Source: a virus
Virus record (IMG/VR): IMGVR_UViG_3300044527_000635
Span: 1-62,493 of that record
Reading direction: 5' to 3' (one strand)
DNA: 62,493 nt
The notes under the pieces were generated by a model. The model saw nothing but the letters and a program-made list of their open reading frames with translations, made no database searches and was not told the origin of the DNA. Position 1 is the stretch's first letter, and every line of letters starts with the position of its first letter. Position numbers and translations under genes: made by a program. Positions 1-62,493 of the stretch are shown piece by piece.

Positions 1-679
1 TTATGTTTATTTTGGCGTTCTCTGCTGTCGATAAATCTGCATTAGAGAAATTTGAATTAAAATTCTCTATGGTAAAATCAAACGTTTCTTCTCCAGCGGA
101 TAGGTCAACTTGCCTTGGCCTTTGTTGACCCACTGAGTAGATTGGATTCCAATTGATAGAAATTCCATAGGTAAAGTCTAAAACATTATAGAGAGCGGCT
201 GTTCCTGAGACTTTAGTATTCCACGAATGAGCTATTCCTGATCCGCTAGCTAGGTTATTAATTGTAGGCTTATCATTAAGACTTCCAGAAATATTAGAAA
301 AACTAGACAAAGAAACAGAAGCTTGTACTTTTGAGTTAGGGTTTGCTGTTAATGAATATCTAGAAGGATAAAAAGAACCACTTACTCCTGCTAAAGTGAC
401 TTGAACAGGAATATTTGTTTCAGGAAAGCTATTAGTGAAAATACCTGTTTTTAGATAATCGAAACACTTGTATATAGGATCAGAGATATTTGGGAAATAA
501 GTAAACTCGATATTAGTCTCATCTGCTTTAGTCTTAAACATCTGAGATGAGTTTTGTCTTCCGATTGCGTAAGTAGAATTTATACTCCTATTTACTGCAA
601 TAGAAGCGTTCTGAGCCAGAACTAAGCCTGACCCAAAACGCGAATTAAATACTACGTCACACTCATTAAAATATTTCAT
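1..679 (-). CDS. Tube-like virion protein, 3' end outside window (partial)
   Basis: An open frame begins at the ATG at 679-677 (MKYFNECDVVFNSRFG) and runs without a stop to the left edge, giving about 226 residues with the C-terminus missing. The product looks beta-rich and has no catalytic motif. The segment YLKTGIFTNSFPETNIPVQV aligns with a conserved stretch of the other tube-like proteins here, where the pattern is roughly G-(F/Y)-(L/I)-T-x-(S/Y)...(E/D)-x-P, so I place it as a divergent member of that family. It lies 9 bp downstream of the 272-residue gene on the same strand and is probably co-transcribed with it. Virion structural role is inferred from this similarity and from the neighbours. 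Confidence 0.6.
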   Translation of the reverse strand, partial: MKYFNECDVVFNSRFGSGLVLAQNASIAVNRSINSTYAIGRQNSSQMFKTKADETNIEFTYFPNISDPIYKCFDYLKTGIFTNSFPETNIPVQVTLAGVSGSFYPSRYSLTANPNSKVQASVSLSSFSNISGSLNDKPTINNLASGSGIAHSWNTKVSGTAALYNVLDFTYGISINWNPIYSVGQQRPRQVDLSAGEETFDFTIENFNSNFSNADLSTAENAKINI

Positions 680-688
680 CCTTTTTCC

Positions 689-1507
689 TTATTTCAGATA
701 ACCCTTGTACCTTACCGTTATTCCTACAGGAGAATTTACACTAGCGGAGAAGTCTTCGGAAACGTCAATAAAATAACATAACGAACTTCCAAAATCAAAA
801 TTTACTGAATTTCCATTAAAGTCTTTAGTTTTAATGTAAAAATTACTAATGTTCTTTATGCTGTATGATAAATCTGAAAGTTTTTGCAGAGCGTAATTAT
901 CTTGAGCTATATTAAATTCACAACTCACCTCAAGAGGATAGATTGTCCTTACAGAAAATGGAGTTGAAGAACCTAAATAATATGCAGCGTTTCTATTAGC
1001 ATTTATATTAAGGTTAAAAGAATTAACTCTATTTGTAATAAAGTCATTAACTCCTATGTCTATCGAATTTGAATTTACCAAAGATGTGGCGTTTGATTGA
1101 TTAAAATTGCCTTGAGAAGCTATAGATCCAGCATCATTATATATTTCAAAATTCGCCCTAACGGTTGGCACTTCTCCAATTTGGGCACCACAAGTATAAG
1201 AAGTCAAATAGCCGCTTTGAAATCCAAATAAGACATTAGAACTTGGATTGTTTTTCTTAGTAATAAATCCGTAGTTACCCGCTTCACCAGTACAAGCTAG
1301 AAAGTCATTGGAAGTAGTCAATAGACTAGTTACAGACAAAGTAGCGCCCTTCGCTCCTTCTGGAGTGTAAAAGCTGCTATTCATACCAAGATACTTGGTA
1401 TGTTGAACTGGCATTTGATAGGAAGCCTGAATATCCTGAACGCCATGAACTTGGCTTTGATTCAAGTAAAAATCCAAGTTCTGTTTGTTTAGTCGAGATA
1501 ATGCCAT
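689..1507 (-). CDS. Tail tube-like structural protein (paralog family)
   Basis: This 272-residue protein has no enzyme motif. Two blocks match the larger tube-like proteins of the window. One is FGFQSGYLTSYTCGAQIGEV-PTV, compared with GLGNGFLTNYSINAAVGDF-PTV in the 393-residue protein. The other is FNLNINANRNAAYYLGSSTP, compared with FSISMGLNRTPLQKLGSKYA. It therefore looks like a shortened paralog of the tail tube family, perhaps forming a specialised ring near the tail tip, because it is divergently coupled to the tail-tip operon. Transcription probably starts from the GTGTAAATAATAA element just upstream, which leaves a leader of only a few nucleotides. The ATG at 1507 is the only good start. 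Confidence 0.6.
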   Translation of the reverse strand: MALSRLNKQNLDFYLNQSQVHGVQDIQASYQMPVQHTKYLGMNSSFYTPEGAKGATLSVTSLLTTSNDFLACTGEAGNYGFITKKNNPSSNVLFGFQSGYLTSYTCGAQIGEVPTVRANFEIYNDAGSIASQGNFNQSNATSLVNSNSIDIGVNDFITNRVNSFNLNINANRNAAYYLGSSTPFSVRTIYPLEVSCEFNIAQDNYALQKLSDLSYSIKNISNFYIKTKDFNGNSVNFDFGSSLCYFIDVSEDFSASVNSPVGITVRYKGYLK

Positions 1508-1510
1508 CTT

Positions 1511-1526
1511 ATTTTATTATTTACAC
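1511..1526 (-). promoter_or_regulatory. Putative late promoter element, leftward copy
   Basis: On the minus strand the sequence reads GTGTAAATAATAAAAT, ending 4 bases before the ATG of the 272-residue gene. It is one arm of a near-perfect inverted repeat whose other arm faces the plus-strand operon. The same motif precedes other transcription-unit candidates in the window. Promoter function is inferred from recurrence and placement. Confidence 0.5.
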
Positions 1527-1532
1527 AAAAAA

Positions 1533-1545
1533 GTGTAATAATAAG
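1533..1545 (+). promoter_or_regulatory. Putative late promoter element, rightward copy
   Basis: GTGTAATAATAAG lies 19 bases upstream of the first gene of the tail-tip operon. It mirrors the leftward copy across a spacer of six A residues. Between it and the ATG lies GGTAAAAGGTAAAAGGT, which contains two AAAGG Shine-Dalgarno-like stretches. The element probably drives the whole 1565-14352 operon. Confidence 0.5.
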
Positions 1546-1564
1546 TTGGTAAAAGGTAAAAGGT

Positions 1565-2119
1565 ATGTCTAGTTCAATTTTTAATATTAGTCCATGGAAT
1601 AATTCCACCGTATATAATAAGCACGATATTATCATATACACAGATAATCGGTATTATTACGCTAAAGCCGCTGTGCCCGCGAATAATCCACCAGTTTACT
1701 CTAGCGTTATTTCTAATTCAGATGCTTATTGGGGAGGATTCTTCCAACACCCTGTTGTCAAAAAAGACTACCCATTGTTTATTTGGAAGCCTTCTTATCA
1801 AACTCAAGCCAATTTTGAGCCCAAAGTAGATGTAATAAAATACGGAGATGGCTACGAAAAGAGAGTAAGCGACCAAATTAACTTTAATCTGCTTAATTTT
1901 GAATTAAATTTTGATGGGTTAACGTTAGATGAATGCACTGCTATCCTTCATTTCTTTAGTGCGAGGTCAGCGAAGACAGCTTTTATTTATTATCCATCTG
2001 CGCCGTATACAGTTGCATCTACAGATGCCAAACTATTTGTATGTAGAAGATGGGGATCATCTAATCCATTCTTCAATAATTTCTCTGTAAAAGCTACCTT
2101 CGAAGAAGTACCAGCATAA
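1565..2119 (+). CDS. M: Lambda gpM-like minor tail protein with N-terminal carbohydrate-binding-like module
   Basis: The protein has 184 residues. From about residue 70 it matches the phage minor tail protein M family: FIWKPSYQTQ, then V-I-K-Y-GDGYEKRVSDQIN, then C-T-A-I-LHFFSARSAKTAFIYYPS, VCRRWGSS and a terminal KATFEEVPA. GpM is part of the tail tip complex that initiates tail assembly. The first 60 or so residues are an extra module (PWNNSTVYNKHDIIIYTDNR, YYYAKAA, Y-W-GG) with the W, Y, D and W spacing of small CBM5/12-like chitin-binding domains. It is first in the plus-strand operon, 4 bp before the L gene. The family assignment is firm; the module identity is likely but by pattern only. 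Confidence 0.85.
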   Translation: MSSSIFNISPWNNSTVYNKHDIIIYTDNRYYYAKAAVPANNPPVYSSVISNSDAYWGGFFQHPVVKKDYPLFIWKPSYQTQANFEPKVDVIKYGDGYEKRVSDQINFNLLNFELNFDGLTLDECTAILHFFSARSAKTAFIYYPSAPYTVASTDAKLFVCRRWGSSNPFFNNFSVKATFEEVPA

Positions 2120-2123
2120 TATT

Positions 2124-3251
2124 ATGGCTACTCAACAAGAAAAAAATGCATCTTTAAAAATAAATACAGAGTTTTTCTCTCTTGAGCCTTCTTCAATAAT
2201 CTCTTTATTTGAAATAGATCTAAGTGAAATTGGTTTTACGACTACGGCGAGTTCTCAATTTATTGTTAATCTCAAAAACTTTCAAATAATTTTACCCGGA
2301 GGAGATACTACTCATACTTTTGATTATAGAGTTATTCGATTACATAATAATTTAAAACTTGGAAGGAATATCATTTATTGGAAGAATAAAGCTTATTTAC
2401 CCGCTCCATTAGGGACAGAGGGATTTGAAACAGCTTCAAGAGGAGTGTTTCCTAAACCGAAAGTTCAAATAAGCTTTTCTGATGAGATGCTTGACGTTTT
2501 TAGCCTTTTTAAAGGGGTTGTTAATTTTGGAGATTTAATTGGAGTAAAGTTCACTAGAATCAGAACCTTTGCTAAATTCCTTGACAGAAATAATTTTTAC
2601 CAATCTGATGGAGTAAGTACCCTATCTCCTGACAAATTAATCATACCAGATGGATTTGATCCTGATCCAAATTGCGAATTTCCTAGAGATGTTTATTACT
2701 TTGATAGGAAGTCTTCAGAAAATAAAAATAGCATTCAGTTTGAGCTTTCAAGCGCAATAGACCTAGACAGAGTGAAGTTGCCTAAGAGAAGAGTCTTAAG
2801 TTATATTTGTCCTTGGCAATATAGAGGAGAAGGCTGTCTTTATGAGTACAGCGAAAATTTAAAAGAAGAAATTCATGGGACTACAACTCCAATACCAAAC
2901 AAAAGTAATTCGTCAGGAGAAAATGCGCCGATCTGCGCCACTGAAGACGATCAAATAATTTCTGAAATGGCGATTTTTGGACAGACTACTATCGCAAACA
3001 ATCCAAGCGCTTGGCAATTGTCAAAAAGTTATAAAAAAGGAGAAATAGTTTTTATTACGAAAAACAAGATTAATTTTTATTTTATAGCAAAAACTAATAC
3101 ACCTATGGATGTGCCTCCTCCAAACGGAGAATACTGGATAGCTGATCAATGCTCCAAGAGTATAAAAGGATGTAAAATTAGATTTGGAGAAAATCCTTTA
3201 CCTTTTGGAGGATTTTATGGAGTATCTAATTACAATAGAGGAGTAGGATAA
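2124..3251 (+). CDS. L: Lambda gpL-like iron-sulfur minor tail protein with inserted module
   Basis: The protein has 375 residues and belongs to the minor tail protein L family, a tail-tip component that binds a [4Fe-4S] cluster in lambda. The four expected cysteines are present as C229-x8-C238 (YICPWQYRGEGC) and C343-x6-C350 (QCSKSIKGC), followed by the family ending IRFGENPLPFGGFYG. The spacings within each pair equal those of lambda gpL. Between the pairs, however, there are about 104 residues where lambda has about 22. The insert (AWQLSKSYKKGEIVFI, FYFIAKTNTP, EYW) resembles the carbohydrate-binding-like module at the N-terminus of the preceding gene. The stop TAA overlaps the next ATG by one base, suggesting coupled translation. 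Confidence 0.88.
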   Translation: MATQQEKNASLKINTEFFSLEPSSIISLFEIDLSEIGFTTTASSQFIVNLKNFQIILPGGDTTHTFDYRVIRLHNNLKLGRNIIYWKNKAYLPAPLGTEGFETASRGVFPKPKVQISFSDEMLDVFSLFKGVVNFGDLIGVKFTRIRTFAKFLDRNNFYQSDGVSTLSPDKLIIPDGFDPDPNCEFPRDVYYFDRKSSENKNSIQFELSSAIDLDRVKLPKRRVLSYICPWQYRGEGCLYEYSENLKEEIHGTTTPIPNKSNSSGENAPICATEDDQIISEMAIFGQTTIANNPSAWQLSKSYKKGEIVFITKNKINFYFIAKTNTPMDVPPPNGEYWIADQCSKSIKGCKIRFGENPLPFGGFYGVSNYNRGVG

Positions 3252-4009
3252 TGATTTGCGACGAAATAAAAGCAAAAATAAAAGCTCATTCATTAAAGGA
3301 AAACCCAGATGAATGTTGCGGTCTTCTGCTTCTAAATAAAAAGAATATACTAGAATCTTTTCCTTGTAAGAATATAGCTCAGGATAAGGAAAATGAATTT
3401 GTTGTATGTCACCTAGATTACTTAAAGGCGGCAATGAATGGCAAAATTGTTGGGATTTATCATTCTCACTGCATACAAGACAACTCTTTCTCAGAGCTAG
3501 ACAAGCAGATAAGCCACAAGCTTAACCTAAAAAACATAGTTTATATACTAAAAAGTGATTCTTTTGAAGAGTATTCTCCAGAAAATTACTATAATAAATA
3601 CGTTGATAAAGATTTTGTAATTGGGGTATCTGACTGCTTATCAATAGTAGAAAACTATTACAATGAAGAATTCGGTATTAAGATTTTCCATTATGAAAGA
3701 ACAGCAGATTGGGATAAGGATTATCCAGAGTTTGTAAAAAATAAATTAGCAGAGTTTTGCGACTCGCAAAATTTTGATAAATTCTTTGAAAAAGAAAATT
3801 TCGTTAAGATCGAAGGAATAGAAAATGCCAGAAAACATGATATCATTGTATTCAAATACCTAGAAAATTACCCTTCACACTTTGGCATTTATCTTGGGCA
3901 AAACCACATTTTACACCAACCAAGAAATAAAAAATCAATCATTGAAAAGCTCACAGACGCAGAGAAAAGAAGAATCTATTGCTTCATAAGGAGTAATCAA
4001 ATATGCTAA
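3251..4009 (+). CDS. K: Lambda gpK-like tail tip protease/peptidase, copy 1 (JAMM + NlpC/P60)
   Basis: The protein has 252 residues and two domains, as in lambda gpK. The N-terminal Mov34/JAMM metallopeptidase shows E21 (DECCGLL), H71-S-H73, S81 and D84, the full zinc and catalytic set. The C-terminal NlpC/P60 cysteine-peptidase domain shows C129 in SDCLSIVENYY, H210 in SHFGIYLG and H222 in ILHQP. In this family the NlpC domain can cut peptidoglycan during DNA entry, and the JAMM domain is linked to tail-tip processing. AGAGGAGTAGG before the ATG is a good ribosome binding site. The gene overlaps the second copy by 7 bp. Confidence 0.9.
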   Translation: MICDEIKAKIKAHSLKENPDECCGLLLLNKKNILESFPCKNIAQDKENEFVVCHLDYLKAAMNGKIVGIYHSHCIQDNSFSELDKQISHKLNLKNIVYILKSDSFEEYSPENYYNKYVDKDFVIGVSDCLSIVENYYNEEFGIKIFHYERTADWDKDYPEFVKNKLAEFCDSQNFDKFFEKENFVKIEGIENARKHDIIVFKYLENYPSHFGIYLGQNHILHQPRNKKSIIEKLTDAEKRRIYCFIRSNQIC

Positions 4010-4749
4010 CGGAAGAGATTAAAAGCAAAATTATTGAACACGCTAATACTTCTAATAATGAAGTATGTGGGCTTCTCGTACATTCAGAGTCTGGATTAGA
4101 CATAGAAAAGACAGAAAATCTGATTAATTCAGCTACTGAATTTATGATGAATTTTGACGGTCAGTCTAATGTTGCTGCCTATTATCATTCTCATATTAAT
4201 TTTGATGCTATTTCAGAAGTAGATATAATTGTATCTGAAAGATTGGGATTACCATGCATTGTCTACAATAAGCAAAGCGGATCTTTCTACACCTATAATC
4301 CAAATAGTTATAAAATTCAATACACAGGAAGACCTTTTCTTTTAGGCTTTGCAGATTGTTTATGGTTGGTTAGAGACTATTACGCGCACGATTTGAATCT
4401 CCATCTTTGTCCAGAGTTAGAAATTCTTAAAAATAATGTTTCTGAAGAAGAGTACAATAAAACAGCAAGCAAAAGACTTCTAGACGAAGAAGCCGCTTTA
4501 AAAGATAAAGACGACTATTTAAAGAGGTACTTTGAATACAATGGATTCAGGCAAGTTCCTAATTTTAGAAAGAACGATGTTTTAATAATGAGAACAAAAA
4601 GGTTCGATTTCCCAATTCATTGCGCCGTTTATCTTGGAGAAGACATGATTTTGCATCATCCCGGAAATAAACCTTCTCTTACCGAAAAGCTTTCTAACCA
4701 ACACAAAAAATGGGTAATTTATATAATGAGGCATAATCTTTATGACTAA
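4003..4749 (+). CDS. K: Lambda gpK-like tail tip protein, copy 2 (JAMM + NlpC/P60)
   Basis: The protein has 248 residues with the same two-domain layout as the gene before it. The JAMM motif is E20 (NEVCGLL), H62-S-H64, S71 and D74. The NlpC/P60 motif is C119 (ADCLWLVRDYY), H206 (IHCAVYLG) and H218 (ILHHPG). All catalytic positions are kept, so it is not a decaying copy. Overall similarity to copy 1 is low outside the motifs, which suggests an old duplication or two separately acquired genes. A Shine-Dalgarno-like AAGGAG precedes the start. It overlaps gpI by 8 bp. The two copies may form a hetero-oligomer or act on different peptidoglycan bonds; that is inference. Confidence 0.88.
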   Translation: MLTEEIKSKIIEHANTSNNEVCGLLVHSESGLDIEKTENLINSATEFMMNFDGQSNVAAYYHSHINFDAISEVDIIVSERLGLPCIVYNKQSGSFYTYNPNSYKIQYTGRPFLLGFADCLWLVRDYYAHDLNLHLCPELEILKNNVSEEEYNKTASKRLLDEEAALKDKDDYLKRYFEYNGFRQVPNFRKNDVLIMRTKRFDFPIHCAVYLGEDMILHHPGNKPSLTEKLSNQHKKWVIYIMRHNLYD

Positions 4750-5479
4750 CGTTACTTTACACGGAGAAATAGCAGAATATGTAGGAAGGGAAAATTGGAG
4801 TTTAAAAGTAAATTCTATAAAGGAAGCATTGCGAGCTATCCAAGTTTTGTCCAAGGGTAAGCTACTGGAATATCTAATTGGAGCAGCAGAAAAAAGCGTA
4901 GAGTATAAGGTGATTGTTAATAAAAGAGAGATAATGAATCCAGAAAATATTTCTCTAGAAAAACCAGAGTCTATTCTTAACTCTGAATTAGTAATGATAA
5001 ATGAGAAATTAGAGACTTTAGATATTGTGCCTATTATTAAAGGTGCTGGTGGAGGCGGTAACAGTAGCACCAAAGGAATACTAGCCTTAGTGTTGGGCGT
5101 TATACTAATCGCAACAGGTATTGGAGCAGCAGGGGGAGTTACATTTCTTGGCATGGCAGGAGCCGCAGGAGGAACAGGTGCAACTGTTTTGTCTGCCGCA
5201 TTAATTGGAGCAGGTATCGGATTAGCCGTAACAGGCGTTACTTTGTTAATGATGTCTCCTCCAAAATTTGAAGACTTTAGAAAAATTCAACAAGACGGCA
5301 GCAAGCCAAGTTACTTATTTGATGGACCTTCTAATGTTATTGGAGAAGGCGGACCTGTTCCAATTGGATACGGTAGAATGAAAATTGGATCTCAAACAGT
5401 TGAAGTATCCGTTAACAATGTTGAAATGGACACTAAATCAACAGCAGCAGATGTAAAAGACTCAATTAACTACATATAA
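4742..5479 (+). CDS. I: Lambda gpI-like tail assembly protein
   Basis: The protein has 245 residues and belongs to the lambda tail assembly protein I family, needed for tail-tip assembly together with K, L and J. It has an N-terminal ubiquitin-like region (TNVTLHGEIAEYVGRENWSL), a long Gly/Ala-rich hydrophobic segment at about residues 105-178 (KGILALVLGVILIATGIGAA and following) and the typical end YLFDGPSNVIGEGGPVPIGY-GRMKIGSQ. The hydrophobic stretch looks like two transmembrane segments and is usual for this family. A GAGG sequence precedes the start. The next gene, J, begins 3 bp after the stop. Confidence 0.85.
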   Translation: MTNVTLHGEIAEYVGRENWSLKVNSIKEALRAIQVLSKGKLLEYLIGAAEKSVEYKVIVNKREIMNPENISLEKPESILNSELVMINEKLETLDIVPIIKGAGGGGNSSTKGILALVLGVILIATGIGAAGGVTFLGMAGAAGGTGATVLSAALIGAGIGLAVTGVTLLMMSPPKFEDFRKIQQDGSKPSYLFDGPSNVIGEGGPVPIGYGRMKIGSQTVEVSVNNVEMDTKSTAADVKDSINYI

Positions 5480-5482
5480 AAA

Positions 5483-8400
5483 ATGAATAACTTTGAAGAT
5501 TTTAAATACATAAAAGGCTTTGGCGGTGGAGGCGGTGGTTCGCAATCGCCACAACCAACTGCCGCTTATGAAGACGTTGAAGGATTTGTATATAACGGAC
5601 AGCCTTATGGAGTGTACCAATTTGCAAAAGTAAAAGATCTTTTATCAGAAGGGCCAATCGGTGGACTTCTTGAAGGGCAGTATTTATATTCTGGTCAAGT
5701 TGGCGATTTAGGATTTAAAAAAGTTATTTATAATGAATACTCTTCTGTAGTAGGAGAGAACAGTGAATCTAAATATTTAAGATCTATCCAGTGGAACCAA
5801 ACTCCTCTTTTAGACAGCCAAGAAAAATACAATTTTCAACAAATAAATGTCCAAGTAACTAATGGAACTCCAGAAGGCACTTCATTAGATCAAGGTTTCG
5901 ATAGCGTATCTTATATTCGCTCCATAGGAGAAAGATTAAGAGGCCCAAATCAACTAGCTAGGACAACAGATGAAGTCCTTGATTACCAAAGGACTTACCG
6001 CATATTAAATAAAGAATGTAAAAAAATAAGTTTAAATTTTAGAATATCTTCTCTTTATGTGACTTTGAAATACCAAGATTTAACGGAAGTAAGGGATGGG
6101 AAAATAAAGATAGAAGGAGTTGAATCAGCAACGGCAACTGATTTTAAATTAACCCGCACAGGAAGAGAAACCGAAGATGGAAATCTCGACGCTATAGTCG
6201 CTGGTGCTGGGTCTGTTATACGAAATAAATTCAAAATAAGAATTAAAATCTCTCCAATTTACAATGAAGGATATAACGCTAATCTTCCAACACTTGATTT
6301 AACTTCGAATACTGCTACAATAATTAAAGACAATCAAAATTTAGTAATTGACGTAGACAACGTCCCTAAATTATTCGAAATAGAATCCGATGGAAAAGTA
6401 ACTCAAGGCTATTCTAAGCAAATCATTTTAAACACATCTAATGTTTTTTCTGGATTAAATGAAGACCAAAATTGGGCAGGTTGGGATATTACAGTATTAA
6501 AAATCACTCCAGAAGACACTTTTTCAGCAAGAGCATCTTTTATAAGTTTAGAAAGCATTACTGAAACATACTCTTCTTCGTTTAGATATACTAATTCTGC
6601 AATTGTTACTTCTAAATTTAACGCTGGATATTTTTCTAAAATACCAGAAAGATCATATGATGTTAACTTATTAAAAGTCAAAGTTCCTTTTAATTATAAT
6701 CCAATAACAAAAACTTATGGCATAACTACTCCACTTGCGCCGACCATTACAACAACAATTTCAAAAACAGACGGAGAAACAACAGAAGATTTCTTTTTAG
6801 GAGAAAATGGTAATTATGTAAATGCCGACAATGTCAATCCTCCAATTACAGATGGGTTAATTGCTCAATTTGATGCGAGCAATCCTTCCTTAACTACTTC
6901 GGCAGGAGAGGTAACTAGTTGGCCCAATACCGTAGCTGGAACCATAAAATGTGTCTTAGGAAATGGAACTTACGCAGCCCCTGCTGGAACTACCGCTAGA
7001 CCAAAATATGGATCAAGCCACTCAGAGCAAAGCCCCAATGGAAATTATGGAGTGACATTTGAGACTACTCAAAAAGTTAAATTCATTGGTAACGCAGATA
7101 GTACTGAGGCCATTAGTAAGGATGATTTTACTGTTTTCATTGTATGTAAATGGCATTCTAGCGCTCTAAATACTGAAAGAAATTCTATTTTAGCTTCTTT
7201 TCCTGTTCAACACTATATTTTCGGGCAAACACAGAAAATTAATCGCTACTTCGCAGCGGGTAACACAAATCTTGACATGCCGCAAACGCAAAGTAACATA
7301 CCTAAATTTTCTAGTCGCTCCAATTATTGGGGCGACACAAATGATCCAACTACTTATATCATAGGGCTCACTCAAGATAAAACTTCTTTTTATACAGTAT
7401 TTTGGCAGAATACTATTCGCAGTACCCAGAGGAATACTGTAAGTGTCCTACCATTATTGGGTCTAGCAATAAATCATAATGTCTCGCTTAATAGTAAATG
7501 CACAGTTTTTGAAGTTCTAGTTTATAATCGAAAATTAGCTACATCAGAAAGCATTTCTGTTAGAAATTGGTTGAATAAAAAATGGAATGTTTTGGTTCAG
7601 AATATAACTTCTATTTCAAGCTCGGCTATCCCTCAAGCATTTAATCCTAATGTTTTTGATATACCTTTAAGTAGCTCCATATCAATACCATTAAAAACTC
7701 TTTGCGCTAATGGACAGGCAACAAAAGCTTTCAAATATGAAGGTGGAGATCAAAATATAAACTTCTTTAATAATCCATATTACCAAATGGATTTAATACC
7801 TACTAGGAACTTACAGGTTACTAGTGAAAAAGGTTATTTAAAAGATCAAGGGTTTTCTGGGTGTTATTGTGACTTTTTTATTAAATTAAAAGATATTTCT
7901 TATGCTGGAACTTATTCTTTAATTAATAGAGAGGAGCAATTTAATCTTTCTATGGCTATAAATGGAGAGGTTGTAAGCTTAATACTTAAAATTATTTCTC
8001 CAAATGATGGCAAAATATATACCATAACAAAACAACTAAACACAAGCAAGTACTCGACAACTAAATTAAAAAACACTTTTACAAGAATTACTTTATCCAT
8101 CTTACCAAAAGTAGTAAACCCGAAAGTGACATTTAATGAAGTCGCGAGGGTCGTAGCAAATATAAATCTTAATGACAAAACTTGGGATAAAACTCCCCTT
8201 GTTGATACACAAAAACCACAATTAAGGGATCAAGCCGGTAAACTAGAAGCATCAGTCAAGGGGCTTCCCTCTCTTTTAATACAAGGAGTATCATTCAAGG
8301 AAGACTCCCTTTATAATAGTCAAATAGACAATCTTGCTGCTACTTGTTATAAATACTTTTATGGCACCACGAAAACTTTCCTAGCTACGGGTGGTGGTTG

Positions 8401-11400
8401 GTACATCGGGAAATCTTTAAGTAAAGAATTTTTCCCCAATATACTAAACGCCGAAATAGATGTTTTGTTAAATTCAGAGAAGCAAATTCAATGTAATATA
8501 AATATTGACGATTACAATGCTTACCAAACGCTTTGTATTGGAAATGCAATAAGGCCTTTGGATTTCAACAAGAGAACTGACAATTTATTAGAGAGAGCAG
8601 CTTTACTGCGACTAAAAGGAGACACTCAAAATCAATTACAAGCATATAACAGATTAAGAATAGATCAAACTTTTTTATCAAATTCTGTTACCCTTGAACA
8701 AAACCAAACAGTCGTTTTACTTCCCTTAAGCGCTGCTCAAATATACGATGCAGCAAACGATAAAACTGGGCCATTTATTCCTTCTTATTTCATAACTAAC
8801 AACAAAAAGATAGAAATTTTTAAAGATACTTTTGTAGGATACGCAGACAGTATTAAAGTAAATCAAATTTCTTTTGACAGAATTTCTTTATCAAAAGCTT
8901 TTTCAGGAGGCATAATTTCAGAAGGATATTCTAAAAAAATTAGCGTTTATGACACAGCAGGAGTTTTACCTTATTCTTCGTCAAACGATTATTGGGACGG
9001 GACTTTTAAAGAAGATAAAGAATGGACAGACAATCCTGCTTGGTGTTTTTATGATCTATTAACTAATAAAAGATACGGGGCAGGGAACTATGTTTCTGAA
9101 GCTGATGTAGATAAATGGTCGCTTTATCAAATAGCCAAATATTGCGATGAACTCGTTGCAGATGGTTTTGGAGGAGTCGAACCCAGATTCTCTTGTAATG
9201 TTTATCTTCAAAGTCAAGAAGACGCTCTTAAAGTATTAGCCGACATGGCTTCTGTCTTTAGAGGTATGTTCTATTATTCAAATGGATTTATTTATACAAT
9301 AAATGACATGCCAGAAAACACTCCTGTTTATTCTTTTACTAATTCGAACGTAACGGATGGTAATTTTAATTATGAATCTACTTCACTAAAAGACAGAAAC
9401 TCTGCTGTTTATATTAGATATATTGATAAAAATAATTTTTATAAACCAGCAGTAGAATATGTGGAAAATATTGAAGCATTTAGAAAATTCGGATTTAAAG
9501 AAACTGAATTAACAGCATTTGGATGCACTAGTAGAGGACAAGCCCAACGATTAGGAAGATGGTTATTAGCTTCTGAATATAACGAAACGGAAACCGTATC
9601 TTTTGAAGCAGGTCCAGAATCTGTTTATTTAAAACCCGGAGATGTGATAAAAGTTCATGATTATTACAAGAAGCATAAAACAGTAGGGGGGCGGTTAAGT
9701 AATATAAACATTTCTGGAGATATAAATGTCACTACTGGGACACTAACATTAGACAGAAAACTTGATTTCAATTTTTCTGGTGATCAGAACTATAAATTTA
9801 CTATTGTTTCTCCTAAGTACAACTTAGACCCTAGTTTTAAAGACACAGCGGGGAACAGTATTGTCACTAGTAATCTTGATTATAATGATTATAGGAAACC
9901 TCTTACTAATTCATTTATAGTAGGAAGCGGCAACTTAATTACTGGTCAATATTATGATTCTATAAGAATCACAGGTTTAGCTCCAGTAATGGCTTCTGGA
10001 CTTAATGTAACTGGTTTAGCGTATTTTACAGGCGCTTCGGGAATGTCTCCCAAATCAATAACTTGGGCGTTGGAAAATTCAGGAAATCTAAACGGAACTA
10101 CAGATAGTGATTATGATTTTTATAGAATTTTCAGAATTCAAGAATCTACTGAAGGGACGAACTACACAGTTATAGCGTCTCAAATGTATCACTTAAAATA
10201 TACCCAGATAGAATCTGGATTAAATATTACCCCCGCAAAAGCACCAGCACCAGAAGCCTCTGCTCCATTAAGAGCCTTATTCACTTCGCAGGAGACTAAC
10301 GTAGTGCTTGACATTTTTTATGATTCTTCAATTAAAAATAGCACTATAGGATTTAAAGTTTTTGCAAAAAATTTCTATCAATCAGACTTTGATCCGAATA
10401 AAGACACAAATTTTAAATTTGTTTCAATAGATATTTATGAATCTTTTACTAAAACTACATTAACTAAAAGTCAAGCAAGAGGTTTTATAAGAGTTTATGG
10501 AGTAAATATTAATAATTCTTCTCCTCTTTCTTATGTTGAAGCTGTAGACTCCACAGACGCTTTAAAAACAACTGCTTTTCCTGTTCAAGAAATCAGTTAT
10601 ACAAACGTGATTAAAGCGCAAACTATTGTCAATAATGTGACATACGAATTTGACAATCCTATTGCTTTAAATAGAAATCAATATTTTGCTGTAATTGGAA
10701 GTTCTCTTAATTTTAATATACCTTTAAATTTTATAGATAAAGTTGTTTTTAACAATATTGATTATCCTTATAGAGTAGTAATTATCCCTGAATTAGTAAA
10801 TAGTAAAGGGGCATTTGGGACTGCTTTCGGAAAATATTCCGCTCTTGATCCTGTAACACAAACAGAATATTTAACATTTGATAGTGACAATGCCTCTGAT
10901 AACGGTTATCTTTATAACTCTTTGAGTACTTTTGGTAGGTATAGAAGTTTTTCTTTAGCTATTGATAAAGGAGGGCTAACAGACAAAGGATTCAAAACTA
11001 CATCTGATTCTTTTAAACAAGAAGCAGGATTTCTATTAGTAACCTATGACAATAAAGATGCAGACATAATAGAGTATTTAAAGGCAATCTTGAACGGGGG
11101 TACATATGCAATATATCCAATTAATGGGACCACTTCGCGTCGATTAGTTTTTAACGTTCCAATACTCTCAGATAATTTCGTTAATTTCTTTTATTTATTA
11201 CTAACCCCTATAGAAACAACTTTTTCTTTTACTAAATATTCCATAATTCACGACGATGACGGAGAGCCAAAATCAATAAAACAAGGAAACGATGAAATAA
11301 TTGATTCTCATTTTATAAAAATATCGAAAGATCAATCAATCTTTTATTTTGACAAGGTTCAAGATGATAGTGGAAAAGCTTTTAATTTAGACTCTTATAA

Positions 11401-12808
11401 AGTCGTTTTAATAGCCGTAGATTCTTTTATGATCGCTTGGCAATATTCTTCTGACGAAACATCAAGAAAAATTTTAGATTATTATTCTAAATCAATTGAC
11501 GCGGCAAGTCAAATTAATACTACTTATCCGCTAATTAGTCCACCTAAAGAAATAAGCAAAGCATCTGATGCAACGCCGTTGTCTTATTCACTAGAAAATG
11601 TTTTAAAAACTAATAATGGTAATTACGTTCATTTCTCAATTAATAAAACCGTTTTAACTCAAAATCAAGTATCCATTTTATCCGCAAATAACACTGGCAG
11701 AAATTATCAGTCATTTTATAGACTATCAAGACAAAGCGTAATTTATAAACCTACTTTGGTTACTAATTTAACAGCTAATAATGTTGACAATAAAGTAATA
11801 GGATCAGAACCAGCCGCTACTAATTCTTTTTGTGCGCTTTCTTTACAAAATAGAGATTTGACAGGGGGCAGTTTCCCTTTAAATGTTAAAATTGAACCTA
11901 GCAAAAGGGCTTATATTTTAAATGGGAATAAAATTTTTACAAGAGCTTTAGAATTAGATGCGACAAATACAAATGATAAAAGCCCTGTTTTATTAAAATC
12001 AATCGATGCAGAAGTAGGCAATAATAAATATAAAGTAAAATTTGGAGCTAAAACAAGCGACTTCGGTTTAGACAGACAAGAGTTTTTCGATATTTCTATC
12101 ACAAGAATTATACAAAATACTAATTTTCTTGGAGCGAATAAAGAAGCATTTATTGATTTCAGTAAAGAATTTTATTTTCTGTCTTCCAGTTCTTCTTATG
12201 GAAGCATTCTAACAGATGAAGTTAGTAAAGGATTATTTAACGGCGCTTTTAATTGCGTAAATGTTACTCCTCCAAATAATTTCTCTCAGTTTTTGACTCC
12301 TTCTCAAATTCAAATTTCTATAAATCCAGAGCCGACTGTAATTGACATTCCTTTTATAGCAGCGGCAGAGTTTTCTACTTTTACTGGAGTGGGTAATCTG
12401 GGCCATAATTTCTATTATGGAGTTCCAGTATTAAAAAATGAAAATCTAAAAATTGTATTAACAATCCCCGATGTTCAAGAGAAAAAGAATATAAAAATAT
12501 TTTGTTTTCTTGGAGACAATTTCGTTAATAGTGAAGTCGATAAAACCGAACTTACAGTTGGGAATAACAACATAACAGTAACTTTAAAAGACCTGCCTTA
12601 TGCAAATTATTTCACCTATCGGCAGACTTATGCAAATAATGATTCAATAAACAATGCAACTTTTTGGAAATTTCGAAGTATAAAAAATTTATCTTTTGCT
12701 CATTATGCTGTTAGAAAGCCCCCTTTTAGTAGGGACCTTTATACTGACGCTTCTTTTTATTTTTACATTCAAACATTAGAGCTATCAATAGTTATGACTT
12801 ATGCATAA
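5483..12808 (+). CDS. J: Tail tip attachment protein J (host specificity) with inserted LamG-like domain
   Basis: The product has 2441 residues, about twice the length of lambda gpJ. A Gly-rich start (GFGGGGGG) is followed by VKDLLSEGPIGGLLEG, a hallmark of J N-termini. The conserved core lies at about residues 1180-1390: NPAWCFYDLLTNKRYGAGNY, AKYCDELVADGFGG, EPRFSCNVYLQSQEDAL, FGCTSRGQAQRLGRW and GDVIKVHDYY. A LamG/concanavalin-like domain is inserted at about 455-705 (GLIAQFDASNP, FTVFIVCKW, VFEVLVYNRKLATSES). The long C-terminal part is probably built of beta-sandwich modules that reach the receptor. J forms the central tail-tip hub and usually sets host range. No Shine-Dalgarno sequence is visible before the ATG. 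Confidence 0.88.
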   Translation: MNNFEDFKYIKGFGGGGGGSQSPQPTAAYEDVEGFVYNGQPYGVYQFAKVKDLLSEGPIGGLLEGQYLYSGQVGDLGFKKVIYNEYSSVVGENSESKYLRSIQWNQTPLLDSQEKYNFQQINVQVTNGTPEGTSLDQGFDSVSYIRSIGERLRGPNQLARTTDEVLDYQRTYRILNKECKKISLNFRISSLYVTLKYQDLTEVRDGKIKIEGVESATATDFKLTRTGRETEDGNLDAIVAGAGSVIRNKFKIRIKISPIYNEGYNANLPTLDLTSNTATIIKDNQNLVIDVDNVPKLFEIESDGKVTQGYSKQIILNTSNVFSGLNEDQNWAGWDITVLKITPEDTFSARASFISLESITETYSSSFRYTNSAIVTSKFNAGYFSKIPERSYDVNLLKVKVPFNYNPITKTYGITTPLAPTITTTISKTDGETTEDFFLGENGNYVNADNVNPPITDGLIAQFDASNPSLTTSAGEVTSWPNTVAGTIKCVLGNGTYAAPAGTTARPKYGSSHSEQSPNGNYGVTFETTQKVKFIGNADSTEAISKDDFTVFIVCKWHSSALNTERNSILASFPVQHYIFGQTQKINRYFAAGNTNLDMPQTQSNIPKFSSRSNYWGDTNDPTTYIIGLTQDKTSFYTVFWQNTIRSTQRNTVSVLPLLGLAINHNVSLNSKCTVFEVLVYNRKLATSESISVRNWLNKKWNVLVQNITSISSSAIPQAFNPNVFDIPLSSSISIPLKTLCANGQATKAFKYEGGDQNINFFNNPYYQMDLIPTRNLQVTSEKGYLKDQGFSGCYCDFFIKLKDISYAGTYSLINREEQFNLSMAINGEVVSLILKIISPNDGKIYTITKQLNTSKYSTTKLKNTFTRITLSILPKVVNPKVTFNEVARVVANINLNDKTWDKTPLVDTQKPQLRDQAGKLEASVKGLPSLLIQGVSFKEDSLYNSQIDNLAATCYKYFYGTTKTFLATGGGWYIGKSLSKEFFPNILNAEIDVLLNSEKQIQCNINIDDYNAYQTLCIGNAIRPLDFNKRTDNLLERAALLRLKGDTQNQLQAYNRLRIDQTFLSNSVTLEQNQTVVLLPLSAAQIYDAANDKTGPFIPSYFITNNKKIEIFKDTFVGYADSIKVNQISFDRISLSKAFSGGIISEGYSKKISVYDTAGVLPYSSSNDYWDGTFKEDKEWTDNPAWCFYDLLTNKRYGAGNYVSEADVDKWSLYQIAKYCDELVADGFGGVEPRFSCNVYLQSQEDALKVLADMASVFRGMFYYSNGFIYTINDMPENTPVYSFTNSNVTDGNFNYESTSLKDRNSAVYIRYIDKNNFYKPAVEYVENIEAFRKFGFKETELTAFGCTSRGQAQRLGRWLLASEYNETETVSFEAGPESVYLKPGDVIKVHDYYKKHKTVGGRLSNINISGDINVTTGTLTLDRKLDFNFSGDQNYKFTIVSPKYNLDPSFKDTAGNSIVTSNLDYNDYRKPLTNSFIVGSGNLITGQYYDSIRITGLAPVMASGLNVTGLAYFTGASGMSPKSITWALENSGNLNGTTDSDYDFYRIFRIQESTEGTNYTVIASQMYHLKYTQIESGLNITPAKAPAPEASAPLRALFTSQETNVVLDIFYDSSIKNSTIGFKVFAKNFYQSDFDPNKDTNFKFVSIDIYESFTKTTLTKSQARGFIRVYGVNINNSSPLSYVEAVDSTDALKTTAFPVQEISYTNVIKAQTIVNNVTYEFDNPIALNRNQYFAVIGSSLNFNIPLNFIDKVVFNNIDYPYRVVIIPELVNSKGAFGTAFGKYSALDPVTQTEYLTFDSDNASDNGYLYNSLSTFGRYRSFSLAIDKGGLTDKGFKTTSDSFKQEAGFLLVTYDNKDADIIEYLKAILNGGTYAIYPINGTTSRRLVFNVPILSDNFVNFFYLLLTPIETTFSFTKYSIIHDDDGEPKSIKQGNDEIIDSHFIKISKDQSIFYFDKVQDDSGKAFNLDSYKVVLIAVDSFMIAWQYSSDETSRKILDYYSKSIDAASQINTTYPLISPPKEISKASDATPLSYSLENVLKTNNGNYVHFSINKTVLTQNQVSILSANNTGRNYQSFYRLSRQSVIYKPTLVTNLTANNVDNKVIGSEPAATNSFCALSLQNRDLTGGSFPLNVKIEPSKRAYILNGNKIFTRALELDATNTNDKSPVLLKSIDAEVGNNKYKVKFGAKTSDFGLDRQEFFDISITRIIQNTNFLGANKEAFIDFSKEFYFLSSSSSYGSILTDEVSKGLFNGAFNCVNVTPPNNFSQFLTPSQIQISINPEPTVIDIPFIAAAEFSTFTGVGNLGHNFYYGVPVLKNENLKIVLTIPDVQEKKNIKIFCFLGDNFVNSEVDKTELTVGNNNITVTLKDLPYANYFTYRQTYANNDSINNATFWKFRSIKNLSFAHYAVRKPPFSRDLYTDASFYFYIQTLELSIVMTYA

Positions 12809-12823
12809 TAACAGCTAATTAAA

Positions 12824-13522
12824 ATGAAACATTATATTATATATTTTATTAACGGTAGTTATAAAATTATTCAGTCTTCAATTAATTTAGTAGAAGACAC
12901 AGATCATCTCTATTTTTTAGGAATAGATTATCACTTGGTTGATTATATCGTCCAATTAAATAAAAATATTACCGACAACGATTTAAAACATAGGAAAATC
13001 CTTCCAGACGGCAATTCAATTTGGAACAAGCATGATTTGATTAATGAAAAAATTCAAAGAATGACAGAAGAGAGAAGTTCTTTATTGCAAAAACTTGATG
13101 TAGAATTTATGATTTCTCTTGAAATTGCTAACAATAAACAGACAGAGATTATTAAAAGAAATAAAAATTTCTTAAGACAACTCTCTTGCAGAACAGAAAT
13201 GCATCATATTCATGACTGCGAGAAAATTAATAAGTTTAACGCTTTCCATAATATAGTAGACATAGAAATCATTGACCCCGGTTACGGATGCTCAGAGTCT
13301 GTCCCTCATGTCACCATCTCTCGTCCTGAAGAGACTGACTATAACTATGGATTAGCAGCGGCTGCTAACGCTATTAGAGGATCAAAAGGAGAGCTACTTT
13401 CTTTATCTATGGCAAAATTAGGATGCGGCTACATATCTGAGCCTACAATTGAAATCAGTGGATATGAAGGAGAAAACGCAAAACATCCTGTGTTAAAAGC
13501 TGTTATTTGTAATATAATATAA
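12824..13522 (+). CDS. Tail-tip accessory protein with chaperone-like segment and G-x-GY-x-P repeats
   Basis: This protein of 232 residues follows J by 15 bp. Residues of the type LLQKLDVEFMISLEIANNKQ-TEIIKRNKNFLRQLSCR resemble short phage tail-assembly-chaperone segments (L-x-x-LD-x-x-(F/Y)-x-x-(A/S)-LE... K-x-x-LR-x-L). The C-terminal third has two beta-type modules (IIDPGYGCSESVPHVTISRP and LGCGYISEPTIEISG) of the G-x-GY-x-x-x-P class found in phage fibre and structural proteins. A fibre-assembly or adaptor role at the tip is possible. The function is not established. Confidence 0.6.
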   Translation: MKHYIIYFINGSYKIIQSSINLVEDTDHLYFLGIDYHLVDYIVQLNKNITDNDLKHRKILPDGNSIWNKHDLINEKIQRMTEERSSLLQKLDVEFMISLEIANNKQTEIIKRNKNFLRQLSCRTEMHHIHDCEKINKFNAFHNIVDIEIIDPGYGCSESVPHVTISRPEETDYNYGLAAAANAIRGSKGELLSLSMAKLGCGYISEPTIEISGYEGENAKHPVLKAVICNII

Positions 13523-13524
13523 AT

Positions 13525-14352
13525 ATGACAGACGTATTGTTTTCTTCCGGCGACGAATTTGCGTACTCTAATAATTTAGCAAATTGGTCTTCAATTAATT
13601 CAGGCCAAGAGATCGAAATAATTGGAAGCCCAGAGAAGTTCTCTACTGTTCGTGTTGATTTTATTAGCTACAATAAAGTATTTTCTGTTGTTTCTGAATC
13701 AAGAATTAAATTTGACTCTAATGCAAAAGATTTAATACTAGACGGAGATACAATTGATTGTTTTTTTAAGACTTATTATGTCGCTGTCATTAATGATGTT
13801 ATTGAAAAAGGCAATGGATATCAAGTCAACGAAGTAGTTAGTGTATCTAAGGATTGTTATTTTGATAATTTTTTAGACAAGAAAGAAAAAGCATTATTTA
13901 AAATTACTTCTGTAAATGCTGAAGGCGGCATTTTAGAACTAGATCTAATTAGTAAAGGCAAATTTTGCCAAAACTTTAGCGAAGCGGAGATAGAAAGCAG
14001 TTCTGGGAAAGGAGCTAAGATCTCTTTTATCTTGGGTGAAAATAAAAACAAAGAGCTTAAATTCTTTTCTGTATTAGATGTTAAACACCAAGATTCATAT
14101 ATTACCGCAGATCTAAATGAAAAGATTAAAAATCCTTTTCTCTGCGGCGAAATGCATATAAAAAGATATCGTATTACTTTAAATAAATCGCTAGGTAAAG
14201 AATATCTTTCTCACCCTTTTATTTTAAAAGTACAAAACACTCCTTTCTTAAACTTGCCGCTAGCCAAAGATAACAATATAGAGCAAATCTATAATCAGGC
14301 TATACTGACTATAGACTCTAAGATTAAAGAATTATCTACTGGAGTAAAGTAA
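13525..14352 (+). CDS. Hypothetical tail-tip accessory protein
   Basis: This protein of 275 residues is the last gene of the plus-strand operon, 2 bp after the preceding stop. It looks like a beta-rich structural protein. VIEKGNGYQVNEVVSV and GGILELDLISKGKFCQNFSE recall the G-x-GY modules of the preceding gene, so the two may share a fold or act together. There are no catalytic motifs or membrane segments. Its last 21 bases overlap the 3' end of the oppositely oriented tape-measure gene, with no clear terminator between the two units. Confidence 0.5.
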   Translation: MTDVLFSSGDEFAYSNNLANWSSINSGQEIEIIGSPEKFSTVRVDFISYNKVFSVVSESRIKFDSNAKDLILDGDTIDCFFKTYYVAVINDVIEKGNGYQVNEVVSVSKDCYFDNFLDKKEKALFKITSVNAEGGILELDLISKGKFCQNFSEAEIESSSGKGAKISFILGENKNKELKFFSVLDVKHQDSYITADLNEKIKNPFLCGEMHIKRYRITLNKSLGKEYLSHPFILKVQNTPFLNLPLAKDNNIEQIYNQAILTIDSKIKELSTGVK

Positions 14353-17300
14353 TCCTCCGGGTCTCTTTTGTTCGACTAATACTTCAACAACTTTGCTTCT
14401 AAGTAACTCAGCAAGTTTGCCATTGTTTTGCATGCTGTTCTGATCGTTTTTAGAATTGGATGCGCCTTTTTGAGTGGTGGAGTTAGCTTCAGAGGTAACT
14501 TCGCCGCCTTGAGACATGTTGATTGAAATATTGTTTACTACAGACATGCCAGACTCTTGAGCAGTTCCAGCAAGAGAAGCTCTTCCTGATTCTGATTGAG
14601 TTATTCCCGAATCCTTAGATAAGTTATCATTTAAAGTATTCAACGCAGTTACTAATTCATCCATGCTAGAAGACTGGTCTGTATTGCTTTGACCGCTATA
14701 ACTTGTGCCAACCATCCCGCCGCTAGCATATTTAGGAAGAGAACCAGAATTCAATTGACCCATGAAGTCTTTGCCGTACATATCGACGGCTTTTTTATTC
14801 ATGACGTATTCGCCGCCCATTAACAAAGCGGGAATATTGTCTTGGCCTGTAGAGCCGCCGCCAGCAAATTTGGCAATATAACCTCCTCCTGCTCTAAGAT
14901 TTTTTGCATATTGTTCATTTAATTGCGATTGACTTAAATTGCCTCCCGGTTCTAAACCTCTTCCCGCAGAAGTAGAAGCTCTACCCCTTAAACTCTCTGC
15001 TCCCATTGTAAGTCCAGCAGCGCCTATTTGGACAGCAGCAGCAGTTAATCCTGAATAGAAAGTGCTATTTACTTGATTTTTATAGTTTTTAAGGCTCTGT
15101 TTCTTGTCTCTCTCATATTGCGCTCGGTCTTGTAAGTACTGATCAAGTTTTTCATAACGATCTTGTCTTAATTTATTTTGAGGGTTATTGTCGTCAGTTA
15201 GAGCCATTGCTGACAATCTAGAATCAACAGCAAACTCTCCAGAAGTTGGGCGATCAGGATTATCGTACAAGAATTCATTTTGCAATGGGCCAACAGAGAA
15301 TCCTCCAGTCGCGTATCTTGGAATAATTCCACCATTTAGATTTCTTAAATAATCAGATCCATATTTATCAACAGAAGATTTCTTAATGACATACTCGCCG
15401 CCGCTCATCATCGCGGGCACATCGTCTTTCATCCCAGAGCCGCCAGTAACCATACCTCCAGAATTATAGCCTTTAATTGGTCCTCCATCTTTCCTGCCAG
15501 TTGTAGCAGCTTTACCAAAAGCAAACAAAGCATCAACGCCCATCTCTAGAGACTTATCAAGCATTCTATTTAAGATGCCTTGGAACATGTCTCTAAATGC
15601 ATCCTTAAGGGTTTTAGTGCCTTTAATAGCTTCGCCAAATGCGCTGCCAATACCAGACTTAAAATCAGTTTGAAATGTATCAATTAGTTGACCAGTGTCT
15701 TTTGCGAAGTCTGCTCTATTGTAAGTGGTGTTCTTCTCTGTGATTCCTCCTACATCGACTTTCCCAAGTCTAGCATTGTCTTCTATTTGGGAATTCATTC
15801 TGGCGGCTTTTTCTTCTTTGAAGAATGTGTCGCCGTAAGCTGAACCGTAAAGCCTCTTTGTTTCTTCTTTTGTTTTATTTAAACGCTCAGTTACTTTTGC
15901 TCTCTCATCTGCTATTTGCATTTCCAAGTACATTTGAGCGGCTAATTCTTTATTACCATCTCCATAAATTTTATTAATTTCTTCTATCTTTTTATTTTTT
16001 TCGATTTGAATACCCTCTTGAGCTTTAGCTAAATCTCGCTCTGCATCTATTAAAGATTGAGGTTTTGCTGGAATTGACGAAGAAGTTTTCCCAACTGAAG
16101 GATTGAATTCATAAAATTTAAAATCTGAAGAAGCGGCAGGAGTATTAATTTTATTAGGAAAATTAGAAGTTGGCGTTGATTGCGATTGATAAAGCTTTGT
16201 TAAAATAGAATTTAAATTCTCAAGTGGGACATTTAATTTTAAAGCCAGCTTTTCTCTATCTGTATATGCAATTGGATTATAAGGACCTGCATCACCCCCC
16301 ATTGGCATGCCTGATGCACTAGGATTAGCACTTCCAAAAAGCATACCAGAATTAGCCATCTGAGATCTTATCTCTGTCAAAGCTTTTTCTCTTTCAGAAA
16401 CTGAAGCTATTGGTAATAGATTTCTAATTTCTTTATTTAATTCTGCTGTATTTTGAGTATCAACAAGTTGCTTTAATGCTTCGCTCAAAGATCTATTTAA
16501 TTCAGTTATTTTTGATCCTACTTCAGCCTTAGAAATATCATAAAAAGCTTTAGTTATATCAGGAGCTTGTTTTGCTAGGATTTCTGTTTGAGTCTTCGCT
16601 AGCTCATTCGCATATTTACTTTCTTGAGCTAATAAATCGAAATAAGTTCCTATATTATCAAGCTTCAATTGAGAAGTCACTTGATCAATAGCAACGCTCA
16701 TTGCGTTTTCATTGAAGTTATCAAAAGCTTTCTCCAACGCACCGCCTGATTGAATTCCGCTTCCTGTTTGCCCTATCAATGAAATATTAGTTAAAGCTCT
16801 TGCTCTTTCGTTTTCTTTTTTAAGCTGTTCTGCTCTTGCGGTTATTGAAGCATTTTGTAATGGAGCTAATTCTGCTCCGACTCCTCCGCCTCTAATCCCA
16901 TACTGATTAGAAATCGTATCCAGCAATTTAAACAATCCAGATCCTGTTTCTGTTGGATTTCCTACTCTAACATTTTGTCCCAAAGTAGAAGTCAATTCAG
17001 TTAGCTTATCAAATAAATCAGAAACCCCAACTTGACCAGTTGATCCCAAAGCTGCGGCACCGCCAGCAAGAGAAAGCTTTTCAGATAGAGCTACGCTTCT
17101 TCTTTGATAATCAGAGTTTACTTTTTGAATAGCTAAATCAAATTTTCCTTGTTCAGTAATTTTAGTTAACTCGTTTAAAACTCCTTCAAAAGTATTTTGT
17201 AATTCTCCTGCAATTAATTCGGCTTCTGGCTTCTTGAAAAGACCCGTTGCAGAGACTCCTTGAATTAATTTGTTTTTTACTACTTCTATATTGCCACCAG

Positions 17301-20300
17301 CGCTTAACTCTTTCAAAGAAGAAGCGATTAGAGGAGAAATACCTTGGATATTTTTATTAAAAACGTTTAGTTCTTTTGTGATATCCTCTGGAGACTTTGA
17401 CAAATCTGTTACTGCTGGAAGAGCTTTTGATCTTATGTCTTCAGCTTTTTTAGTAATAATATCAGTGAAAGAAGACAATCCTTTATCTAAAGCGCCTCTT
17501 ACTTCAGAGTTTTGTTTATTTTGAAGATCTGTTAAAGCTAGGCTTGATTCTGCGGCGGTTTTACCTGCTTCAGTCATGAAAGGGGAAGCTAAACTCAAAG
17601 CACCTTTTGTCCTTGCTGAAGCTAATTGTACAGAGCCTTCTGCTTGTATTTTGTTTAGCTCTCTAAGAGTAGTAGCTCTATTTTTTTCTGCCTCAATTTG
17701 AGAAGAGAGAGAAAGATTTAGATTTTCATATCTTTGAGTTAAATCCTTTAGGATATCTGCATTCTTTTTAGTTATTTCAATATTTTGTTTTTGAATAGCT
17801 ACAAGGTTGTCCGCAGCTTCTTTAGAAGAAAAAACACCTTTACCAAATTCATCGATTGCATCAAAAAGAGATTTGACATTTTCTACGCTAATATTTTTAG
17901 AAACTTCTTCAAATTTAGCAGCAAGTTCTGGTCCAAAAATACCCTTAGATTCTAATTGCGATCTAATTTGTTTCAAACCTAATTGATCGACATTAGTTCT
18001 CTCGACAAATTTAGGAGCAGACGAACCTACAAAATTAGGATTAGCTCCATATTCAAGAATTTTATCAGTTTTTATTGATTGACCTTTTAAATTACTAATA
18101 AAAGAACCAAATTCTCCTGCGCCACCTTTAAATCCAGAAAGCACTTTTTGAGGATCTATTGATTGAGTAAATAATCTATTTAATTGATCTGAGTCAGCTT
18201 TTTTTAAATTGCTTCCTGCAATAATTCCTGTTTTATCATTAACTAATTTAGTAATAGCCAATTGCCTTTCTAAACTTTGTTGAGCATCGGACATTTCTTT
18301 ATTTACTCTAGCAATAGCATCAGCTACTTTACCAATATCAGTTCCTGCGGCTAATACCTTTCCTCTAAACTCATTAGGAATAGAAGCAAGAGAATCAGTT
18401 ATACTTGTTTGAAATTTTAATAAGGCTTGAGGCTGAGTTTTTGGATCATTTAAAGCATTTTGTAAGCTCTCTAATGAGGTTGCATAAGTTTGTGATGCGC
18501 CAGAGAACTTTGAAGAAGATTCCTTAACTTTATCTAAATTGGTAGAGATGTCAAAGATGGCTTGTTCTGCTTTTGAATCTACTATCTTTTTGGCGGCTAT
18601 CCCTACTCCGATTAGTGCGCCAGCAGCAGCGCCAACTGGACCAAATGCAGCACCTAAACCAGCATATTGAGCGACATCCGCAGCGCCCGAAAATGCGGCT
18701 TTCGTTTTTTTATCGGACTCAGGGACAAATTGTTCTGCAATATTTAATGCCCCAGCCGCTGCTAAACCTGCACCAGTTCCAGAAGACCTAATTAAATTAT
18801 TAAGTTTACCACCTTCTTTTAAGCTTAAAGGTAAATTAGTATAACTTGCTGTGGCTATTTTGTATTCTTGACTGCTTTGTTGTTTAGCAGACGCTCTTGC
18901 TATTGCTTTTTGCTCTTCTACTTTTGCTTTAATTGACTCAAACTCTTCTTTTTGTTTTTTGTTAACCATCTGGCCACCAGATGTTCTAAGTGGTCCTGTA
19001 ACATTTAAATCTTTATCAATATTAGAGAAACTAAATTTTGATTTAGCTTCTGTTTTTAGTTTTTTAACAGCATTGCCAGCTTCAGAGATCTCACTTCTTT
19101 TACTCTTTATTAAATTTTGGGTTTGAGTATTAATTTCTTTGAAGCCGCCAGCTAAAGATTTTAATTGACTTCCAAAAGCGATAAAAGCTACAGTAATCAT
19201 TGAAAGATCAAACTCATCTGCAAAATTAGGAATAAAACCTTCGGCCATCCCTTTGGTTTGAGGATTGATCCCCGCTTTCTTTGCTAGAGAAATTCCATTT
19301 CCTAGACTTCCTTCGGTTGTGTTGTAAACGCCAAGACCGTTTGGATTAAATGATGTTTTTAATTGACTATTTTGACCCAGTTTAACTTGAGAAGAGGAAT
19401 ATCCAGCAGACATCTCTCTTGCTACTGCTTCTTGAATTGGATTAAAATTAGGAATAAAGCCAAAAGCTTTTTTGCCACCGGGAGCAATTCTTTTAACAAT
19501 ATTAGTAACTTTTTCTCCAGAAGCTTTTAGTTTAGAAGCTTCGGCTGCGATATCTATTGAACCAGCTTTCGCTCTTTCCTCATCTTCAAATATTTTGATA
19601 TAGCCGCCAAATTCTCTTTCAATTTTTTTTGCAAAACTTGCTTCGCTATCATCATCATATCTAAGTTTATAGTCACCTAAATTACTTATAAATCCGGGAA
19701 ATAGTTGACGCACCTTATTAATATTAGTGCCTCCTCTAACGTCAAAATCACCTCCGCCTTTGCCTTCTCTAGAATAATCTTTTGAGAGGTTAACTCCAGC
19801 TTCAAATATTTTTCCTGCAAACTGCGCTGCTGGATTTTGTACAGCACCAAGATATTTTTTTCTTGATTGCTCGGTAGCCTTTTCTCCTCCGGGTAATCCG
19901 TCCGCAAAGTCAGTTAATAATTGATTAGCAAAAGAATCAGATTTTGCTCTTAGATCTACTTTATTACTTTCTAAAGCCTCTTTACTAAGGTTAACAACTT
20001 TAAAAGATATTGGAACATTTCCAGCCCCTCTACTCCTCTGGATTGTTTGACCAGACATTTGTGGACTTTCTAAAGTAAGCATCTCTGCTTGAGCCATATA
20101 TGGAGGCAATTGAGCGGCCTGTCTTTCTACTTCTCTTTCTAAAGCAGCTTGTTTTGGTAACCATGTTGGATTTTTAGAAATTCTTCTAATTTCTTCAATA
20201 GGTACTCCGCTGTCAGAGGCTCCATTTAAAGTAGCATTAGTCCATTTACCACCAAGAGTACCATCTGCATTTAAGAAAGCAGTTTTATATTGACCTCTCT

Positions 20301-22233
20301 TTTGACCAGCAGTAAGCCACTCTTCAACCGTAGGAGCGAAATTAGGCACATAACCCTTAGCCATATAAGGATTAACTCCCGTCTGATTCATTGAGCGAGA
20401 AGCTAATGAAGAAGCAGCTTTAGAACCTGCTGGAGGAAGTATAAATGGTTGACTAAAACCGGGAACATATTTTACTGTTTCAGCAGTATTCATTACTCCC
20501 CCAACAGAAGCAGGAGCATTAATTACATTACCAGCAACATATCCACCTTTAGCAGCAGAGGAAACTTCTGCTACCCTATCCTGCATAGGAATATACCCAC
20601 CGGCTTTTCCTTTAGTAACTCTTCCTTTTGTATCGGCTCCTATTCCTTGCTGCATTAAACTCTTAGCTAAAACAAGAGAAGATTTATCCATTCCCTGTAA
20701 CAAAGCAGACTGGTCTAATAAATTTTTTGTAACTTCTTTTTCTACATTGAGACGAGCCGTAGCTGACAAAGTCATTTGCTGCATTAAAGTAGGTTGCTTC
20801 GTAAGTATAGCTGAAATACCTTCTTGCAGCACTCCTTGTTGTTGAGATATAGTATTTAAACCTAAAAAACTTGAGCCAGCATCTTTTGCGAATTTACTAA
20901 ACGTAACGAAAAGCTTGCCCAAACCAATTATCCCTATCGCCACGCCGGGGCCAGTAATAAAATTAGTTATACCGCTTATAATGCCAGTTCCAATTTTCGC
21001 TCCAACGCTTTCGGAATCTTTATCATTTACAGAAGAAAGTTGGTCATTAATAAAGCCTAAAACTTTTCTAATTCCCGGAGCAACGCTTACAGAACCTACT
21101 TTAGCAGCAAACTGAGTTGCATTGGCAGTAGTTTCACTAAGCAAAGCAGATAAACTTTCGTTTAGGGCTTTATTTTTTACGATAGCTTCATCAACTGCTC
21201 TTGAAGATGCATTTGTAGCCCCAGCGAAAACAGAGTTTTCTTTAGAAAGGTCAGCTAAAGAGGCTTTTAAAATGTTAATCTGATAAACGCCACCAACTAA
21301 TTCAGCAACTTGAGATTTAACTACTGGGCTTAAGTTTTGGAAAGATTGAGAAAGGTTTTCCAATACTTTTATTGCTGGTAATGCATTCCCAGAAAGATCA
21401 GTAACTGTCACTCCAAAGTCTCTTAGGTCATTAATTACTTGAGGTCTTTCTATTCTTGTAAAAATAGTCTTTAAGGCGTTACCGATAACAGCACCACCAC
21501 GGGCAGTAGTTTGCTGAACAGAAGTTACGATACCTAGTAGTTCATCAAAGCTCACGCCAGCTTCACTGGCTGAAGAACCTACACACTGAATAGCTTCAGA
21601 AAGATCTCTTGAACTTACAGCAAATCTAGCATCAACCGCAGCCAGTTTATTAACAACTTCAGTAGTGGTAAGAGCTTCTTTTGTAAATGAGTTTACGGCA
21701 GAAGTCAGAGCCTCTGTACTAGATACTACATCGAGACCAGACAAGCGAGTAAGCACAAGAGCATCTCTTGTTCTTCTTAAGGTCTCCTCTAACCCCAAAC
21801 CTTGTCTTGAAAACTCTGTCGCCGCAGCAGCTACATCTTTAAAAGAAGAGCCAGTTTGTTTTGCGACATTAAATAATTGATCTCCAAATTGCCTAATTCC
21901 AGAAGAAGATGTATTTAATACAATATTAATATCAGTGAGTGATTTTTCTACTTCAATAGTAGAGCTTACTAATGCACTAAAAGCTTTCTGTACATTGTAA
22001 ATAACGCCAGCAGAAGCTCCGAAGGCGATAACACGGGCATTAGAAGCCTCTAAAGATTTTTGAAATTCATTAGCTTGACCAGTGATTTTGCCAAGCGGCT
22101 GACTAAAGTTCTTAGTATTTAAAGTAAGAGAGCTTTTACTTTGAATACGATTCAACGCTGCCAAAACATCTTTTTCAAGCTGGGCAGAGCCAAACGTCGC
22201 CGAAATGGGAATATTACCTGCTGATGTAGCCAT
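14332..22233 (-). CDS. Tape measure protein, 2633 residues, with embedded nuclease-like domain
   Basis: The N-terminal region matches the TP901-type tape-measure core (FKDVAAAATEFSRQGLGLEE, SVQQTTARGGAVIGNALKTI, FTRIERPQV). Hydrophobic segments lie near residues 415-450, 1005-1025 and 1200-1225 and may serve membrane insertion during DNA ejection; coiled coils follow. The C-terminal part repeats the tape-measure motif GGEYVIKKSSVDKYGSDYLR and GGEYVMNKKAVDMYGKDFMG. Three (Y/F)-(V/I)-PNF boundary motifs occur near residues 625, 924 and 998. Between the first two is a domain with GKIFEAGVNL, GGGDFDVRGG and GDYKLRYDD, resembling a PD-(D/E)XK nuclease core. Tape measures set tail length, here predicted at about 0.4 micrometre. 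TAAGGACAT before the ATG provides a ribosome binding site. Confidence 0.9.
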   Translation of the reverse strand: MATSAGNIPISATFGSAQLEKDVLAALNRIQSKSSLTLNTKNFSQPLGKITGQANEFQKSLEASNARVIAFGASAGVIYNVQKAFSALVSSTIEVEKSLTDINIVLNTSSSGIRQFGDQLFNVAKQTGSSFKDVAAAATEFSRQGLGLEETLRRTRDALVLTRLSGLDVVSSTEALTSAVNSFTKEALTTTEVVNKLAAVDARFAVSSRDLSEAIQCVGSSASEAGVSFDELLGIVTSVQQTTARGGAVIGNALKTIFTRIERPQVINDLRDFGVTVTDLSGNALPAIKVLENLSQSFQNLSPVVKSQVAELVGGVYQINILKASLADLSKENSVFAGATNASSRAVDEAIVKNKALNESLSALLSETTANATQFAAKVGSVSVAPGIRKVLGFINDQLSSVNDKDSESVGAKIGTGIISGITNFITGPGVAIGIIGLGKLFVTFSKFAKDAGSSFLGLNTISQQQGVLQEGISAILTKQPTLMQQMTLSATARLNVEKEVTKNLLDQSALLQGMDKSSLVLAKSLMQQGIGADTKGRVTKGKAGGYIPMQDRVAEVSSAAKGGYVAGNVINAPASVGGVMNTAETVKYVPGFSQPFILPPAGSKAASSLASRSMNQTGVNPYMAKGYVPNFAPTVEEWLTAGQKRGQYKTAFLNADGTLGGKWTNATLNGASDSGVPIEEIRRISKNPTWLPKQAALEREVERQAAQLPPYMAQAEMLTLESPQMSGQTIQRSRGAGNVPISFKVVNLSKEALESNKVDLRAKSDSFANQLLTDFADGLPGGEKATEQSRKKYLGAVQNPAAQFAGKIFEAGVNLSKDYSREGKGGGDFDVRGGTNINKVRQLFPGFISNLGDYKLRYDDDSEASFAKKIEREFGGYIKIFEDEERAKAGSIDIAAEASKLKASGEKVTNIVKRIAPGGKKAFGFIPNFNPIQEAVAREMSAGYSSSQVKLGQNSQLKTSFNPNGLGVYNTTEGSLGNGISLAKKAGINPQTKGMAEGFIPNFADEFDLSMITVAFIAFGSQLKSLAGGFKEINTQTQNLIKSKRSEISEAGNAVKKLKTEAKSKFSFSNIDKDLNVTGPLRTSGGQMVNKKQKEEFESIKAKVEEQKAIARASAKQQSSQEYKIATASYTNLPLSLKEGGKLNNLIRSSGTGAGLAAAGALNIAEQFVPESDKKTKAAFSGAADVAQYAGLGAAFGPVGAAAGALIGVGIAAKKIVDSKAEQAIFDISTNLDKVKESSSKFSGASQTYATSLESLQNALNDPKTQPQALLKFQTSITDSLASIPNEFRGKVLAAGTDIGKVADAIARVNKEMSDAQQSLERQLAITKLVNDKTGIIAGSNLKKADSDQLNRLFTQSIDPQKVLSGFKGGAGEFGSFISNLKGQSIKTDKILEYGANPNFVGSSAPKFVERTNVDQLGLKQIRSQLESKGIFGPELAAKFEEVSKNISVENVKSLFDAIDEFGKGVFSSKEAADNLVAIQKQNIEITKKNADILKDLTQRYENLNLSLSSQIEAEKNRATTLRELNKIQAEGSVQLASARTKGALSLASPFMTEAGKTAAESSLALTDLQNKQNSEVRGALDKGLSSFTDIITKKAEDIRSKALPAVTDLSKSPEDITKELNVFNKNIQGISPLIASSLKELSAGGNIEVVKNKLIQGVSATGLFKKPEAELIAGELQNTFEGVLNELTKITEQGKFDLAIQKVNSDYQRRSVALSEKLSLAGGAAALGSTGQVGVSDLFDKLTELTSTLGQNVRVGNPTETGSGLFKLLDTISNQYGIRGGGVGAELAPLQNASITARAEQLKKENERARALTNISLIGQTGSGIQSGGALEKAFDNFNENAMSVAIDQVTSQLKLDNIGTYFDLLAQESKYANELAKTQTEILAKQAPDITKAFYDISKAEVGSKITELNRSLSEALKQLVDTQNTAELNKEIRNLLPIASVSEREKALTEIRSQMANSGMLFGSANPSASGMPMGGDAGPYNPIAYTDREKLALKLNVPLENLNSILTKLYQSQSTPTSNFPNKINTPAASSDFKFYEFNPSVGKTSSSIPAKPQSLIDAERDLAKAQEGIQIEKNKKIEEINKIYGDGNKELAAQMYLEMQIADERAKVTERLNKTKEETKRLYGSAYGDTFFKEEKAARMNSQIEDNARLGKVDVGGITEKNTTYNRADFAKDTGQLIDTFQTDFKSGIGSAFGEAIKGTKTLKDAFRDMFQGILNRMLDKSLEMGVDALFAFGKAATTGRKDGGPIKGYNSGGMVTGGSGMKDDVPAMMSGGEYVIKKSSVDKYGSDYLRNLNGGIIPRYATGGFSVGPLQNEFLYDNPDRPTSGEFAVDSRLSAMALTDDNNPQNKLRQDRYEKLDQYLQDRAQYERDKKQSLKNYKNQVNSTFYSGLTAAAVQIGAAGLTMGAESLRGRASTSAGRGLEPGGNLSQSQLNEQYAKNLRAGGGYIAKFAGGGSTGQDNIPALLMGGEYVMNKKAVDMYGKDFMGQLNSGSLPKYASGGMVGTSYSGQSNTDQSSSMDELVTALNTLNDNLSKDSGITQSESGRASLAGTAQESGMSVVNNISINMSQGGEVTSEANSTTQKGASNSKNDQNSMQNNGKLAELLRSKVVEVLVEQKRPGGLLYSSR

Positions 22234-22250
22234 ATGTCCTTAAACCTAAG

Positions 22251-22262
22251 AATAATTACACT
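22251..22262 (-). promoter_or_regulatory. Putative late promoter element before tape measure
   Basis: On the minus strand AGTGTAATTATT begins at the last base of the preceding stop codon and lies 17 bases upstream of the tape-measure ATG. It shares the GTGTAAT core with the other elements. It would allow the tape measure to be transcribed independently of the chaperone genes. Confidence 0.4.
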
Positions 22263-23278
22263 TAAACGCCGTGCAACTTCATTAAATCTTCAAAGCTTAA
22301 TGAGCCACCTTTTTTCTTTGCTGCATCTTCTAGAGAAACGCTTCCAGTGTTGTCTTGCTTTAACTTCTTTAAGTCTTCCTTGGTGGCTCCCATGACAGAA
22401 ACAGCTTGTACAGCAGTCTCTTTCCCGTTAGTCATGTTCTTGTCTTCGTGTAATTTTTCAAGATTGCTACTAGACTCATACCAGTCTATAATCTTGTCTA
22501 CATCATCATTATACTCATCAGGGTGTTTGATTGTAGATTTGCTCATCAAATCTTTGAAGTACCTTGCATAACCAAATAGCTCGACTTGATAAAAAGTCAG
22601 ATGAGTAATTGGTCTGCCATAAAAGAAGTAAGGATTATCCTCACACAAGTAGAAATAATTAAGGAAAAAACTGCTAACCCCAATTCTCTTTAAATTGTGG
22701 TGGCTAAATTTTCTTGCGCTTTCAGAATAATGAGAAACGAAATTAAACAACTCATATTGATCTAATTCTTCAAATTCTTCCAATGTAAAAGCATGGGTTT
22801 TGCAATCTTCATCAGAATAAACTGAGTAATAAATATAAAACTCATTCATTCTTTTGCCGCTGTATGTTTCGCAAGTATTTTCTAGAAGGTTATTTTTCTT
22901 ATTTTCAAGATCATTTATTTCTTGAGTTAATTCCTTCATTTGTATGTCTATATTGTCAAGGTCTCTACTTAGATACAACTTGCGGCGTGTTTTAACTAAA
23001 TTCGCAAGAGTCATTTTATTGTTTAGAATCTTTTGATCATCTTTTTTGCTATAAGAGCCTTCTTTAATTAGTTCTTCTATTTTTTGTTCGTTTGTGGGGA
23101 TGCCTTGAGATTTTGCTTTATTGTAATAGTGATTTTCGCGCAATTCAATAACTCCAGCATCTTTTGGAGACATGTGCTTTATAAAGTAATTTTTTTTATT
23201 TACTTCAAATGCAGAAGATCCATTTACTATTTCCCAGTAAAGAGATTTTAGATTTTTATTGAATGCTTGTAAGTCCAT
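22262..23278 (-). CDS. Putative tail assembly chaperone, large form
   Basis: This 338-residue protein directly precedes the tape measure, the place of the lambda G/GT chaperones. The region ELTQEINDLENKKNNLLENT followed by CET-x4-R-M, SVYSDED, an F-T-LEEFEEL stretch and YELFNF parallels the 246-residue neighbour (ELESKI, KESLFDNTAET, Y, YEARMNKYDEIFE). I read the two as diverged paralogs. The C-terminus is charged and ends in SFEDLMKLHGV. No enzyme motif is visible. The ATG lies only about 5 bases after the U-tract of an upstream hairpin, so the ribosome site overlaps the hairpin's GGGGGCT arm. Chaperone function is inferred from position and paralogy. Confidence 0.5.
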   Translation of the reverse strand: MDLQAFNKNLKSLYWEIVNGSSAFEVNKKNYFIKHMSPKDAGVIELRENHYYNKAKSQGIPTNEQKIEELIKEGSYSKKDDQKILNNKMTLANLVKTRRKLYLSRDLDNIDIQMKELTQEINDLENKKNNLLENTCETYSGKRMNEFYIYYSVYSDEDCKTHAFTLEEFEELDQYELFNFVSHYSESARKFSHHNLKRIGVSSFFLNYFYLCEDNPYFFYGRPITHLTFYQVELFGYARYFKDLMSKSTIKHPDEYNDDVDKIIDWYESSSNLEKLHEDKNMTNGKETAVQAVSVMGATKEDLKKLKQDNTGSVSLEDAAKKKGGSLSFEDLMKLHGV

Positions 23279-23283
23279 ATACT

Positions 23284-23309
23284 AAAAAGCCCCCGCTCGC
23301 GCAGGGGCT
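23284..23309 (-). terminator. Hairpin terminator/attenuator between the two chaperone-like genes
   Basis: Read on the minus strand, AGCCCC and GGGGCT arms enclose an inner CGC/GCG pairing, and the stem is followed by TTTTT. It is a good intrinsic terminator, but the next ATG is about 5 bases further on and no promoter motif intervenes, so partial read-through is likely. Confidence 0.75.
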
Positions 23310-23330
23310 AGGATTAATTAATGCAAGAAA

Positions 23331-24071
23331 TTAGTTTATTTTTTGATCTTCTCTTAGAGCGTCAAAATCTTCTTTTGAATTTGCTCTACCAACATACCAG
23401 AAGCTAATAAGGTAAATAAACGCATTAGCGGTTTTTACTAAATGAGGATCTTCTGATTCAAAAATTTCGTCATACTTGTTCATTCGGGCTTCATAATCTC
23501 CTTCACCAAAAAATGGCTGTTTTTCCCCGTTTTTTTCATAGTATGACAAAAGTAATATCCACCAAGTAATTACTTTATTACGAGCCCTCGTTTCTGCTGT
23601 ATTATCAAAAAGAGATTCTTTTTGGACCTCTAATTCTGTTAGAGAGTTTTTAATTACAGTGATTTTCGACTCTAGTTCATTTTTCTTGGTTTCAAAATAA
23701 TCTGGGCGATCTTTCTCTGGTAGAGCTTCTAGTCTCTGTAGCTCGCCTTGAGAGTCATACAAGTCTTTGTACGCATCTGCTTCTGCATTCTTGCCCTTGT
23801 TGCCTAGGATTCCTCCATCATCAATATATCTCTTATTGAGAAGAGTGCGAGTTAGTAAACCTGCTTTTACGCCTTCAGAAAGTTTAACTCCATAAAACAA
23901 CTCGGCTTCATCAAACAAAGCTCTAGTAGGTTTCTTAATAAAATACTTATGAGGCACTGGCTTCACTACGTCTTTAGTGACAGTTACTTTTTGTCCTTCT
24001 TCGTTTACTGATTCCTCTGTCTCTTTTACAATTCCTTCTTTACTGATTGTAAATTCGTAGATTGTCTTCAT
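23331..24071 (-). CDS. Putative tail assembly chaperone, small form
   Basis: This 246-residue protein contains KPTRALFDEAELFYGVKLSE, then GLLTRTLLNKRYIDDGG, a helical hairpin-like stretch (ELESKITVIKNSLTELEVQK) and NTAETRARNKVITWWILLLS. The arrangement is typical of proteins found upstream of tape measures in large phages, but I cannot name a family with certainty. It is likely to bind the tape measure during tail assembly, in the manner of lambda gpG. Its stop is followed by a strong hairpin terminator. The start overlaps the stop of the 72-residue gene by one base. Confidence 0.5.
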   Translation of the reverse strand: MKTIYEFTISKEGIVKETEESVNEEGQKVTVTKDVVKPVPHKYFIKKPTRALFDEAELFYGVKLSEGVKAGLLTRTLLNKRYIDDGGILGNKGKNAEADAYKDLYDSQGELQRLEALPEKDRPDYFETKKNELESKITVIKNSLTELEVQKESLFDNTAETRARNKVITWWILLLSYYEKNGEKQPFFGEGDYEARMNKYDEIFESEDPHLVKTANAFIYLISFWYVGRANSKEDFDALREDQKIN

Positions 24072-24289
24072 TATAAATTTATATTATTTAGATCTTCTTC
24101 AAAATTTCTGATGCTATCGTTGCCGCTGTCTAGTATTTTCTTTCTTAGACGTTGGTACTTTTCATCATTAATATTATAACCATCTTCCTTTAAATCTTCA
24201 AGTAAGATTAAGAAGTTTTTATATAAATTTACGACTTGTCGCCTATTCTTAAATAGGACATATTCTTTTAGCTTAATATCTATTGCCAT
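24071..24289 (-). CDS. Small helical hypothetical protein
   Basis: This 72-residue protein (MAIDIKLKEYVLFKNRRQVV) is predicted to be helical and highly charged. It begins the transcription unit that contains both chaperone-like genes, downstream of a terminator and a GTGTAAAT element. CAAAGGTTATATG gives an AAAGG ribosome site. Position between the tail tube and chaperones suggests a tail-assembly helper; nothing in the sequence shows more. Confidence 0.55.
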   Translation of the reverse strand: MAIDIKLKEYVLFKNRRQVVNLYKNFLILLEDLKEDGYNINDEKYQRLRKKILDSGNDSIRNFEEDLNNINL

Positions 24290-24316
24290 ATAACCTTTGA
24301 AAAACCTTTACCTAAT

Positions 24317-24328
24317 GGTATTTACACT
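24317..24328 (-). promoter_or_regulatory. Putative late promoter element
   Basis: The minus strand reads AGTGTAAATACC, 6 bases after the U-rich tract of the terminator and 27 bases before the ATG of the 72-residue gene. It matches the GTGTAAAT form seen at 1511-1526. Confidence 0.42.
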
Positions 24329-24334
24329 CTGTAA

Positions 24335-24368
24335 AAATAAAAAAGCCCCAGTTTTTAGGCTGGGGCTT
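24335..24368 (-). terminator. Intrinsic terminator after tail tube genes
   Basis: The minus strand has AAGCCCCAG and CTGGGGCTT arms (9 bp, perfect) around an 8-base loop, followed by TTTTTTATTTTT. It ends the tail tube unit. Confidence 0.88.
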
Positions 24369-24387
24369 AGTGCGATTATTTTAAATA

Positions 24388-25569
24388 TTATACAAGAGGC
24401 AATGTTTCAAACATGAACATTCCTCTATCGGTTTGTTGAGGAGAACCAACTTGAGTAGTGAAGTTTAGTGTTACTGATTTATTAGCGCCAATTGAAGAAG
24501 ATATCTCTTGAGAATCTAGGCTCAATCTCTTGAGGACATATCCAACGCCTTCATTAGTAGCCAAATTATTGTTAGCATTAGCGGGAGCGCCCAAGATGAC
24601 GACAGCGTCATAAGTAGCATCATTATTTATTACATCAACAAGATTTCCAGTGGTAAGATCTTGAACTAGAGCATTCACGCTGAAAGAAATAGTAACTGGG
24701 AAATCAATTTCTCTAGAGAAAGCGTATTTACTACCGAGTTTTTGTAATGGAGTTCTATTTAAACCCATTGAGATAGAGAAATTTTGGATAGCAGCAGCAG
24801 TAGTGACATCTGTACCACCATAAGCTTGTCCGGCTGTCTTTGTTAGCGTAAGAGTAATATCTCCATGTCTCAATGCTGAAATTTTACCTAATGTATTTTC
24901 ACCATTAGGATTTGTAGCAGCCTGTGGCAGACAAAAGACTCCACCAGCGACTGCTCCAGCACTAGTTACACCGGGAGCGTTTCCTGAATTTCCAGCAGTA
25001 AAGTTCATATTCAAGCATTCAACGGTAGAAGAAACAGTTGGGAAATCTCCTACAGCAGCATTTATGCTATAATTAGTCAAGAAACCATTTCCTAAACCAA
25101 TTGTATTTCCTTTAGTGATATTTTCAGTAGCGTCGGGTGCAAATGTAGAAGCGTCATTGCCTTCAGTAACAGTTCTAACATAGTAATTTTTAGTGTTTAC
25201 AGTTCCACTAGTTAAGATTCCAGATAAGCAAGACTGAACAGCATTGGCAGAAGTAATGCCAGCGGTAGTAGTTTGATCTGTTATAATAGAAAAGCCTAAA
25301 TTCTTTTCATTAGCCATATCTGAAAGTAGATATGAAAAATCTAGACCAACAACTGGTTGCTCTACGATAATACGATCAATAGCAGCAAGATTGCCGAATT
25401 GATTAACATCTTTTCTCGCAATATTAAAATTATAATTACAAGATTGAACGCGAGAAAACTGGTTTATATATAAAGCTCCAGTTTGTGATGGTGTAGAAGC
25501 TGATACATCAATAAGATCATTTGTATTGAATAACGCTTCTGATTGGTAAATTACACGATTTCTTGGCAT
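24388..25569 (-). CDS. Major tail tube protein candidate (paralog A)
   Basis: This 393-residue protein starts MPRNRVIYQSEALFNTNDLI. It belongs to a family with members at 25630-27291 and 55020-56294, and more distant ones at 689-1507 and the left edge. Shared blocks are N-terminal RVIY-x3-L, QSCNYNFNIARKDVNQFGNL, GNGFLTNYSINAAVGDFPTV, FSISMGLNRTPLQKLG and SSSIGANKSVTLNF. It is the tube gene nearest the chaperone and tape-measure genes, has its own promoter-like element, and is followed by a strong terminator. These points favour it as the main, highly expressed tube subunit. Confidence 0.7.
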   Translation of the reverse strand: MPRNRVIYQSEALFNTNDLIDVSASTPSQTGALYINQFSRVQSCNYNFNIARKDVNQFGNLAAIDRIIVEQPVVGLDFSYLLSDMANEKNLGFSIITDQTTTAGITSANAVQSCLSGILTSGTVNTKNYYVRTVTEGNDASTFAPDATENITKGNTIGLGNGFLTNYSINAAVGDFPTVSSTVECLNMNFTAGNSGNAPGVTSAGAVAGGVFCLPQAATNPNGENTLGKISALRHGDITLTLTKTAGQAYGGTDVTTAAAIQNFSISMGLNRTPLQKLGSKYAFSREIDFPVTISFSVNALVQDLTTGNLVDVINNDATYDAVVILGAPANANNNLATNEGVGYVLKRLSLDSQEISSSIGANKSVTLNFTTQVGSPQQTDRGMFMFETLPLV

Positions 25570-25593
25570 ATTTTTAATCCTTTAAAATTCTGT

Positions 25594-25607
25594 TTATTAT
25601 TACATTT
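25594..25607 (-). promoter_or_regulatory. Putative late promoter element before tube gene
   Basis: The minus strand contains ATGTAATAATAAA about 25-35 bases upstream of the tube ATG, followed by AAAGGATT as a ribosome site. It deviates from the GTGTAAT core at its first base, so support is weaker than elsewhere. Confidence 0.35.
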
Positions 25608-25629
25608 TTTATTCAGTTTTGAGAAATAA

Positions 25630-27291
25630 TTAAATTACATCAGGTATCTGCATCCAATAATCTCCATGCATTAAAATACCCTTAGTTGTGTCTTGAGGAG
25701 AACTCATTTGCCCTCCAAAAGTTAAAGTTGCTGTTTTATTCGCTCCGATTGACGAGCTAAAACTCATAGATTCTAATAGTGTAGATTTGGCCGTGTATCT
25801 AGCTCCTGTGATTCTTCCTAATGAAGAATTTTCTGTTCCGGGCTTAATGTGAGAAATTGACACATCGAAAGAAACATCTTTACCAGTAACCATAGTTAGT
25901 AGATTTCCAACAACAAGATCAGAAACCAAAACATCTACAGAAAGAGAATAATTAATTGGGAAAGTTATTTCTTTGGAAAATTCAAAAGTATTTCCTAATT
26001 TCTTTAGCGAATCTCTTTGCATGGCAATTGATAAGCTGTAGCTTTGAGCATTTAAAGAAGCTGAAGACGTATCGATACCAAAACCAGAAAGAGCATATTG
26101 ACTTAAATCAAGAACAATGCTTCCGGGTTTAAATACTGAAACATTGTTAGTCAAATCACTCGTATCATTAAAATCGGGTAAAGAGAATGTTCCATTTACT
26201 CTAGATCCATTAGAATCTAATGAAGGCAATTGATAACGTTGCCCAGCCGCAGAAGATTTAAAATTATTAGCTCCTGTGTGAAAAGAAATATTCCTAGCTT
26301 CATTGCCAACAGTAACAGTAGGGAAGTCTCCGACAGCGCCATTTGTAGCGTAATTATTCATTACAACATTTCCAAATGCAATAATCGCTTGATCTAATGT
26401 GCCAGTCGTAGCTACTGTTACGTCGTTTCCTTGAGCGACTGTCCTAACGAACATGTTTTTATCGTCAGTAACTTTCGTTAAGATCCCAGATAGGCAAGTA
26501 ACGTTGATAACGCTAGTCGTTCCTTCTGGATAGTTATTTACTAAAGTTGGAGAGAAAGCGTTGCCATTACTCGTGCCGCCAATTCCAACGTTAACTGGAA
26601 CATTAGCAATAGAAATTGTACTCGCGATTTGACTATTATTTATCCAAATCTCTCCTGATCCTCGGTTAGTTATTGAGACCCCTGTCGCTTGACCAGCAAA
26701 TAGGCCTCCCGTTGCGACACCAAAAGAAAGCACTGGAGCTACATTGGGCGCTGATTGAGGTAAAGTTAATATAAATGGATTTAAATATCCTTGACCGCCA
26801 TCGACAATAGAAGCCGCAGTTATTCCAAATTCATTATCTCCAGAAGCAACGATAGTTAAATTCACAGTAGCGCTTCTCTTGAGCGCCTGAACATTAAATC
26901 CCAATTCCTTTTCATTAGCGAAGCTATTTTGAAAGTAAGAAAAATCCAACGAAACAGTAGGCTGATCAATTATAACTCTATCAATTGCGGCCAAAGCGCC
27001 AAACTGATTTACGTCTTTCCTTGTAATATTAAAATTATAATTAATACTTTGAATACGATCTAAATTAGTAATATTTGCGGCCAAGCCGCCAGTCATTTGT
27101 GCCAAAGAAGCACTTGCCGTAGTGTTGCCTGAATTTACTGTTCGCACAGAAAGAGGGTCTAATTGACTCAATTTTTGAGTTGGGACATTTGGAGCATTAT
27201 CGCCCGTAACGAATTTATAGTGTCCACTTGTAGCTGGGCTAGGGCCAACATATAAAGCTTCATTTTGGTAAATTACTCTTGTTCTTGGCAT
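25630..27291 (-). CDS. Tail tube protein (paralog B) with inserted beta module
   Basis: This 553-residue protein starts MPRTRVIYQNEALYVGPSPA and aligns with the 393-residue protein over most of its length: INYNFNITRKDVNQFGALAA, FGNVVMNNYATNGAVGDFPT, YSLSIAMQRDSLKKLGNTFE and FSSSIGANKTATLTFGGQMS. The extra length comes mainly from an insert at roughly residues 165-275 containing GGQGYLNPFILTLPQ and ITNRGSGEIWINNS, the G-x-GY-x-x-P module also seen in genes next to J. Such inserts in tube proteins often project from the tail surface. The ATG lies 6 bp downstream of the preceding gene. Two tube-like genes in tandem may make alternating or zoned rings. Confidence 0.7.
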   Translation of the reverse strand: MPRTRVIYQNEALYVGPSPATSGHYKFVTGDNAPNVPTQKLSQLDPLSVRTVNSGNTTASASLAQMTGGLAANITNLDRIQSINYNFNITRKDVNQFGALAAIDRVIIDQPTVSLDFSYFQNSFANEKELGFNVQALKRSATVNLTIVASGDNEFGITAASIVDGGQGYLNPFILTLPQSAPNVAPVLSFGVATGGLFAGQATGVSITNRGSGEIWINNSQIASTISIANVPVNVGIGGTSNGNAFSPTLVNNYPEGTTSVINVTCLSGILTKVTDDKNMFVRTVAQGNDVTVATTGTLDQAIIAFGNVVMNNYATNGAVGDFPTVTVGNEARNISFHTGANNFKSSAAGQRYQLPSLDSNGSRVNGTFSLPDFNDTSDLTNNVSVFKPGSIVLDLSQYALSGFGIDTSSASLNAQSYSLSIAMQRDSLKKLGNTFEFSKEITFPINYSLSVDVLVSDLVVGNLLTMVTGKDVSFDVSISHIKPGTENSSLGRITGARYTAKSTLLESMSFSSSIGANKTATLTFGGQMSSPQDTTKGILMHGDYWMQIPDVI

Positions 27292-27297
27292 AAAATA

Positions 27298-28146
27298 TTA
27301 TGTTTGTCTTGGTTGTCTAAACTTGATCAGTTCAAAATCAATCAGCCCATAATATGAGCTAGGATTTAGATTGCTCTCTATATCTCTTACACTCGCGACT
27401 TTAGAGACAGAAACACTATCTATCATACAGTAGTCTTTTCCTGATGTTAAAGAATCGTAATTAAAGACTATTCCACTTTTAAAACTTCCTAATACATTAA
27501 AAGGATTATAAGTTGCGTCAATTAAAGGAACATTATCATAATTTCTATCTCTGAATAAAGAACAAACTGCATCTAAGGTATATTGAGAATCGGCGATCAC
27601 GATTGCTCGGAAATCCATTTTCGTTTTGTCAGTACCGCCAAAAGCCCAAGGGTCATTTGTGCTACTATTATTTTTAATAAAAACTACAGGATAAGTTATA
27701 GTATTTTCTTTAAGGCTTGACTTTAAAGACTCTGTTGAGGTCTTATTTCTTCTGACGTATTGAGTCTCAAAAAGCAAAACCTCTTCTGGCTGAGAGGTTA
27801 ATAATACATTAAATTCTTTAACTGAGTAAGTTCCTGAAACAGTAAGAGACCCAGAAGCTAAATAGATTTGCCCTTCTGAATAATTAATGCCGCTAACTGG
27901 GTTTTGACCTAAATTATAATTTGCTCCACCGATACTAACCCCAGTCATTACTGTAGCGCCAGATATAGAAGTATCATAAACTAATCCTTTATAAGGTCCA
28001 TTGTATGCATAGAACCCATTGACGTAAGATGAGTTGGCAGGAAAAGCACTTGTGACATTATAATAAGCCTCGCCTTTAGATAATAGAGTATGGTCAAACC
28101 ACATTAGGAACGAAGAAGATATTTGGTTATCAAATTGGGGTTTCAT
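27298..28146 (-). CDS. Tail terminator / tail completion candidate
   Basis: This protein of 282 residues (MKPQFDNQISSSFLMWFDHT) has no enzyme motif. It lies between the neck genes and the tail tube genes, where siphophages carry the tail terminator. The C-terminal part (AIVIADSQYTLDAVCSLFRD, LGSFKSGIVFNYDSL, YYGLIDFELIKFRQP) looks like a mixed alpha/beta domain of that type. A Gly/Ser-rich middle section appears to be an insertion. The function rests on gene order. It overlaps the next upstream stop by one base, so translation is probably coupled. Confidence 0.45.
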   Translation of the reverse strand: MKPQFDNQISSSFLMWFDHTLLSKGEAYYNVTSAFPANSSYVNGFYAYNGPYKGLVYDTSISGATVMTGVSIGGANYNLGQNPVSGINYSEGQIYLASGSLTVSGTYSVKEFNVLLTSQPEEVLLFETQYVRRNKTSTESLKSSLKENTITYPVVFIKNNSSTNDPWAFGGTDKTKMDFRAIVIADSQYTLDAVCSLFRDRNYDNVPLIDATYNPFNVLGSFKSGIVFNYDSLTSGKDYCMIDSVSVSKVASVRDIESNLNPSSYYGLIDFELIKFRQPRQT

Positions 28147-28757
28147 TATTTAAGTTTTTCCTTTAGGTTTCTTAATATCTCGCTTAAGTAGTCTACAGTA
28201 ACGAAAGAACCTTTTCTGACTTTATAACTTGATTGAATACCTCCGCCAGATCGACTAGGCTCTGGACTTTTGAATCGGCCAGACAAGTAGTAACCAAGGC
28301 CAGAAATTCCTCTCTCAATACCCTTAACCCAGCTTCTACCATTTTCCCAAGGCAATGGAGTCTCCGCTTCTATTGCTTTAAGAGTTGGAGCTAAGACTTT
28401 GAAATTGAATTGTATTCCTGTTTCTATGTTTCTTACTGTAGGTTTTTGATTTAGATCGATTTCTTGTTCTAAAATTTGCCTTACTTCTTGAGTTGGGTTA
28501 GCGCCTTCTGCAAACCCAATAAATGAAAACAAATTTGCATCACTTTTCGTTCCGGGCAAAGTCTTTGAAATATTTGAAGCACCAACCCCCTCTTCTAACT
28601 CTTTAGTAACAGGGTGTTGATTAAACTCTCTAAGAGCTTGTTTTTTAATCCTTTCAAATTCCTTAAAGGCTCTTTGATAAGCTAAATTTTGAATGTCTTT
28701 ATTAAAGAGAAGTTTTTTGACTTCCCTATTTAAGATTGTCTTATTTATGGTTGCCAT
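28146..28757 (-). CDS. Neck / HK97 gp10-like candidate
   Basis: This 203-residue protein has a basic, helical N-terminus (KQALREFNQHPVTKELEEG) followed by SFIGFAEGANPTQEVRQILE and a Ser/Gly/Arg-rich end (SPEPSRSGGGIQSSYKVRKG, SFVTVDYLSEILRNL). An N-terminal helix preceding a small beta domain fits neck or tail-completion proteins of the HK97 gp10 group. The position between head closure and tail terminator agrees. I see no unmistakable family motif, so this is a synteny-based call. Confidence 0.45.
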   Translation of the reverse strand: MATINKTILNREVKKLLFNKDIQNLAYQRAFKEFERIKKQALREFNQHPVTKELEEGVGASNISKTLPGTKSDANLFSFIGFAEGANPTQEVRQILEQEIDLNQKPTVRNIETGIQFNFKVLAPTLKAIEAETPLPWENGRSWVKGIERGISGLGYYLSGRFKSPEPSRSGGGIQSSYKVRKGSFVTVDYLSEILRNLKEKLK

Positions 28758-29197
28758 TATGTAGACTCTTTCACCATGTATTCATAATAAGGTTCATCAA
28801 TAAATCTTTTAACAACAAAACCATATTGGACATTCCAAGATTTGCCATCAAAAGTTATCTTTTCAGTGCTTCCATTTTCAATGTAATCTTTAGTCTCTGT
28901 CTTCACTCGGATTCTTGCAATTGCTTTTGGGTTTTTAATCTCTGAACCTAAACCAATAAGATCTTCTTCTGGATTGCCATAGAAGATTCTTGCTTTGTAA
29001 GTACCATATACAGGAGTATAAGTTACGCTTTCTGCCAATTCGTCGCCGGGGTATCCAAAAGCTGGGGTTTCATTTATGGAAGTAATGTTTTTAATGGGCT
29101 CTTTATAAATTACAATATCTTCAGAGAATGTATCAAAAAGATCATTAAAATTTGATCCAAAGCTAGCTCTTTGTTCGTTTGTTAATAAAGATGCCAT
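28757..29197 (-). CDS. Head closure (stopper) protein candidate
   Basis: This 146-residue beta-rich protein contains FSEDIVIYKEPIKNITSINE, YTPVYGTYKARIFYGNPEED and ITFDGKSWNVQYGFVVKRFI, a layout like the SPP1 gp16 / HK97 gp7 head-closure barrels. It sits directly after the adaptor gene, the normal order. It would close the portal channel and provide the tail docking surface. There is 1 bp of overlap with the next gene. Identity is inferred from size, fold type and order. Confidence 0.55.
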   Translation of the reverse strand: MASLLTNEQRASFGSNFNDLFDTFSEDIVIYKEPIKNITSINETPAFGYPGDELAESVTYTPVYGTYKARIFYGNPEEDLIGLGSEIKNPKAIARIRVKTETKDYIENGSTEKITFDGKSWNVQYGFVVKRFIDEPYYEYMVKEST

Positions 29198-29199
29198 AA

Positions 29200-29694
29200 T
29201 TAAACTCTATTGAATGGACGAGGTGTATAATATTTATCAGTGATAAAGGAACCAACGACAGTATCGTCGCCAGCAATTTGAAGAGGGCCAACATCATTAA
29301 TGTTATAATCACTAACCATCATAGTCAATTCAGTCAAGGCAGTCTTCTTTGCATCTAAGTATATTTTACTTGTTTCGTTTCGGTTGATTCTGCGGACAGT
29401 CCCGCCGCCATCTGTTACTTCTAGGACAGAATCGTTATTTATTGAATTTAGAGTTTGTTTGACTTTTAAATCATAGAAGTAGCATTCATAAATTTTCTTA
29501 TAAACAGACTTCTCTGCTTCGCCAAGGTTTGGGTCAAGCTCTAAAGTGGCGTCATTAATAACGATATCTTTATTTAATTTATTATTAAGGATACCAATAT
29601 TGTTTCGAAGCCAGTAGCTAATAGCTGGTACTGAAAGGTCAGTTGGCTGACCTAATTCGAAATAAAGTTCTTGAGCCATGTCTACGATTTTCAT
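29200..29694 (-). CDS. Head-tail adaptor candidate
   Basis: This 164-residue, mostly helical protein begins MKIVDMAQELYFELGQPTDL and continues VPAISYWLRNNIGILNNKLN, then EKSVYKKIYECYFYDLKVKQ and DAKKTALTELTMMVSDYN. Helical proteins of this size that bind under the portal and have the YWLR-x-N-I-G-x-L-N-x-L type of segment occur as adaptors in large tailed phages. It is the first of the neck genes, 1 bp from the preceding stop. Function is inferred from order and helical content. Confidence 0.55.
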   Translation of the reverse strand: MKIVDMAQELYFELGQPTDLSVPAISYWLRNNIGILNNKLNKDIVINDATLELDPNLGEAEKSVYKKIYECYFYDLKVKQTLNSINNDSVLEVTDGGGTVRRINRNETSKIYLDAKKTALTELTMMVSDYNINDVGPLQIAGDDTVVGSFITDKYYTPRPFNRV

Positions 29695-29695
29695 A

Positions 29696-30076
29696 TTAGT
29701 ATGTTATTTCTGGGTTAATGATGAAATATCCACCTTCAATAGTACGAGCATAATCTGCTCCTGAAAATACTTGGACATCAAACAATAGATAACTAGAGGG
29801 TAAAGCTGCCATTCCAGTCCTGCCTACATCGATGTCTACATATCCACTACTATATAAGGAACCATTTGTTCCTGAGATTATTTGTGGATTTAAATTTAAT
29901 AAGATACCAGAGCTAGGCACATAAACGTTATCATTTGTATATCCCGCGCCATAACTAGCTCTTACATATCCAGAGGCCGTGAAACCTGATAAATTCATTA
30001 TATTATTATCAGAATCACGGGCTACAAGTCTCTTGTAAAAAGAGTTTCCTTGCGTACCTGTTAAATTCATACACAT
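29696..30076 (-). CDS. Small beta-rich virion protein; probable start at 30070
   Basis: This protein has 126 residues from the ATG at 30076, or 124 from the ATG two codons later at 30070 (MNLTGTQGNSFYKRLVARDS). The segment GNSFYKRLVARDSDNNIMNL-SGFTASGYVR resembles the N-terminal virion-anchoring domain of BppU-like baseplate proteins. I prefer 30070, because the first ATG lies inside the promoter-like GTGTAATAATG. No Shine-Dalgarno site is possible if transcription starts there, so the mRNA may be leaderless. It opens the neck/tail transcription unit. Confidence 0.55.
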   Translation of the reverse strand: MCMNLTGTQGNSFYKRLVARDSDNNIMNLSGFTASGYVRASYGAGYTNDNVYVPSSGILLNLNPQIISGTNGSLYSSGYVDIDVGRTGMAALPSSYLLFDVQVFSGADYARTIEGGYFIINPEITY

Positions 30077-30084
30077 TATTACAC
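30074..30084 (-). promoter_or_regulatory. Putative late promoter overlapping a start codon
   Basis: The minus strand reads GTGTAATAATG directly after the U-tract of the upstream terminator. Its last three bases are the first possible ATG of the downstream gene. If TAATAAT acts as a -10 box, transcription would begin at or near the second ATG at 30070. Confidence 0.5.
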
Positions 30085-30107
30085 AAAAAAAGCCCCTTTC
30101 GGGGCTT
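30085..30107 (-). terminator. Intrinsic terminator after Ig-domain gene
   Basis: On the minus strand AAGCCCC and GGGGCTT arms (7 bp) flank a GAAA tetraloop, followed by TTTTTT. It ends the fibre/adhesin unit. Confidence 0.9.
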
Positions 30108-30127
30108 GAGAAGAGATATTTTAAAAA

Positions 30128-30955
30128 TTATGGCATAATTCCAGTAGGCATTGGCTCAGGAGGAAGTGGAGGAGTAGGCTCAGTAACGGTTACAATGGCG
30201 AAATCACTTTGAACAGATCCAGCGGCATTGCTAGCAGCTACGAAATAGCTTCCAGAATCAGAGAACTTGACATCCGCAATCATCAAAGAGCTTCCGCTTG
30301 CTCCAATAATAGTCTCATTATCTTTACTCCATTGGAGAGTTAATGGCTGATCGCCCATAACTCCTACATTTAAAACACCAAATCCGCTAACGGTCAAATT
30401 AAGATTTTGTGGTTGAGATGTAATGGTTGGAGCTTGAAAGAAATTTAATGATGCATAAGAACTGATAATAGAACTCACTGGATTATTAATTTGTACATTG
30501 TAAGAGCCTAGATCGCCAGTCCCGGCTGAATTAATGGAATAAACTGGAGAGGTAGCTCCTTCGATAGCGGTTCCATTTTTACCCCATTGATAATTCAATG
30601 GAGAATCGCCACTTGCGACTACGGAGAATTGAGCAGGTTGCCCATCTATAACTTTTTGATCTACTGGTTGGGTAGTAATAAATGGAGCAATAGCTTCAGT
30701 ATAGCCTAAATTATCTAGCACTACTTTCTTTACATAATTATAGTCAGCTTCGGCAGTTTGCTCAGAGGGCCAATCCTGCCAATCATCGCCGTACATGCAA
30801 GTATAAGTCCTATCTAGGCTTAAATCTTGTGGGTTTTTAAGGACTACTGAAAATTTAATCCCATTATGTGGATCAAAGTCATTAAAGTCTACGTCCAATC
30901 TGGTGACATTCGCGCCAGATGGTTTTGGGTAAACGGGGATAAATATTGTATTCAT
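30128..30955 (-). CDS. Ig-like domain virion protein
   Basis: This protein of 275 residues has a distinct N-terminal domain (about 1-90) and then two immunoglobulin-like domains. The first runs from ITTQPVDQKVIDGQPAQFSV through YQWGKNGTAIEGATSPVYSI to DLGSYNVQINNP. The second runs from ITSQPQNLNLTVSGF through LQWSKDNETIIGASGSSLMI to DSGSYFVAASNAAG. The I-set pattern (W, then D-x-G-x-Y) is clear, but the disulfide cysteines are absent, as is common in phage Ig domains. It ends in a Pro-rich tail. Such domains usually decorate virions and bind carbohydrate weakly. It has its own promoter-like element and is followed by a terminator. Confidence 0.8.
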   Translation of the reverse strand: MNTIFIPVYPKPSGANVTRLDVDFNDFDPHNGIKFSVVLKNPQDLSLDRTYTCMYGDDWQDWPSEQTAEADYNYVKKVVLDNLGYTEAIAPFITTQPVDQKVIDGQPAQFSVVASGDSPLNYQWGKNGTAIEGATSPVYSINSAGTGDLGSYNVQINNPVSSIISSYASLNFFQAPTITSQPQNLNLTVSGFGVLNVGVMGDQPLTLQWSKDNETIIGASGSSLMIADVKFSDSGSYFVAASNAAGSVQSDFAIVTVTEPTPPLPPEPMPTGIMP

Positions 30956-30990
30956 TTTCTTATTTTAATTGAAATTTAAGTTATTCTAAT

Positions 30991-31002
30991 GTTTTTTACA
31001 CT
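30991..31002 (-). promoter_or_regulatory. Putative late promoter element before Ig-domain gene
   Basis: The minus strand reads AGTGTAAAAAAC between the stop of the LamG protein and the Ig gene, 35 bases before the ATG. It keeps the GTGTAA core, but the downstream A-run differs from the consensus. Confidence 0.35.
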
Positions 31003-33093
31003 TTATAATCCGAATCTTCCTTTTGTAGCATTGTAATTTTGTAATACTTGAGCGGCAGATAATGCAATATTATAAACTCTTGTTTCTCCTATTCTTCCGT
31101 TGAATGGATAATTATTTCCCGCATTGCCATATTTTCCAATATATTGATTTGTTTGGCCTGTATTTAATGTTCCAGAAGCGTTCACACTCGCAACTTGAAC
31201 ACCATTAACATATATAATTTTTATACTTCCATTGTAAGTACAAATAACATGATTCCATACATTCGCAGTCAAATAAGTAGAAGAAGCGAAAGTCAAATCT
31301 TGATTATTTATTGTTCCGCCAAATGTTCTAAAATAAAATGCAGTAAGACTAAGAAACATGCTATATTGACTATTTACTGCTCCTTTTTCAAAAAGAAATC
31401 CTTCTTGACTTAAAGGACTAGGATAAAACCAACATTCCATTGTTATTGTTTGAGAATCATAAGCTGCGGAAGTAGATGATTCTAACCAACTATTACTACC
31501 ATTATAACTAAAATATTTTGGATCACTTGAATTATATGTTGCATTATTAATTGTCCAAGATAAAGCGGTTGGACTTACATCATAAAATGTTGTTCCAGCG
31601 CCGCCATAACTATATGGATTACCAGCATCAAGATTTAATACTAATCCTTGTTGTACAATTGTATTTGCAAATTTTGACTTTTGAGCTTCGTAATTTTGAG
31701 ATATTTCTGTTGCACTTAATGCTCTGCTATATATTAAAGTAGACCCCACATTAATTGGCGCATATCTTCCAGAAACAATATCATCTCTAGCAATTATTAA
31801 ATCTCCAAGCGTAGAACCTGAATACGATATCGGCGAAGTATTTGCATTTGTATTTGCTAATACTCCGTCTTTATAAATTCTTACATTAGAACCATCAAAA
31901 GTACCTACTAAATTAGTCCAAGTATTCAATGGCATTGTAGTAGTAGCGTCTACAACCGCAGCTAAACTGTTTCTTATTCTAAACCAAACTGTGTCTGTAT
32001 TATTTGTAGCCATTAATGCGTACGCATCTCTATCATTTCTTCTTAAAAAGTTGCATATGCTTGATTGATAAGCATTTCTTTTAAGCCACATTGAGACAGT
32101 AACGGTTGTAGGATTTAATACAAAATAATCTGCGACTGTCAAATAATCAGAAGAACCATCAAACTTAATCGCTCCTTTATTATAAACATCAAATAACGGC
32201 ATATCTGCCACCACTTGACTACCTACTGCCCCACCAAATGATCCATGATTATTATTGTTACTCAAATCAATTATACTTCTATCAGTATTAGATATACCCC
32301 ATTTTTGTCCAAGATATGTGTTTACTTGTTTTCTTTCTGTGACTGATAACCCACGATTAAAAATAATGACTTCACACTGAATGCCATTAAAATATCTACT
32401 AAAAGTGTCTGTATTTGATCCCCAAGAACCTATTAACCAACCTTTTGTATCTTCTGTCCATGTAGAACTTGGAGATGGTACAGGAGTTACAGAAGTACCA
32501 TTATATCCACCAGTTATAGTAGTAGAATCTTTAGTTATCCAATAACAATATGTTGTATTATTAGAGTATGCGGTTGACCCAATATTACCCGCAGGAGTAA
32601 ATCCTGTGTCTTGAAATCCCCAATAATATTGATCGGCAGTTCCATTTCTTTCTATTGAAAAACCAGCATATTGAGCATTTGCTCCTCCGTGATAATTATC
32701 TAAAATTTGTGAATACGCATTGGTTTCTCCGGCAGTTCTCCAAACTACAAAAACAGAACCTCCAGTTCTATTATTAATTATTGTGCTATTGTATCTTAAA
32801 TATTGACCAGACACAGCAGTAAATTGAATTGCTTTTCTACTATTTACAACTGCGCTTCTTGATGGTTGATTATTAACAGTGGCTTGAAAAAAATGCCTAT
32901 TATTTCCACTTTTATCTCTCCATTGGCTGACACTCGTTCCTGAACTATAACTAAAAGTTGTATCATCAGCAGCATCTAACCACAATGCCAATCCATTTTT
33001 TACAGGCAAATCAGTTGGATATGATTTATTATTTGATGCATCTAAACACATCACTAAAGAATCCGTAATAATTTTGGGGCTATACTGAAGCAC
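31003..33093 (-). CDS. Adhesin with three LamG/concanavalin-like domains
   Basis: This protein has 696 residues and three repeated beta-sandwich domains. The first starts GLALWLDAADDTTFSYSSGT and ends VIFNRGLSVTERKQVNTYLG. The second starts at AIKFDGSSDYLTVADYF and ends LIYSRALSATEISQNYEAQK. The third starts LVLNLDAGNPYSYGGAGTTF and ends RVYNIALSAAQVLQNYNATK-GRFGL. LamG-like domains of this kind (for example PF13385) bind glycans, so the protein is a receptor or surface-binding candidate. Its first 14 bases overlap the end of the HNH endonuclease gene. Confidence 0.85.
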   Translation of the reverse strand: MLQYSPKIITDSLVMCLDASNNKSYPTDLPVKNGLALWLDAADDTTFSYSSGTSVSQWRDKSGNNRHFFQATVNNQPSRSAVVNSRKAIQFTAVSGQYLRYNSTIINNRTGGSVFVVWRTAGETNAYSQILDNYHGGANAQYAGFSIERNGTADQYYWGFQDTGFTPAGNIGSTAYSNNTTYCYWITKDSTTITGGYNGTSVTPVPSPSSTWTEDTKGWLIGSWGSNTDTFSRYFNGIQCEVIIFNRGLSVTERKQVNTYLGQKWGISNTDRSIIDLSNNNNHGSFGGAVGSQVVADMPLFDVYNKGAIKFDGSSDYLTVADYFVLNPTTVTVSMWLKRNAYQSSICNFLRRNDRDAYALMATNNTDTVWFRIRNSLAAVVDATTTMPLNTWTNLVGTFDGSNVRIYKDGVLANTNANTSPISYSGSTLGDLIIARDDIVSGRYAPINVGSTLIYSRALSATEISQNYEAQKSKFANTIVQQGLVLNLDAGNPYSYGGAGTTFYDVSPTALSWTINNATYNSSDPKYFSYNGSNSWLESSTSAAYDSQTITMECWFYPSPLSQEGFLFEKGAVNSQYSMFLSLTAFYFRTFGGTINNQDLTFASSTYLTANVWNHVICTYNGSIKIIYVNGVQVASVNASGTLNTGQTNQYIGKYGNAGNNYPFNGRIGETRVYNIALSAAQVLQNYNATKGRFGL

Positions 33094-33886
33094 TTTGTTC
33101 CTTTATATTGTTAAGATAAATGTTAAAATTTTCTTTGGTTGCGTCTTTTAGTTTGACTAGTTTATGATACTGCTTATGACAAGGATTGCATAATGTTATT
33201 AAATTATTGACTTCAAATCTATCGCCTGAAAAATGTTTCCATGAATTTAAATGATGAGCATGTATATTTTTATTAGAATCGCAAATAACACATTGGAATC
33301 TATCTCTTTCGAAACAAGACCTAGAGAGTCCTTTAAGGATGAATTTTTGATTTTTTCTTAATTTTCTTTCTTCTTCTGTTAAATTGTGATTCCAAGCATG
33401 ATGTTTCGGACCAACTCTTTCTTTCGATGATCTTCTAACGCCTTCAATTTTTCTTTCTCTTTGCAAGCATTTGCATGATCCTACATTTCCATTTTTTAAA
33501 TCTTTAGAAATAACATGATGTTTGTTTCCGCAATCACATTGGCACAACCAATACCATCTATCATTTTTTCTATAAGATTTTTCTAAAACAATTAGTCTAT
33601 TAAATCTTTGACCAATAATTGATTTATCGACTCTCTCTTCTCCTGAAATTCCTAATTTGCATTTATGACAATAACAATCATTCGACCTATTAAAAGCAGA
33701 ATAAGGAGTTTCTTTTATCACTCCACATTTATCACATTGATATTGGATTCTAGAAGCGCTATTTTTCTTTAACATTTCTACAGGCAAATTTATTTTGTCG
33801 CCGACGTTACAAACAACTCCTTTGGATCTATAATAATTTACAGTTCCACCTACAATTAAAATTGGTAATGTTTTTGTAATTAACAT
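33080..33886 (-). CDS. HNH homing endonuclease with zinc-binding N-terminal region
   Basis: The protein has 268 residues. The HNH core is FERDRFQCVICDSNKNIHAH-HLNSWKHF and LITLCNPCHKQYH, containing the two CxxC zinc pairs and the HH catalytic pair. The N-terminal half has further CxxC pairs (YQCDKCG, CYCHKC) and the region WYWLCQCDCGNKHHV-GSCKC, typical of phage HNH enzymes with DNA-recognition repeats. It lies between two adhesin genes: 3 bp after one, and overlapping the start of the next by 14 bp. It is probably a free-standing mobile gene that spreads by cutting related phage genomes. Confidence 0.88.
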   Translation of the reverse strand: MLITKTLPILIVGGTVNYYRSKGVVCNVGDKINLPVEMLKKNSASRIQYQCDKCGVIKETPYSAFNRSNDCYCHKCKLGISGEERVDKSIIGQRFNRLIVLEKSYRKNDRWYWLCQCDCGNKHHVISKDLKNGNVGSCKCLQRERKIEGVRRSSKERVGPKHHAWNHNLTEEERKLRKNQKFILKGLSRSCFERDRFQCVICDSNKNIHAHHLNSWKHFSGDRFEVNNLITLCNPCHKQYHKLVKLKDATKENFNIYLNNIKEQSASV

Positions 33887-33889
33887 ATA

Positions 33890-35374
33890 TTATAATCCGA
33901 ATCTTGTTTTTACTGCTTGATAATTTTGCATTATTTCTGCGGCTGATAAAACTCTATTATATACTAAAGTTTGTGCTATACGTCCTGCAAAATATTGGGC
34001 ATTTACAGCATTACCTATAGTTGTATATAAATTTGAAATATTAAATGAAAATCCAGTTGCCGTTCCGTCTGCAATTCCATTTGTATACGAAGTTAATGTA
34101 GTTCCATCCCAAGTCCAAAAAGTATACCCCCAATTAGAAGGTAAAATTGCAGTTCCAGATGTCAATCTATCAAGCCCCCAAGTACCAACTCTTACTTTAT
34201 TATTCGCTGAGTCCCAATACGAAACCATTCCTAGTCCAGTAGAATTATTTCCAAAAAATACAGGTGTTCCTGTTGCTGTGGGATAAATCCAAGCACCCCA
34301 TGAAAAAGATTGATTTCCAGTTATTAACGAACTGACACTGACATATTGAGAACTTCCGTTAAATACAATGCTTCCGCCGTTTGCACTGTTAAATGTCGCT
34401 CCATTAATAGTTCCATTATTTCTATTTCCGCTTAAATCTACAAAAAATGTGCCTGTAACAAAAGTTCCGCTGCTAGTAAATGTATGGACTGTTTCAGTGC
34501 CTACCGTAGTGATTGTTCCACCAGTTGCTTTTTGTGGTCCTTTATAACGAATTATCACTATACCTGAACCTCCTGATCCACCGCCTTGTGCATTAAATAA
34601 ATAACCACCTCCACCTCCACCAGTATTTGCTGATCCACTTGTTGAATATCTCAGTGGAGAATTATGTGGAGATGGTGATACTCCTCCAGTGCCTCCACCT
34701 CCAATACCACCAAGTCCATATGTTAAAATATTAGTAAGATTAGTGCCGCCACCACCACCGCCATAATATTGCGACGTTCCAGAAATGGAAAATGGTAAAC
34801 CGGGTCCACCAAAACCACCATTCACTATTCCTCCAGTACCGCCTACGCCACCAGCACCTCCTCCTCCAGCAGTTCCATAGTAAACAGCCAAAGCGGGACC
34901 TGACTCAGCACTTACATCACCACCATTAAAACCTTGAGCAGCAGTACCAGAACCGCCTGTGATTGACGAACTATTACCATCACATCCACCTCCTCCAGAT
35001 CCTCCATTATTTCTTGCTTGTGTGGCGTTTCCTTGAGATTTACCGGCTCCACCACCAACAGCAGTTAAAACAGTACTAGCGCCAGAAAATATTGAATTTT
35101 CACCCGGATCTCCAGTATTTGAAGTAGAGTTAGCACCTGCACCTCCCTGACCAACAGTTACAGTGTAAGTCGTATTGCGAACGATAGTATAATTTGATGT
35201 ATATAAAACTCCTCCACCGCCGCCGCCGCCGCCATGATAACCACCACCAGCACCCCCACCAGCGACAACTAATACTTCAGCTTTAATTGGACCATACGAA
35301 TTTGCACTCGATGCATCCAAATCTAATATTAATCCACTCTTAACTATTTTTGGTCCGCCAGTTACTGTACTCAT
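33890..35374 (-). CDS. Glycine-rich adhesin with C-terminal LamG domain
   Basis: The protein has 494 residues. After a short N-terminal segment shared with the LamG proteins (VKSGLILDLDASSANSYG), residues 30-280 form a Gly-rich domain: LVVAGGGAGGGYHGGGGGGG, TYTVTVGQGGAGANS, GGGGGTNLTNILTYGLGG and GGSGIVIIRYKG. Poly-Gly sandwiches of this sort are known from phage receptor-binding tips such as T4-like gp38. A LamG-like domain follows (INGATFNSANGGSIVFNGSS to LVYNRVLSAAEIMQNYQAVK). It is a strong receptor-binding candidate. Confidence 0.8.
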   Translation of the reverse strand: MSTVTGGPKIVKSGLILDLDASSANSYGPIKAEVLVVAGGGAGGGYHGGGGGGGGVLYTSNYTIVRNTTYTVTVGQGGAGANSTSNTGDPGENSIFSGASTVLTAVGGGAGKSQGNATQARNNGGSGGGGCDGNSSSITGGSGTAAQGFNGGDVSAESGPALAVYYGTAGGGGAGGVGGTGGIVNGGFGGPGLPFSISGTSQYYGGGGGGTNLTNILTYGLGGIGGGGTGGVSPSPHNSPLRYSTSGSANTGGGGGGYLFNAQGGGSGGSGIVIIRYKGPQKATGGTITTVGTETVHTFTSSGTFVTGTFFVDLSGNRNNGTINGATFNSANGGSIVFNGSSQYVSVSSLITGNQSFSWGAWIYPTATGTPVFFGNNSTGLGMVSYWDSANNKVRVGTWGLDRLTSGTAILPSNWGYTFWTWDGTTLTSYTNGIADGTATGFSFNISNLYTTIGNAVNAQYFAGRIAQTLVYNRVLSAAEIMQNYQAVKTRFGL

Positions 35375-35377
35375 ATT

Positions 35378-37120
35378 TTATATTCCATAAGTTTTACGGG
35401 TTGCATTGAAATTTTGCAATACTTCTGCGGCAGTTAATGCTTTTTGATAATATAATATTTGAGCAATATCTCCGTTCCATAAATCCGCAGTTGTTTTATT
35501 ACATCCTATATATAATGGTGGACTGCCAGATGATGGATAATGATTACCGACAGGTAGAGAACTAAGAGTAGAGTAAAGAATACCATTTATATATATTGTA
35601 GCAGTATTAGATACGCTTTTATCAACCACAACTGCAAAATGTCTCCATACATTATCAGATATAGCCGGTCCTTGAACTTGACTTGCAGTAGTAGAATCTC
35701 CATATATCATAAATCTAAACGCATTGGCTGTAGTCAATCCATTTCTTAATCTGCTAATATTCCAACCATTAGCAGTTGCATATACGTCTGAATTTCTAGA
35801 TACTATTGTATCATGAGTATCATCATTTGTTGATGTTCTACAATATCCTGCTATTGTAAAATCATTTCTATCTAAATTAGAAGAATATGGAACAGTAATA
35901 TATTGAGATCCACTAAATACATATCCAGCAGAGTTAAACGTCGCATTTGTCAAATCAGCATTAACATTATTTCCACTTATATCCAACAAACCACCACCGC
36001 TTGCGAGAGTATTAGCTGTGGATGTATTTGATGCGTATTTTGTAGGATATGTTCCGGTTTGAATTTGAGGTTCTTTTAAATCATATGAATGAGTGTACCC
36101 TGTATAATCATCTCCATCTTGAATAAACCAAAGCACTTTGGCAGTTGACGCTGGCGAGGTAACTGTGAACCAAGCTAATTGCCATTCATCTATATTATAA
36201 ATATGAATTTGAAGTGTTGTTGGAAAACTAACTGACCCTACTACAACATTTGATGAATTATAAAATTGAATTTGAAATCTTAAAGTTGGAGTGCCAGATA
36301 CTTTTCTATATTTAACAGAAAATGTATAGGTTGTTGACGCTGAAAATCCACTAACATATCCAGTATTAAAACGAGTATTGCTATTAACGTCTACTATTCT
36401 TATAGCAGAATTATTTTCTATATACGAATATGATCCTATAGTTCCTTGGCCGCTGCTGTCAACACTCCAATTTGTTGGTAATGAAGAATATGTTGTTGTT
36501 AGTAAATTAGTTATTGTTTCATTTCTGGAAAAATAATCTGTAGCTAAATTACTATATTGAGTCATGTAGGCTTTTTTCTCAAACTGAGCGCCCCAAACTA
36601 AAATAGAAGTTGAATGCGGATGAGCATCGCTAAAAGTTACTCCAAATTGTATTTGATTAACTCCTGATGCCGGTATTGTTACAGATACCGATACTCTCCT
36701 CCAACTAGTTATTGTAGACCTAGATACAGCTAATACATTAGTTGTATAATTAACCAACGTTCCATTTAATCCAGTGGCTATTCTAATTTGAGGATCTACT
36801 GATAAATTTATATTTTTTAACCAAATACTTGCCGTGTAAGTAGTACTTGCAGCAACTGTAATGCTATCTGTCCATCTTGAATATCCACCTGTTAATTTTA
36901 TCGCAGTCATGGTCCCATCAGGAGCCATGTCAACATTTAACGCAACAGTAGCATTTACCCAATTATTAAATAAATTCCCATCCCATCCCCCAGTTGAAGC
37001 AACTGTATTTGTTATTAAATTTGTGGTAGCTTCACCTCTAAAGCTTTTAGAAAATTCACGGTTATAATATAACTGTAAATCTTTCTTTACTATTCCTCGG
37101 TTGGCATGTTGGACAGACAT
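35378..37120 (-). CDS. Adhesin with carbohydrate-binding-like and LamG domains
   Basis: This 580-residue protein has two N-terminal beta-sandwich modules resembling CBM4/9-type domains: SWRRVSVSVTIPASGVNQIQ with TSILVWGAQFEK, and FSVKYRKVSGTPTLRFQIQF with YDLKEPQIQTG. A LamG-like domain follows (AGYVFSGSQYITVPYSSNLD, FAVVVDKSVSNTATIYINGI, ILYYQKALTAAEVLQNFNAT). The start MSVQHANRGIVKKDLQLYYN resembles the anchors of the other adhesins here. It is likely to bind cell-surface or environmental glycans. Confidence 0.75.
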   Translation of the reverse strand: MSVQHANRGIVKKDLQLYYNREFSKSFRGEATTNLITNTVASTGGWDGNLFNNWVNATVALNVDMAPDGTMTAIKLTGGYSRWTDSITVAASTTYTASIWLKNINLSVDPQIRIATGLNGTLVNYTTNVLAVSRSTITSWRRVSVSVTIPASGVNQIQFGVTFSDAHPHSTSILVWGAQFEKKAYMTQYSNLATDYFSRNETITNLLTTTYSSLPTNWSVDSSGQGTIGSYSYIENNSAIRIVDVNSNTRFNTGYVSGFSASTTYTFSVKYRKVSGTPTLRFQIQFYNSSNVVVGSVSFPTTLQIHIYNIDEWQLAWFTVTSPASTAKVLWFIQDGDDYTGYTHSYDLKEPQIQTGTYPTKYASNTSTANTLASGGGLLDISGNNVNADLTNATFNSAGYVFSGSQYITVPYSSNLDRNDFTIAGYCRTSTNDDTHDTIVSRNSDVYATANGWNISRLRNGLTTANAFRFMIYGDSTTASQVQGPAISDNVWRHFAVVVDKSVSNTATIYINGILYSTLSSLPVGNHYPSSGSPPLYIGCNKTTADLWNGDIAQILYYQKALTAAEVLQNFNATRKTYGI

Positions 37121-37137
37121 ACTTTATTATTGTAATT

Positions 37138-37413
37138 TTAATTTGAAGGTAAGAATACTTTTCCTATCACTGAGTCTCTTTTACTCAATAGTTTTTGCTT
37201 TAGAGCTTCGATTGCATCTTTAACTCTTTCATAAGCCATCTGGCATACTTCTTCTTCGTCTTTACCAGCAGAATCAACTAAAGGAATAGTCTCTTCTACG
37301 TTTAAAGACCTGTTATTAGTAATGTCTGTGATCATGAACCCAATGATTATTCTATTTGGGTCATTGCTAGGACATAACTCGTATTTGTATATTTTGTATT
37401 CTATTTCTTCCAT
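37138..37413 (-). CDS. Small fibre-associated hypothetical protein
   Basis: This 91-residue protein starts MEEIEYKIYKYELCPSNDPN and contains RIIIGFMITDITNNRSLNVE and a helical end with KLLSKRDSVIGKVFLPSN. The likely fold is alpha/beta. It lies between the adhesin cluster and the giant fibre genes and 7 bp downstream of the 1974-residue fibre stop. It may be a fibre assembly helper. I do not recognise a named family. Confidence 0.5.
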   Translation of the reverse strand: MEEIEYKIYKYELCPSNDPNRIIIGFMITDITNNRSLNVEETIPLVDSAGKDEEEVCQMAYERVKDAIEALKQKLLSKRDSVIGKVFLPSN

Positions 37414-37420
37414 AAATTTA

Positions 37421-40400
37421 TTAATTTAAAGGTCCGAATAATGGGATATAAACTTTGTCTGTTCCTGCTGCACCTGTCATAATTGGTAACCAACCTTTAA
37501 GGGTCCTACCAGCGGTGCCTCCTGCTGGGCTTTCTATTAAAGCTGTTTCTACTCTTATTACAGGAACAGAGCCATTGCCTTTAATGTGAAGCCTTGCTGC
37601 GTTTGGAGCGGTAAGACCAATGCCAACATTTCCATCTCTATCAAAAATATGGTTTGTTGTTCCATTGATTTGAAGAGTTAATATGTCGTAAGAGTTGCTT
37701 ACTGAACTAATTATAGCTCCACCACCATTACTAACAGTCAATCCTCTAGTGCTTGATCCGCTATCGTCACTAATTAAGACGGTGCCGTTATTAACTGCTG
37801 GTCTAATATTACCTTGAGAAGCGCTAGTTCCAGTAACAAAAATTCCTCCAACATTTGTAGTCCCCACTACTCTAAAAGAACCGACTACATCAAGTTTAGT
37901 AGTAGGAGCAGCCTTGTTAATACCAACATCCCCAGCAGTAGTAATAATAACGCTATTTGCTACACCATTAGCATGAAATCCAAAACCGCCATTATTATTG
38001 TACAAATTCATTGAATCTGTGCCACCCCAACTTGCACTGCTTCTATTTTTAAAGAATTGAGCATTACCATTACTCGTATACCAAATTAAATTTACATAGT
38101 CTGTATTAGCAGTGCTTCCTAGGCTTAATTGGCATGCAGTTTGATTATTGTAAAATCTACCTGCATCTAAGGCTGAAGAATATACATCTAAATTATAATT
38201 AGGATTTGTGCTGCCTATACCTACCCTTCCCTCTACAATTAATCCATTACTAGGAGCAGCAGTATTATAAGTAGTAGAACCGATGCTCGCGCCGCCAATT
38301 ACTGATAATTTATTAGCAGGATTACTAGTCCCAATGCCTATTTTGTTATTAATTAGAACGAAATCGCCGCTGCCATACTGACCAGCGACCACACGGTCAT
38401 CTGCAAATACCTCAAGCACTGGGAGACCAGCAGAGTTATTAACAGACATCAATGAATCAGATAAATCGTCAACTACTGAAAACAATGTACCATTTGTACC
38501 ATCTGTCCTCAAAACTGTCTCGCCAGCAATTGTAGATACAATGTGAAGTTTACCTGATGGGGTAGTCGTACCAATACCTACGCTGCCATTATAATTAAAA
38601 TTAACAGAATTCTGCCAAGCATTTGCAGAGTTATAAGTCCAAAGAGCTAAATTTGTACCTGCGGCATTTGGTTGAAAATTGTAAGCTCTAGTATTTGCTG
38701 CATTTGCTATATAAAGATGAGAACTTATTGAATCAGAACCATTTTTAAGAATTCTTACTCCATTTTGTCCACCTCCTACTATTAAAGTATTTGTGACTAC
38801 GAAACTACCATCTGTTTTAATGTGATCTGCTTCTGATCTATAAAGATTAGCTACAGAATTTGCGCCAAATGTTATTCCACTGGCTGGCAAAGTGGAACCC
38901 GCGCCGCCAACTGATAAGAGAGTAGTCCCATAACTAACACCAATACCTACTCTGCCATTGTCATTAATATGAAGTCTATTGGAAAGAGTTCCAGCAAATC
39001 TAGTAGCAAAAAATAAACCCCCATAACCGCCTCCAGCACTGTTTTCATAAGATCCTCTAATTTGAGCGATATCATGAGCGACATCTGCTATTCTAAAATT
39101 TAATCCAAATCCATTGGAGCTACCTTGTCCATCATTAGTTGATAAAGTTAAATATCTAATAGCAGCAGAAGCCAATTGAACATCTAATAAACTATATGGA
39201 GAAAGTGTACCAATTCCAACATTTGCACCAGTGATGACCATCCTTGTAGTGCTATTTGTACCAAAAGAAAGAGGTTGATTATTTACTGTTTGTAATTTCG
39301 CCTGATAAGAAGTTCCATCTCTTACTAAAGAGAACTCAGCAGAAGGAGTTCCCAATTCGCTCAATCTAAAACTCACTTTATTATTAGCAGAAACTCCATT
39401 GCTTCTAATATTAGCTAATATATTTTCGCCGCTATTTAAGTTAACTTGGAATTTGTCTCCGGGATTTGTTATACCTATACCAACATTTCCAACATTATCA
39501 ATAGACATTTTAGTAGTTGCAGCAGCGCCATTAGAAGTACCAAAAGCTAATTTATAATAATCAACACCAGCACCTTGGATCGCCTTGACGTAAGCACCAT
39601 GAGTATAGTATGAAGACAAAACGCTTCCCATTCTTAAAGTAATTTCTTCTCCATCTATATTATCTGTGCTGCCAATTAAGAATTCTGGGACACTATCAGC
39701 TACTATCGCTGTAGGAACGCTTGATTTAGCATAATTGTATACGTCTTCGCCCATTACAACCAATTTAGCAGTAGGATTATCTGTGCCTATACCAACATTA
39801 CCATTTGTATCGATACGAAAATATTCATTTACACCAATACCTTTTGTAATTGTAAATGATGTTGTTCCATATCCACCAACAAACCACTTACTTGTTCCAG
39901 CATTTAATAAATTAATACCATAATAACCAATTGTTGCAGAATCTAAATAAGCATAAGCACCTGCGGCAGTAGTTTTTGATCGTATAACAGCATCATTTGA
40001 TGTTTGATATATATCTAATTTATGACTAGGATTTGTTGTACCTATGCCGACACTACCGTTAACAAATAAATTGCCAGTAACATTGTCTATATAATTTGAC
40101 CCTCTGAAACTTTGTTGAGCAACATAGACTTTTACGTCACGAAAATAAATTCTTTGTCTAAATAAAGAAACTATTACCCTTAAATACTCATAATCATTTT
40201 GATTATTAATAGAAGTTTCTTTTATTAAATTCCATTTATTGTTTCTATAAACATAATGTAAAGCACCTGCTCCTTTTAAAACAGTTTTGAATCTCCACCA
40301 AGCATTTCTGGTATCAAACGAGTAATCAGAACCAGAGGAATTTGAATTTGTATATATGTCTATTGTAGTATTAGCTTGATAAATTAAATTGGCAGGTGTT

Positions 40401-43345
40401 TGATTATAACTAAAACTAACTGAATTTCCTCCAACAAATCCTATCATAACATAGATACCACCAGCACTATTATCTTGAGTAAAAGATTCATACTCTAAAG
40501 TTAAACCTTCAACTCTACGAAATCTTCTTTTACTTAAAATGCCTCTCTCCCAATTATCACTAGCCGCAGAATCAATAAACCAAGATCCATCTGCAAAACT
40601 ATTAGCTTGTGGATTATTAGTTAATCCTGAATAATCCCAGTCATTTATTGATCTATCAACTCCTCTAAATGAGTATTGATTTTGACCTTCTTCGTATTGC
40701 ATTATCGCAATTCCATTTACATCCAATTTTGCCCCCGGAACGTCCGTTCCTATCCCTACATCGCCTTGTTGAGTAACAACAAGTTGTTTTGTAAATGCAC
40801 CGCTGACATTCCAAACTGCAAAAGTATTAGCGCTATCTGCCCCAATGGCCCCTTGTCCAGTTGCACTCGCTGTTCTTCCTAAAACTAACTGTATCGAAGC
40901 GCTAGCTGCGCTAATTTGAGCGCCATAGTTTACCCTCTTATTTGCAATCAGAACACCAACCCCTAATTCATCAGCTACATACAGGTCTGCTCCAATATTT
41001 AAACTAGTGGCAACTTCTAAAGAGCCATCTGTTTTAATTGTCGAAGTGGCGCTTCTGTACAAATTAGCAGAAGCATCGCCGCCAAAAGATAAACCTTTTG
41101 CAGCAGTTGTCGAACTTGCTTCCCCTACGGTAAGCAAAGATAAAGGGGTAAAAGTACCTATCCCGACATTACCTAAACTAGTAATGCGCATTCTTTCGCC
41201 TTCATTAACACCACCTTCATGAGTGTTAAACGTAATAAACTGTGAATTGTAAGCTCCCGCAGCCGCTGCTGCATTATTTACCGTCATTCCTGCTGCAACA
41301 CTACCGCCATCTAATAAGCCAAATGTTATATTAGCTCCTCTATTTATTGTAGCGTGTGCCGTAAGGAAAGATCTGCGAACGGAAGTATCTGCGGTTGTAG
41401 AATTATAATTGACCTCTATGTTTCCTTGTACAGTGAGCTTTCCAACAGGACTTGTTGTGCCTATACCAACATTACCGCCCATCAATGCCAACTTTTGTGT
41501 ATCAATTCTTAAGCGAGTAGTATTGATTATAAAAATATTTCTATTTAAAAAATCAAATGTAGCAATGTTAGAACCATTCCAAGCCCATCCACAAACATTA
41601 GGAGTAATAGTAGTTATAGTGGCAATTGGAGTTCCATCTAATCCTACTTTATAAATATTTGCACCATTTTGTGTTACCCATAAATAAGAACCATCATATG
41701 TTATAGCTTGAGCGCTAATTGTACCCGCTGCACTTGCATACGATGACACAAAATCAATTGATGAACCATTCCATTTGTAAATATACAATGTACCAACATA
41801 AACTAAATATAAATGTCCATCAGCATATTCAATATCAAACGTATAAGGTACCGCAGTAATAGCAGCAGATTCTGCAATTATTGTTGCAGTTTGATTTGTT
41901 GTATCTAAATCATAACCTACTATTTTAGTTGCTGCTCCTGTGTAAACCACGCACCATAAATATCTACCATCCCAAGCAGCACCATGAGGATAATTATATC
42001 CAGATGGCAGTGGCAATGTTACGAAAAAATAACCATAAGCATTAGGTATTTGAACAAAATTATTATCATAAAAATAAGCACGATAATTAATATGATCAGT
42101 AAAAATATAATGTTTGCCAGTCCAAACCACGCCTCTAAATTCTTGATTTGCAACAAGTTTACCTGTATCATAATAAGTTAGACTAGAATCAGTAGTATCA
42201 GCGCCAAATGAACTAATACCCGGATAAGAAGTAGTATAAGAAGCGGTTTTATGAGAAAGCAGATTGGAGCTAAGTCTAATCGTCCCTACTACGTCTAATT
42301 TAGCGGTTGGACTTACTGTACCTATACCAACATTACCAGATGAGTTAATGCGCATTCTTTCTGCTAAACCATTATTATAATTTGTAAAAACTAAATCCGT
42401 CTGCGCAGCAGTAGTGTTCGATAAGACTGCGCTTATTATAGCTGTAGCTGAATAATTTCCTGCTACTATAAAAGATAGGGCGGATTCATTGTTAGTTGTA
42501 GCTGTTGCGGTATTTGCTAATGTTAAATTAAATACTTTTCCCCCAGCGCTAGAACCGCCAATTCTTGCGATAACGCTATTATCACTAACTACTGATATTG
42601 AATTTGAACCAACTTGCAAGGTAGCGGTTGGACTTGTTGTACTAATACCAACATTACCAGCGCCATCAATGCGCATTCTTTCTGTATAAGAACCATTATT
42701 CCAAGCAAAATAACCAGTGCCTCTTGTATAATAAGATGTATTGATGAATGCTGCCGTAGCTGCTCTGTCAATTGCCTCAATATAACAATTTGAAGAACCA
42801 ACTCCAAATTCAAATCCTCCGCCAGCACCATATACATGTAATTTTGTAGAAGGATTTGTCGTCCCTATGCCGACATTACCAGCACCAGCAATACGCATTC
42901 TTTCGATATCATTTGTCCCAAATATAATAGGAATAGTATTCGAAGTTCCAATCGCTAATAGCGTTGGATGAACTGCGCCGAGAGTAGTTGTGCCCAAAAA
43001 TGCTGCTCCAGAAGTATTTGCTCCGAATACCGTTCCTGCCACAGGATTAGGACCATACATTCCTGCTATTAGGACACCATCAGTGTTTGCTTTGGCTTGA
43101 AATTGAGCTACGCTAGTCAAAGTGTTAGAGTCAAGACGCATTATTGTAGCTGCGGCTCCACTTACATGGAGTTTTGAAGCTGGATTTGTTAACCCTATGC
43201 CTACGTTGCCAGCAGAAGTAATATAAACTCTATCAGTGTCACTCGTCTTTAATGACATCGCTTGAGCATCAGATGTCCTGATAATTAGCGTCCCCGCTGT
43301 TGAATTTACATCGTTTGATGCTGGTGTAATTACGATATCGCCCAT
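37421..43345 (-). CDS. Giant tail fibre 1 with NVGIGT repeats and two embedded domains
   Basis: This 1974-residue fibre is made of many repeats of the type GNVGIGTTNPSTKLHV, a beta-strand stalk repeat of phage fibres. Two non-repeat domains interrupt the stalk. Residues of about 380-620 form a propeller-like domain with AAWDGRYLWCVVYTG, ITYDGSYLWVTQNG and WAWNGSNIATFD blades. Residues of about 885-1085 form a jelly-roll-like domain (FADGSWFIDSAASDNWERGI, GGIYVMIGFVGG, RQRIYFRDVKVYVAQQSF). The C-terminus RTLKGWLPIMTGAAGTDKVY-IPLFGPLN probably trimerises the tip or attaches it. It follows the other giant fibre by 4 bp. Confidence 0.85.
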   Translation of the reverse strand: MGDIVITPASNDVNSTAGTLIIRTSDAQAMSLKTSDTDRVYITSAGNVGIGLTNPASKLHVSGAAATIMRLDSNTLTSVAQFQAKANTDGVLIAGMYGPNPVAGTVFGANTSGAAFLGTTTLGAVHPTLLAIGTSNTIPIIFGTNDIERMRIAGAGNVGIGTTNPSTKLHVYGAGGGFEFGVGSSNCYIEAIDRAATAAFINTSYYTRGTGYFAWNNGSYTERMRIDGAGNVGISTTSPTATLQVGSNSISVVSDNSVIARIGGSSAGGKVFNLTLANTATATTNNESALSFIVAGNYSATAIISAVLSNTTAAQTDLVFTNYNNGLAERMRINSSGNVGIGTVSPTAKLDVVGTIRLSSNLLSHKTASYTTSYPGISSFGADTTDSSLTYYDTGKLVANQEFRGVVWTGKHYIFTDHINYRAYFYDNNFVQIPNAYGYFFVTLPLPSGYNYPHGAAWDGRYLWCVVYTGAATKIVGYDLDTTNQTATIIAESAAITAVPYTFDIEYADGHLYLVYVGTLYIYKWNGSSIDFVSSYASAAGTISAQAITYDGSYLWVTQNGANIYKVGLDGTPIATITTITPNVCGWAWNGSNIATFDFLNRNIFIINTTRLRIDTQKLALMGGNVGIGTTSPVGKLTVQGNIEVNYNSTTADTSVRRSFLTAHATINRGANITFGLLDGGSVAAGMTVNNAAAAAGAYNSQFITFNTHEGGVNEGERMRITSLGNVGIGTFTPLSLLTVGEASSTTAAKGLSFGGDASANLYRSATSTIKTDGSLEVATSLNIGADLYVADELGVGVLIANKRVNYGAQISAASASIQLVLGRTASATGQGAIGADSANTFAVWNVSGAFTKQLVVTQQGDVGIGTDVPGAKLDVNGIAIMQYEEGQNQYSFRGVDRSINDWDYSGLTNNPQANSFADGSWFIDSAASDNWERGILSKRRFRRVEGLTLEYESFTQDNSAGGIYVMIGFVGGNSVSFSYNQTPANLIYQANTTIDIYTNSNSSGSDYSFDTRNAWWRFKTVLKGAGALHYVYRNNKWNLIKETSINNQNDYEYLRVIVSLFRQRIYFRDVKVYVAQQSFRGSNYIDNVTGNLFVNGSVGIGTTNPSHKLDIYQTSNDAVIRSKTTAAGAYAYLDSATIGYYGINLLNAGTSKWFVGGYGTTSFTITKGIGVNEYFRIDTNGNVGIGTDNPTAKLVVMGEDVYNYAKSSVPTAIVADSVPEFLIGSTDNIDGEEITLRMGSVLSSYYTHGAYVKAIQGAGVDYYKLAFGTSNGAAATTKMSIDNVGNVGIGITNPGDKFQVNLNSGENILANIRSNGVSANNKVSFRLSELGTPSAEFSLVRDGTSYQAKLQTVNNQPLSFGTNSTTRMVITGANVGIGTLSPYSLLDVQLASAAIRYLTLSTNDGQGSSNGFGLNFRIADVAHDIAQIRGSYENSAGGGYGGLFFATRFAGTLSNRLHINDNGRVGIGVSYGTTLLSVGGAGSTLPASGITFGANSVANLYRSEADHIKTDGSFVVTNTLIVGGGQNGVRILKNGSDSISSHLYIANAANTRAYNFQPNAAGTNLALWTYNSANAWQNSVNFNYNGSVGIGTTTPSGKLHIVSTIAGETVLRTDGTNGTLFSVVDDLSDSLMSVNNSAGLPVLEVFADDRVVAGQYGSGDFVLINNKIGIGTSNPANKLSVIGGASIGSTTYNTAAPSNGLIVEGRVGIGSTNPNYNLDVYSSALDAGRFYNNQTACQLSLGSTANTDYVNLIWYTSNGNAQFFKNRSSASWGGTDSMNLYNNNGGFGFHANGVANSVIITTAGDVGINKAAPTTKLDVVGSFRVVGTTNVGGIFVTGTSASQGNIRPAVNNGTVLISDDSGSSTRGLTVSNGGGAIISSVSNSYDILTLQINGTTNHIFDRDGNVGIGLTAPNAARLHIKGNGSVPVIRVETALIESPAGGTAGRTLKGWLPIMTGAAGTDKVYIPLFGPLN

Positions 43346-43349
43346 ATTT

Positions 43350-46300
43350 TTATTCCGTATACCTTTCAGTTACAAGTTTAGAAACATCCTTACGTTCTGC
43401 AAAAATTGTATAATAATAATTATATATATTATCATCACTATCTGTATAAATGTATACTTTGTTGTCCCCTATTTGATCTACACTATAGTCTCTTACCTTA
43501 CCATCTTTACGTTTACCTATTGATGTTAAATCAACGGTTATTGAATCATCGTGAACTAAGCCTGACCAATAATGAGGTAGTTTTATTTCGCTATTATTAT
43601 TTCGGCCTCTGAAATAGACGCCGTTTTCTGGGCCTTCTAAAGAGGCATGCGCCAATCTCTTGCCAGAGACTGTTGGGTGAGTTATATCGAAACTTTTTGT
43701 TGTAGCAGCGAAGCTGCCGATTACTTGAAGCCTATATGTAGTATTAACAGCAGTATTTATTCCTACATAAGTGCCATCATCAAAGATTTGGCTATTTGCT
43801 ATTGATTTGGTGCCATTCCATTTCGTGATAAAGTTAGCAGTGCCATTGCCAGAAACAAGATTTGCGGCAGTTACATTTCCGGCAACTATTAAACTACCAT
43901 CTGTCTTTATTGTGTCTTCGGCAGATCTGTATAAATTAGCTTCAGCATCTCCGCCAAATGTTAAGCCGCTTGCTGCTAAAGCAGAACCTGCTCCACCAAC
44001 GTTTAAAAGAGAATTTGTTCCTCTTGATCCAACTAAAACTTTTGATCCGCTAATTGCAAAATTTACATTACTATTATGATCTTCTATAGACAGAGAATAG
44101 TCTGATGAATGATCTCTTATCCTTAATCCAGCGTTTGAAGTCGTTTGATTTGCTGCGCTTAAATTATTTCCTCTTTCTAAGAGAAGGATATTTGTTGCGG
44201 CAGGACTTCCAAAGAGTTCTTTAAAGAATGCAATTGGTTGAGCAGTGTTTGAATTCCTTGTTACATTAAGTAATCCAGTTGGCACTGAAGTTCCAATACC
44301 AACATTACCACCAAAAGGCTGAATATTTAATGGACTTACTCCAGCAGTATTAGTGTTATGTTGATAAGTTTGGATTAACCCATAAGTGAATCCAGCAGTA
44401 TTGACTGTTGCAACGGTCACTCTTACATTAGAAGAAAAAGAATCGCAAACATTAAAAGCATTAGCTCCAAAAGAATCAACTGATAGTTTGCCAGTTGGAT
44501 TTGTTGTACCTATACCGACATTACCGCCATTAGGATTTAATAAAAGAGGATAATTTGCCGCCAAACTAGTTTCATCAGTTGATTGTATCCAAGCGCCTAA
44601 GCCTCCCGCTCTAATCCCAAAATCTAGCACTGCGTTGTCTGTCGTATTGCTGATTCTAAATATACCACTTTGAGTTACGCCTACAGAAGCTGGATTTCCT
44701 ACTACTCCATCGACTTGCAATTTTTGTAAAGGACTTGTTATGCCTATACCAATATTTCCATCTCCTTTGATTGTTAATCTATCTGTACTATTAGTTTGTA
44801 AATTGAAAGATCTAACGCTGCTATCATGTCCAATATATAATGCAGTATCATTAATATTAAAAGTTGTAGTATATGCACTTGTAGAATTACCTGCAAATCT
44901 AAAAGCAGCTTTATCTCCGGGTTCAATACTTAGAGGAGTGGTATTATTAGCATCATAAACTCTTAACTTATAAGAAGAAGATGTTGTGCCTATTCCGACA
45001 CTACCTTCAACAATTAATCCATTTGCTGGAGCAGATACATTGTAACTATTTGAACCAATACTCGCGGCTCCAATTACTGATAATTTATTTGCTGGGTTAC
45101 TCGTACCAATTCCAACTTTATTATTAATTAAAACGAAGTCTCCACTTCCATATTGCCCAGCGACAACCCTATCATCAGCGAAGACTTCTAAGACTGGAAG
45201 ACCTGCTGAATTGTTTACTGACATTAATGAATCGCTAAGGTCATCAACGACTGAGAATAGGGTTCCGTTTGTGCCGTCTGTTCGAAGAACGGTTTCACCA
45301 GCAACTGAAGAGACGATATGAAGTTTACCACTTGGTTGATTTGTCCCTATACCAACATAACCTCCTTGATTGAATCTAATTGCTGATAACCAAGCATTTC
45401 CTGCGACATTTCCTACATTAATATCAATAGGATTAGTAAAAGCATTAGAGTATAGATTACTATTAAATTGAATATAATCTAAAGATCTTATTCGGCCAGC
45501 CGCTAAGAATGCGCCATCTGTTCTAATAGAAGCACTTGACTCTCTATATAAATTTGCACTAGCATCTGCACCAAAAGTTATACCACTTGCAGCGGCAGTG
45601 GAACCCGCGCCACCAACTGATAGAAGAGTCGTTGGAGAAGCTGTTCCTATACCGACTTTACCATCAGATGTTATTCTCGCTCTTTCGATTTCATTAAAAG
45701 AGAAAAGCAATGGATTTACAAACGTTGTACTTGCAGGTACTCTTACTTGCCATCCGCCGCCATAACTTTGCAAGTCCACCCCCGCATATGCAGAAATGCC
45801 ATTATTTTGGTTATTTATTCTTACATATGTTTGACTATTTGCTGTGTTATATACTTCTAATTTATGAGCAGGATTTGTAGTGCCTATGCCTACATTTCCG
45901 TTTTCATCAATAACAACTTGTGCAGTAGCAGCAACAGAAGGCAGAGAAGCTCCATTACAATTAAAAGCAATATAATCTACAGTATCAGAAATATGCCTTA
46001 TTAATGATCCATATGTTGGTCTTCCAAAACGAATACCGGGATCATTATTAGATTGCAAATCCAGCAAAACAGAATCTGCGCCCGCAGATTGCACCACGGT
46101 TAATCTACTAGTTGGACTTGTGGTTCCTATACCTATCCCAGTTCCTAAATCATAAATACTACCTGTAATTAATTCTTTAGCGCCATTCCAACGAGAGGTC
46201 CAGTTTGCTGTCCCTTGACCAGATAAGAAAGTACTACCTGCATAACCACTTAGAGAATTAATCCTAGCGTTAAGAGTTGAACCAGTTGCAGCTAGGTTCG

Positions 46301-48908
46301 TGTTCGTAGTGTTGATCTTCGTATCAAGAGTCGAACCAGTGGCAGCTAGGTTAGTGTTCGTAGTGTTGATCTTGGTATCAAGAGTCGAACCAGTGGCAGC
46401 TAGGTTAGTGTTCGTAGTGTTGATCTTGGTATCAAGAGTCGAACCTGTGGCAGCTAGGTTAGTGTTCGTAGTGTTGATCTTCGTATCAAGAGTCGAACCT
46501 GTGGCAGCTAAGTTAACTACCGTAGCGAAGGTACTGTTGGAGTAACCACTCAGAGTGTTGATCTTCGTGTCAAGGACCGAACCAGTTGCAGCTAGGTTCG
46601 TTATCGTCGCGAAGGTCGCATTTGAGTAGCCACTCAGAGTGTTAATCTTAGTATCAAGGACCGAACCAGTTGCGGCAATGTTTCCGCTCAAAGAAGTAAT
46701 CGTTGGGGAAATTATCCCGACAGCGGCCTCTAAAGATCCGTCTGTCTTAATTCTTGAGCTAGATATTCTGTACAAGTTAGCGCTAGCATCGCCACCAAAA
46801 GTTAAACCGTTTGCTGCGCTAGTTGACCCTGCTGTTCCTACGCTAAGTAAAGATAAAGGCGTAAAAGTTCCTATGCCAACATAACCCGATTGAGTAATAC
46901 GCATTCTCTCATCTGTACTAACATTACCTTCATGAGTGTTAAACCCAATGAACTGAGAATTGTATCCTGACGAACTTGATGCTGTATTATAAACTGTCAT
47001 TCCCGCTAGGCCACCGCCATCGATTAAGCCAAATCCTATATTAGATCCTCTATTTACTAGAGCATGAGATGTAAGAAACGTTCTGCGAACGAAGCTGTCT
47101 GCGGTTGTAGAGTTGTAATTAACTTCTATATTCCCTTGTACGGTAAGTTTCCCAATAGGACTTGCCGTACCTATACCAACGTTACCGTTTGTATCAATTC
47201 GAACCCTGTCTGTGTCGTTTGTTCTTAAAGAGAATCCATGATTTGTGACTGAGCCAGCATACACAAGCGAAGTGCCAGTGTTCGCAATCATCCCACCTTG
47301 CACAGTATTTGTTCCTGCTGACACCCGAATGCGAGCATCAGCGCCAGCGGTATCAACGTGCAACAATGTGGCTGGACTTGTTGTACCTATACCAACGTTA
47401 CCATTTGTATCTATTGTTAAACGTTGCGCATTTGATGTATAAAAATAAAGATTATCAGCGAAATAACTTATTATACCGGCACTATTAGTGCTATTTGAAA
47501 ATTTTATAGCAGCAAAAGCAGCAGAAGATGCAATATGTAATTTTTGTTCTGGAGCAGTTGTTCCTATACCAACATTACCACCAGCAGCGATTCTTAGTCT
47601 TTCTGTTCCATTTGTCGTAAATACTAGTGGATACGCTTGTGCAACGCCAAGGTAAGCAAGGCCTGTAGCCACACCATATACATTTGTCGCAGCAGCATTA
47701 TTAAATCCAACTGCACCACCAACTAAAGCCCTAACATCAAAACTTAATTTTACATCAGTTCCTGTCGCGTTTACTGTAGAAATGCTTCCGCCTTCAACTG
47801 CTAACCTTGAAGCTGGCGTAAGTGTCCCTATGCCTACGCTACCACCCGCTTGAATAACCATTCTAGTAGTATCTCCAAGAGCATTATCGTATCCAATAAA
47901 TTGAGCGATATAAGCGGTGGTAGTATCATTTGTAAATACTTTTAATGCTGTAGTAGCTGATGACTGTCTTATATCTAATTTAGCAGCAGGGTTATTTGAA
48001 CCAATTCCCAAACTTCCACCAGTAGCAAATGTAAAAAGTTCATTAAAAGTAGATCCATTATAATAAAAATACTGTAAAGCATGCGGAGAAGTTGATGAGC
48101 TAAGTCTTTTAGATATATGCCAAAATGTTCTAACTCCAGCCATATTAGAACCAAGATTTAAATTAGAATAACCATCTCCAATTGTTTCTGCTCCAAGAGT
48201 TGCTTGAGTATCGTATCCAGAAGAAACAGTAACTATTCCATAATCAACAAGACCATTGCTACCGTTATCTCCAATTTTTGATATTTGTAATTTCGCAGCG
48301 GGGCTTGTTGTGCCTATTCCAACTGCTGTACCTATATCATAAATACTACCTGTAACCAATTGTTTAGTGCCGCTCCAGCGAGGGACGTAGTTGGATACTC
48401 CGACTCCAGAAAGGAAAGTGTTACCTGCGTAACCGCTCAGAGAGTTAATCTTCGTATCAAGAGTCGAACCAGTAGCAGCTAGGTTAAGGATCGTCGCAAA
48501 GTTCGCATTGGAGTAGCCGCTCAAGGTGTTGATCTTCGTATCAAGAGTCGAACCAGTAGCAGCTAGGTTAAGGATCGTAGCAAAGTTCGCATTGGAGTAA
48601 CCACTCAGAGTGTTGATCTTCGTATCAAGGGCAGAATCAGTTGTAGCTAGGTTCGTTATCGTCGCGAAGGTCGCATTAGAGTAACCGCTAAGAGAATTTA
48701 TCCTATTATTTAATAAAGTTCCAGTAGCAGCAATTTGCCCACTTAAAGACGCAAGATCAGCGTTACTTGAATCCGCTTGCCACATTACGCCTGATGACGT
48801 ACAGGCTAAAACTTGACCGGGAGTTCCTAAACTACTGGAATAGTCAAATATAAAACCAGAAATTTGAATTCCTGTCGTCAGAACTTCATCTATAGCAAAT
48901 TGAGCCAT
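43350..48908 (-). CDS. Giant tail fibre 2 with coiled-coil stalk and conserved C-terminal domain
   Basis: This 1852-residue fibre starts MAQFAIDEVLTTGIQISGFI, followed by an anchor with GTPGQVLACTSSGVMWQADS. Two coiled-coil-like stalk sections follow, with repeats of NLAATGSTLDTKIN, interleaved with NVGIGT-type repeats. The C-terminal 110 residues (SFDITHPTVSGKRLAHASLE, GPENGVYFRGRNNNSEIKLP, YWSGLVHDDSITVDLTSIG) form a tip domain widespread in phage fibres, often next to chaperone cleavage domains. No S74 intramolecular chaperone is visible. It opens the fibre unit behind a terminator and promoter-like element. Confidence 0.85.
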   Translation of the reverse strand: MAQFAIDEVLTTGIQISGFIFDYSSSLGTPGQVLACTSSGVMWQADSSNADLASLSGQIAATGTLLNNRINSLSGYSNATFATITNLATTDSALDTKINTLSGYSNANFATILNLAATGSTLDTKINTLSGYSNANFATILNLAATGSTLDTKINSLSGYAGNTFLSGVGVSNYVPRWSGTKQLVTGSIYDIGTAVGIGTTSPAAKLQISKIGDNGSNGLVDYGIVTVSSGYDTQATLGAETIGDGYSNLNLGSNMAGVRTFWHISKRLSSSTSPHALQYFYYNGSTFNELFTFATGGSLGIGSNNPAAKLDIRQSSATTALKVFTNDTTTAYIAQFIGYDNALGDTTRMVIQAGGSVGIGTLTPASRLAVEGGSISTVNATGTDVKLSFDVRALVGGAVGFNNAAATNVYGVATGLAYLGVAQAYPLVFTTNGTERLRIAAGGNVGIGTTAPEQKLHIASSAAFAAIKFSNSTNSAGIISYFADNLYFYTSNAQRLTIDTNGNVGIGTTSPATLLHVDTAGADARIRVSAGTNTVQGGMIANTGTSLVYAGSVTNHGFSLRTNDTDRVRIDTNGNVGIGTASPIGKLTVQGNIEVNYNSTTADSFVRRTFLTSHALVNRGSNIGFGLIDGGGLAGMTVYNTASSSSGYNSQFIGFNTHEGNVSTDERMRITQSGYVGIGTFTPLSLLSVGTAGSTSAANGLTFGGDASANLYRISSSRIKTDGSLEAAVGIISPTITSLSGNIAATGSVLDTKINTLSGYSNATFATITNLAATGSVLDTKINTLSGYSNSTFATVVNLAATGSTLDTKINTTNTNLAATGSTLDTKINTTNTNLAATGSTLDTKINTTNTNLAATGSTLDTKINTTNTNLAATGSTLNARINSLSGYAGSTFLSGQGTANWTSRWNGAKELITGSIYDLGTGIGIGTTSPTSRLTVVQSAGADSVLLDLQSNNDPGIRFGRPTYGSLIRHISDTVDYIAFNCNGASLPSVAATAQVVIDENGNVGIGTTNPAHKLEVYNTANSQTYVRINNQNNGISAYAGVDLQSYGGGWQVRVPASTTFVNPLLFSFNEIERARITSDGKVGIGTASPTTLLSVGGAGSTAAASGITFGADASANLYRESSASIRTDGAFLAAGRIRSLDYIQFNSNLYSNAFTNPIDINVGNVAGNAWLSAIRFNQGGYVGIGTNQPSGKLHIVSSVAGETVLRTDGTNGTLFSVVDDLSDSLMSVNNSAGLPVLEVFADDRVVAGQYGSGDFVLINNKVGIGTSNPANKLSVIGAASIGSNSYNVSAPANGLIVEGSVGIGTTSSSYKLRVYDANNTTPLSIEPGDKAAFRFAGNSTSAYTTTFNINDTALYIGHDSSVRSFNLQTNSTDRLTIKGDGNIGIGITSPLQKLQVDGVVGNPASVGVTQSGIFRISNTTDNAVLDFGIRAGGLGAWIQSTDETSLAANYPLLLNPNGGNVGIGTTNPTGKLSVDSFGANAFNVCDSFSSNVRVTVATVNTAGFTYGLIQTYQHNTNTAGVSPLNIQPFGGNVGIGTSVPTGLLNVTRNSNTAQPIAFFKELFGSPAATNILLLERGNNLSAANQTTSNAGLRIRDHSSDYSLSIEDHNSNVNFAISGSKVLVGSRGTNSLLNVGGAGSALAASGLTFGGDAEANLYRSAEDTIKTDGSLIVAGNVTAANLVSGNGTANFITKWNGTKSIANSQIFDDGTYVGINTAVNTTYRLQVIGSFAATTKSFDITHPTVSGKRLAHASLEGPENGVYFRGRNNNSEIKLPHYWSGLVHDDSITVDLTSIGKRKDGKVRDYSVDQIGDNKVYIYTDSDDNIYNYYYTIFAERKDVSKLVTERYTE
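46315..46530 (+). repeat. Four 54-bp tandem repeats in fibre 2
   Basis: Units start at 46315, 46369, 46423 and 46477, differ at only a few positions and keep the reading frame. Each encodes the 18-residue unit DTKINTTNTNLAATGSTL of a coiled-coil stalk. The fourth unit diverges after about 46510, and a partial unit lies upstream. Confidence 0.9.
48448..48699 (+). repeat. Three 84-bp tandem repeats in fibre 2
   Basis: Units start at 48448, 48532 and 48616. The first two are nearly identical and the third is diverged. Each encodes 28 residues (LSGYSNANFATILNLAATGS plus TLDTKINT) of the N-terminal stalk. Related units recur near 46540-46680. Confidence 0.88.
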
Positions 48909-48927
48909 TTGTAAACCTTAAACCTTA

Positions 48928-48941
48928 TTATTAATTACACA
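48928..48941 (-). promoter_or_regulatory. Putative late promoter element before fibre unit
   Basis: The minus strand reads TGTGTAATTAATAA directly after the terminator's U-tract, followed by AAGGTTTAAGG and then the ATG of fibre 2 at 48908. It probably drives the adhesin block. Confidence 0.5.
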
Positions 48942-48981
48942 AAAAAATCTCTAGCCCCCTAAAAATCGAGAGCTAAAGATT
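48940..48981 (-). terminator. Putative terminator after the small genes downstream of the capsid genes
   Basis: On the minus strand AATCTTTAGC and GCTAGAGATT arms pair over 10 bp with one G-U pair around a 16-base loop, followed by a run of T residues. The loop is larger than usual, so this is weaker than the other terminators. Confidence 0.6.
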
Positions 48982-49010
48982 GCGTTTTTAAGATTGCTAT
49001 CTAATTTAAA

Positions 49011-49235
49011 TTAGAGTTGCATCTTCGGGAATGGAGGAATCTCTGGAGCCGTCGCTGAATTGACTACGCTTTGAAGAGCCGCAGTACACTTGTCAAGGTA
49101 TACATGCTCATCGTAACTCAATCGACTCTGACGAGCTAGACCTACAAAAGTGTTTAAGGCAATTTGTGCGGTAGGATCTGGCAGGTCTTTAACGGATGGA
49201 GGTTGCTGGGGTGGCTGTTGATTGGTCTGTTCCAT
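49011..49235 (-). CDS. Small hypothetical protein with Pro/Gln-rich N-terminus
   Basis: The protein has 74 residues. An N-terminal QQPPQQPP stretch is followed by a helical segment (TAQIALNTFVGLARQSRLSY) and a Pro-rich end (APEIPPFPKMQL). Such proteins occur downstream of capsid genes in large phages, but I recognise no function. It is followed by a hairpin terminator and lies 7 bp after the stop of the 117-residue gene. Confidence 0.5.
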   Translation of the reverse strand: MEQTNQQPPQQPPSVKDLPDPTAQIALNTFVGLARQSRLSYDEHVYLDKCTAALQSVVNSATAPEIPPFPKMQL

Positions 49236-49242
49236 ATATTTA

Positions 49243-49596
49243 TTATCTTCCTTCGGCTAAAATTTTCTTTGCAATATCAGAGACGTTATTGTCACTGACT
49301 CTTTGATTTCCGGCTACTTTTAGATAAGAATTATTGTGTCTGCGAAATTCATTCAATAATCGCTCTCTCAACATCTTCATATTATCTACAGGGATAAGGC
49401 TCATTTTAAGGGCATGATTTTGGAGATCGCTTTTAGTCATGGCATTCAACTGACTCCAATATTCGTCTTCATTAAAAGTCCCGTATTTATCTGATCCAGA
49501 ATCGCCAAGAATTTGATCGAGAGTTTGGTACTGCTTCTCTTCAATCTTGGCATGAGTTTGATTTAGATCTTCTAGAGCTTGCTTCTTTTTAGCCAT
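49243..49596 (-). CDS. Small helical virion-region protein
   Basis: This 117-residue, highly charged, helical protein contains EKQYQTLDQILGDSGSDKYG and a SAP-like helical segment (MTKSDLQNHALKMSLIPVDN, then LRERLLNEFRRHN). The K-x-DL-x-x-x-A motif suggests a SAP/HeH-type nucleic-acid-binding or packing motif; this is tentative. It lies downstream of the major capsid gene behind a strong terminator, without an obvious GTGTAAT element. The upstream TATATATATTAGAATATG may hold another promoter or a ribosome-recruiting AT tract. Confidence 0.5.
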   Translation of the reverse strand: MAKKKQALEDLNQTHAKIEEKQYQTLDQILGDSGSDKYGTFNEDEYWSQLNAMTKSDLQNHALKMSLIPVDNMKMLRERLLNEFRRHNNSYLKVAGNQRVSDNNVSDIAKKILAEGR

Positions 49597-49632
49597 ACCA
49601 TATTCTAATATATATAAAGGAAAATATAAAAT

Positions 49633-49663
49633 AAAAAACCCCAGAGGGGTTACCTCTGGGGCT
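49633..49663 (-). terminator. Intrinsic terminator after major capsid protein
   Basis: The minus strand has perfect 9-bp arms CCCCAGAGG and CCTCTGGGG around a 5-base loop, followed by TTTTTTAT. It is the strongest hairpin seen and ends the capsid unit. Confidence 0.93.
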
Positions 49664-49683
49664 AAAACTAAGAGAGTTTTTAA

Positions 49684-50829
49684 TTAGTTGGTGATAACAC
49701 CACCGACAGCGCGAGCATCGACGCAAACGCGACCTTCCTCTAGGAATCCGTAGAAGCCAGTCTTCTCTGCGCGAGAGATGAATTGGTCATCAGGGAGAAC
49801 AGTGAGTTGTCCACCGCTCTCAGCGTTTGTAGCAACTGGACGGACGAAGGCCTCACGGCTCAAATCAAGACCAATTGAGAGGTCATGAGAAGCAGTGGCG
49901 AAGGTGACAGCATTTGCACCATTGATGTCAGGATAAGTGGTTACGTCAAATGAATCAAATAGAGTGTTATACTTTTGGTTCTTACCAAGTTCGATTAGCT
50001 CGATAATGTTGATACCGAACAAGCTCTCCATCCCGCCGCCTCTATACAACTCAGTGCGAACATCTTCAGACAATTGAGTTTGAGTAGTAGAAGAGGTTGC
50101 AAAGATAGGATTAAATGAGAAAGCGCGAATCTTAGCCTTAATTTCTGGGCTAATAAAGAGGTCAGTCAACCCGCGAGCAGAGGCATCAGAAGGAGTACCA
50201 CCAGCAAATGAAACATTAATTCTCTTAAAGCGGAGAATCAAGTCATTCAAGCAGCCTAGATCAAAAGCTCTTGCGCCACCAACTGGAGCGATAAGATGCT
50301 TCAAAGCTCCAGAGGCTGAAAAAGAAGCTGAACGACCATTCAAGGTAGCAGCAGCGCCGAGAGCCTTCAAGATAACAGCCCAAGCATTGCGCTCTTGCTT
50401 AATAAGAACCTCTTGAGCCATACGATCCAAAGCTCCACTAACTACGTCAAGACGAGCCTTACGAGCATACTTCTTATTGAAAGAGACAGCAGAGTCAAGA
50501 CGGTAGGTGGCGAGCTTCAACTCTTGAACTGGTTGATCCATGTAGTTGGAGGGTAGACCACCAGCGACATTTTGAGCCCAGACGGAAACTAGGCCAGCGG
50601 CCTCGTTGTAATAAAGATCAAGAGGATAAGAAGGACTATCGTCTTCGTTAAACTCCATGTCTTTGTAAATCATGCTGGCAGTACCAGCTTGAGCGAGGAC
50701 CTTTTGGATAACTGGTCCTACGAAAGCGGCCAAGGCTTCCATAGCTTCAGCAGCCTCAACTACATTGCGAGAACCAACCTTCTTGATTAGCTCTACTTGT
50801 TCTGGCGTATTTTTTAATTTAAGTCTCAT
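49684..50829 (-). CDS. Major capsid protein (HK97 fold)
   Basis: The protein has 381 residues. Its placement after protease and decoration genes, its size and segments such as YPLDLYYNEAAGLVSVWAQN, FNKKYARKARLDVVSGALDR, NAWAVILKALGAAATLNGRS, LTDLFISPEIKAKIRAF and FISRAEKTGFYGFLEEGRVC fit an HK97-type capsid subunit of a large phage. No long scaffold-like N-terminal arm is present, in agreement with a separate scaffold in the protease gene. Codons are richer in G and C than in the neighbours, as expected for the most abundant virion protein. A strong terminator follows. Confidence 0.8.
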   Translation of the reverse strand: MRLKLKNTPEQVELIKKVGSRNVVEAAEAMEALAAFVGPVIQKVLAQAGTASMIYKDMEFNEDDSPSYPLDLYYNEAAGLVSVWAQNVAGGLPSNYMDQPVQELKLATYRLDSAVSFNKKYARKARLDVVSGALDRMAQEVLIKQERNAWAVILKALGAAATLNGRSASFSASGALKHLIAPVGGARAFDLGCLNDLILRFKRINVSFAGGTPSDASARGLTDLFISPEIKAKIRAFSFNPIFATSSTTQTQLSEDVRTELYRGGGMESLFGINIIELIELGKNQKYNTLFDSFDVTTYPDINGANAVTFATASHDLSIGLDLSREAFVRPVATNAESGGQLTVLPDDQFISRAEKTGFYGFLEEGRVCVDARAVGGVITN

Positions 50830-50865
50830 ATTATAATTAATTAATTGGTTAGGTTAGTGGTTATA

Positions 50866-51429
50866 TTATAGGTCGAGGTTCAATAGTGCATAACCATCAT
50901 CGTCAGCAGAACCTAGATAAGTTCCAACTTTGACATAAGAACCGTGAATAGAAGCATTTGACTCTAGTTCTCCGAGAGTATTAATAAAGGCATTATTACC
51001 AGCGGTAGCGCCAGTAGCATAAGCCAAGATAATACCGCGCTTGAGAACTGGTACAGTTTGTCCAGAGACAACAGCACTCAATTCAGCAGCCTTACGAGGA
51101 TTGAAGATCAACTTCTCGCCGTTTTCGTCAGTTTCGCGAACGTCATTAAGGAGCAATCCAATGACCTTGTTAGCATCGCCAGTACCAGCAGTGGTAACGC
51201 GAGCGGTGGTAGAGTAACGATCAGAAACGACGTTAGAGTATGAAGCGCCAACGGAGGTAGCTGATGTGATATTTAAACTATCATCAGAGTTTTTCCAGCC
51301 ATTGCCGAGGACTTTAACGAAAGTTCCTTTGTTTACAGTTTCGAGATCGAAAGCGAACATGTTGATAACTTCATGCTCACCATAACCGCGAAATGGTTTA
51401 ATTAATCTTTTAGTAGATGAATATGCCAT
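50866..51429 (-). CDS. Putative capsid decoration protein
   Basis: This 187-residue, beta-rich protein contains EVINMFAFDLETVNKGTFVK, ARVTTAGTGDANKVIGLLLN, SAVVSGQTVPVLKRGIILAY and SIHGSYVKVGTYLGSADDDG. The position between prohead protease and major capsid protein, the size and the beta-barrel pattern fit a lambda gpD or DUF2190-type head decoration protein. GC-rich codons like those of the capsid gene suggest high expression. A further start is unlikely because AATATATAGGAAAAC just upstream gives an AGGA site. Confidence 0.6.
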   Translation of the reverse strand: MAYSSTKRLIKPFRGYGEHEVINMFAFDLETVNKGTFVKVLGNGWKNSDDSLNITSATSVGASYSNVVSDRYSTTARVTTAGTGDANKVIGLLLNDVRETDENGEKLIFNPRKAAELSAVVSGQTVPVLKRGIILAYATGATAGNNAFINTLGELESNASIHGSYVKVGTYLGSADDDGYALLNLDL

Positions 51430-51458
51430 AGTGTTTTCCTATATATTTATTTGTTTGT

Positions 51459-52109
51459 TTATTTTGTAATAACGAAGCCTTCGTCATTAAAAGCTGATTG
51501 GTATTTTTGCTTAACAGTCTTTGATGGATTAACCATGCCAGCAGTGATTTGATCAGCTTGCTGAGTTCCATTGTTAATAGCGTCATCAACGACAGTAGCA
51601 TTTTCTGTAGAGGCTACAGTTTCTTTGACTTCAGAAGAGGCGACTTGTTTAGTGTCTTCTTTTGGAGTTTTTGAAGCTTTGTAAGCCTTATTCTTTTCCT
51701 TCATTAGGACGCCCATTTTCTTTTGGTAGGCGGAGAAAGAAGTTTCATCTAAATCTCTGATATCGTTAGCAATTACTTCTCTGTCTTCGGTATCAAGATC
51801 GTACTCTTCATCAAGCGCAGCCATTCTGGAAGAGAATACTTCTTGCTTCTCCTTGGAAGATTTTTCTTGTTGTAGAGCTTCTAAAGATTGCTTGAGAGAC
51901 TCAAGCTCCTTCTTTAGGTTTTCAGAATCAGAAGAGAGACTAGCGAACTTCTCTTCAGCGTCCTTGATTGCATCTTCTTTAGCTTTTTGTTCAGCAGCGA
52001 ATTTCTCAGAGGCATCTTTGAGTTGCTCTCCAATAAAGTCCCTGATGGAAGAAGCGGTTGCCTCTTTAAGCAACTCATCAGTAATTTGAGATAATTCAGA
52101 TATTTTCAT
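51459..52109 (-). CDS. Possible internally started scaffold protein
   Basis: Within the protease/scaffold gene the ATG for M274 (MKISELSQITDELLKEATAS) is preceded by the purine-rich GAAAGAAAGAAT and starts exactly where the coiled-coil scaffold begins. Initiation there would give 216 residues, similar to Nu3 inside lambda gene C. Lambda supplies the precedent; that it happens here is an inference. Confidence 0.4.
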   Translation of the reverse strand: MKISELSQITDELLKEATASSIRDFIGEQLKDASEKFAAEQKAKEDAIKDAEEKFASLSSDSENLKKELESLKQSLEALQQEKSSKEKQEVFSSRMAALDEEYDLDTEDREVIANDIRDLDETSFSAYQKKMGVLMKEKNKAYKASKTPKEDTKQVASSEVKETVASTENATVVDDAINNGTQQADQITAGMVNPSKTVKQKYQSAFNDEGFVITK

Positions 52110-52928
52110 ATTCTTTCTTTCGATAATTACATTAGATTCTAACGTTTGTGAAATTTCTTCCGCTTTTTGCTCTACAATTTGTTCAGATTCTTGTTTTCTG
52201 ACGCTAACACCGATAACATCAGCAGCGGGACTTGCTGTTAAACCAACCCCAAGAGGCAGCACTCGGCCTTTAATTTTACGGTAAATTAATTGATTTTCAT
52301 TCAGTCTTCCGCTGCCACCAAAGCCGGTTAACTTTCCTTTGATCTTTTCAATCTCTTCTTTGTCAGAAATGATTGTAGCATTTTCAATATTCTTTTCAGA
52401 TCCCTCTAATACCGCTACTTCAAAATCATTATAACCCAATTCCCAAGAGGCGCTGACCTTCATGTAGTTGTTAGAAGTAGGGTCATTTGATTCTTCGATA
52501 GTATTGGCAAGGTCTTTGTTCACAATCTTCCAAACCACACCGCCAAGGGTGATATTGTATGGTTCTTTTTTGTCTTTGACTTGCTCTTCGGTAAGTGGGG
52601 CATCAGTCCCAAACTCAGAAAATCCTGCTGACAAGATAACGCCAACTATATTAGCGCGATTGTGTTCAATATTGATTGGCTTATTGATGAAATTTTTATA
52701 CATCTCAGAAGCAATAGCAGAATCAACTACATCACCATTTTTATTAACACGATTTACGACACAAGCATTAAATGCAATTGGCAAAAGATCCATATTAGAC
52801 TCAGCATTAACGTTAGGAATAAAATTCCCCACATCAATAAGACTGGCTAATGATAAATACTTATCTTTTTCCTCAGAAACCAATGGTCTGATTGAAGAAC
52901 TAAATGTTGTAGAGAATTCAAATTTCAT
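51459..52928 (-). CDS. Prohead protease fused to scaffold
   Basis: The protein has 489 residues. The N-terminal 240 are a prohead-protease-like domain: NKPINIEHNRANIVGVILSA with H89 as candidate catalytic histidine, and MKVSASWELGY with S159 or S161 as candidate nucleophile. From about 275 the protein becomes a charged coiled coil (DAEEKFASLSSDSENLKKEL), then a disordered Thr/Lys/Glu section, and ends NPSKTVKQKYQSAFNDEGFV. That is a typical scaffold with a capsid-binding tail. Scaffold is normally cut by the protease during maturation. An internal ATG at 52109 could yield the scaffold alone. Confidence 0.8.
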   Translation of the reverse strand: MKFEFSTTFSSSIRPLVSEEKDKYLSLASLIDVGNFIPNVNAESNMDLLPIAFNACVVNRVNKNGDVVDSAIASEMYKNFINKPINIEHNRANIVGVILSAGFSEFGTDAPLTEEQVKDKKEPYNITLGGVVWKIVNKDLANTIEESNDPTSNNYMKVSASWELGYNDFEVAVLEGSEKNIENATIISDKEEIEKIKGKLTGFGGSGRLNENQLIYRKIKGRVLPLGVGLTASPAADVIGVSVRKQESEQIVEQKAEEISQTLESNVIIERKNMKISELSQITDELLKEATASSIRDFIGEQLKDASEKFAAEQKAKEDAIKDAEEKFASLSSDSENLKKELESLKQSLEALQQEKSSKEKQEVFSSRMAALDEEYDLDTEDREVIANDIRDLDETSFSAYQKKMGVLMKEKNKAYKASKTPKEDTKQVASSEVKETVASTENATVVDDAINNGTQQADQITAGMVNPSKTVKQKYQSAFNDEGFVITK

Positions 52929-52929
52929 A

Positions 52930-53232
52930 TTATTCTAGGAAATAATTAATACTGCCGATTGAGTTAGCGGGAACGATGGCAACGCCCGAAAAATCAGGAA
53001 CGTCTATAGGCACAGAAAAGTTGCAGTTTCCTTGAGCAATATAAGCCAAAATACTGCCAGTAGTTGTGGCACCTGCATTTAACAAGGTGATAGCGTTGTT
53101 AGTTGCTACTACATCAGTGATAAAGATTCTTGAATTTCCACTATTAGGAGGTTGAATGACTACACCAGAAGTAGTGAAATTAGCTATGAGGCCATTTACC
53201 GCAGCTACGCCATGTTGAATAAAAGATTTCAT
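52930..53232 (-). CDS. Small beta-rich capsid-region protein
   Basis: This 100-residue protein (MKSFIQHGVAAVNGLIANFT) is made of short beta strands with Gly/Thr turns (NAITLLNAGATTTGSILAYI, FSGVAIVPANSIGSINYFLE). It has no catalytic motif. The size, beta content and position among the capsid genes suggest a minor decoration or cement protein. It lies 1 bp before the protease gene and 11 bp after the preceding stop, so it is part of the same unit. Confidence 0.5.
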   Translation of the reverse strand: MKSFIQHGVAAVNGLIANFTTSGVVIQPPNSGNSRIFITDVVATNNAITLLNAGATTTGSILAYIAQGNCNFSVPIDVPDFSGVAIVPANSIGSINYFLE

Positions 53233-53243
53233 TGTTTTATATA

Positions 53244-54401
53244 TTATTTATTTTTTTTATATTGTAGCAAGCAAGTTTGAAATTTTTCTTTGTCAGTTCC
53301 CTCTTGAGAGGGTATGCATTTTTGAAGGAAATCTCTGAAATTTTGGCCCTCTGTTTCGCACATTGACTTGTACTCTTCCTCTTCTTCGTAAGAAGCGTAG
53401 GTTTGAGCGCGAGATAGTTGATCGACTGTTTTGGTTAGTACTTCACCCTTTTTGTAAGTTGGGCCTTCGTTAATCACTTCGTATGAAATGACTTTACCCA
53501 TTTGATTTGGTAAATCTTTAATTTCTTTTACGATTCCTTCGCTACCATAATGATTACAGTTCTTATTCACATTTCTGACCTTCTGACCAACCATAAACAT
53601 TGGTTCAGAACTCATATAGTTAGCGTCAGACTCTTCGGCAAACATTACATAGTTATGAATCATTACCATGTAATCTTCAGTAATGGCAATCTTGCCTTGC
53701 AGCCATGACTCTGTTAAGTTTTCTTTAATTTTCTCATTATTTAAAGCATTAAGGATATTCTCCGCATGAGTTTTAATAGAATTCAAAGAGCTAACTGACA
53801 TTTCTAAATATTCGTTCTTGTACTCTTCCATTTCGCTCTCTTCTGACTCTATCATTTCTTCGGCTTTTGATAAATCAGGCCAAATTTTTAATAGCTCACT
53901 TCCATCCCAAAAAGTAATGCCATCCCACTCTTCTTCGTTTGCTTGAGCTTTCTTTAAGGCACCTTGCTTTGGATAATCTTTATCTCCGGGTTTCGCTGGC
54001 TTATAGTTCTTGCCAAGACGATCTTTCTTCTTCTGGATATTATGCCAAAGGCCTTTCCCAGCTTCTACTTCTAAACTAGAAATCCCTGCTGAAGCTTCAA
54101 CTGGAGAACCCGCTCTCCATTGATAACATGACCAATACTTAGCTTTCCATTTTGGACCGGGATTCTTGTCGCAACCATGTCTTGCTCTAAAACTTTTTCT
54201 TCTAGCAGGATCGTCTCTCTTGATCTCCATGTTAGGATCACCAAAGTTAACCTTTACGACGTTTCCTTTTTCATTTTTGACATAAACAGAAAACTTTTTA
54301 GGCCCATCAGGAGTTCTGAATGGCTTATTTAATGTTTTCTTTTCTTTGTCTGCGGCGATAATCTTAAAGGAGATATCGATTTCGAGTTCTTGGATTTTCA
54401 T
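53244..54401 (-). CDS. Conserved phage protein with DUF5872-like domain
   Basis: The protein has 385 residues. The region KKFSVYVKNEKGNVVKVNFG, DPNMEIKRDDPARRKSFRAR, then HGCDKNPGPKWKAKYWSC-x-W is a domain I associate with phage structural and capsid-region proteins (DUF5872-like). It is followed by LWHNIQKKKDRLGKNYKPAK-PGDKDYPKQGALKKA, a basic motif common in phage virion proteins. The central region is acidic and helical. A KOW/SH3-like stretch (MFMVGQKVRNVNKNCNHYGS) and a Cys-containing C-terminal helix follow. The two short motifs suggest an internal head protein, perhaps cleaved during maturation. Function is unknown. Confidence 0.55.
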   Translation of the reverse strand: MKIQELEIDISFKIIAADKEKKTLNKPFRTPDGPKKFSVYVKNEKGNVVKVNFGDPNMEIKRDDPARRKSFRARHGCDKNPGPKWKAKYWSCYQWRAGSPVEASAGISSLEVEAGKGLWHNIQKKKDRLGKNYKPAKPGDKDYPKQGALKKAQANEEEWDGITFWDGSELLKIWPDLSKAEEMIESEESEMEEYKNEYLEMSVSSLNSIKTHAENILNALNNEKIKENLTESWLQGKIAITEDYMVMIHNYVMFAEESDANYMSSEPMFMVGQKVRNVNKNCNHYGSEGIVKEIKDLPNQMGKVISYEVINEGPTYKKGEVLTKTVDQLSRAQTYASYEEEEEYKSMCETEGQNFRDFLQKCIPSQEGTDKEKFQTCLLQYKKNK

Positions 54402-54402
54402 G

Positions 54403-54972
54403 TTAAATATATTCTAGCCAGTTTGCTTTTTCTTGTTCTGTATCTAAATATAGGTCATTCTCGTCTTCAAAATCGTAATCAAGATTATATTCTTGAATAT
54501 CATTATTTGCTTCAGAAAAATCACTATCATTTGGCTCCCAAGAACCTGTAACATCAATTTCCGAAGCTTTAGCTATGTCTTGATCTGCTTTTCTATATGA
54601 GTCTTTTACTTTTCCGCCAGACATCATTCTTAAAAACATATTTACTCTTGCTGCGGCCCATCCTCCTCTAGTCATTCCGGGTCTATGAGAAGAACTAAAT
54701 GCGCCAGCACCTCTGCGATATACTTTCTTTAACTGACTTAAATTAACTTTTCTAGAATGCTTTGCATTATGATTCTTTACTTTGTTTTTAAGCATCTCTA
54801 CAACTTTAGCAGAAAACTCTATTGCCTTATCGCTTTTGGTTCCTGCGCTACCAGCAGGATTTTTACTAGAACCACTGCGCCTTTCAGAAGGCTTGGAAGG
54901 CGTCTGAGCAGAGCTTTTAGGCCCAGACCTCTTTGATTCTATGATTTCAATTTCTAAACCTTGTAAGCTCAT
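54403..54972 (-). CDS. Conserved phage protein with DUF5824-like domain
   Basis: This 189-residue protein has a Ser/Lys/Arg-rich N-terminus, then the motif VNLSQLKKVYRRGAGAFSSS, HRPGMTRGGWAAARVNMFLR and SYRKADQDIAKASE. The combination LKKVYRRGAGAF...RP...WA-x-ARVN...AD-D is widespread in large phages (DUF5824-like) near capsid maturation genes. The C-terminus is acidic (DYDFEDENDLYLDTEQEKAN). The gene starts a unit behind AGTGTATTTATTATC and overlaps nothing. Function unknown; head-internal protein possible. Confidence 0.55.
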   Translation of the reverse strand: MSLQGLEIEIIESKRSGPKSSAQTPSKPSERRSGSSKNPAGSAGTKSDKAIEFSAKVVEMLKNKVKNHNAKHSRKVNLSQLKKVYRRGAGAFSSSHRPGMTRGGWAAARVNMFLRMMSGGKVKDSYRKADQDIAKASEIDVTGSWEPNDSDFSEANNDIQEYNLDYDFEDENDLYLDTEQEKANWLEYI

Positions 54973-54983
54973 AATTTATAGTT

Positions 54984-54998
54984 GATAATAAATACACT
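54984..54998 (-). promoter_or_regulatory. Putative late promoter element in capsid unit
   Basis: The minus strand reads AGTGTATTTATTATC, 11 bases before the ATG. It agrees with the GTGTAAT motif except for one T, and lies in the largest gap of this stretch. Confidence 0.4.
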
Positions 54999-55019
54999 GA
55001 AAATTAGCAATTAAGGAAA

Positions 55020-56294
55020 TTATAATGGCCCATTTGTATTAAAGTTTGTGTAGCTCAATCCTTTTAGTAAGCCGCTCATGGATAAGCCATTCGGATGAGG
55101 ATAAGAATTTTGGTCCATATCGCAGTAAAAACTAAAATCTAAAACAGCATTTGCGCCGACGGAAGAGTCATAAGAAAGGTCTTTAAACTTTGCTCCTCTA
55201 ATATCGTATCTTATAATAGTATCAGAGTCTTTGTTCATCTTAATTACAATATCGTATTTAGATTCTGATTTTATGTTGGATATTAGGTCTCCAGAATAAA
55301 TTAAATTTTTATAAATAGCTGAAAAAGTTCCTTCAACAGTGATAGGAGTATTTATTTGCCTGTCTACTGGATAAACATAGCCTAATGTCTTTAGGGGTTC
55401 CCTATCTAATGGAATAGTAAAATTAAAACCCTGAATCGCCGAGTCTTGTATGATTACATTTGATTTAGTTTTAGAAGTAGAGTTTACATCGAATACATCT
55501 ACGGTGATTTCTCCGGGTAACAAGACTGAAATTGAGTTACCTATTTCTTCATAAGCGGTATTATAATTAGGAATAGAAAAACGAACTCCCGTATTAAGTA
55601 GTCCACTCTTAGGCTCAACAAATGGAGATACTGCATTAGTACCGGAAGAATAATAAAGAACATTATGCGCCGTACAAGTAACTGAAGCTATTGGGATCTC
55701 GTTAATTTTAGCATTTACTCCATAAGAGGTGATGAAGCAATTACCAAAAGCCAACACAGGGAATCCAGATAGGTTAGAGTTAATGACATCTGCGGGATTT
55801 GGGTTAATAGACAAGAAAAGGTTTCTTTGGTCTCTGTATTTAAACGGATATTTGAATGTGTTATTTGTCGGTATCGTTAAATCAGTATTATAAGCAAACC
55901 CTTGATCTCCAAAAGCGAATCCTGATAAAATGTTTCCACTAGGATAAGTTTGCCCGCCATCAAATTGATCTAAATTTGGAGGCCCAAGATCTACATAAAA
56001 ACCAAGCCTAGCTTCGTTTCTTAAATCTTTAATGTTGTAATTGAAGCTAAGATTTATCTCTGGTGGATTTAAGTTGTGATCGTAAATTGTAGAAGCGTTT
56101 CCGATTTCAGTAAACCTTGCTGGCTGAGTAGATATCTGATAACTAAATTGATTTATTCTTTTAAGAGGTTGGATTAGGTTATGGACTCCTGTTGGCAAAA
56201 GAGTGCCATTAGGGTCACAAAAATAATACCCACTTGCTGGAGCAGGTCCAACAAGCAGCAACTGATTATTATAGATTACTCTATTTGTAGGCAT
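55020..56294 (-). CDS. Tube-like paralog next to portal
   Basis: This 424-residue protein starts MPTNRVIYNNQLLLVGPAPA, very like the tube proteins at 24388-27291 (RVIYQNEALYVGPSPA). The other family blocks are present: LPLKRINQFSYQISTQPAR-like, FGNCFITSYGVNAKINEIP, FNFTIPLDREPLKTLGYVYP and SSVGANAVLDFSF. The location directly after the portal, far from the tail genes, is unusual. It may be a portal-proximal ring or collar built on the tube fold. It overlaps the portal stop by 1 bp. Confidence 0.65.
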   Translation of the reverse strand: MPTNRVIYNNQLLLVGPAPASGYYFCDPNGTLLPTGVHNLIQPLKRINQFSYQISTQPARFTEIGNASTIYDHNLNPPEINLSFNYNIKDLRNEARLGFYVDLGPPNLDQFDGGQTYPSGNILSGFAFGDQGFAYNTDLTIPTNNTFKYPFKYRDQRNLFLSINPNPADVINSNLSGFPVLAFGNCFITSYGVNAKINEIPIASVTCTAHNVLYYSSGTNAVSPFVEPKSGLLNTGVRFSIPNYNTAYEEIGNSISVLLPGEITVDVFDVNSTSKTKSNVIIQDSAIQGFNFTIPLDREPLKTLGYVYPVDRQINTPITVEGTFSAIYKNLIYSGDLISNIKSESKYDIVIKMNKDSDTIIRYDIRGAKFKDLSYDSSVGANAVLDFSFYCDMDQNSYPHPNGLSMSGLLKGLSYTNFNTNGPL

Positions 56295-58180
56295 TAGATT
56301 TTACTATGGTAAAGCAAACTAGCCATATAAGAATCCACTTGATGCTCGCAAGCAATTCCATGAATTTCTTCTACTGTTTTTTCATTTTTATCTACAGGAG
56401 ATTCTATGTACTCAGAGATCTTAGAAATCCAATTACTTTTTTCTTCGTTAGCGACTATGATTTTTGTGATGTCAAGAGCTACTTCTTTTTGCTTATCGTT
56501 TAACTTTTTAAGCTTATGTTTCTTCTTTAAAATGTTTTCTACTTCGACGCCTAATTTGTTTGTGGCTTCTACTATATCTTTTAACTTAGTTACGCTGTAA
56601 TTAGCCTTAGAAGAAGTGCCAACTGGTTTAACATTTTTAGTTGTTTGCTTGATGCCAGTGCTTCCCGCTGGTCTTCCGGCATCTATTTTAGGACCACCAA
56701 TTAATGGCTGATAGAGTCCTTTGTCTTTTAGATCAATAAAACTATTTTGAGACTGGAGCGACTCTTCTGGACTTGGCAATACTCCTGTTTCAATAGCTTT
56801 AAGGCCTTCCTCTGGGGTAAGAACCCCAAGCTCCATAAGGCGAGTATAAATTCTATTAAGGTTTTGATCTGTCTTAAGATCCATATCTTCAAAGAATGGA
56901 GTAGGGAATACTTTGAACCCTATTTCTTTAGAAATTCTCTTGATTTCAGGCAGCAAGAAGTCTGTGATAAAAGCTTGACGAGCTTGTATTAGTTTTTGTC
57001 CTAAGAGAGAAACTTTTGTAGTAGTGTTCGCGAACTTTTCGTTTCCAACTAGAATATTATTTAATCCAATATTAATGTCTCTATCGATCACCTCATATTT
57101 TCTTGGATCAAGGATGTCTGCGATTTGAGGGATAACGAACTCTGCTTTTGTCGTATAGTCTGCAATAAGGACTCTACCAATCGATTGATTAGTAAAGAGA
57201 TTTTGCATCGTCTTCAAGTTCTCTTGGTTCACTCCTCCCTTATCAGGTTCAGTTCCCATAGTAATAAGAAGAACGACTTGCTGGATTGTCCTTGTAAGTG
57301 CCATATCCATACGACGCATTTCAATTTTAGCACTTATATCTTCAAGAACTGGAAATCCCATTGGTACGGCAAAGGGCTCGTAGTCTTGCTTCTTATAGAA
57401 TACAGCATAAAACTTCTTTGTGTCTAAATGAAGTAGGACCGCTGTAGATTTTCCTTTTAAAATTTGCTCCCTAACAAGAGGGTCAAGAGAGTTTAGTATC
57501 TCTTTGTCTTCTTCTGTCCTTGGATTTCTAACCTGCTCAAGTTCGTAATCAGTTAGTACCTTATAATACTGCCCTCTATTAAAAGAAAGGTTACCATTGA
57601 CTTGAACATCTGCTGGGTTAATGATTATGTATCTAGAAGGTAAAGAAATTTTTGCTGCTAAAGCTTGCGAACCAAAAACTTGACTAATTTTAGATATATC
57701 CTCTTCTTTAATGGTAGTGTCGTATCTATAGATGAAAACGTTTCCAGAGCGGTAGTATTCTCTAAAGAACTTGTCTTGAAGAGCAGTGATATTTATCTTA
57801 TTGAATAAGGCTTGGAAGAAATCTCTTGCACTTTTATTTCCACCTTTCAAGTGAAGGTTTCCGCAAGAAAGCTCTGATAGTAAATCGATTGTGTTCCTAA
57901 ATAGACCAAAGTTATAATAAGCTTTTTGGCACAAGATTACCGTATCTCTTACGTCAATGTTAGATTTATTATAGTTATAGCCAGTGGCATAATTAAATGG
58001 CACCATGCCTTCATCGATATTGCGAAAACGATCTGTTCTCTCAATGGTTGACGCAGCATTTCTACGGCTTCTCGTCTCAGTGACTCTGCTTGCTACTCCG
58101 CCATGAGCAGGGGTAGAGCCTTCGACCATCATTGGAGCGAAAGAAGATTCCTCAATTTTTTCTTTTTTAACCTTTGCCAT
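56294..58180 (-). CDS. Portal protein
   Basis: This 628-residue protein has typical portal sequence: DTVILCQKAYYNFGLFRNTI, FFREYYRSGNVFIYRYDTTI, SLPSRYIIINPADVQVNGNL and MALTRTIQQVVLLITMGTEP, followed by VSLLGQKLIQARQAFITDFL. The N-terminus is basic with short repeats, and the C-terminal part has a charged helix (VENILKKKHKLKKLNDKQKE). It forms the dodecameric channel at the head vertex, binding terminase and then the neck. It follows the large terminase gene by 24 bp and has a GTGTAAT element upstream. Confidence 0.82.
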   Translation of the reverse strand: MAKVKKEKIEESSFAPMMVEGSTPAHGGVASRVTETRSRRNAASTIERTDRFRNIDEGMVPFNYATGYNYNKSNIDVRDTVILCQKAYYNFGLFRNTIDLLSELSCGNLHLKGGNKSARDFFQALFNKINITALQDKFFREYYRSGNVFIYRYDTTIKEEDISKISQVFGSQALAAKISLPSRYIIINPADVQVNGNLSFNRGQYYKVLTDYELEQVRNPRTEEDKEILNSLDPLVREQILKGKSTAVLLHLDTKKFYAVFYKKQDYEPFAVPMGFPVLEDISAKIEMRRMDMALTRTIQQVVLLITMGTEPDKGGVNQENLKTMQNLFTNQSIGRVLIADYTTKAEFVIPQIADILDPRKYEVIDRDINIGLNNILVGNEKFANTTTKVSLLGQKLIQARQAFITDFLLPEIKRISKEIGFKVFPTPFFEDMDLKTDQNLNRIYTRLMELGVLTPEEGLKAIETGVLPSPEESLQSQNSFIDLKDKGLYQPLIGGPKIDAGRPAGSTGIKQTTKNVKPVGTSSKANYSVTKLKDIVEATNKLGVEVENILKKKHKLKKLNDKQKEVALDITKIIVANEEKSNWISKISEYIESPVDKNEKTVEEIHGIACEHQVDSYMASLLYHSKI

Positions 58181-58183
58181 AAG

Positions 58184-58203
58184 CCTAATAATTAATTACA
58201 CAT
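58184..58203 (-). promoter_or_regulatory. Putative late promoter element before portal
   Basis: The minus strand reads ATGTGTAATTAATTATTAGG in the gap between terminase and portal, ending 3 bases before the portal ATG. If it works as a -10 box, the leader would be very short. Confidence 0.45.
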
Positions 58204-58204
58204 T

Positions 58205-60046
58205 TTAAATTAAAATTGGTGTAAATCCCGCAGCTACTATTTTATTTTCAGTAGTCATAATGTCATTATAACATTTGGAACCCCATTTCGCTAACATTAA
58301 AGCAGTGTAATTATCTTTTCTCGCTCTATTGGGAGAATTGGAACGCTTTAGGTGTTGAGGCAAGTCGAAATTAACAGAACCACGACTGCTAGTAGTGAAC
58401 TCAACTAGCGAACATTGCTTCTTAGTGTTGTAAACTAATAAGTCTTGGTGTTCTATTAAGTCTAGTTTGTTCCAGTCCTTATTCTCTTCCACGAAGATTA
58501 TTTCTTCTGGAATCCTCTTATTAATCTCTTCATTAAAGAAATTCTCATTAGCGACAGTCTTTGAAGCGAACCAAATTTTCTTATAATCAATTGCCGCTTG
58601 TAGGTTTTCGTTACCTCTTCTGATAAACGTAGTAGTGAATACTTGAGTGACTGCTATCTGCTTGTTCTCAAGGTTATATTGGCTCTTAGCTTTTTGCACC
58701 ATCCTTGTATATTCAATACCCTCAAGATCAGAATCGAAATCAATAAACTTAATCTTCTCAGATTCTGAATTCACATATTGAGATTCATTATAAGTATTAA
58801 AGAAGATATCAGCGCCAGCATTATCGCAGATTATGTAAACAATATTAAAGCTCGTCATTAAGTAATGGAAGTATTTGATGTGAGTATTTAAGCTCCCAAG
58901 GCCAGCATAACAATGCACTAGGGTATCGTTCTTATTTTCTCGGTCTATTTCTAAAATACCCATTGCAAAATAGTCAGCATTTGGACTATCGCTCATGTTA
59001 GGGTCCATTGCTAAAATATATTGCTTACCACTATCTCCTTTAATTTGAGAATGGGGGCGTTCTTCGAACTTAAGGGTACACTCTTCCATTTTCTTCATGC
59101 TAAAATAAGAATCGCTACCGTCAGTGAATTGAGCGCAATACTCTCTTAAGAAAGAAGCATGAGAAGCTCCACCATTTTGCGCTTCTTCTGTAATTGAAGA
59201 GTCTATCATCTCTAGAGGGAGAGCTTCGTAACTTAATTGAGATACAAAATAAGTAGCACTTGTTGGCTCCTTTGAATAGATATTGTCACACCACTCTTTG
59301 TAAGTCTTATAGAGGTTCTCAAAAGTATAAGAGGCTGAAGATAGGGCAATCATTTTAGAAGTGTTCTTAAACTCCATGCGGTCAGCCTCTGTCATCGCCC
59401 CTTGGCTAATTAAATCATCTTCTTGTTCGCGAATACTAATACGTTCTTTAATATCTTGCGGCACAATCAAGAATGGCATCAATACATTCTTAATAATGTC
59501 TTCCGGTAGAAGCATGAACTCGTCTAGCACAAGTACGTTAGCACGGAAACCACGAATCTTTTCGCCGCTTAGAGGGATAGCTTTTATTGAACCCTCATTA
59601 ATTGACCAATCGTATTCATCATTGCGTTTTGACTTTGCGCCGAACGCTTGCATCAAAAGATCTGCGCCTTTAGACTCAGTAATCTTTTCTATTGAATTGA
59701 AAATGCTCCTTGCTGTTCTAAATGTTGGACCAGCAATTAAGATCTTGCTCTTGGGCTCAAATATGCATTGTAAAAAACAAAATACCGCAGCAGAAAAAGA
59801 TTTGGAAGCACCACGACCCCACACGTTGAGACAAAAGTTTCTATTTAACATGGCTTTAATTACAACCTCTTGATAAGGCCATAATTTTATGCCAGAAATT
59901 AGCTCTGTAGTTATGCCGATATTAGAACGTAAGAACTTGGCTAAAGTTATCTTAGCCTCTTTGTCTTCAAGAGTATCTTTTAGTCTAGAATATTCATCGT
60001 TTAGATTTGGAATTATTCTATTATACTTTTCTGGGGTATACCACAT
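58205..60046 (-). CDS. terL: Terminase large subunit
   Basis: The protein has 613 residues. The ATPase domain shows the adenine-binding Q59 region (WPYQEVVIKAML), Walker A G77-R-G-A-S-K-S83 and Walker B V171-LVLDE176, followed by a possible coupling motif (ALSSASYTF). The C-terminal RuvC-like nuclease shows YILAMDPNMSDSPNADYFAM with its first catalytic Asp, VYIICDNAGADIFFNTYNES, and a later DNYTALMLAKW with a further Asp. It cuts and translocates phage DNA into the prohead through the portal. TerS candidate and nuclease genes lie directly upstream. Confidence 0.92.
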   Translation of the reverse strand: MWYTPEKYNRIIPNLNDEYSRLKDTLEDKEAKITLAKFLRSNIGITTELISGIKLWPYQEVVIKAMLNRNFCLNVWGRGASKSFSAAVFCFLQCIFEPKSKILIAGPTFRTARSIFNSIEKITESKGADLLMQAFGAKSKRNDEYDWSINEGSIKAIPLSGEKIRGFRANVLVLDEFMLLPEDIIKNVLMPFLIVPQDIKERISIREQEDDLISQGAMTEADRMEFKNTSKMIALSSASYTFENLYKTYKEWCDNIYSKEPTSATYFVSQLSYEALPLEMIDSSITEEAQNGGASHASFLREYCAQFTDGSDSYFSMKKMEECTLKFEERPHSQIKGDSGKQYILAMDPNMSDSPNADYFAMGILEIDRENKNDTLVHCYAGLGSLNTHIKYFHYLMTSFNIVYIICDNAGADIFFNTYNESQYVNSESEKIKFIDFDSDLEGIEYTRMVQKAKSQYNLENKQIAVTQVFTTTFIRRGNENLQAAIDYKKIWFASKTVANENFFNEEINKRIPEEIIFVEENKDWNKLDLIEHQDLLVYNTKKQCSLVEFTTSSRGSVNFDLPQHLKRSNSPNRARKDNYTALMLAKWGSKCYNDIMTTENKIVAAGFTPILI

Positions 60047-60047
60047 A

Positions 60048-60986
60048 TTATAGCATCTTTAGGTCGTAGCAAAGTTGCAAATCATACTTAAAAAAGTTCT
60101 CATCAGTAGAAAACATCTTCTCAATTACTCTAACAGACTCTTTGCGCCCCTTTGCAAATAAGAATTGTACATGAGGGTATTTTTGTATTAGCTCTCTGAC
60201 GTTATGGAATATAAATTCAGGGTTTACCTTTGTAGCTTTCTTGTATACATGAGGAAGATAATTAAATGACAGAGTATTGCTTAAGCTCTCTTCTACAATG
60301 ATGACCATGTTAGCTTTAGCTTCACTTGCCTTCTCAATCTCTCGACAAAATCTTTCGTAACCTGCACTTAGTGTGCCAATAAAATCAGAAATAGACTTCC
60401 TCTCAAAATAAAGTTTGCCATCATAGCTTGGATGACTAAATCCATAGTCTCCAAACTTAAGGGTGCGAACTTCAGATGCCATATTGAAGATGAATGGCTT
60501 CTGTTCTCGGGTATCAATATAAATAATTGAATCTTTGGTTTGTAATTGAGCTAGATTATCCAAATTATTTGGATATACATACTTATTTTTAAACCCAAGA
60601 TCTTCAGCGAGCTTGTAGTAGTCACTAAAAATTTCTTGTAAGTAAATAACACTTGGACTCAATACACTACGAAGCTCAACTTGAGAGGGAGTATACTGCA
60701 AACCTTTCTTCTCTTTCCTCTTAATAAGGAAGTCTTTGCAATATTCTCTTTGCTTCTCTAATGACTGAGCCTTGAGCCAGTTCTTAAGATTGTTTTTATT
60801 ATTAAAGTCAGTATTGAAATACTGTTCTTTATTTTTATAGATGATTATTGAATTATCAAAAGCATCATAGCGAGGGTGCTGTTGTTGATAGTATTCTATT
60901 ACTCTAATCTTATGAGCCTTGAGATGGCGATTAAAATCTGCATCTGCTTCATAAACCTTTTGACATATTTTGCATGTTTCAGCCAT
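60048..60986 (-). CDS. ERCC4-type nuclease with N-terminal C2H2 zinc finger
   Basis: The protein has 312 residues. A zinc finger is formed by C5-x2-C8-x12-H21-x3-H25 at the N-terminus. The middle of the protein contains the XPF/MUS81/ERCC4 nuclease signature: IYIDTREQKPF with D158, LKFGDYGFSHP with D180, and FERKSISDFI with E195-R196-K197 and D201. These cut branched or flapped DNA. The place between TerS and TerL candidates, with 8 bp overlap and 1 bp spacing respectively, suggests a role in packaging, such as clearing branched DNA, in the slot where HNH or T4 endonuclease VII-type enzymes are often found. The family call is firm; the role is inferred. Confidence 0.85.
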   Translation of the reverse strand: MAETCKICQKVYEADADFNRHLKAHKIRVIEYYQQQHPRYDAFDNSIIIYKNKEQYFNTDFNNKNNLKNWLKAQSLEKQREYCKDFLIKRKEKKGLQYTPSQVELRSVLSPSVIYLQEIFSDYYKLAEDLGFKNKYVYPNNLDNLAQLQTKDSIIYIDTREQKPFIFNMASEVRTLKFGDYGFSHPSYDGKLYFERKSISDFIGTLSAGYERFCREIEKASEAKANMVIIVEESLSNTLSFNYLPHVYKKATKVNPEFIFHNVRELIQKYPHVQFLFAKGRKESVRVIEKMFSTDENFFKYDLQLCYDLKML

Positions 60987-62091
60987 TTAACACCTCATCT
61001 TCTGAAATTCCTAAGATACGGCACTTGATTTCATCCATTGTAGAGAGACGGTCTATCTCGTTCTTGACCATCGCCTTTCTCCTTTCGGCAAGTTTCAATA
61101 ACCGTGTGCGAGAATCTTCTTCTTTCCACATCTGAACTAAATTGAGGATACTGGCGTTCTCTTTTATTTGCTTGCTAAGGCGATCACTTCGTTTTACTTT
61201 AAGATCATTAAGAAGTTTTTGCTGGCGGATAGTCGATTGGTTGTATTCGTTTCTTGCACCGCTAATGGCCTCAATAAGAGCCATAGGAATTTTGCCACCC
61301 CCATCCACTTCCATATCAATCTGATTTTGGAGGGTCTGGATGGTCTCTTGGATGTTGGCAGATATGACTACTTCAGTAGCTAGTACAATGTATTGGTCAA
61401 CTTCTTCTTGAGTAAGGTCTGGCTTATCAAATGTATAACGGACAAAAGAGCTTTCAAATAACTCACGATCAATATTAGAGGAGTAACTGTTTATTTGATG
61501 GAGAAACCGATAAGTATGCATGTATCCAATGATAGCATTAATAGCCGCCTTCTGGCGCGAAGTGACTTTGTCTTTGTCAATGCCTTCATGGACGTATCTA
61601 TTGATGCGAAAGAGCATCCGCTCAAAAGTCTTTGGCGGCATGTATTGAGAATCGGCAATACTCTCTGTATCTCTTTGAGATACTGGACCTGCTTGAATTA
61701 CTTTTTGATCAAGGGTCTTAATGAACTCAATTATTGTACGAGTCTCTTGACTGAGGCTAGTAAGATTTTGATTATTAAAAACACTTTTAGTAATCTCAAG
61801 TGCGCCCATTGAACCGGCGTTATTAGCAGCAAATTCTTTTTGTTCTGGAGACAATTCAATCTTATCTTTTGCCAAGTACTCATACGAAGCCCTTGCTTTA
61901 ATTTGTCTTGTTGATAAGAACTCTTTAACCTTCTTGCCGTGCCAACTTCTACCGTCTGCGCCTTCAGCGTCAGGAAAAGCAACCCTAACAAGTTCAAGCA
62001 GAGAAGGAGGATTAGTAGCGCGGTTGTTCCACTCATTTAAAATTGCCAGTCTCTGTTGGTCGTTAAGTTCTTGAGGTTCATTTTCAGCCAT
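60979..62091 (-). CDS. Putative terminase small subunit / DNA-binding packaging protein
   Basis: The protein has 370 residues from the ATG at 62091 (MAENEPQELNDQQRLAILNE). A longer form from 62109 would add MEKWKF. I prefer 62091 because it forms ATGGCTGA with the upstream stop and is preceded by GGAGAAG. Residues 30-75 (PSLLELVRVAFPDAEGADGR-SWHGKKVKEFLSTRQIK) look like a helix-turn-helix recognising DNA. The rest is helical, with IDMEVDGGGKIPMALIEAIS and a coiled-coil-like C-terminus. The position just before nuclease and TerL suggests TerS, though its length exceeds typical TerS proteins. Confidence 0.5.
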   Translation of the reverse strand: MAENEPQELNDQQRLAILNEWNNRATNPPSLLELVRVAFPDAEGADGRSWHGKKVKEFLSTRQIKARASYEYLAKDKIELSPEQKEFAANNAGSMGALEITKSVFNNQNLTSLSQETRTIIEFIKTLDQKVIQAGPVSQRDTESIADSQYMPPKTFERMLFRINRYVHEGIDKDKVTSRQKAAINAIIGYMHTYRFLHQINSYSSNIDRELFESSFVRYTFDKPDLTQEEVDQYIVLATEVVISANIQETIQTLQNQIDMEVDGGGKIPMALIEAISGARNEYNQSTIRQQKLLNDLKVKRSDRLSKQIKENASILNLVQMWKEEDSRTRLLKLAERRKAMVKNEIDRLSTMDEIKCRILGISEDEVLNG

Positions 62092-62493
62092 AAATTTCCA
62101 CTTCTCCATTTGTAATGCACTTCTTAGCTTTTATAAGGATAGATCGCTTTAAGTTTTTTATCTGTTTATATCCGGGAGATCGGTTCTTTTCAGTAGTCTT
62201 AAAGCCTAATAGTTTTGCTACCTCTTCTTCTTTTTGATTCTTTAAGCAAAGCATCTCGTATACCATCCACTCTGCTGGCTTTAGTACTTTCTTTAATGCC
62301 GAAGATAAGCTATGAGTACTTCTTAGAAGGTCAAAGCCTTCGTTGGTCATGTCGTGGACTTCTTTAATGTGATTTTCAAGAGGAAGAGTTATTTTTGTAT
62401 TGAAAGCGTCTTTTTTATTACGCTCCCAATGAGAATACATTGGGCACTTCTTACACTGCTCTCCATATATTGAACAAGAATCATCCCACTCTG
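62084..62493 (-). CDS. Sigma-like DNA-binding protein, 5' end outside window (partial)
   Basis: The frame stays open to the right edge. An ATG at 62440 exists, but the codons upstream of it read EWDDSCSIYGEQCKKCPMYS, which has a conserved-looking C-x7-C-x2-C pattern and continues smoothly, so the true start is outside the window. The C-terminal half (SLSSALKKVLKPAEWMVYEM, LCLKNQKEEEVAKLLGFKTT, KQIKNLKRSILIKAKK) resembles sigma-70 region 4 or a related helix-turn-helix. It could be a phage sigma factor for the late GTGTAAT promoters, or a packaging regulator coupled to the next gene by ATGGCTGA. Both options are inference. Confidence 0.55.
   Translation of the reverse strand, partial: EWDDSCSIYGEQCKKCPMYSHWERNKKDAFNTKITLPLENHIKEVHDMTNEGFDLLRSTHSLSSALKKVLKPAEWMVYEMLCLKNQKEEEVAKLLGFKTTEKNRSPGYKQIKNLKRSILIKAKKCITNGEVEIYG

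Follow-up and report, generated by a model that had tools for sequence, protein, structure and literature searches.

Tape measure proteins (TMPs) are usually viewed as rulers of the tail and as formers of the DNA channel, and the enzymes known within them are cell-wall hydrolases. The TMP gene described here raises the question of whether such a protein may also carry, enclosed within its chain, a nuclease that is delivered together with the genome. The gene is located on a stretch of DNA of 62,493 nucleotides from an IMG/VR virus record (IMGVR_UViG_3300044527_000635), which is hereafter referred to as the window. A sequence-only reading of this DNA had proposed that a segment of the TMP between two -PNF- motifs contains acidic and Lys residues in the layout of the PD-(D/E)XK nuclease superfamily, and that the enclosed enzyme would be ejected into the host.

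Organization of the tape measure gene and its PNF motifs

The gene was identified as a TMP gene by its match to PF10145 (E=4e-30) and to several PHROG tape-measure families, and a tail-hub-like gene with PF13550 is located nearby at 5483-12808. We infer that the virus carrying this TMP is a siphovirus. The features of the gene are listed below with window coordinates and strand.

14332-22233 (-), tape measure protein gene, 2633 aa
21301-21867 (-), PhageMin_Tail domain (Pfam PF10145), residues 123-311
20338-20355 (-), first boundary motif GYVPNF, residues 627-632, with a recombination edge against the relative L189 at codons 632-634
19462-20337 (-), cargo slot between PNF motifs, residues 633-924, with jumps of dS against the relatives L189 and L192
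20029-20337 (-), N-terminal part of the slot, residues 633-735, outside the region common to 60 nuclease homologs
19564-20004 (-), putative PD-(D/E)XK-type nuclease domain, residues ~744-890, delimited by the HMM family and the AlphaFold core
19801-19815 (-), GxxFE motif, residues 807-811, with invariant G and E and the putative catalytic E811
19741-19743 (-), putative catalytic D831
19666-19674 (-), D-x-K, residues 854-856
19624-19638 (-), following helix in the model, with S866 and K870
19444-19461 (-), second boundary motif GFIPNF, residues 925-930, found by motif search
19240-19443 (-), short conserved GLGVYNT module, residues 931-998, which recurs as segments of ~70 aa in many TMPs
19222-19239 (-), third boundary motif GFIPNF, residues 999-1004, found by motif search
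18595-18651 (-), hydrophobic, membrane-like stretch, residues 1195-1213, found by hydropathy scan

The PNF tripeptide is located at residues 630, 928, and 1002, and a fourth PNF, at residue 1399 (GANPNF), differs from the other three in its context. The three peptides on which the earlier proposal was based, GKIFEAGVNL (residues 807-816), GGGDFDVRGG (826-835), and GDYKLRYDD (853-861), are all exact in the translation and lie between the first two motifs, and the third motif was recovered as the GFIPNF that starts at residue 999. The window positions given in that proposal were right, but its residue numbers were a few too low.

By scanning viral contigs with a degenerate GFIPNFA pattern, at least 120 stretches were found, and nearly all of those listed are located in large TMP-like ORFs that bear several such motifs. 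Among the matches listed, 52 TMPs are sufficiently complete, and 51 of these have their first motif within residues 531-571 or 615-650.

The tail genes on the 3' side of the TMP gene (window 5483-14352, +) are ~50-77% identical to those of the relatives G006 and G053, and the genes upstream are 89-100% identical to the same relatives, indicating strong mosaicism around the tail tip. Elsewhere in the window, an HNH-endonuclease gene (33080-33886, -) lies between two related structural genes; two Laminin_G_3 (concanavalin-A-like) domains are present in a structural protein encoded at 31003-33093 (-); two adjacent paralogs of 393 and 553 aa (24388-25569 and 25630-27291, both -) are ~36-45% identical in parts and have no family match; and an ERCC4-type nuclease gene (60048-60986, -) adjoins the large terminase gene.

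Conservation of the nuclease-like domain

Close relatives found in viral contigs are 76-100% identical. By an iterated HMM search seeded with the window domain, a total of 68 copies were aligned, of which 60 constitute the alignment A3 and are mostly 13-32% identical to the window domain. Only G807, E811, D831, and K856 are invariant in these 60 homologs, and in all of them position 854 is D or E and position 870 is K or Q, while position 810 is F, with Y once. In the unfiltered HMM scan, the E was present in 82 of 83 aligned sequences, the D in 83 of 83, and both the D/E and the K in 86 of 86. The residues follow each other in the order E, D, (D/E)xK of the PD-(D/E)XK superfamily. Lack of conservation of the acidic and Lys residues would have spoken against the proposal; they are essentially invariant across very divergent homologs, indicating that the motif is more than a matter of chance. 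The dN/dS ratio within the domain is 0.16-0.28, which indicates that the domain is under constraint.

Fold and profile comparisons

AlphaFold prediction from the single sequence gave a pLDDT of 36, and the 60-sequence alignment A3 was used instead, giving a mean pLDDT of 78 with values mostly above 90 over residues ~745-865. In this model, E811 is located on a helix and D831 beside a short strand; D854-x-K856 is found at a strand, and the helix after it contains S866 and K870. The order of the elements fits the superfamily, the core of which is an alpha/beta fold around a central four-stranded sheet, but the model has few strands and no evident canonical last strand.

A Foldseek search of the modelled domain against PDB and BFVD gave no significant match to any nuclease. 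By hhalign against self-built alignments of Mrr_cat (PF04471) and UPF0102 (PF02021), the probabilities were 0.6% and 0.1%, respectively, neither significant; the positive control of Mrr against UPF0102 reached only 18-63%, indicating that this test is insensitive. The sole piece aligned with Mrr was the GxxFE helix. Within the putative PD-(D/E)XK group, the hhalign scores were above the others (p=0.005), a weak comparison because the group members had been picked by the motif, and the comparison limited to the two known families was not significant (p=0.31). No match to the family was obtained from Pfam, PHROGs, NCBIfam, or PADLOC, apart from scattered weak matches of single members in Pfam and PHROGs. 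When the nuclease profile was compared with PDB sequences, only lectin and further unrelated chains sharing a GxxFE-like stretch were returned, and these were judged to be spurious.

Of the earlier assignment to the PD-(D/E)XK superfamily, the active-site layout thus stands, while the fold itself found no structural or profile match. Since neither Foldseek nor the Mrr and UPF0102 profiles gave a significant result, the domain is classified as PD-(D/E)XK-type by motif, and its membership in the superfamily is putative.

Exchange of the slot at PNF motifs

Two related TMPs, L189 and L192, are 98-100% identical to the window TMP over residues 1-632, 61-77% over residues 633-890, and 93-96% over residues 931-1005, and the identity is lower again over residues 1006-1200. 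Against these two relatives, dS rises from 0.03-0.24 in the part that ends at the first motif to 0.5-1.0 in residues 633-890, and it is 0.24-0.30 beyond the second PNF. The dense differences start at codons 632-634, that is, at the first PNF, and in L189 the right edge of the exchange is already passed by residue ~891. Mosaicism was also seen elsewhere in the TMP and in the tail genes downstream, indicating that recombination is not confined to the slot; the feature specific to the slot is that its left exchange edge coincides with PNF. The PNF motifs are therefore module boundaries that coincide with recombination edges. Release of the domain by a protease at PNF is possible.

The backbone and the domain were compared for 50 TMPs with an N-terminus among the matches listed. 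The domain identity was below 40% in 25 of the 38 nuclease-bearing pairs with a backbone identity of at least 65%, again among the matches listed, and examples of backbone versus domain identity are 88 versus 26%, 87 versus 23%, and 84 versus 19%. The reverse case was observed for one pair, with 68% identity in the N-terminal backbone and 94% in the domain. In L194/L012 (66% over residues 1-560), this nuclease was absent even in the unfiltered scan, and another E..D..ExK-like segment was present. The genes upstream of the TMP gene are 99-100% identical between relatives that differ in the cargo allele, and no allele-matched immunity gene was recognised on this upstream side; the downstream tail genes differ between these relatives and are mosaic as a whole.

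Cargo in the PNF-bounded slots of other tape measure proteins

A total of 105 TMP ORFs with at least two motifs were surveyed among the matches listed, many of them truncated where the contig ends, and the sequences lying between PNF motifs were grouped into clusters; the counts describe this sample and are not population frequencies. By the unfiltered scan, the nuclease family of the window was detected in 68 of the 105 TMPs, in 72 segments among the matches listed. When families recognised by motif only were counted, 82 of the 105 carry at least one nuclease-type cassette among the matches listed. A staphylococcal-nuclease (SNase)-like slot domain was identified by the match to a PDB thermonuclease (E=1e-6), and PF00565 was above the cut-off in L106. 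Five more cargo families have E..D..(D/E)xK-like layouts, as judged by eye, and are possibly other PD-(D/E)XK types. The non-nuclease cassettes include a Walker-A P-loop family, a GNAT match in a PNF slot (E=2e-5), and a TMP segment of 800 aa that matches a GHKL ATPase (E=5e-5, slightly short of the family cut-off). By motif alone, a kinase-like family (VKKF, DLHGxN, and DPG) and a HAD-like family (DWDGT) were distinguished, both without a significant PDB sequence match. The locations of these cargo types are as follows.

L106:8760-9362, L113:763-1311, L091:9909-10457, and L010:3278-3910 (all -), SNase-like slot domain
L008, L014, L022, L035, L079, L091, L097, L105, L113, and L119, E..D..(D/E)xK-like cluster 3
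L022, L047, L079, L097, and L105, E..D..(D/E)xK-like cluster 6
L008, L027, and L056, E..D..(D/E)xK-like cluster 11
L012, L099, and L106, E..D..(D/E)xK-like cluster 12
L061, L117, and L122, E..D..(D/E)xK-like cluster 17
L061:7387-7992 (-), L122:7261-7875 (+), L031:3864-4460 (-), and L051:2604-3200 (+), kinase-like cargo by motif

The GHKL-type segment (L126:9740-12175, -), which is the same in L030 and L045, also contains an HExxH stretch and adjoins a nuclease cassette.

The GFIPNF motifs thus delimit exchangeable cassettes in many TMPs. Distinct enzyme domains of several kinds, as expected of carriers of injected effectors, were found across the TMP group; in the window TMP, one cargo domain was recognised. 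The proposal of an enzyme enclosed in the TMP is strengthened, because the PNF slots of other TMPs contain other enzyme types, the SNase-like domain included. An intein was considered and set aside, since similar slots contain unrelated domains.

Distribution of the domain

In 27 virus records, the nuclease domain was detected in TMP-sized frames only, and among 24 bacterial and archaeal genomes it was detected in a single Flavobacteriales MAG, again in a TMP-sized frame. A tblastn comparison of the window slot, and of three other TMP regions, with 50,697 phage records (E<=1) gave no match; as far as tblastn can tell, such cargo therefore seems to be rare in the sequenced phage records. A scan of genome contigs with one member of the nuclease family gave no match. 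The PNF pattern in genome contigs was found mostly in single-motif ORFs, together with two TMP-like ORFs, L142 (NZWA01000041.1) from a Flavobacteriales MAG and L130 (RFYG01000107.1) from a Proteobacteria MAG, of which the MAG binning is a possible but weak hint of the host.

Proposed function and alternative explanations

The reading that we favour, and hold to be rather probable, is that TMP residues ~744-890 constitute a nuclease of the PD-(D/E)XK type that occupies a PNF-bounded slot of a siphovirus-like TMP as an exchangeable cassette and would be delivered to cut DNA. The TMP would carry the nuclease cassette inside the tail, and the cassette, being placed between the conserved N-terminal part and the hydrophobic stretch at residues 1195-1213, would travel with the TMP and leave the tail together with it during genome entry. 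In the newly infected cell, the nuclease would cut DNA, most likely host DNA or the DNA of elements that reside in the cell or co-infect it; the time or place of cutting, a modification, or the target specificity may protect the DNA of the phage itself. The conserved modules at the PNF motifs would serve both as hinges and as anchors of recombination, and the other slots would deliver other enzymes likewise. Siphophage TMPs act at the inner membrane in the course of injection: that of lambda contacts proteins of this membrane upon ejection, and the host nuclease SNIPE makes use of the contact (PMC13190303).

It is unlikely that the domain is a non-nuclease enzyme or a binding domain in which the invariant E, D, and D-x-K stand together by coincidence; the failure of Foldseek and of the profiles to match any nuclease fits such a domain, but the conserved set corresponds to the active site of the superfamily, down to the K/Q on the following helix, and the only piece that hhalign aligned with Mrr is the GxxFE helix. 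An active nuclease might instead serve its own phage by processing phage DNA in packaging, ejection, or entry. The TMP and the phage DNA share the tail channel in siphophages, and the nuclease type is the commonest cargo, both in accordance with such a role. The slots, however, vary widely among related TMPs, some being without a recognised nuclease, and a housekeeping enzyme of genome processing should not be so exchangeable, which makes this role improbable.

The nuclease might also spread itself in a homing-like manner inside the reading frame, by cutting TMP genes without the cassette and being copied into them. The movement of cassettes between backbones, as in the pair with the diverged N-terminus and the nearly identical domain, and the exchange edges at conserved motifs are as expected for such an element, but similar PNF slots contain P-loop, GNAT, and other non-nuclease domains, and in many cases one diverged allele was exchanged for another, not a full slot for an empty one; we regard self-spreading as quite improbable. 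Ordinary variation in TMP length and sequence, with the segments as structural filler for tuning the tail length, is very improbable. Tail length in siphophages is set by TMP length, and other parts of the TMP are mosaic as well, but filler does not account for the invariant catalytic-type residues under purifying selection or for the recognisable enzyme domains in other slots.

The favoured reading of a delivered nuclease cassette may be extended to the other TMPs. In related viruses, slots of this kind contain other nucleases or enzymes of different types, which suggests that the tails deliver interchangeable proteins together with the DNA. Whether the GFIPNF slots form a general cassette-swapping system of effector delivery in a large, mostly uncultured group of siphoviruses, through which nucleases, acetyltransferases, ATPases, and probably kinase- and phosphatase-like proteins would enter the host with the genome, is in our estimate an evenly balanced matter.

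Comparison with known systems

Some TMPs carry built-in cell-wall hydrolases, and the window TMP is similar to these in having an enzyme domain within the TMP, but is different in that a nuclease would need to act in the cytoplasm or on DNA rather than on the cell wall. With the PD-(D/E)XK superfamily, the window domain shares the E on a helix, the D, the (D/E)xK at a strand, and the K/Q on the next helix, but it is embedded in a TMP, has no model in four libraries, and gave no significant fold or profile match (Mrr_cat and UPF0102 as the test cases). The polyvalent proteins of phages and conjugative elements (PMC5512222) are likewise large and multidomain, contain several enzymes, and are thought to be injected with DNA, but here the carrier is the length ruler of the tail and the slots are bounded by GFIPNF; the phrase "tape measure" is absent from the text of PMC5512222. 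Polymorphic toxin systems (PMC3482391, PMC5576092) also combine a constant carrier with exchangeable effector domains, but there the effectors are C-terminal tips, whereas the TMP slots are internal, and no matched immunity gene was recognised for the TMP cargo on the upstream side, which may argue against a classical polymorphic toxin. The cargo protein Mif1 of the contractile injection systems MACs (PMC6748791) is similarly carried inside a tail-like tube and delivered to a cell, but it is a separate protein delivered to animal cells, unlike the domain described here, which is a covalent part of a phage TMP.

The related literature includes polyvalent injected proteins (PMC5512222), conflict systems of jumbo phages (PMC7824862), polymorphic toxins, and cargo in the tube lumen (PMC6748791). 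Within the literature searched, which lay outside preprints and most subscription journals, no report was found on cassettes of cytoplasm-acting enzymes in TMPs or on the GFIPNF motif, and the priority of the finding is not certain.

The nuclease family is new to the models of Pfam, PHROGs, NCBIfam, and PADLOC, and the GFIPNF motif offers an easy way to search metagenomes for such cargo. If the proposed delivery is true, any phage of this group would, on entry, bring effectors into the cell before any of its own genes is expressed, with a bearing on early host shut-off, counter-defence, and competition between phages.
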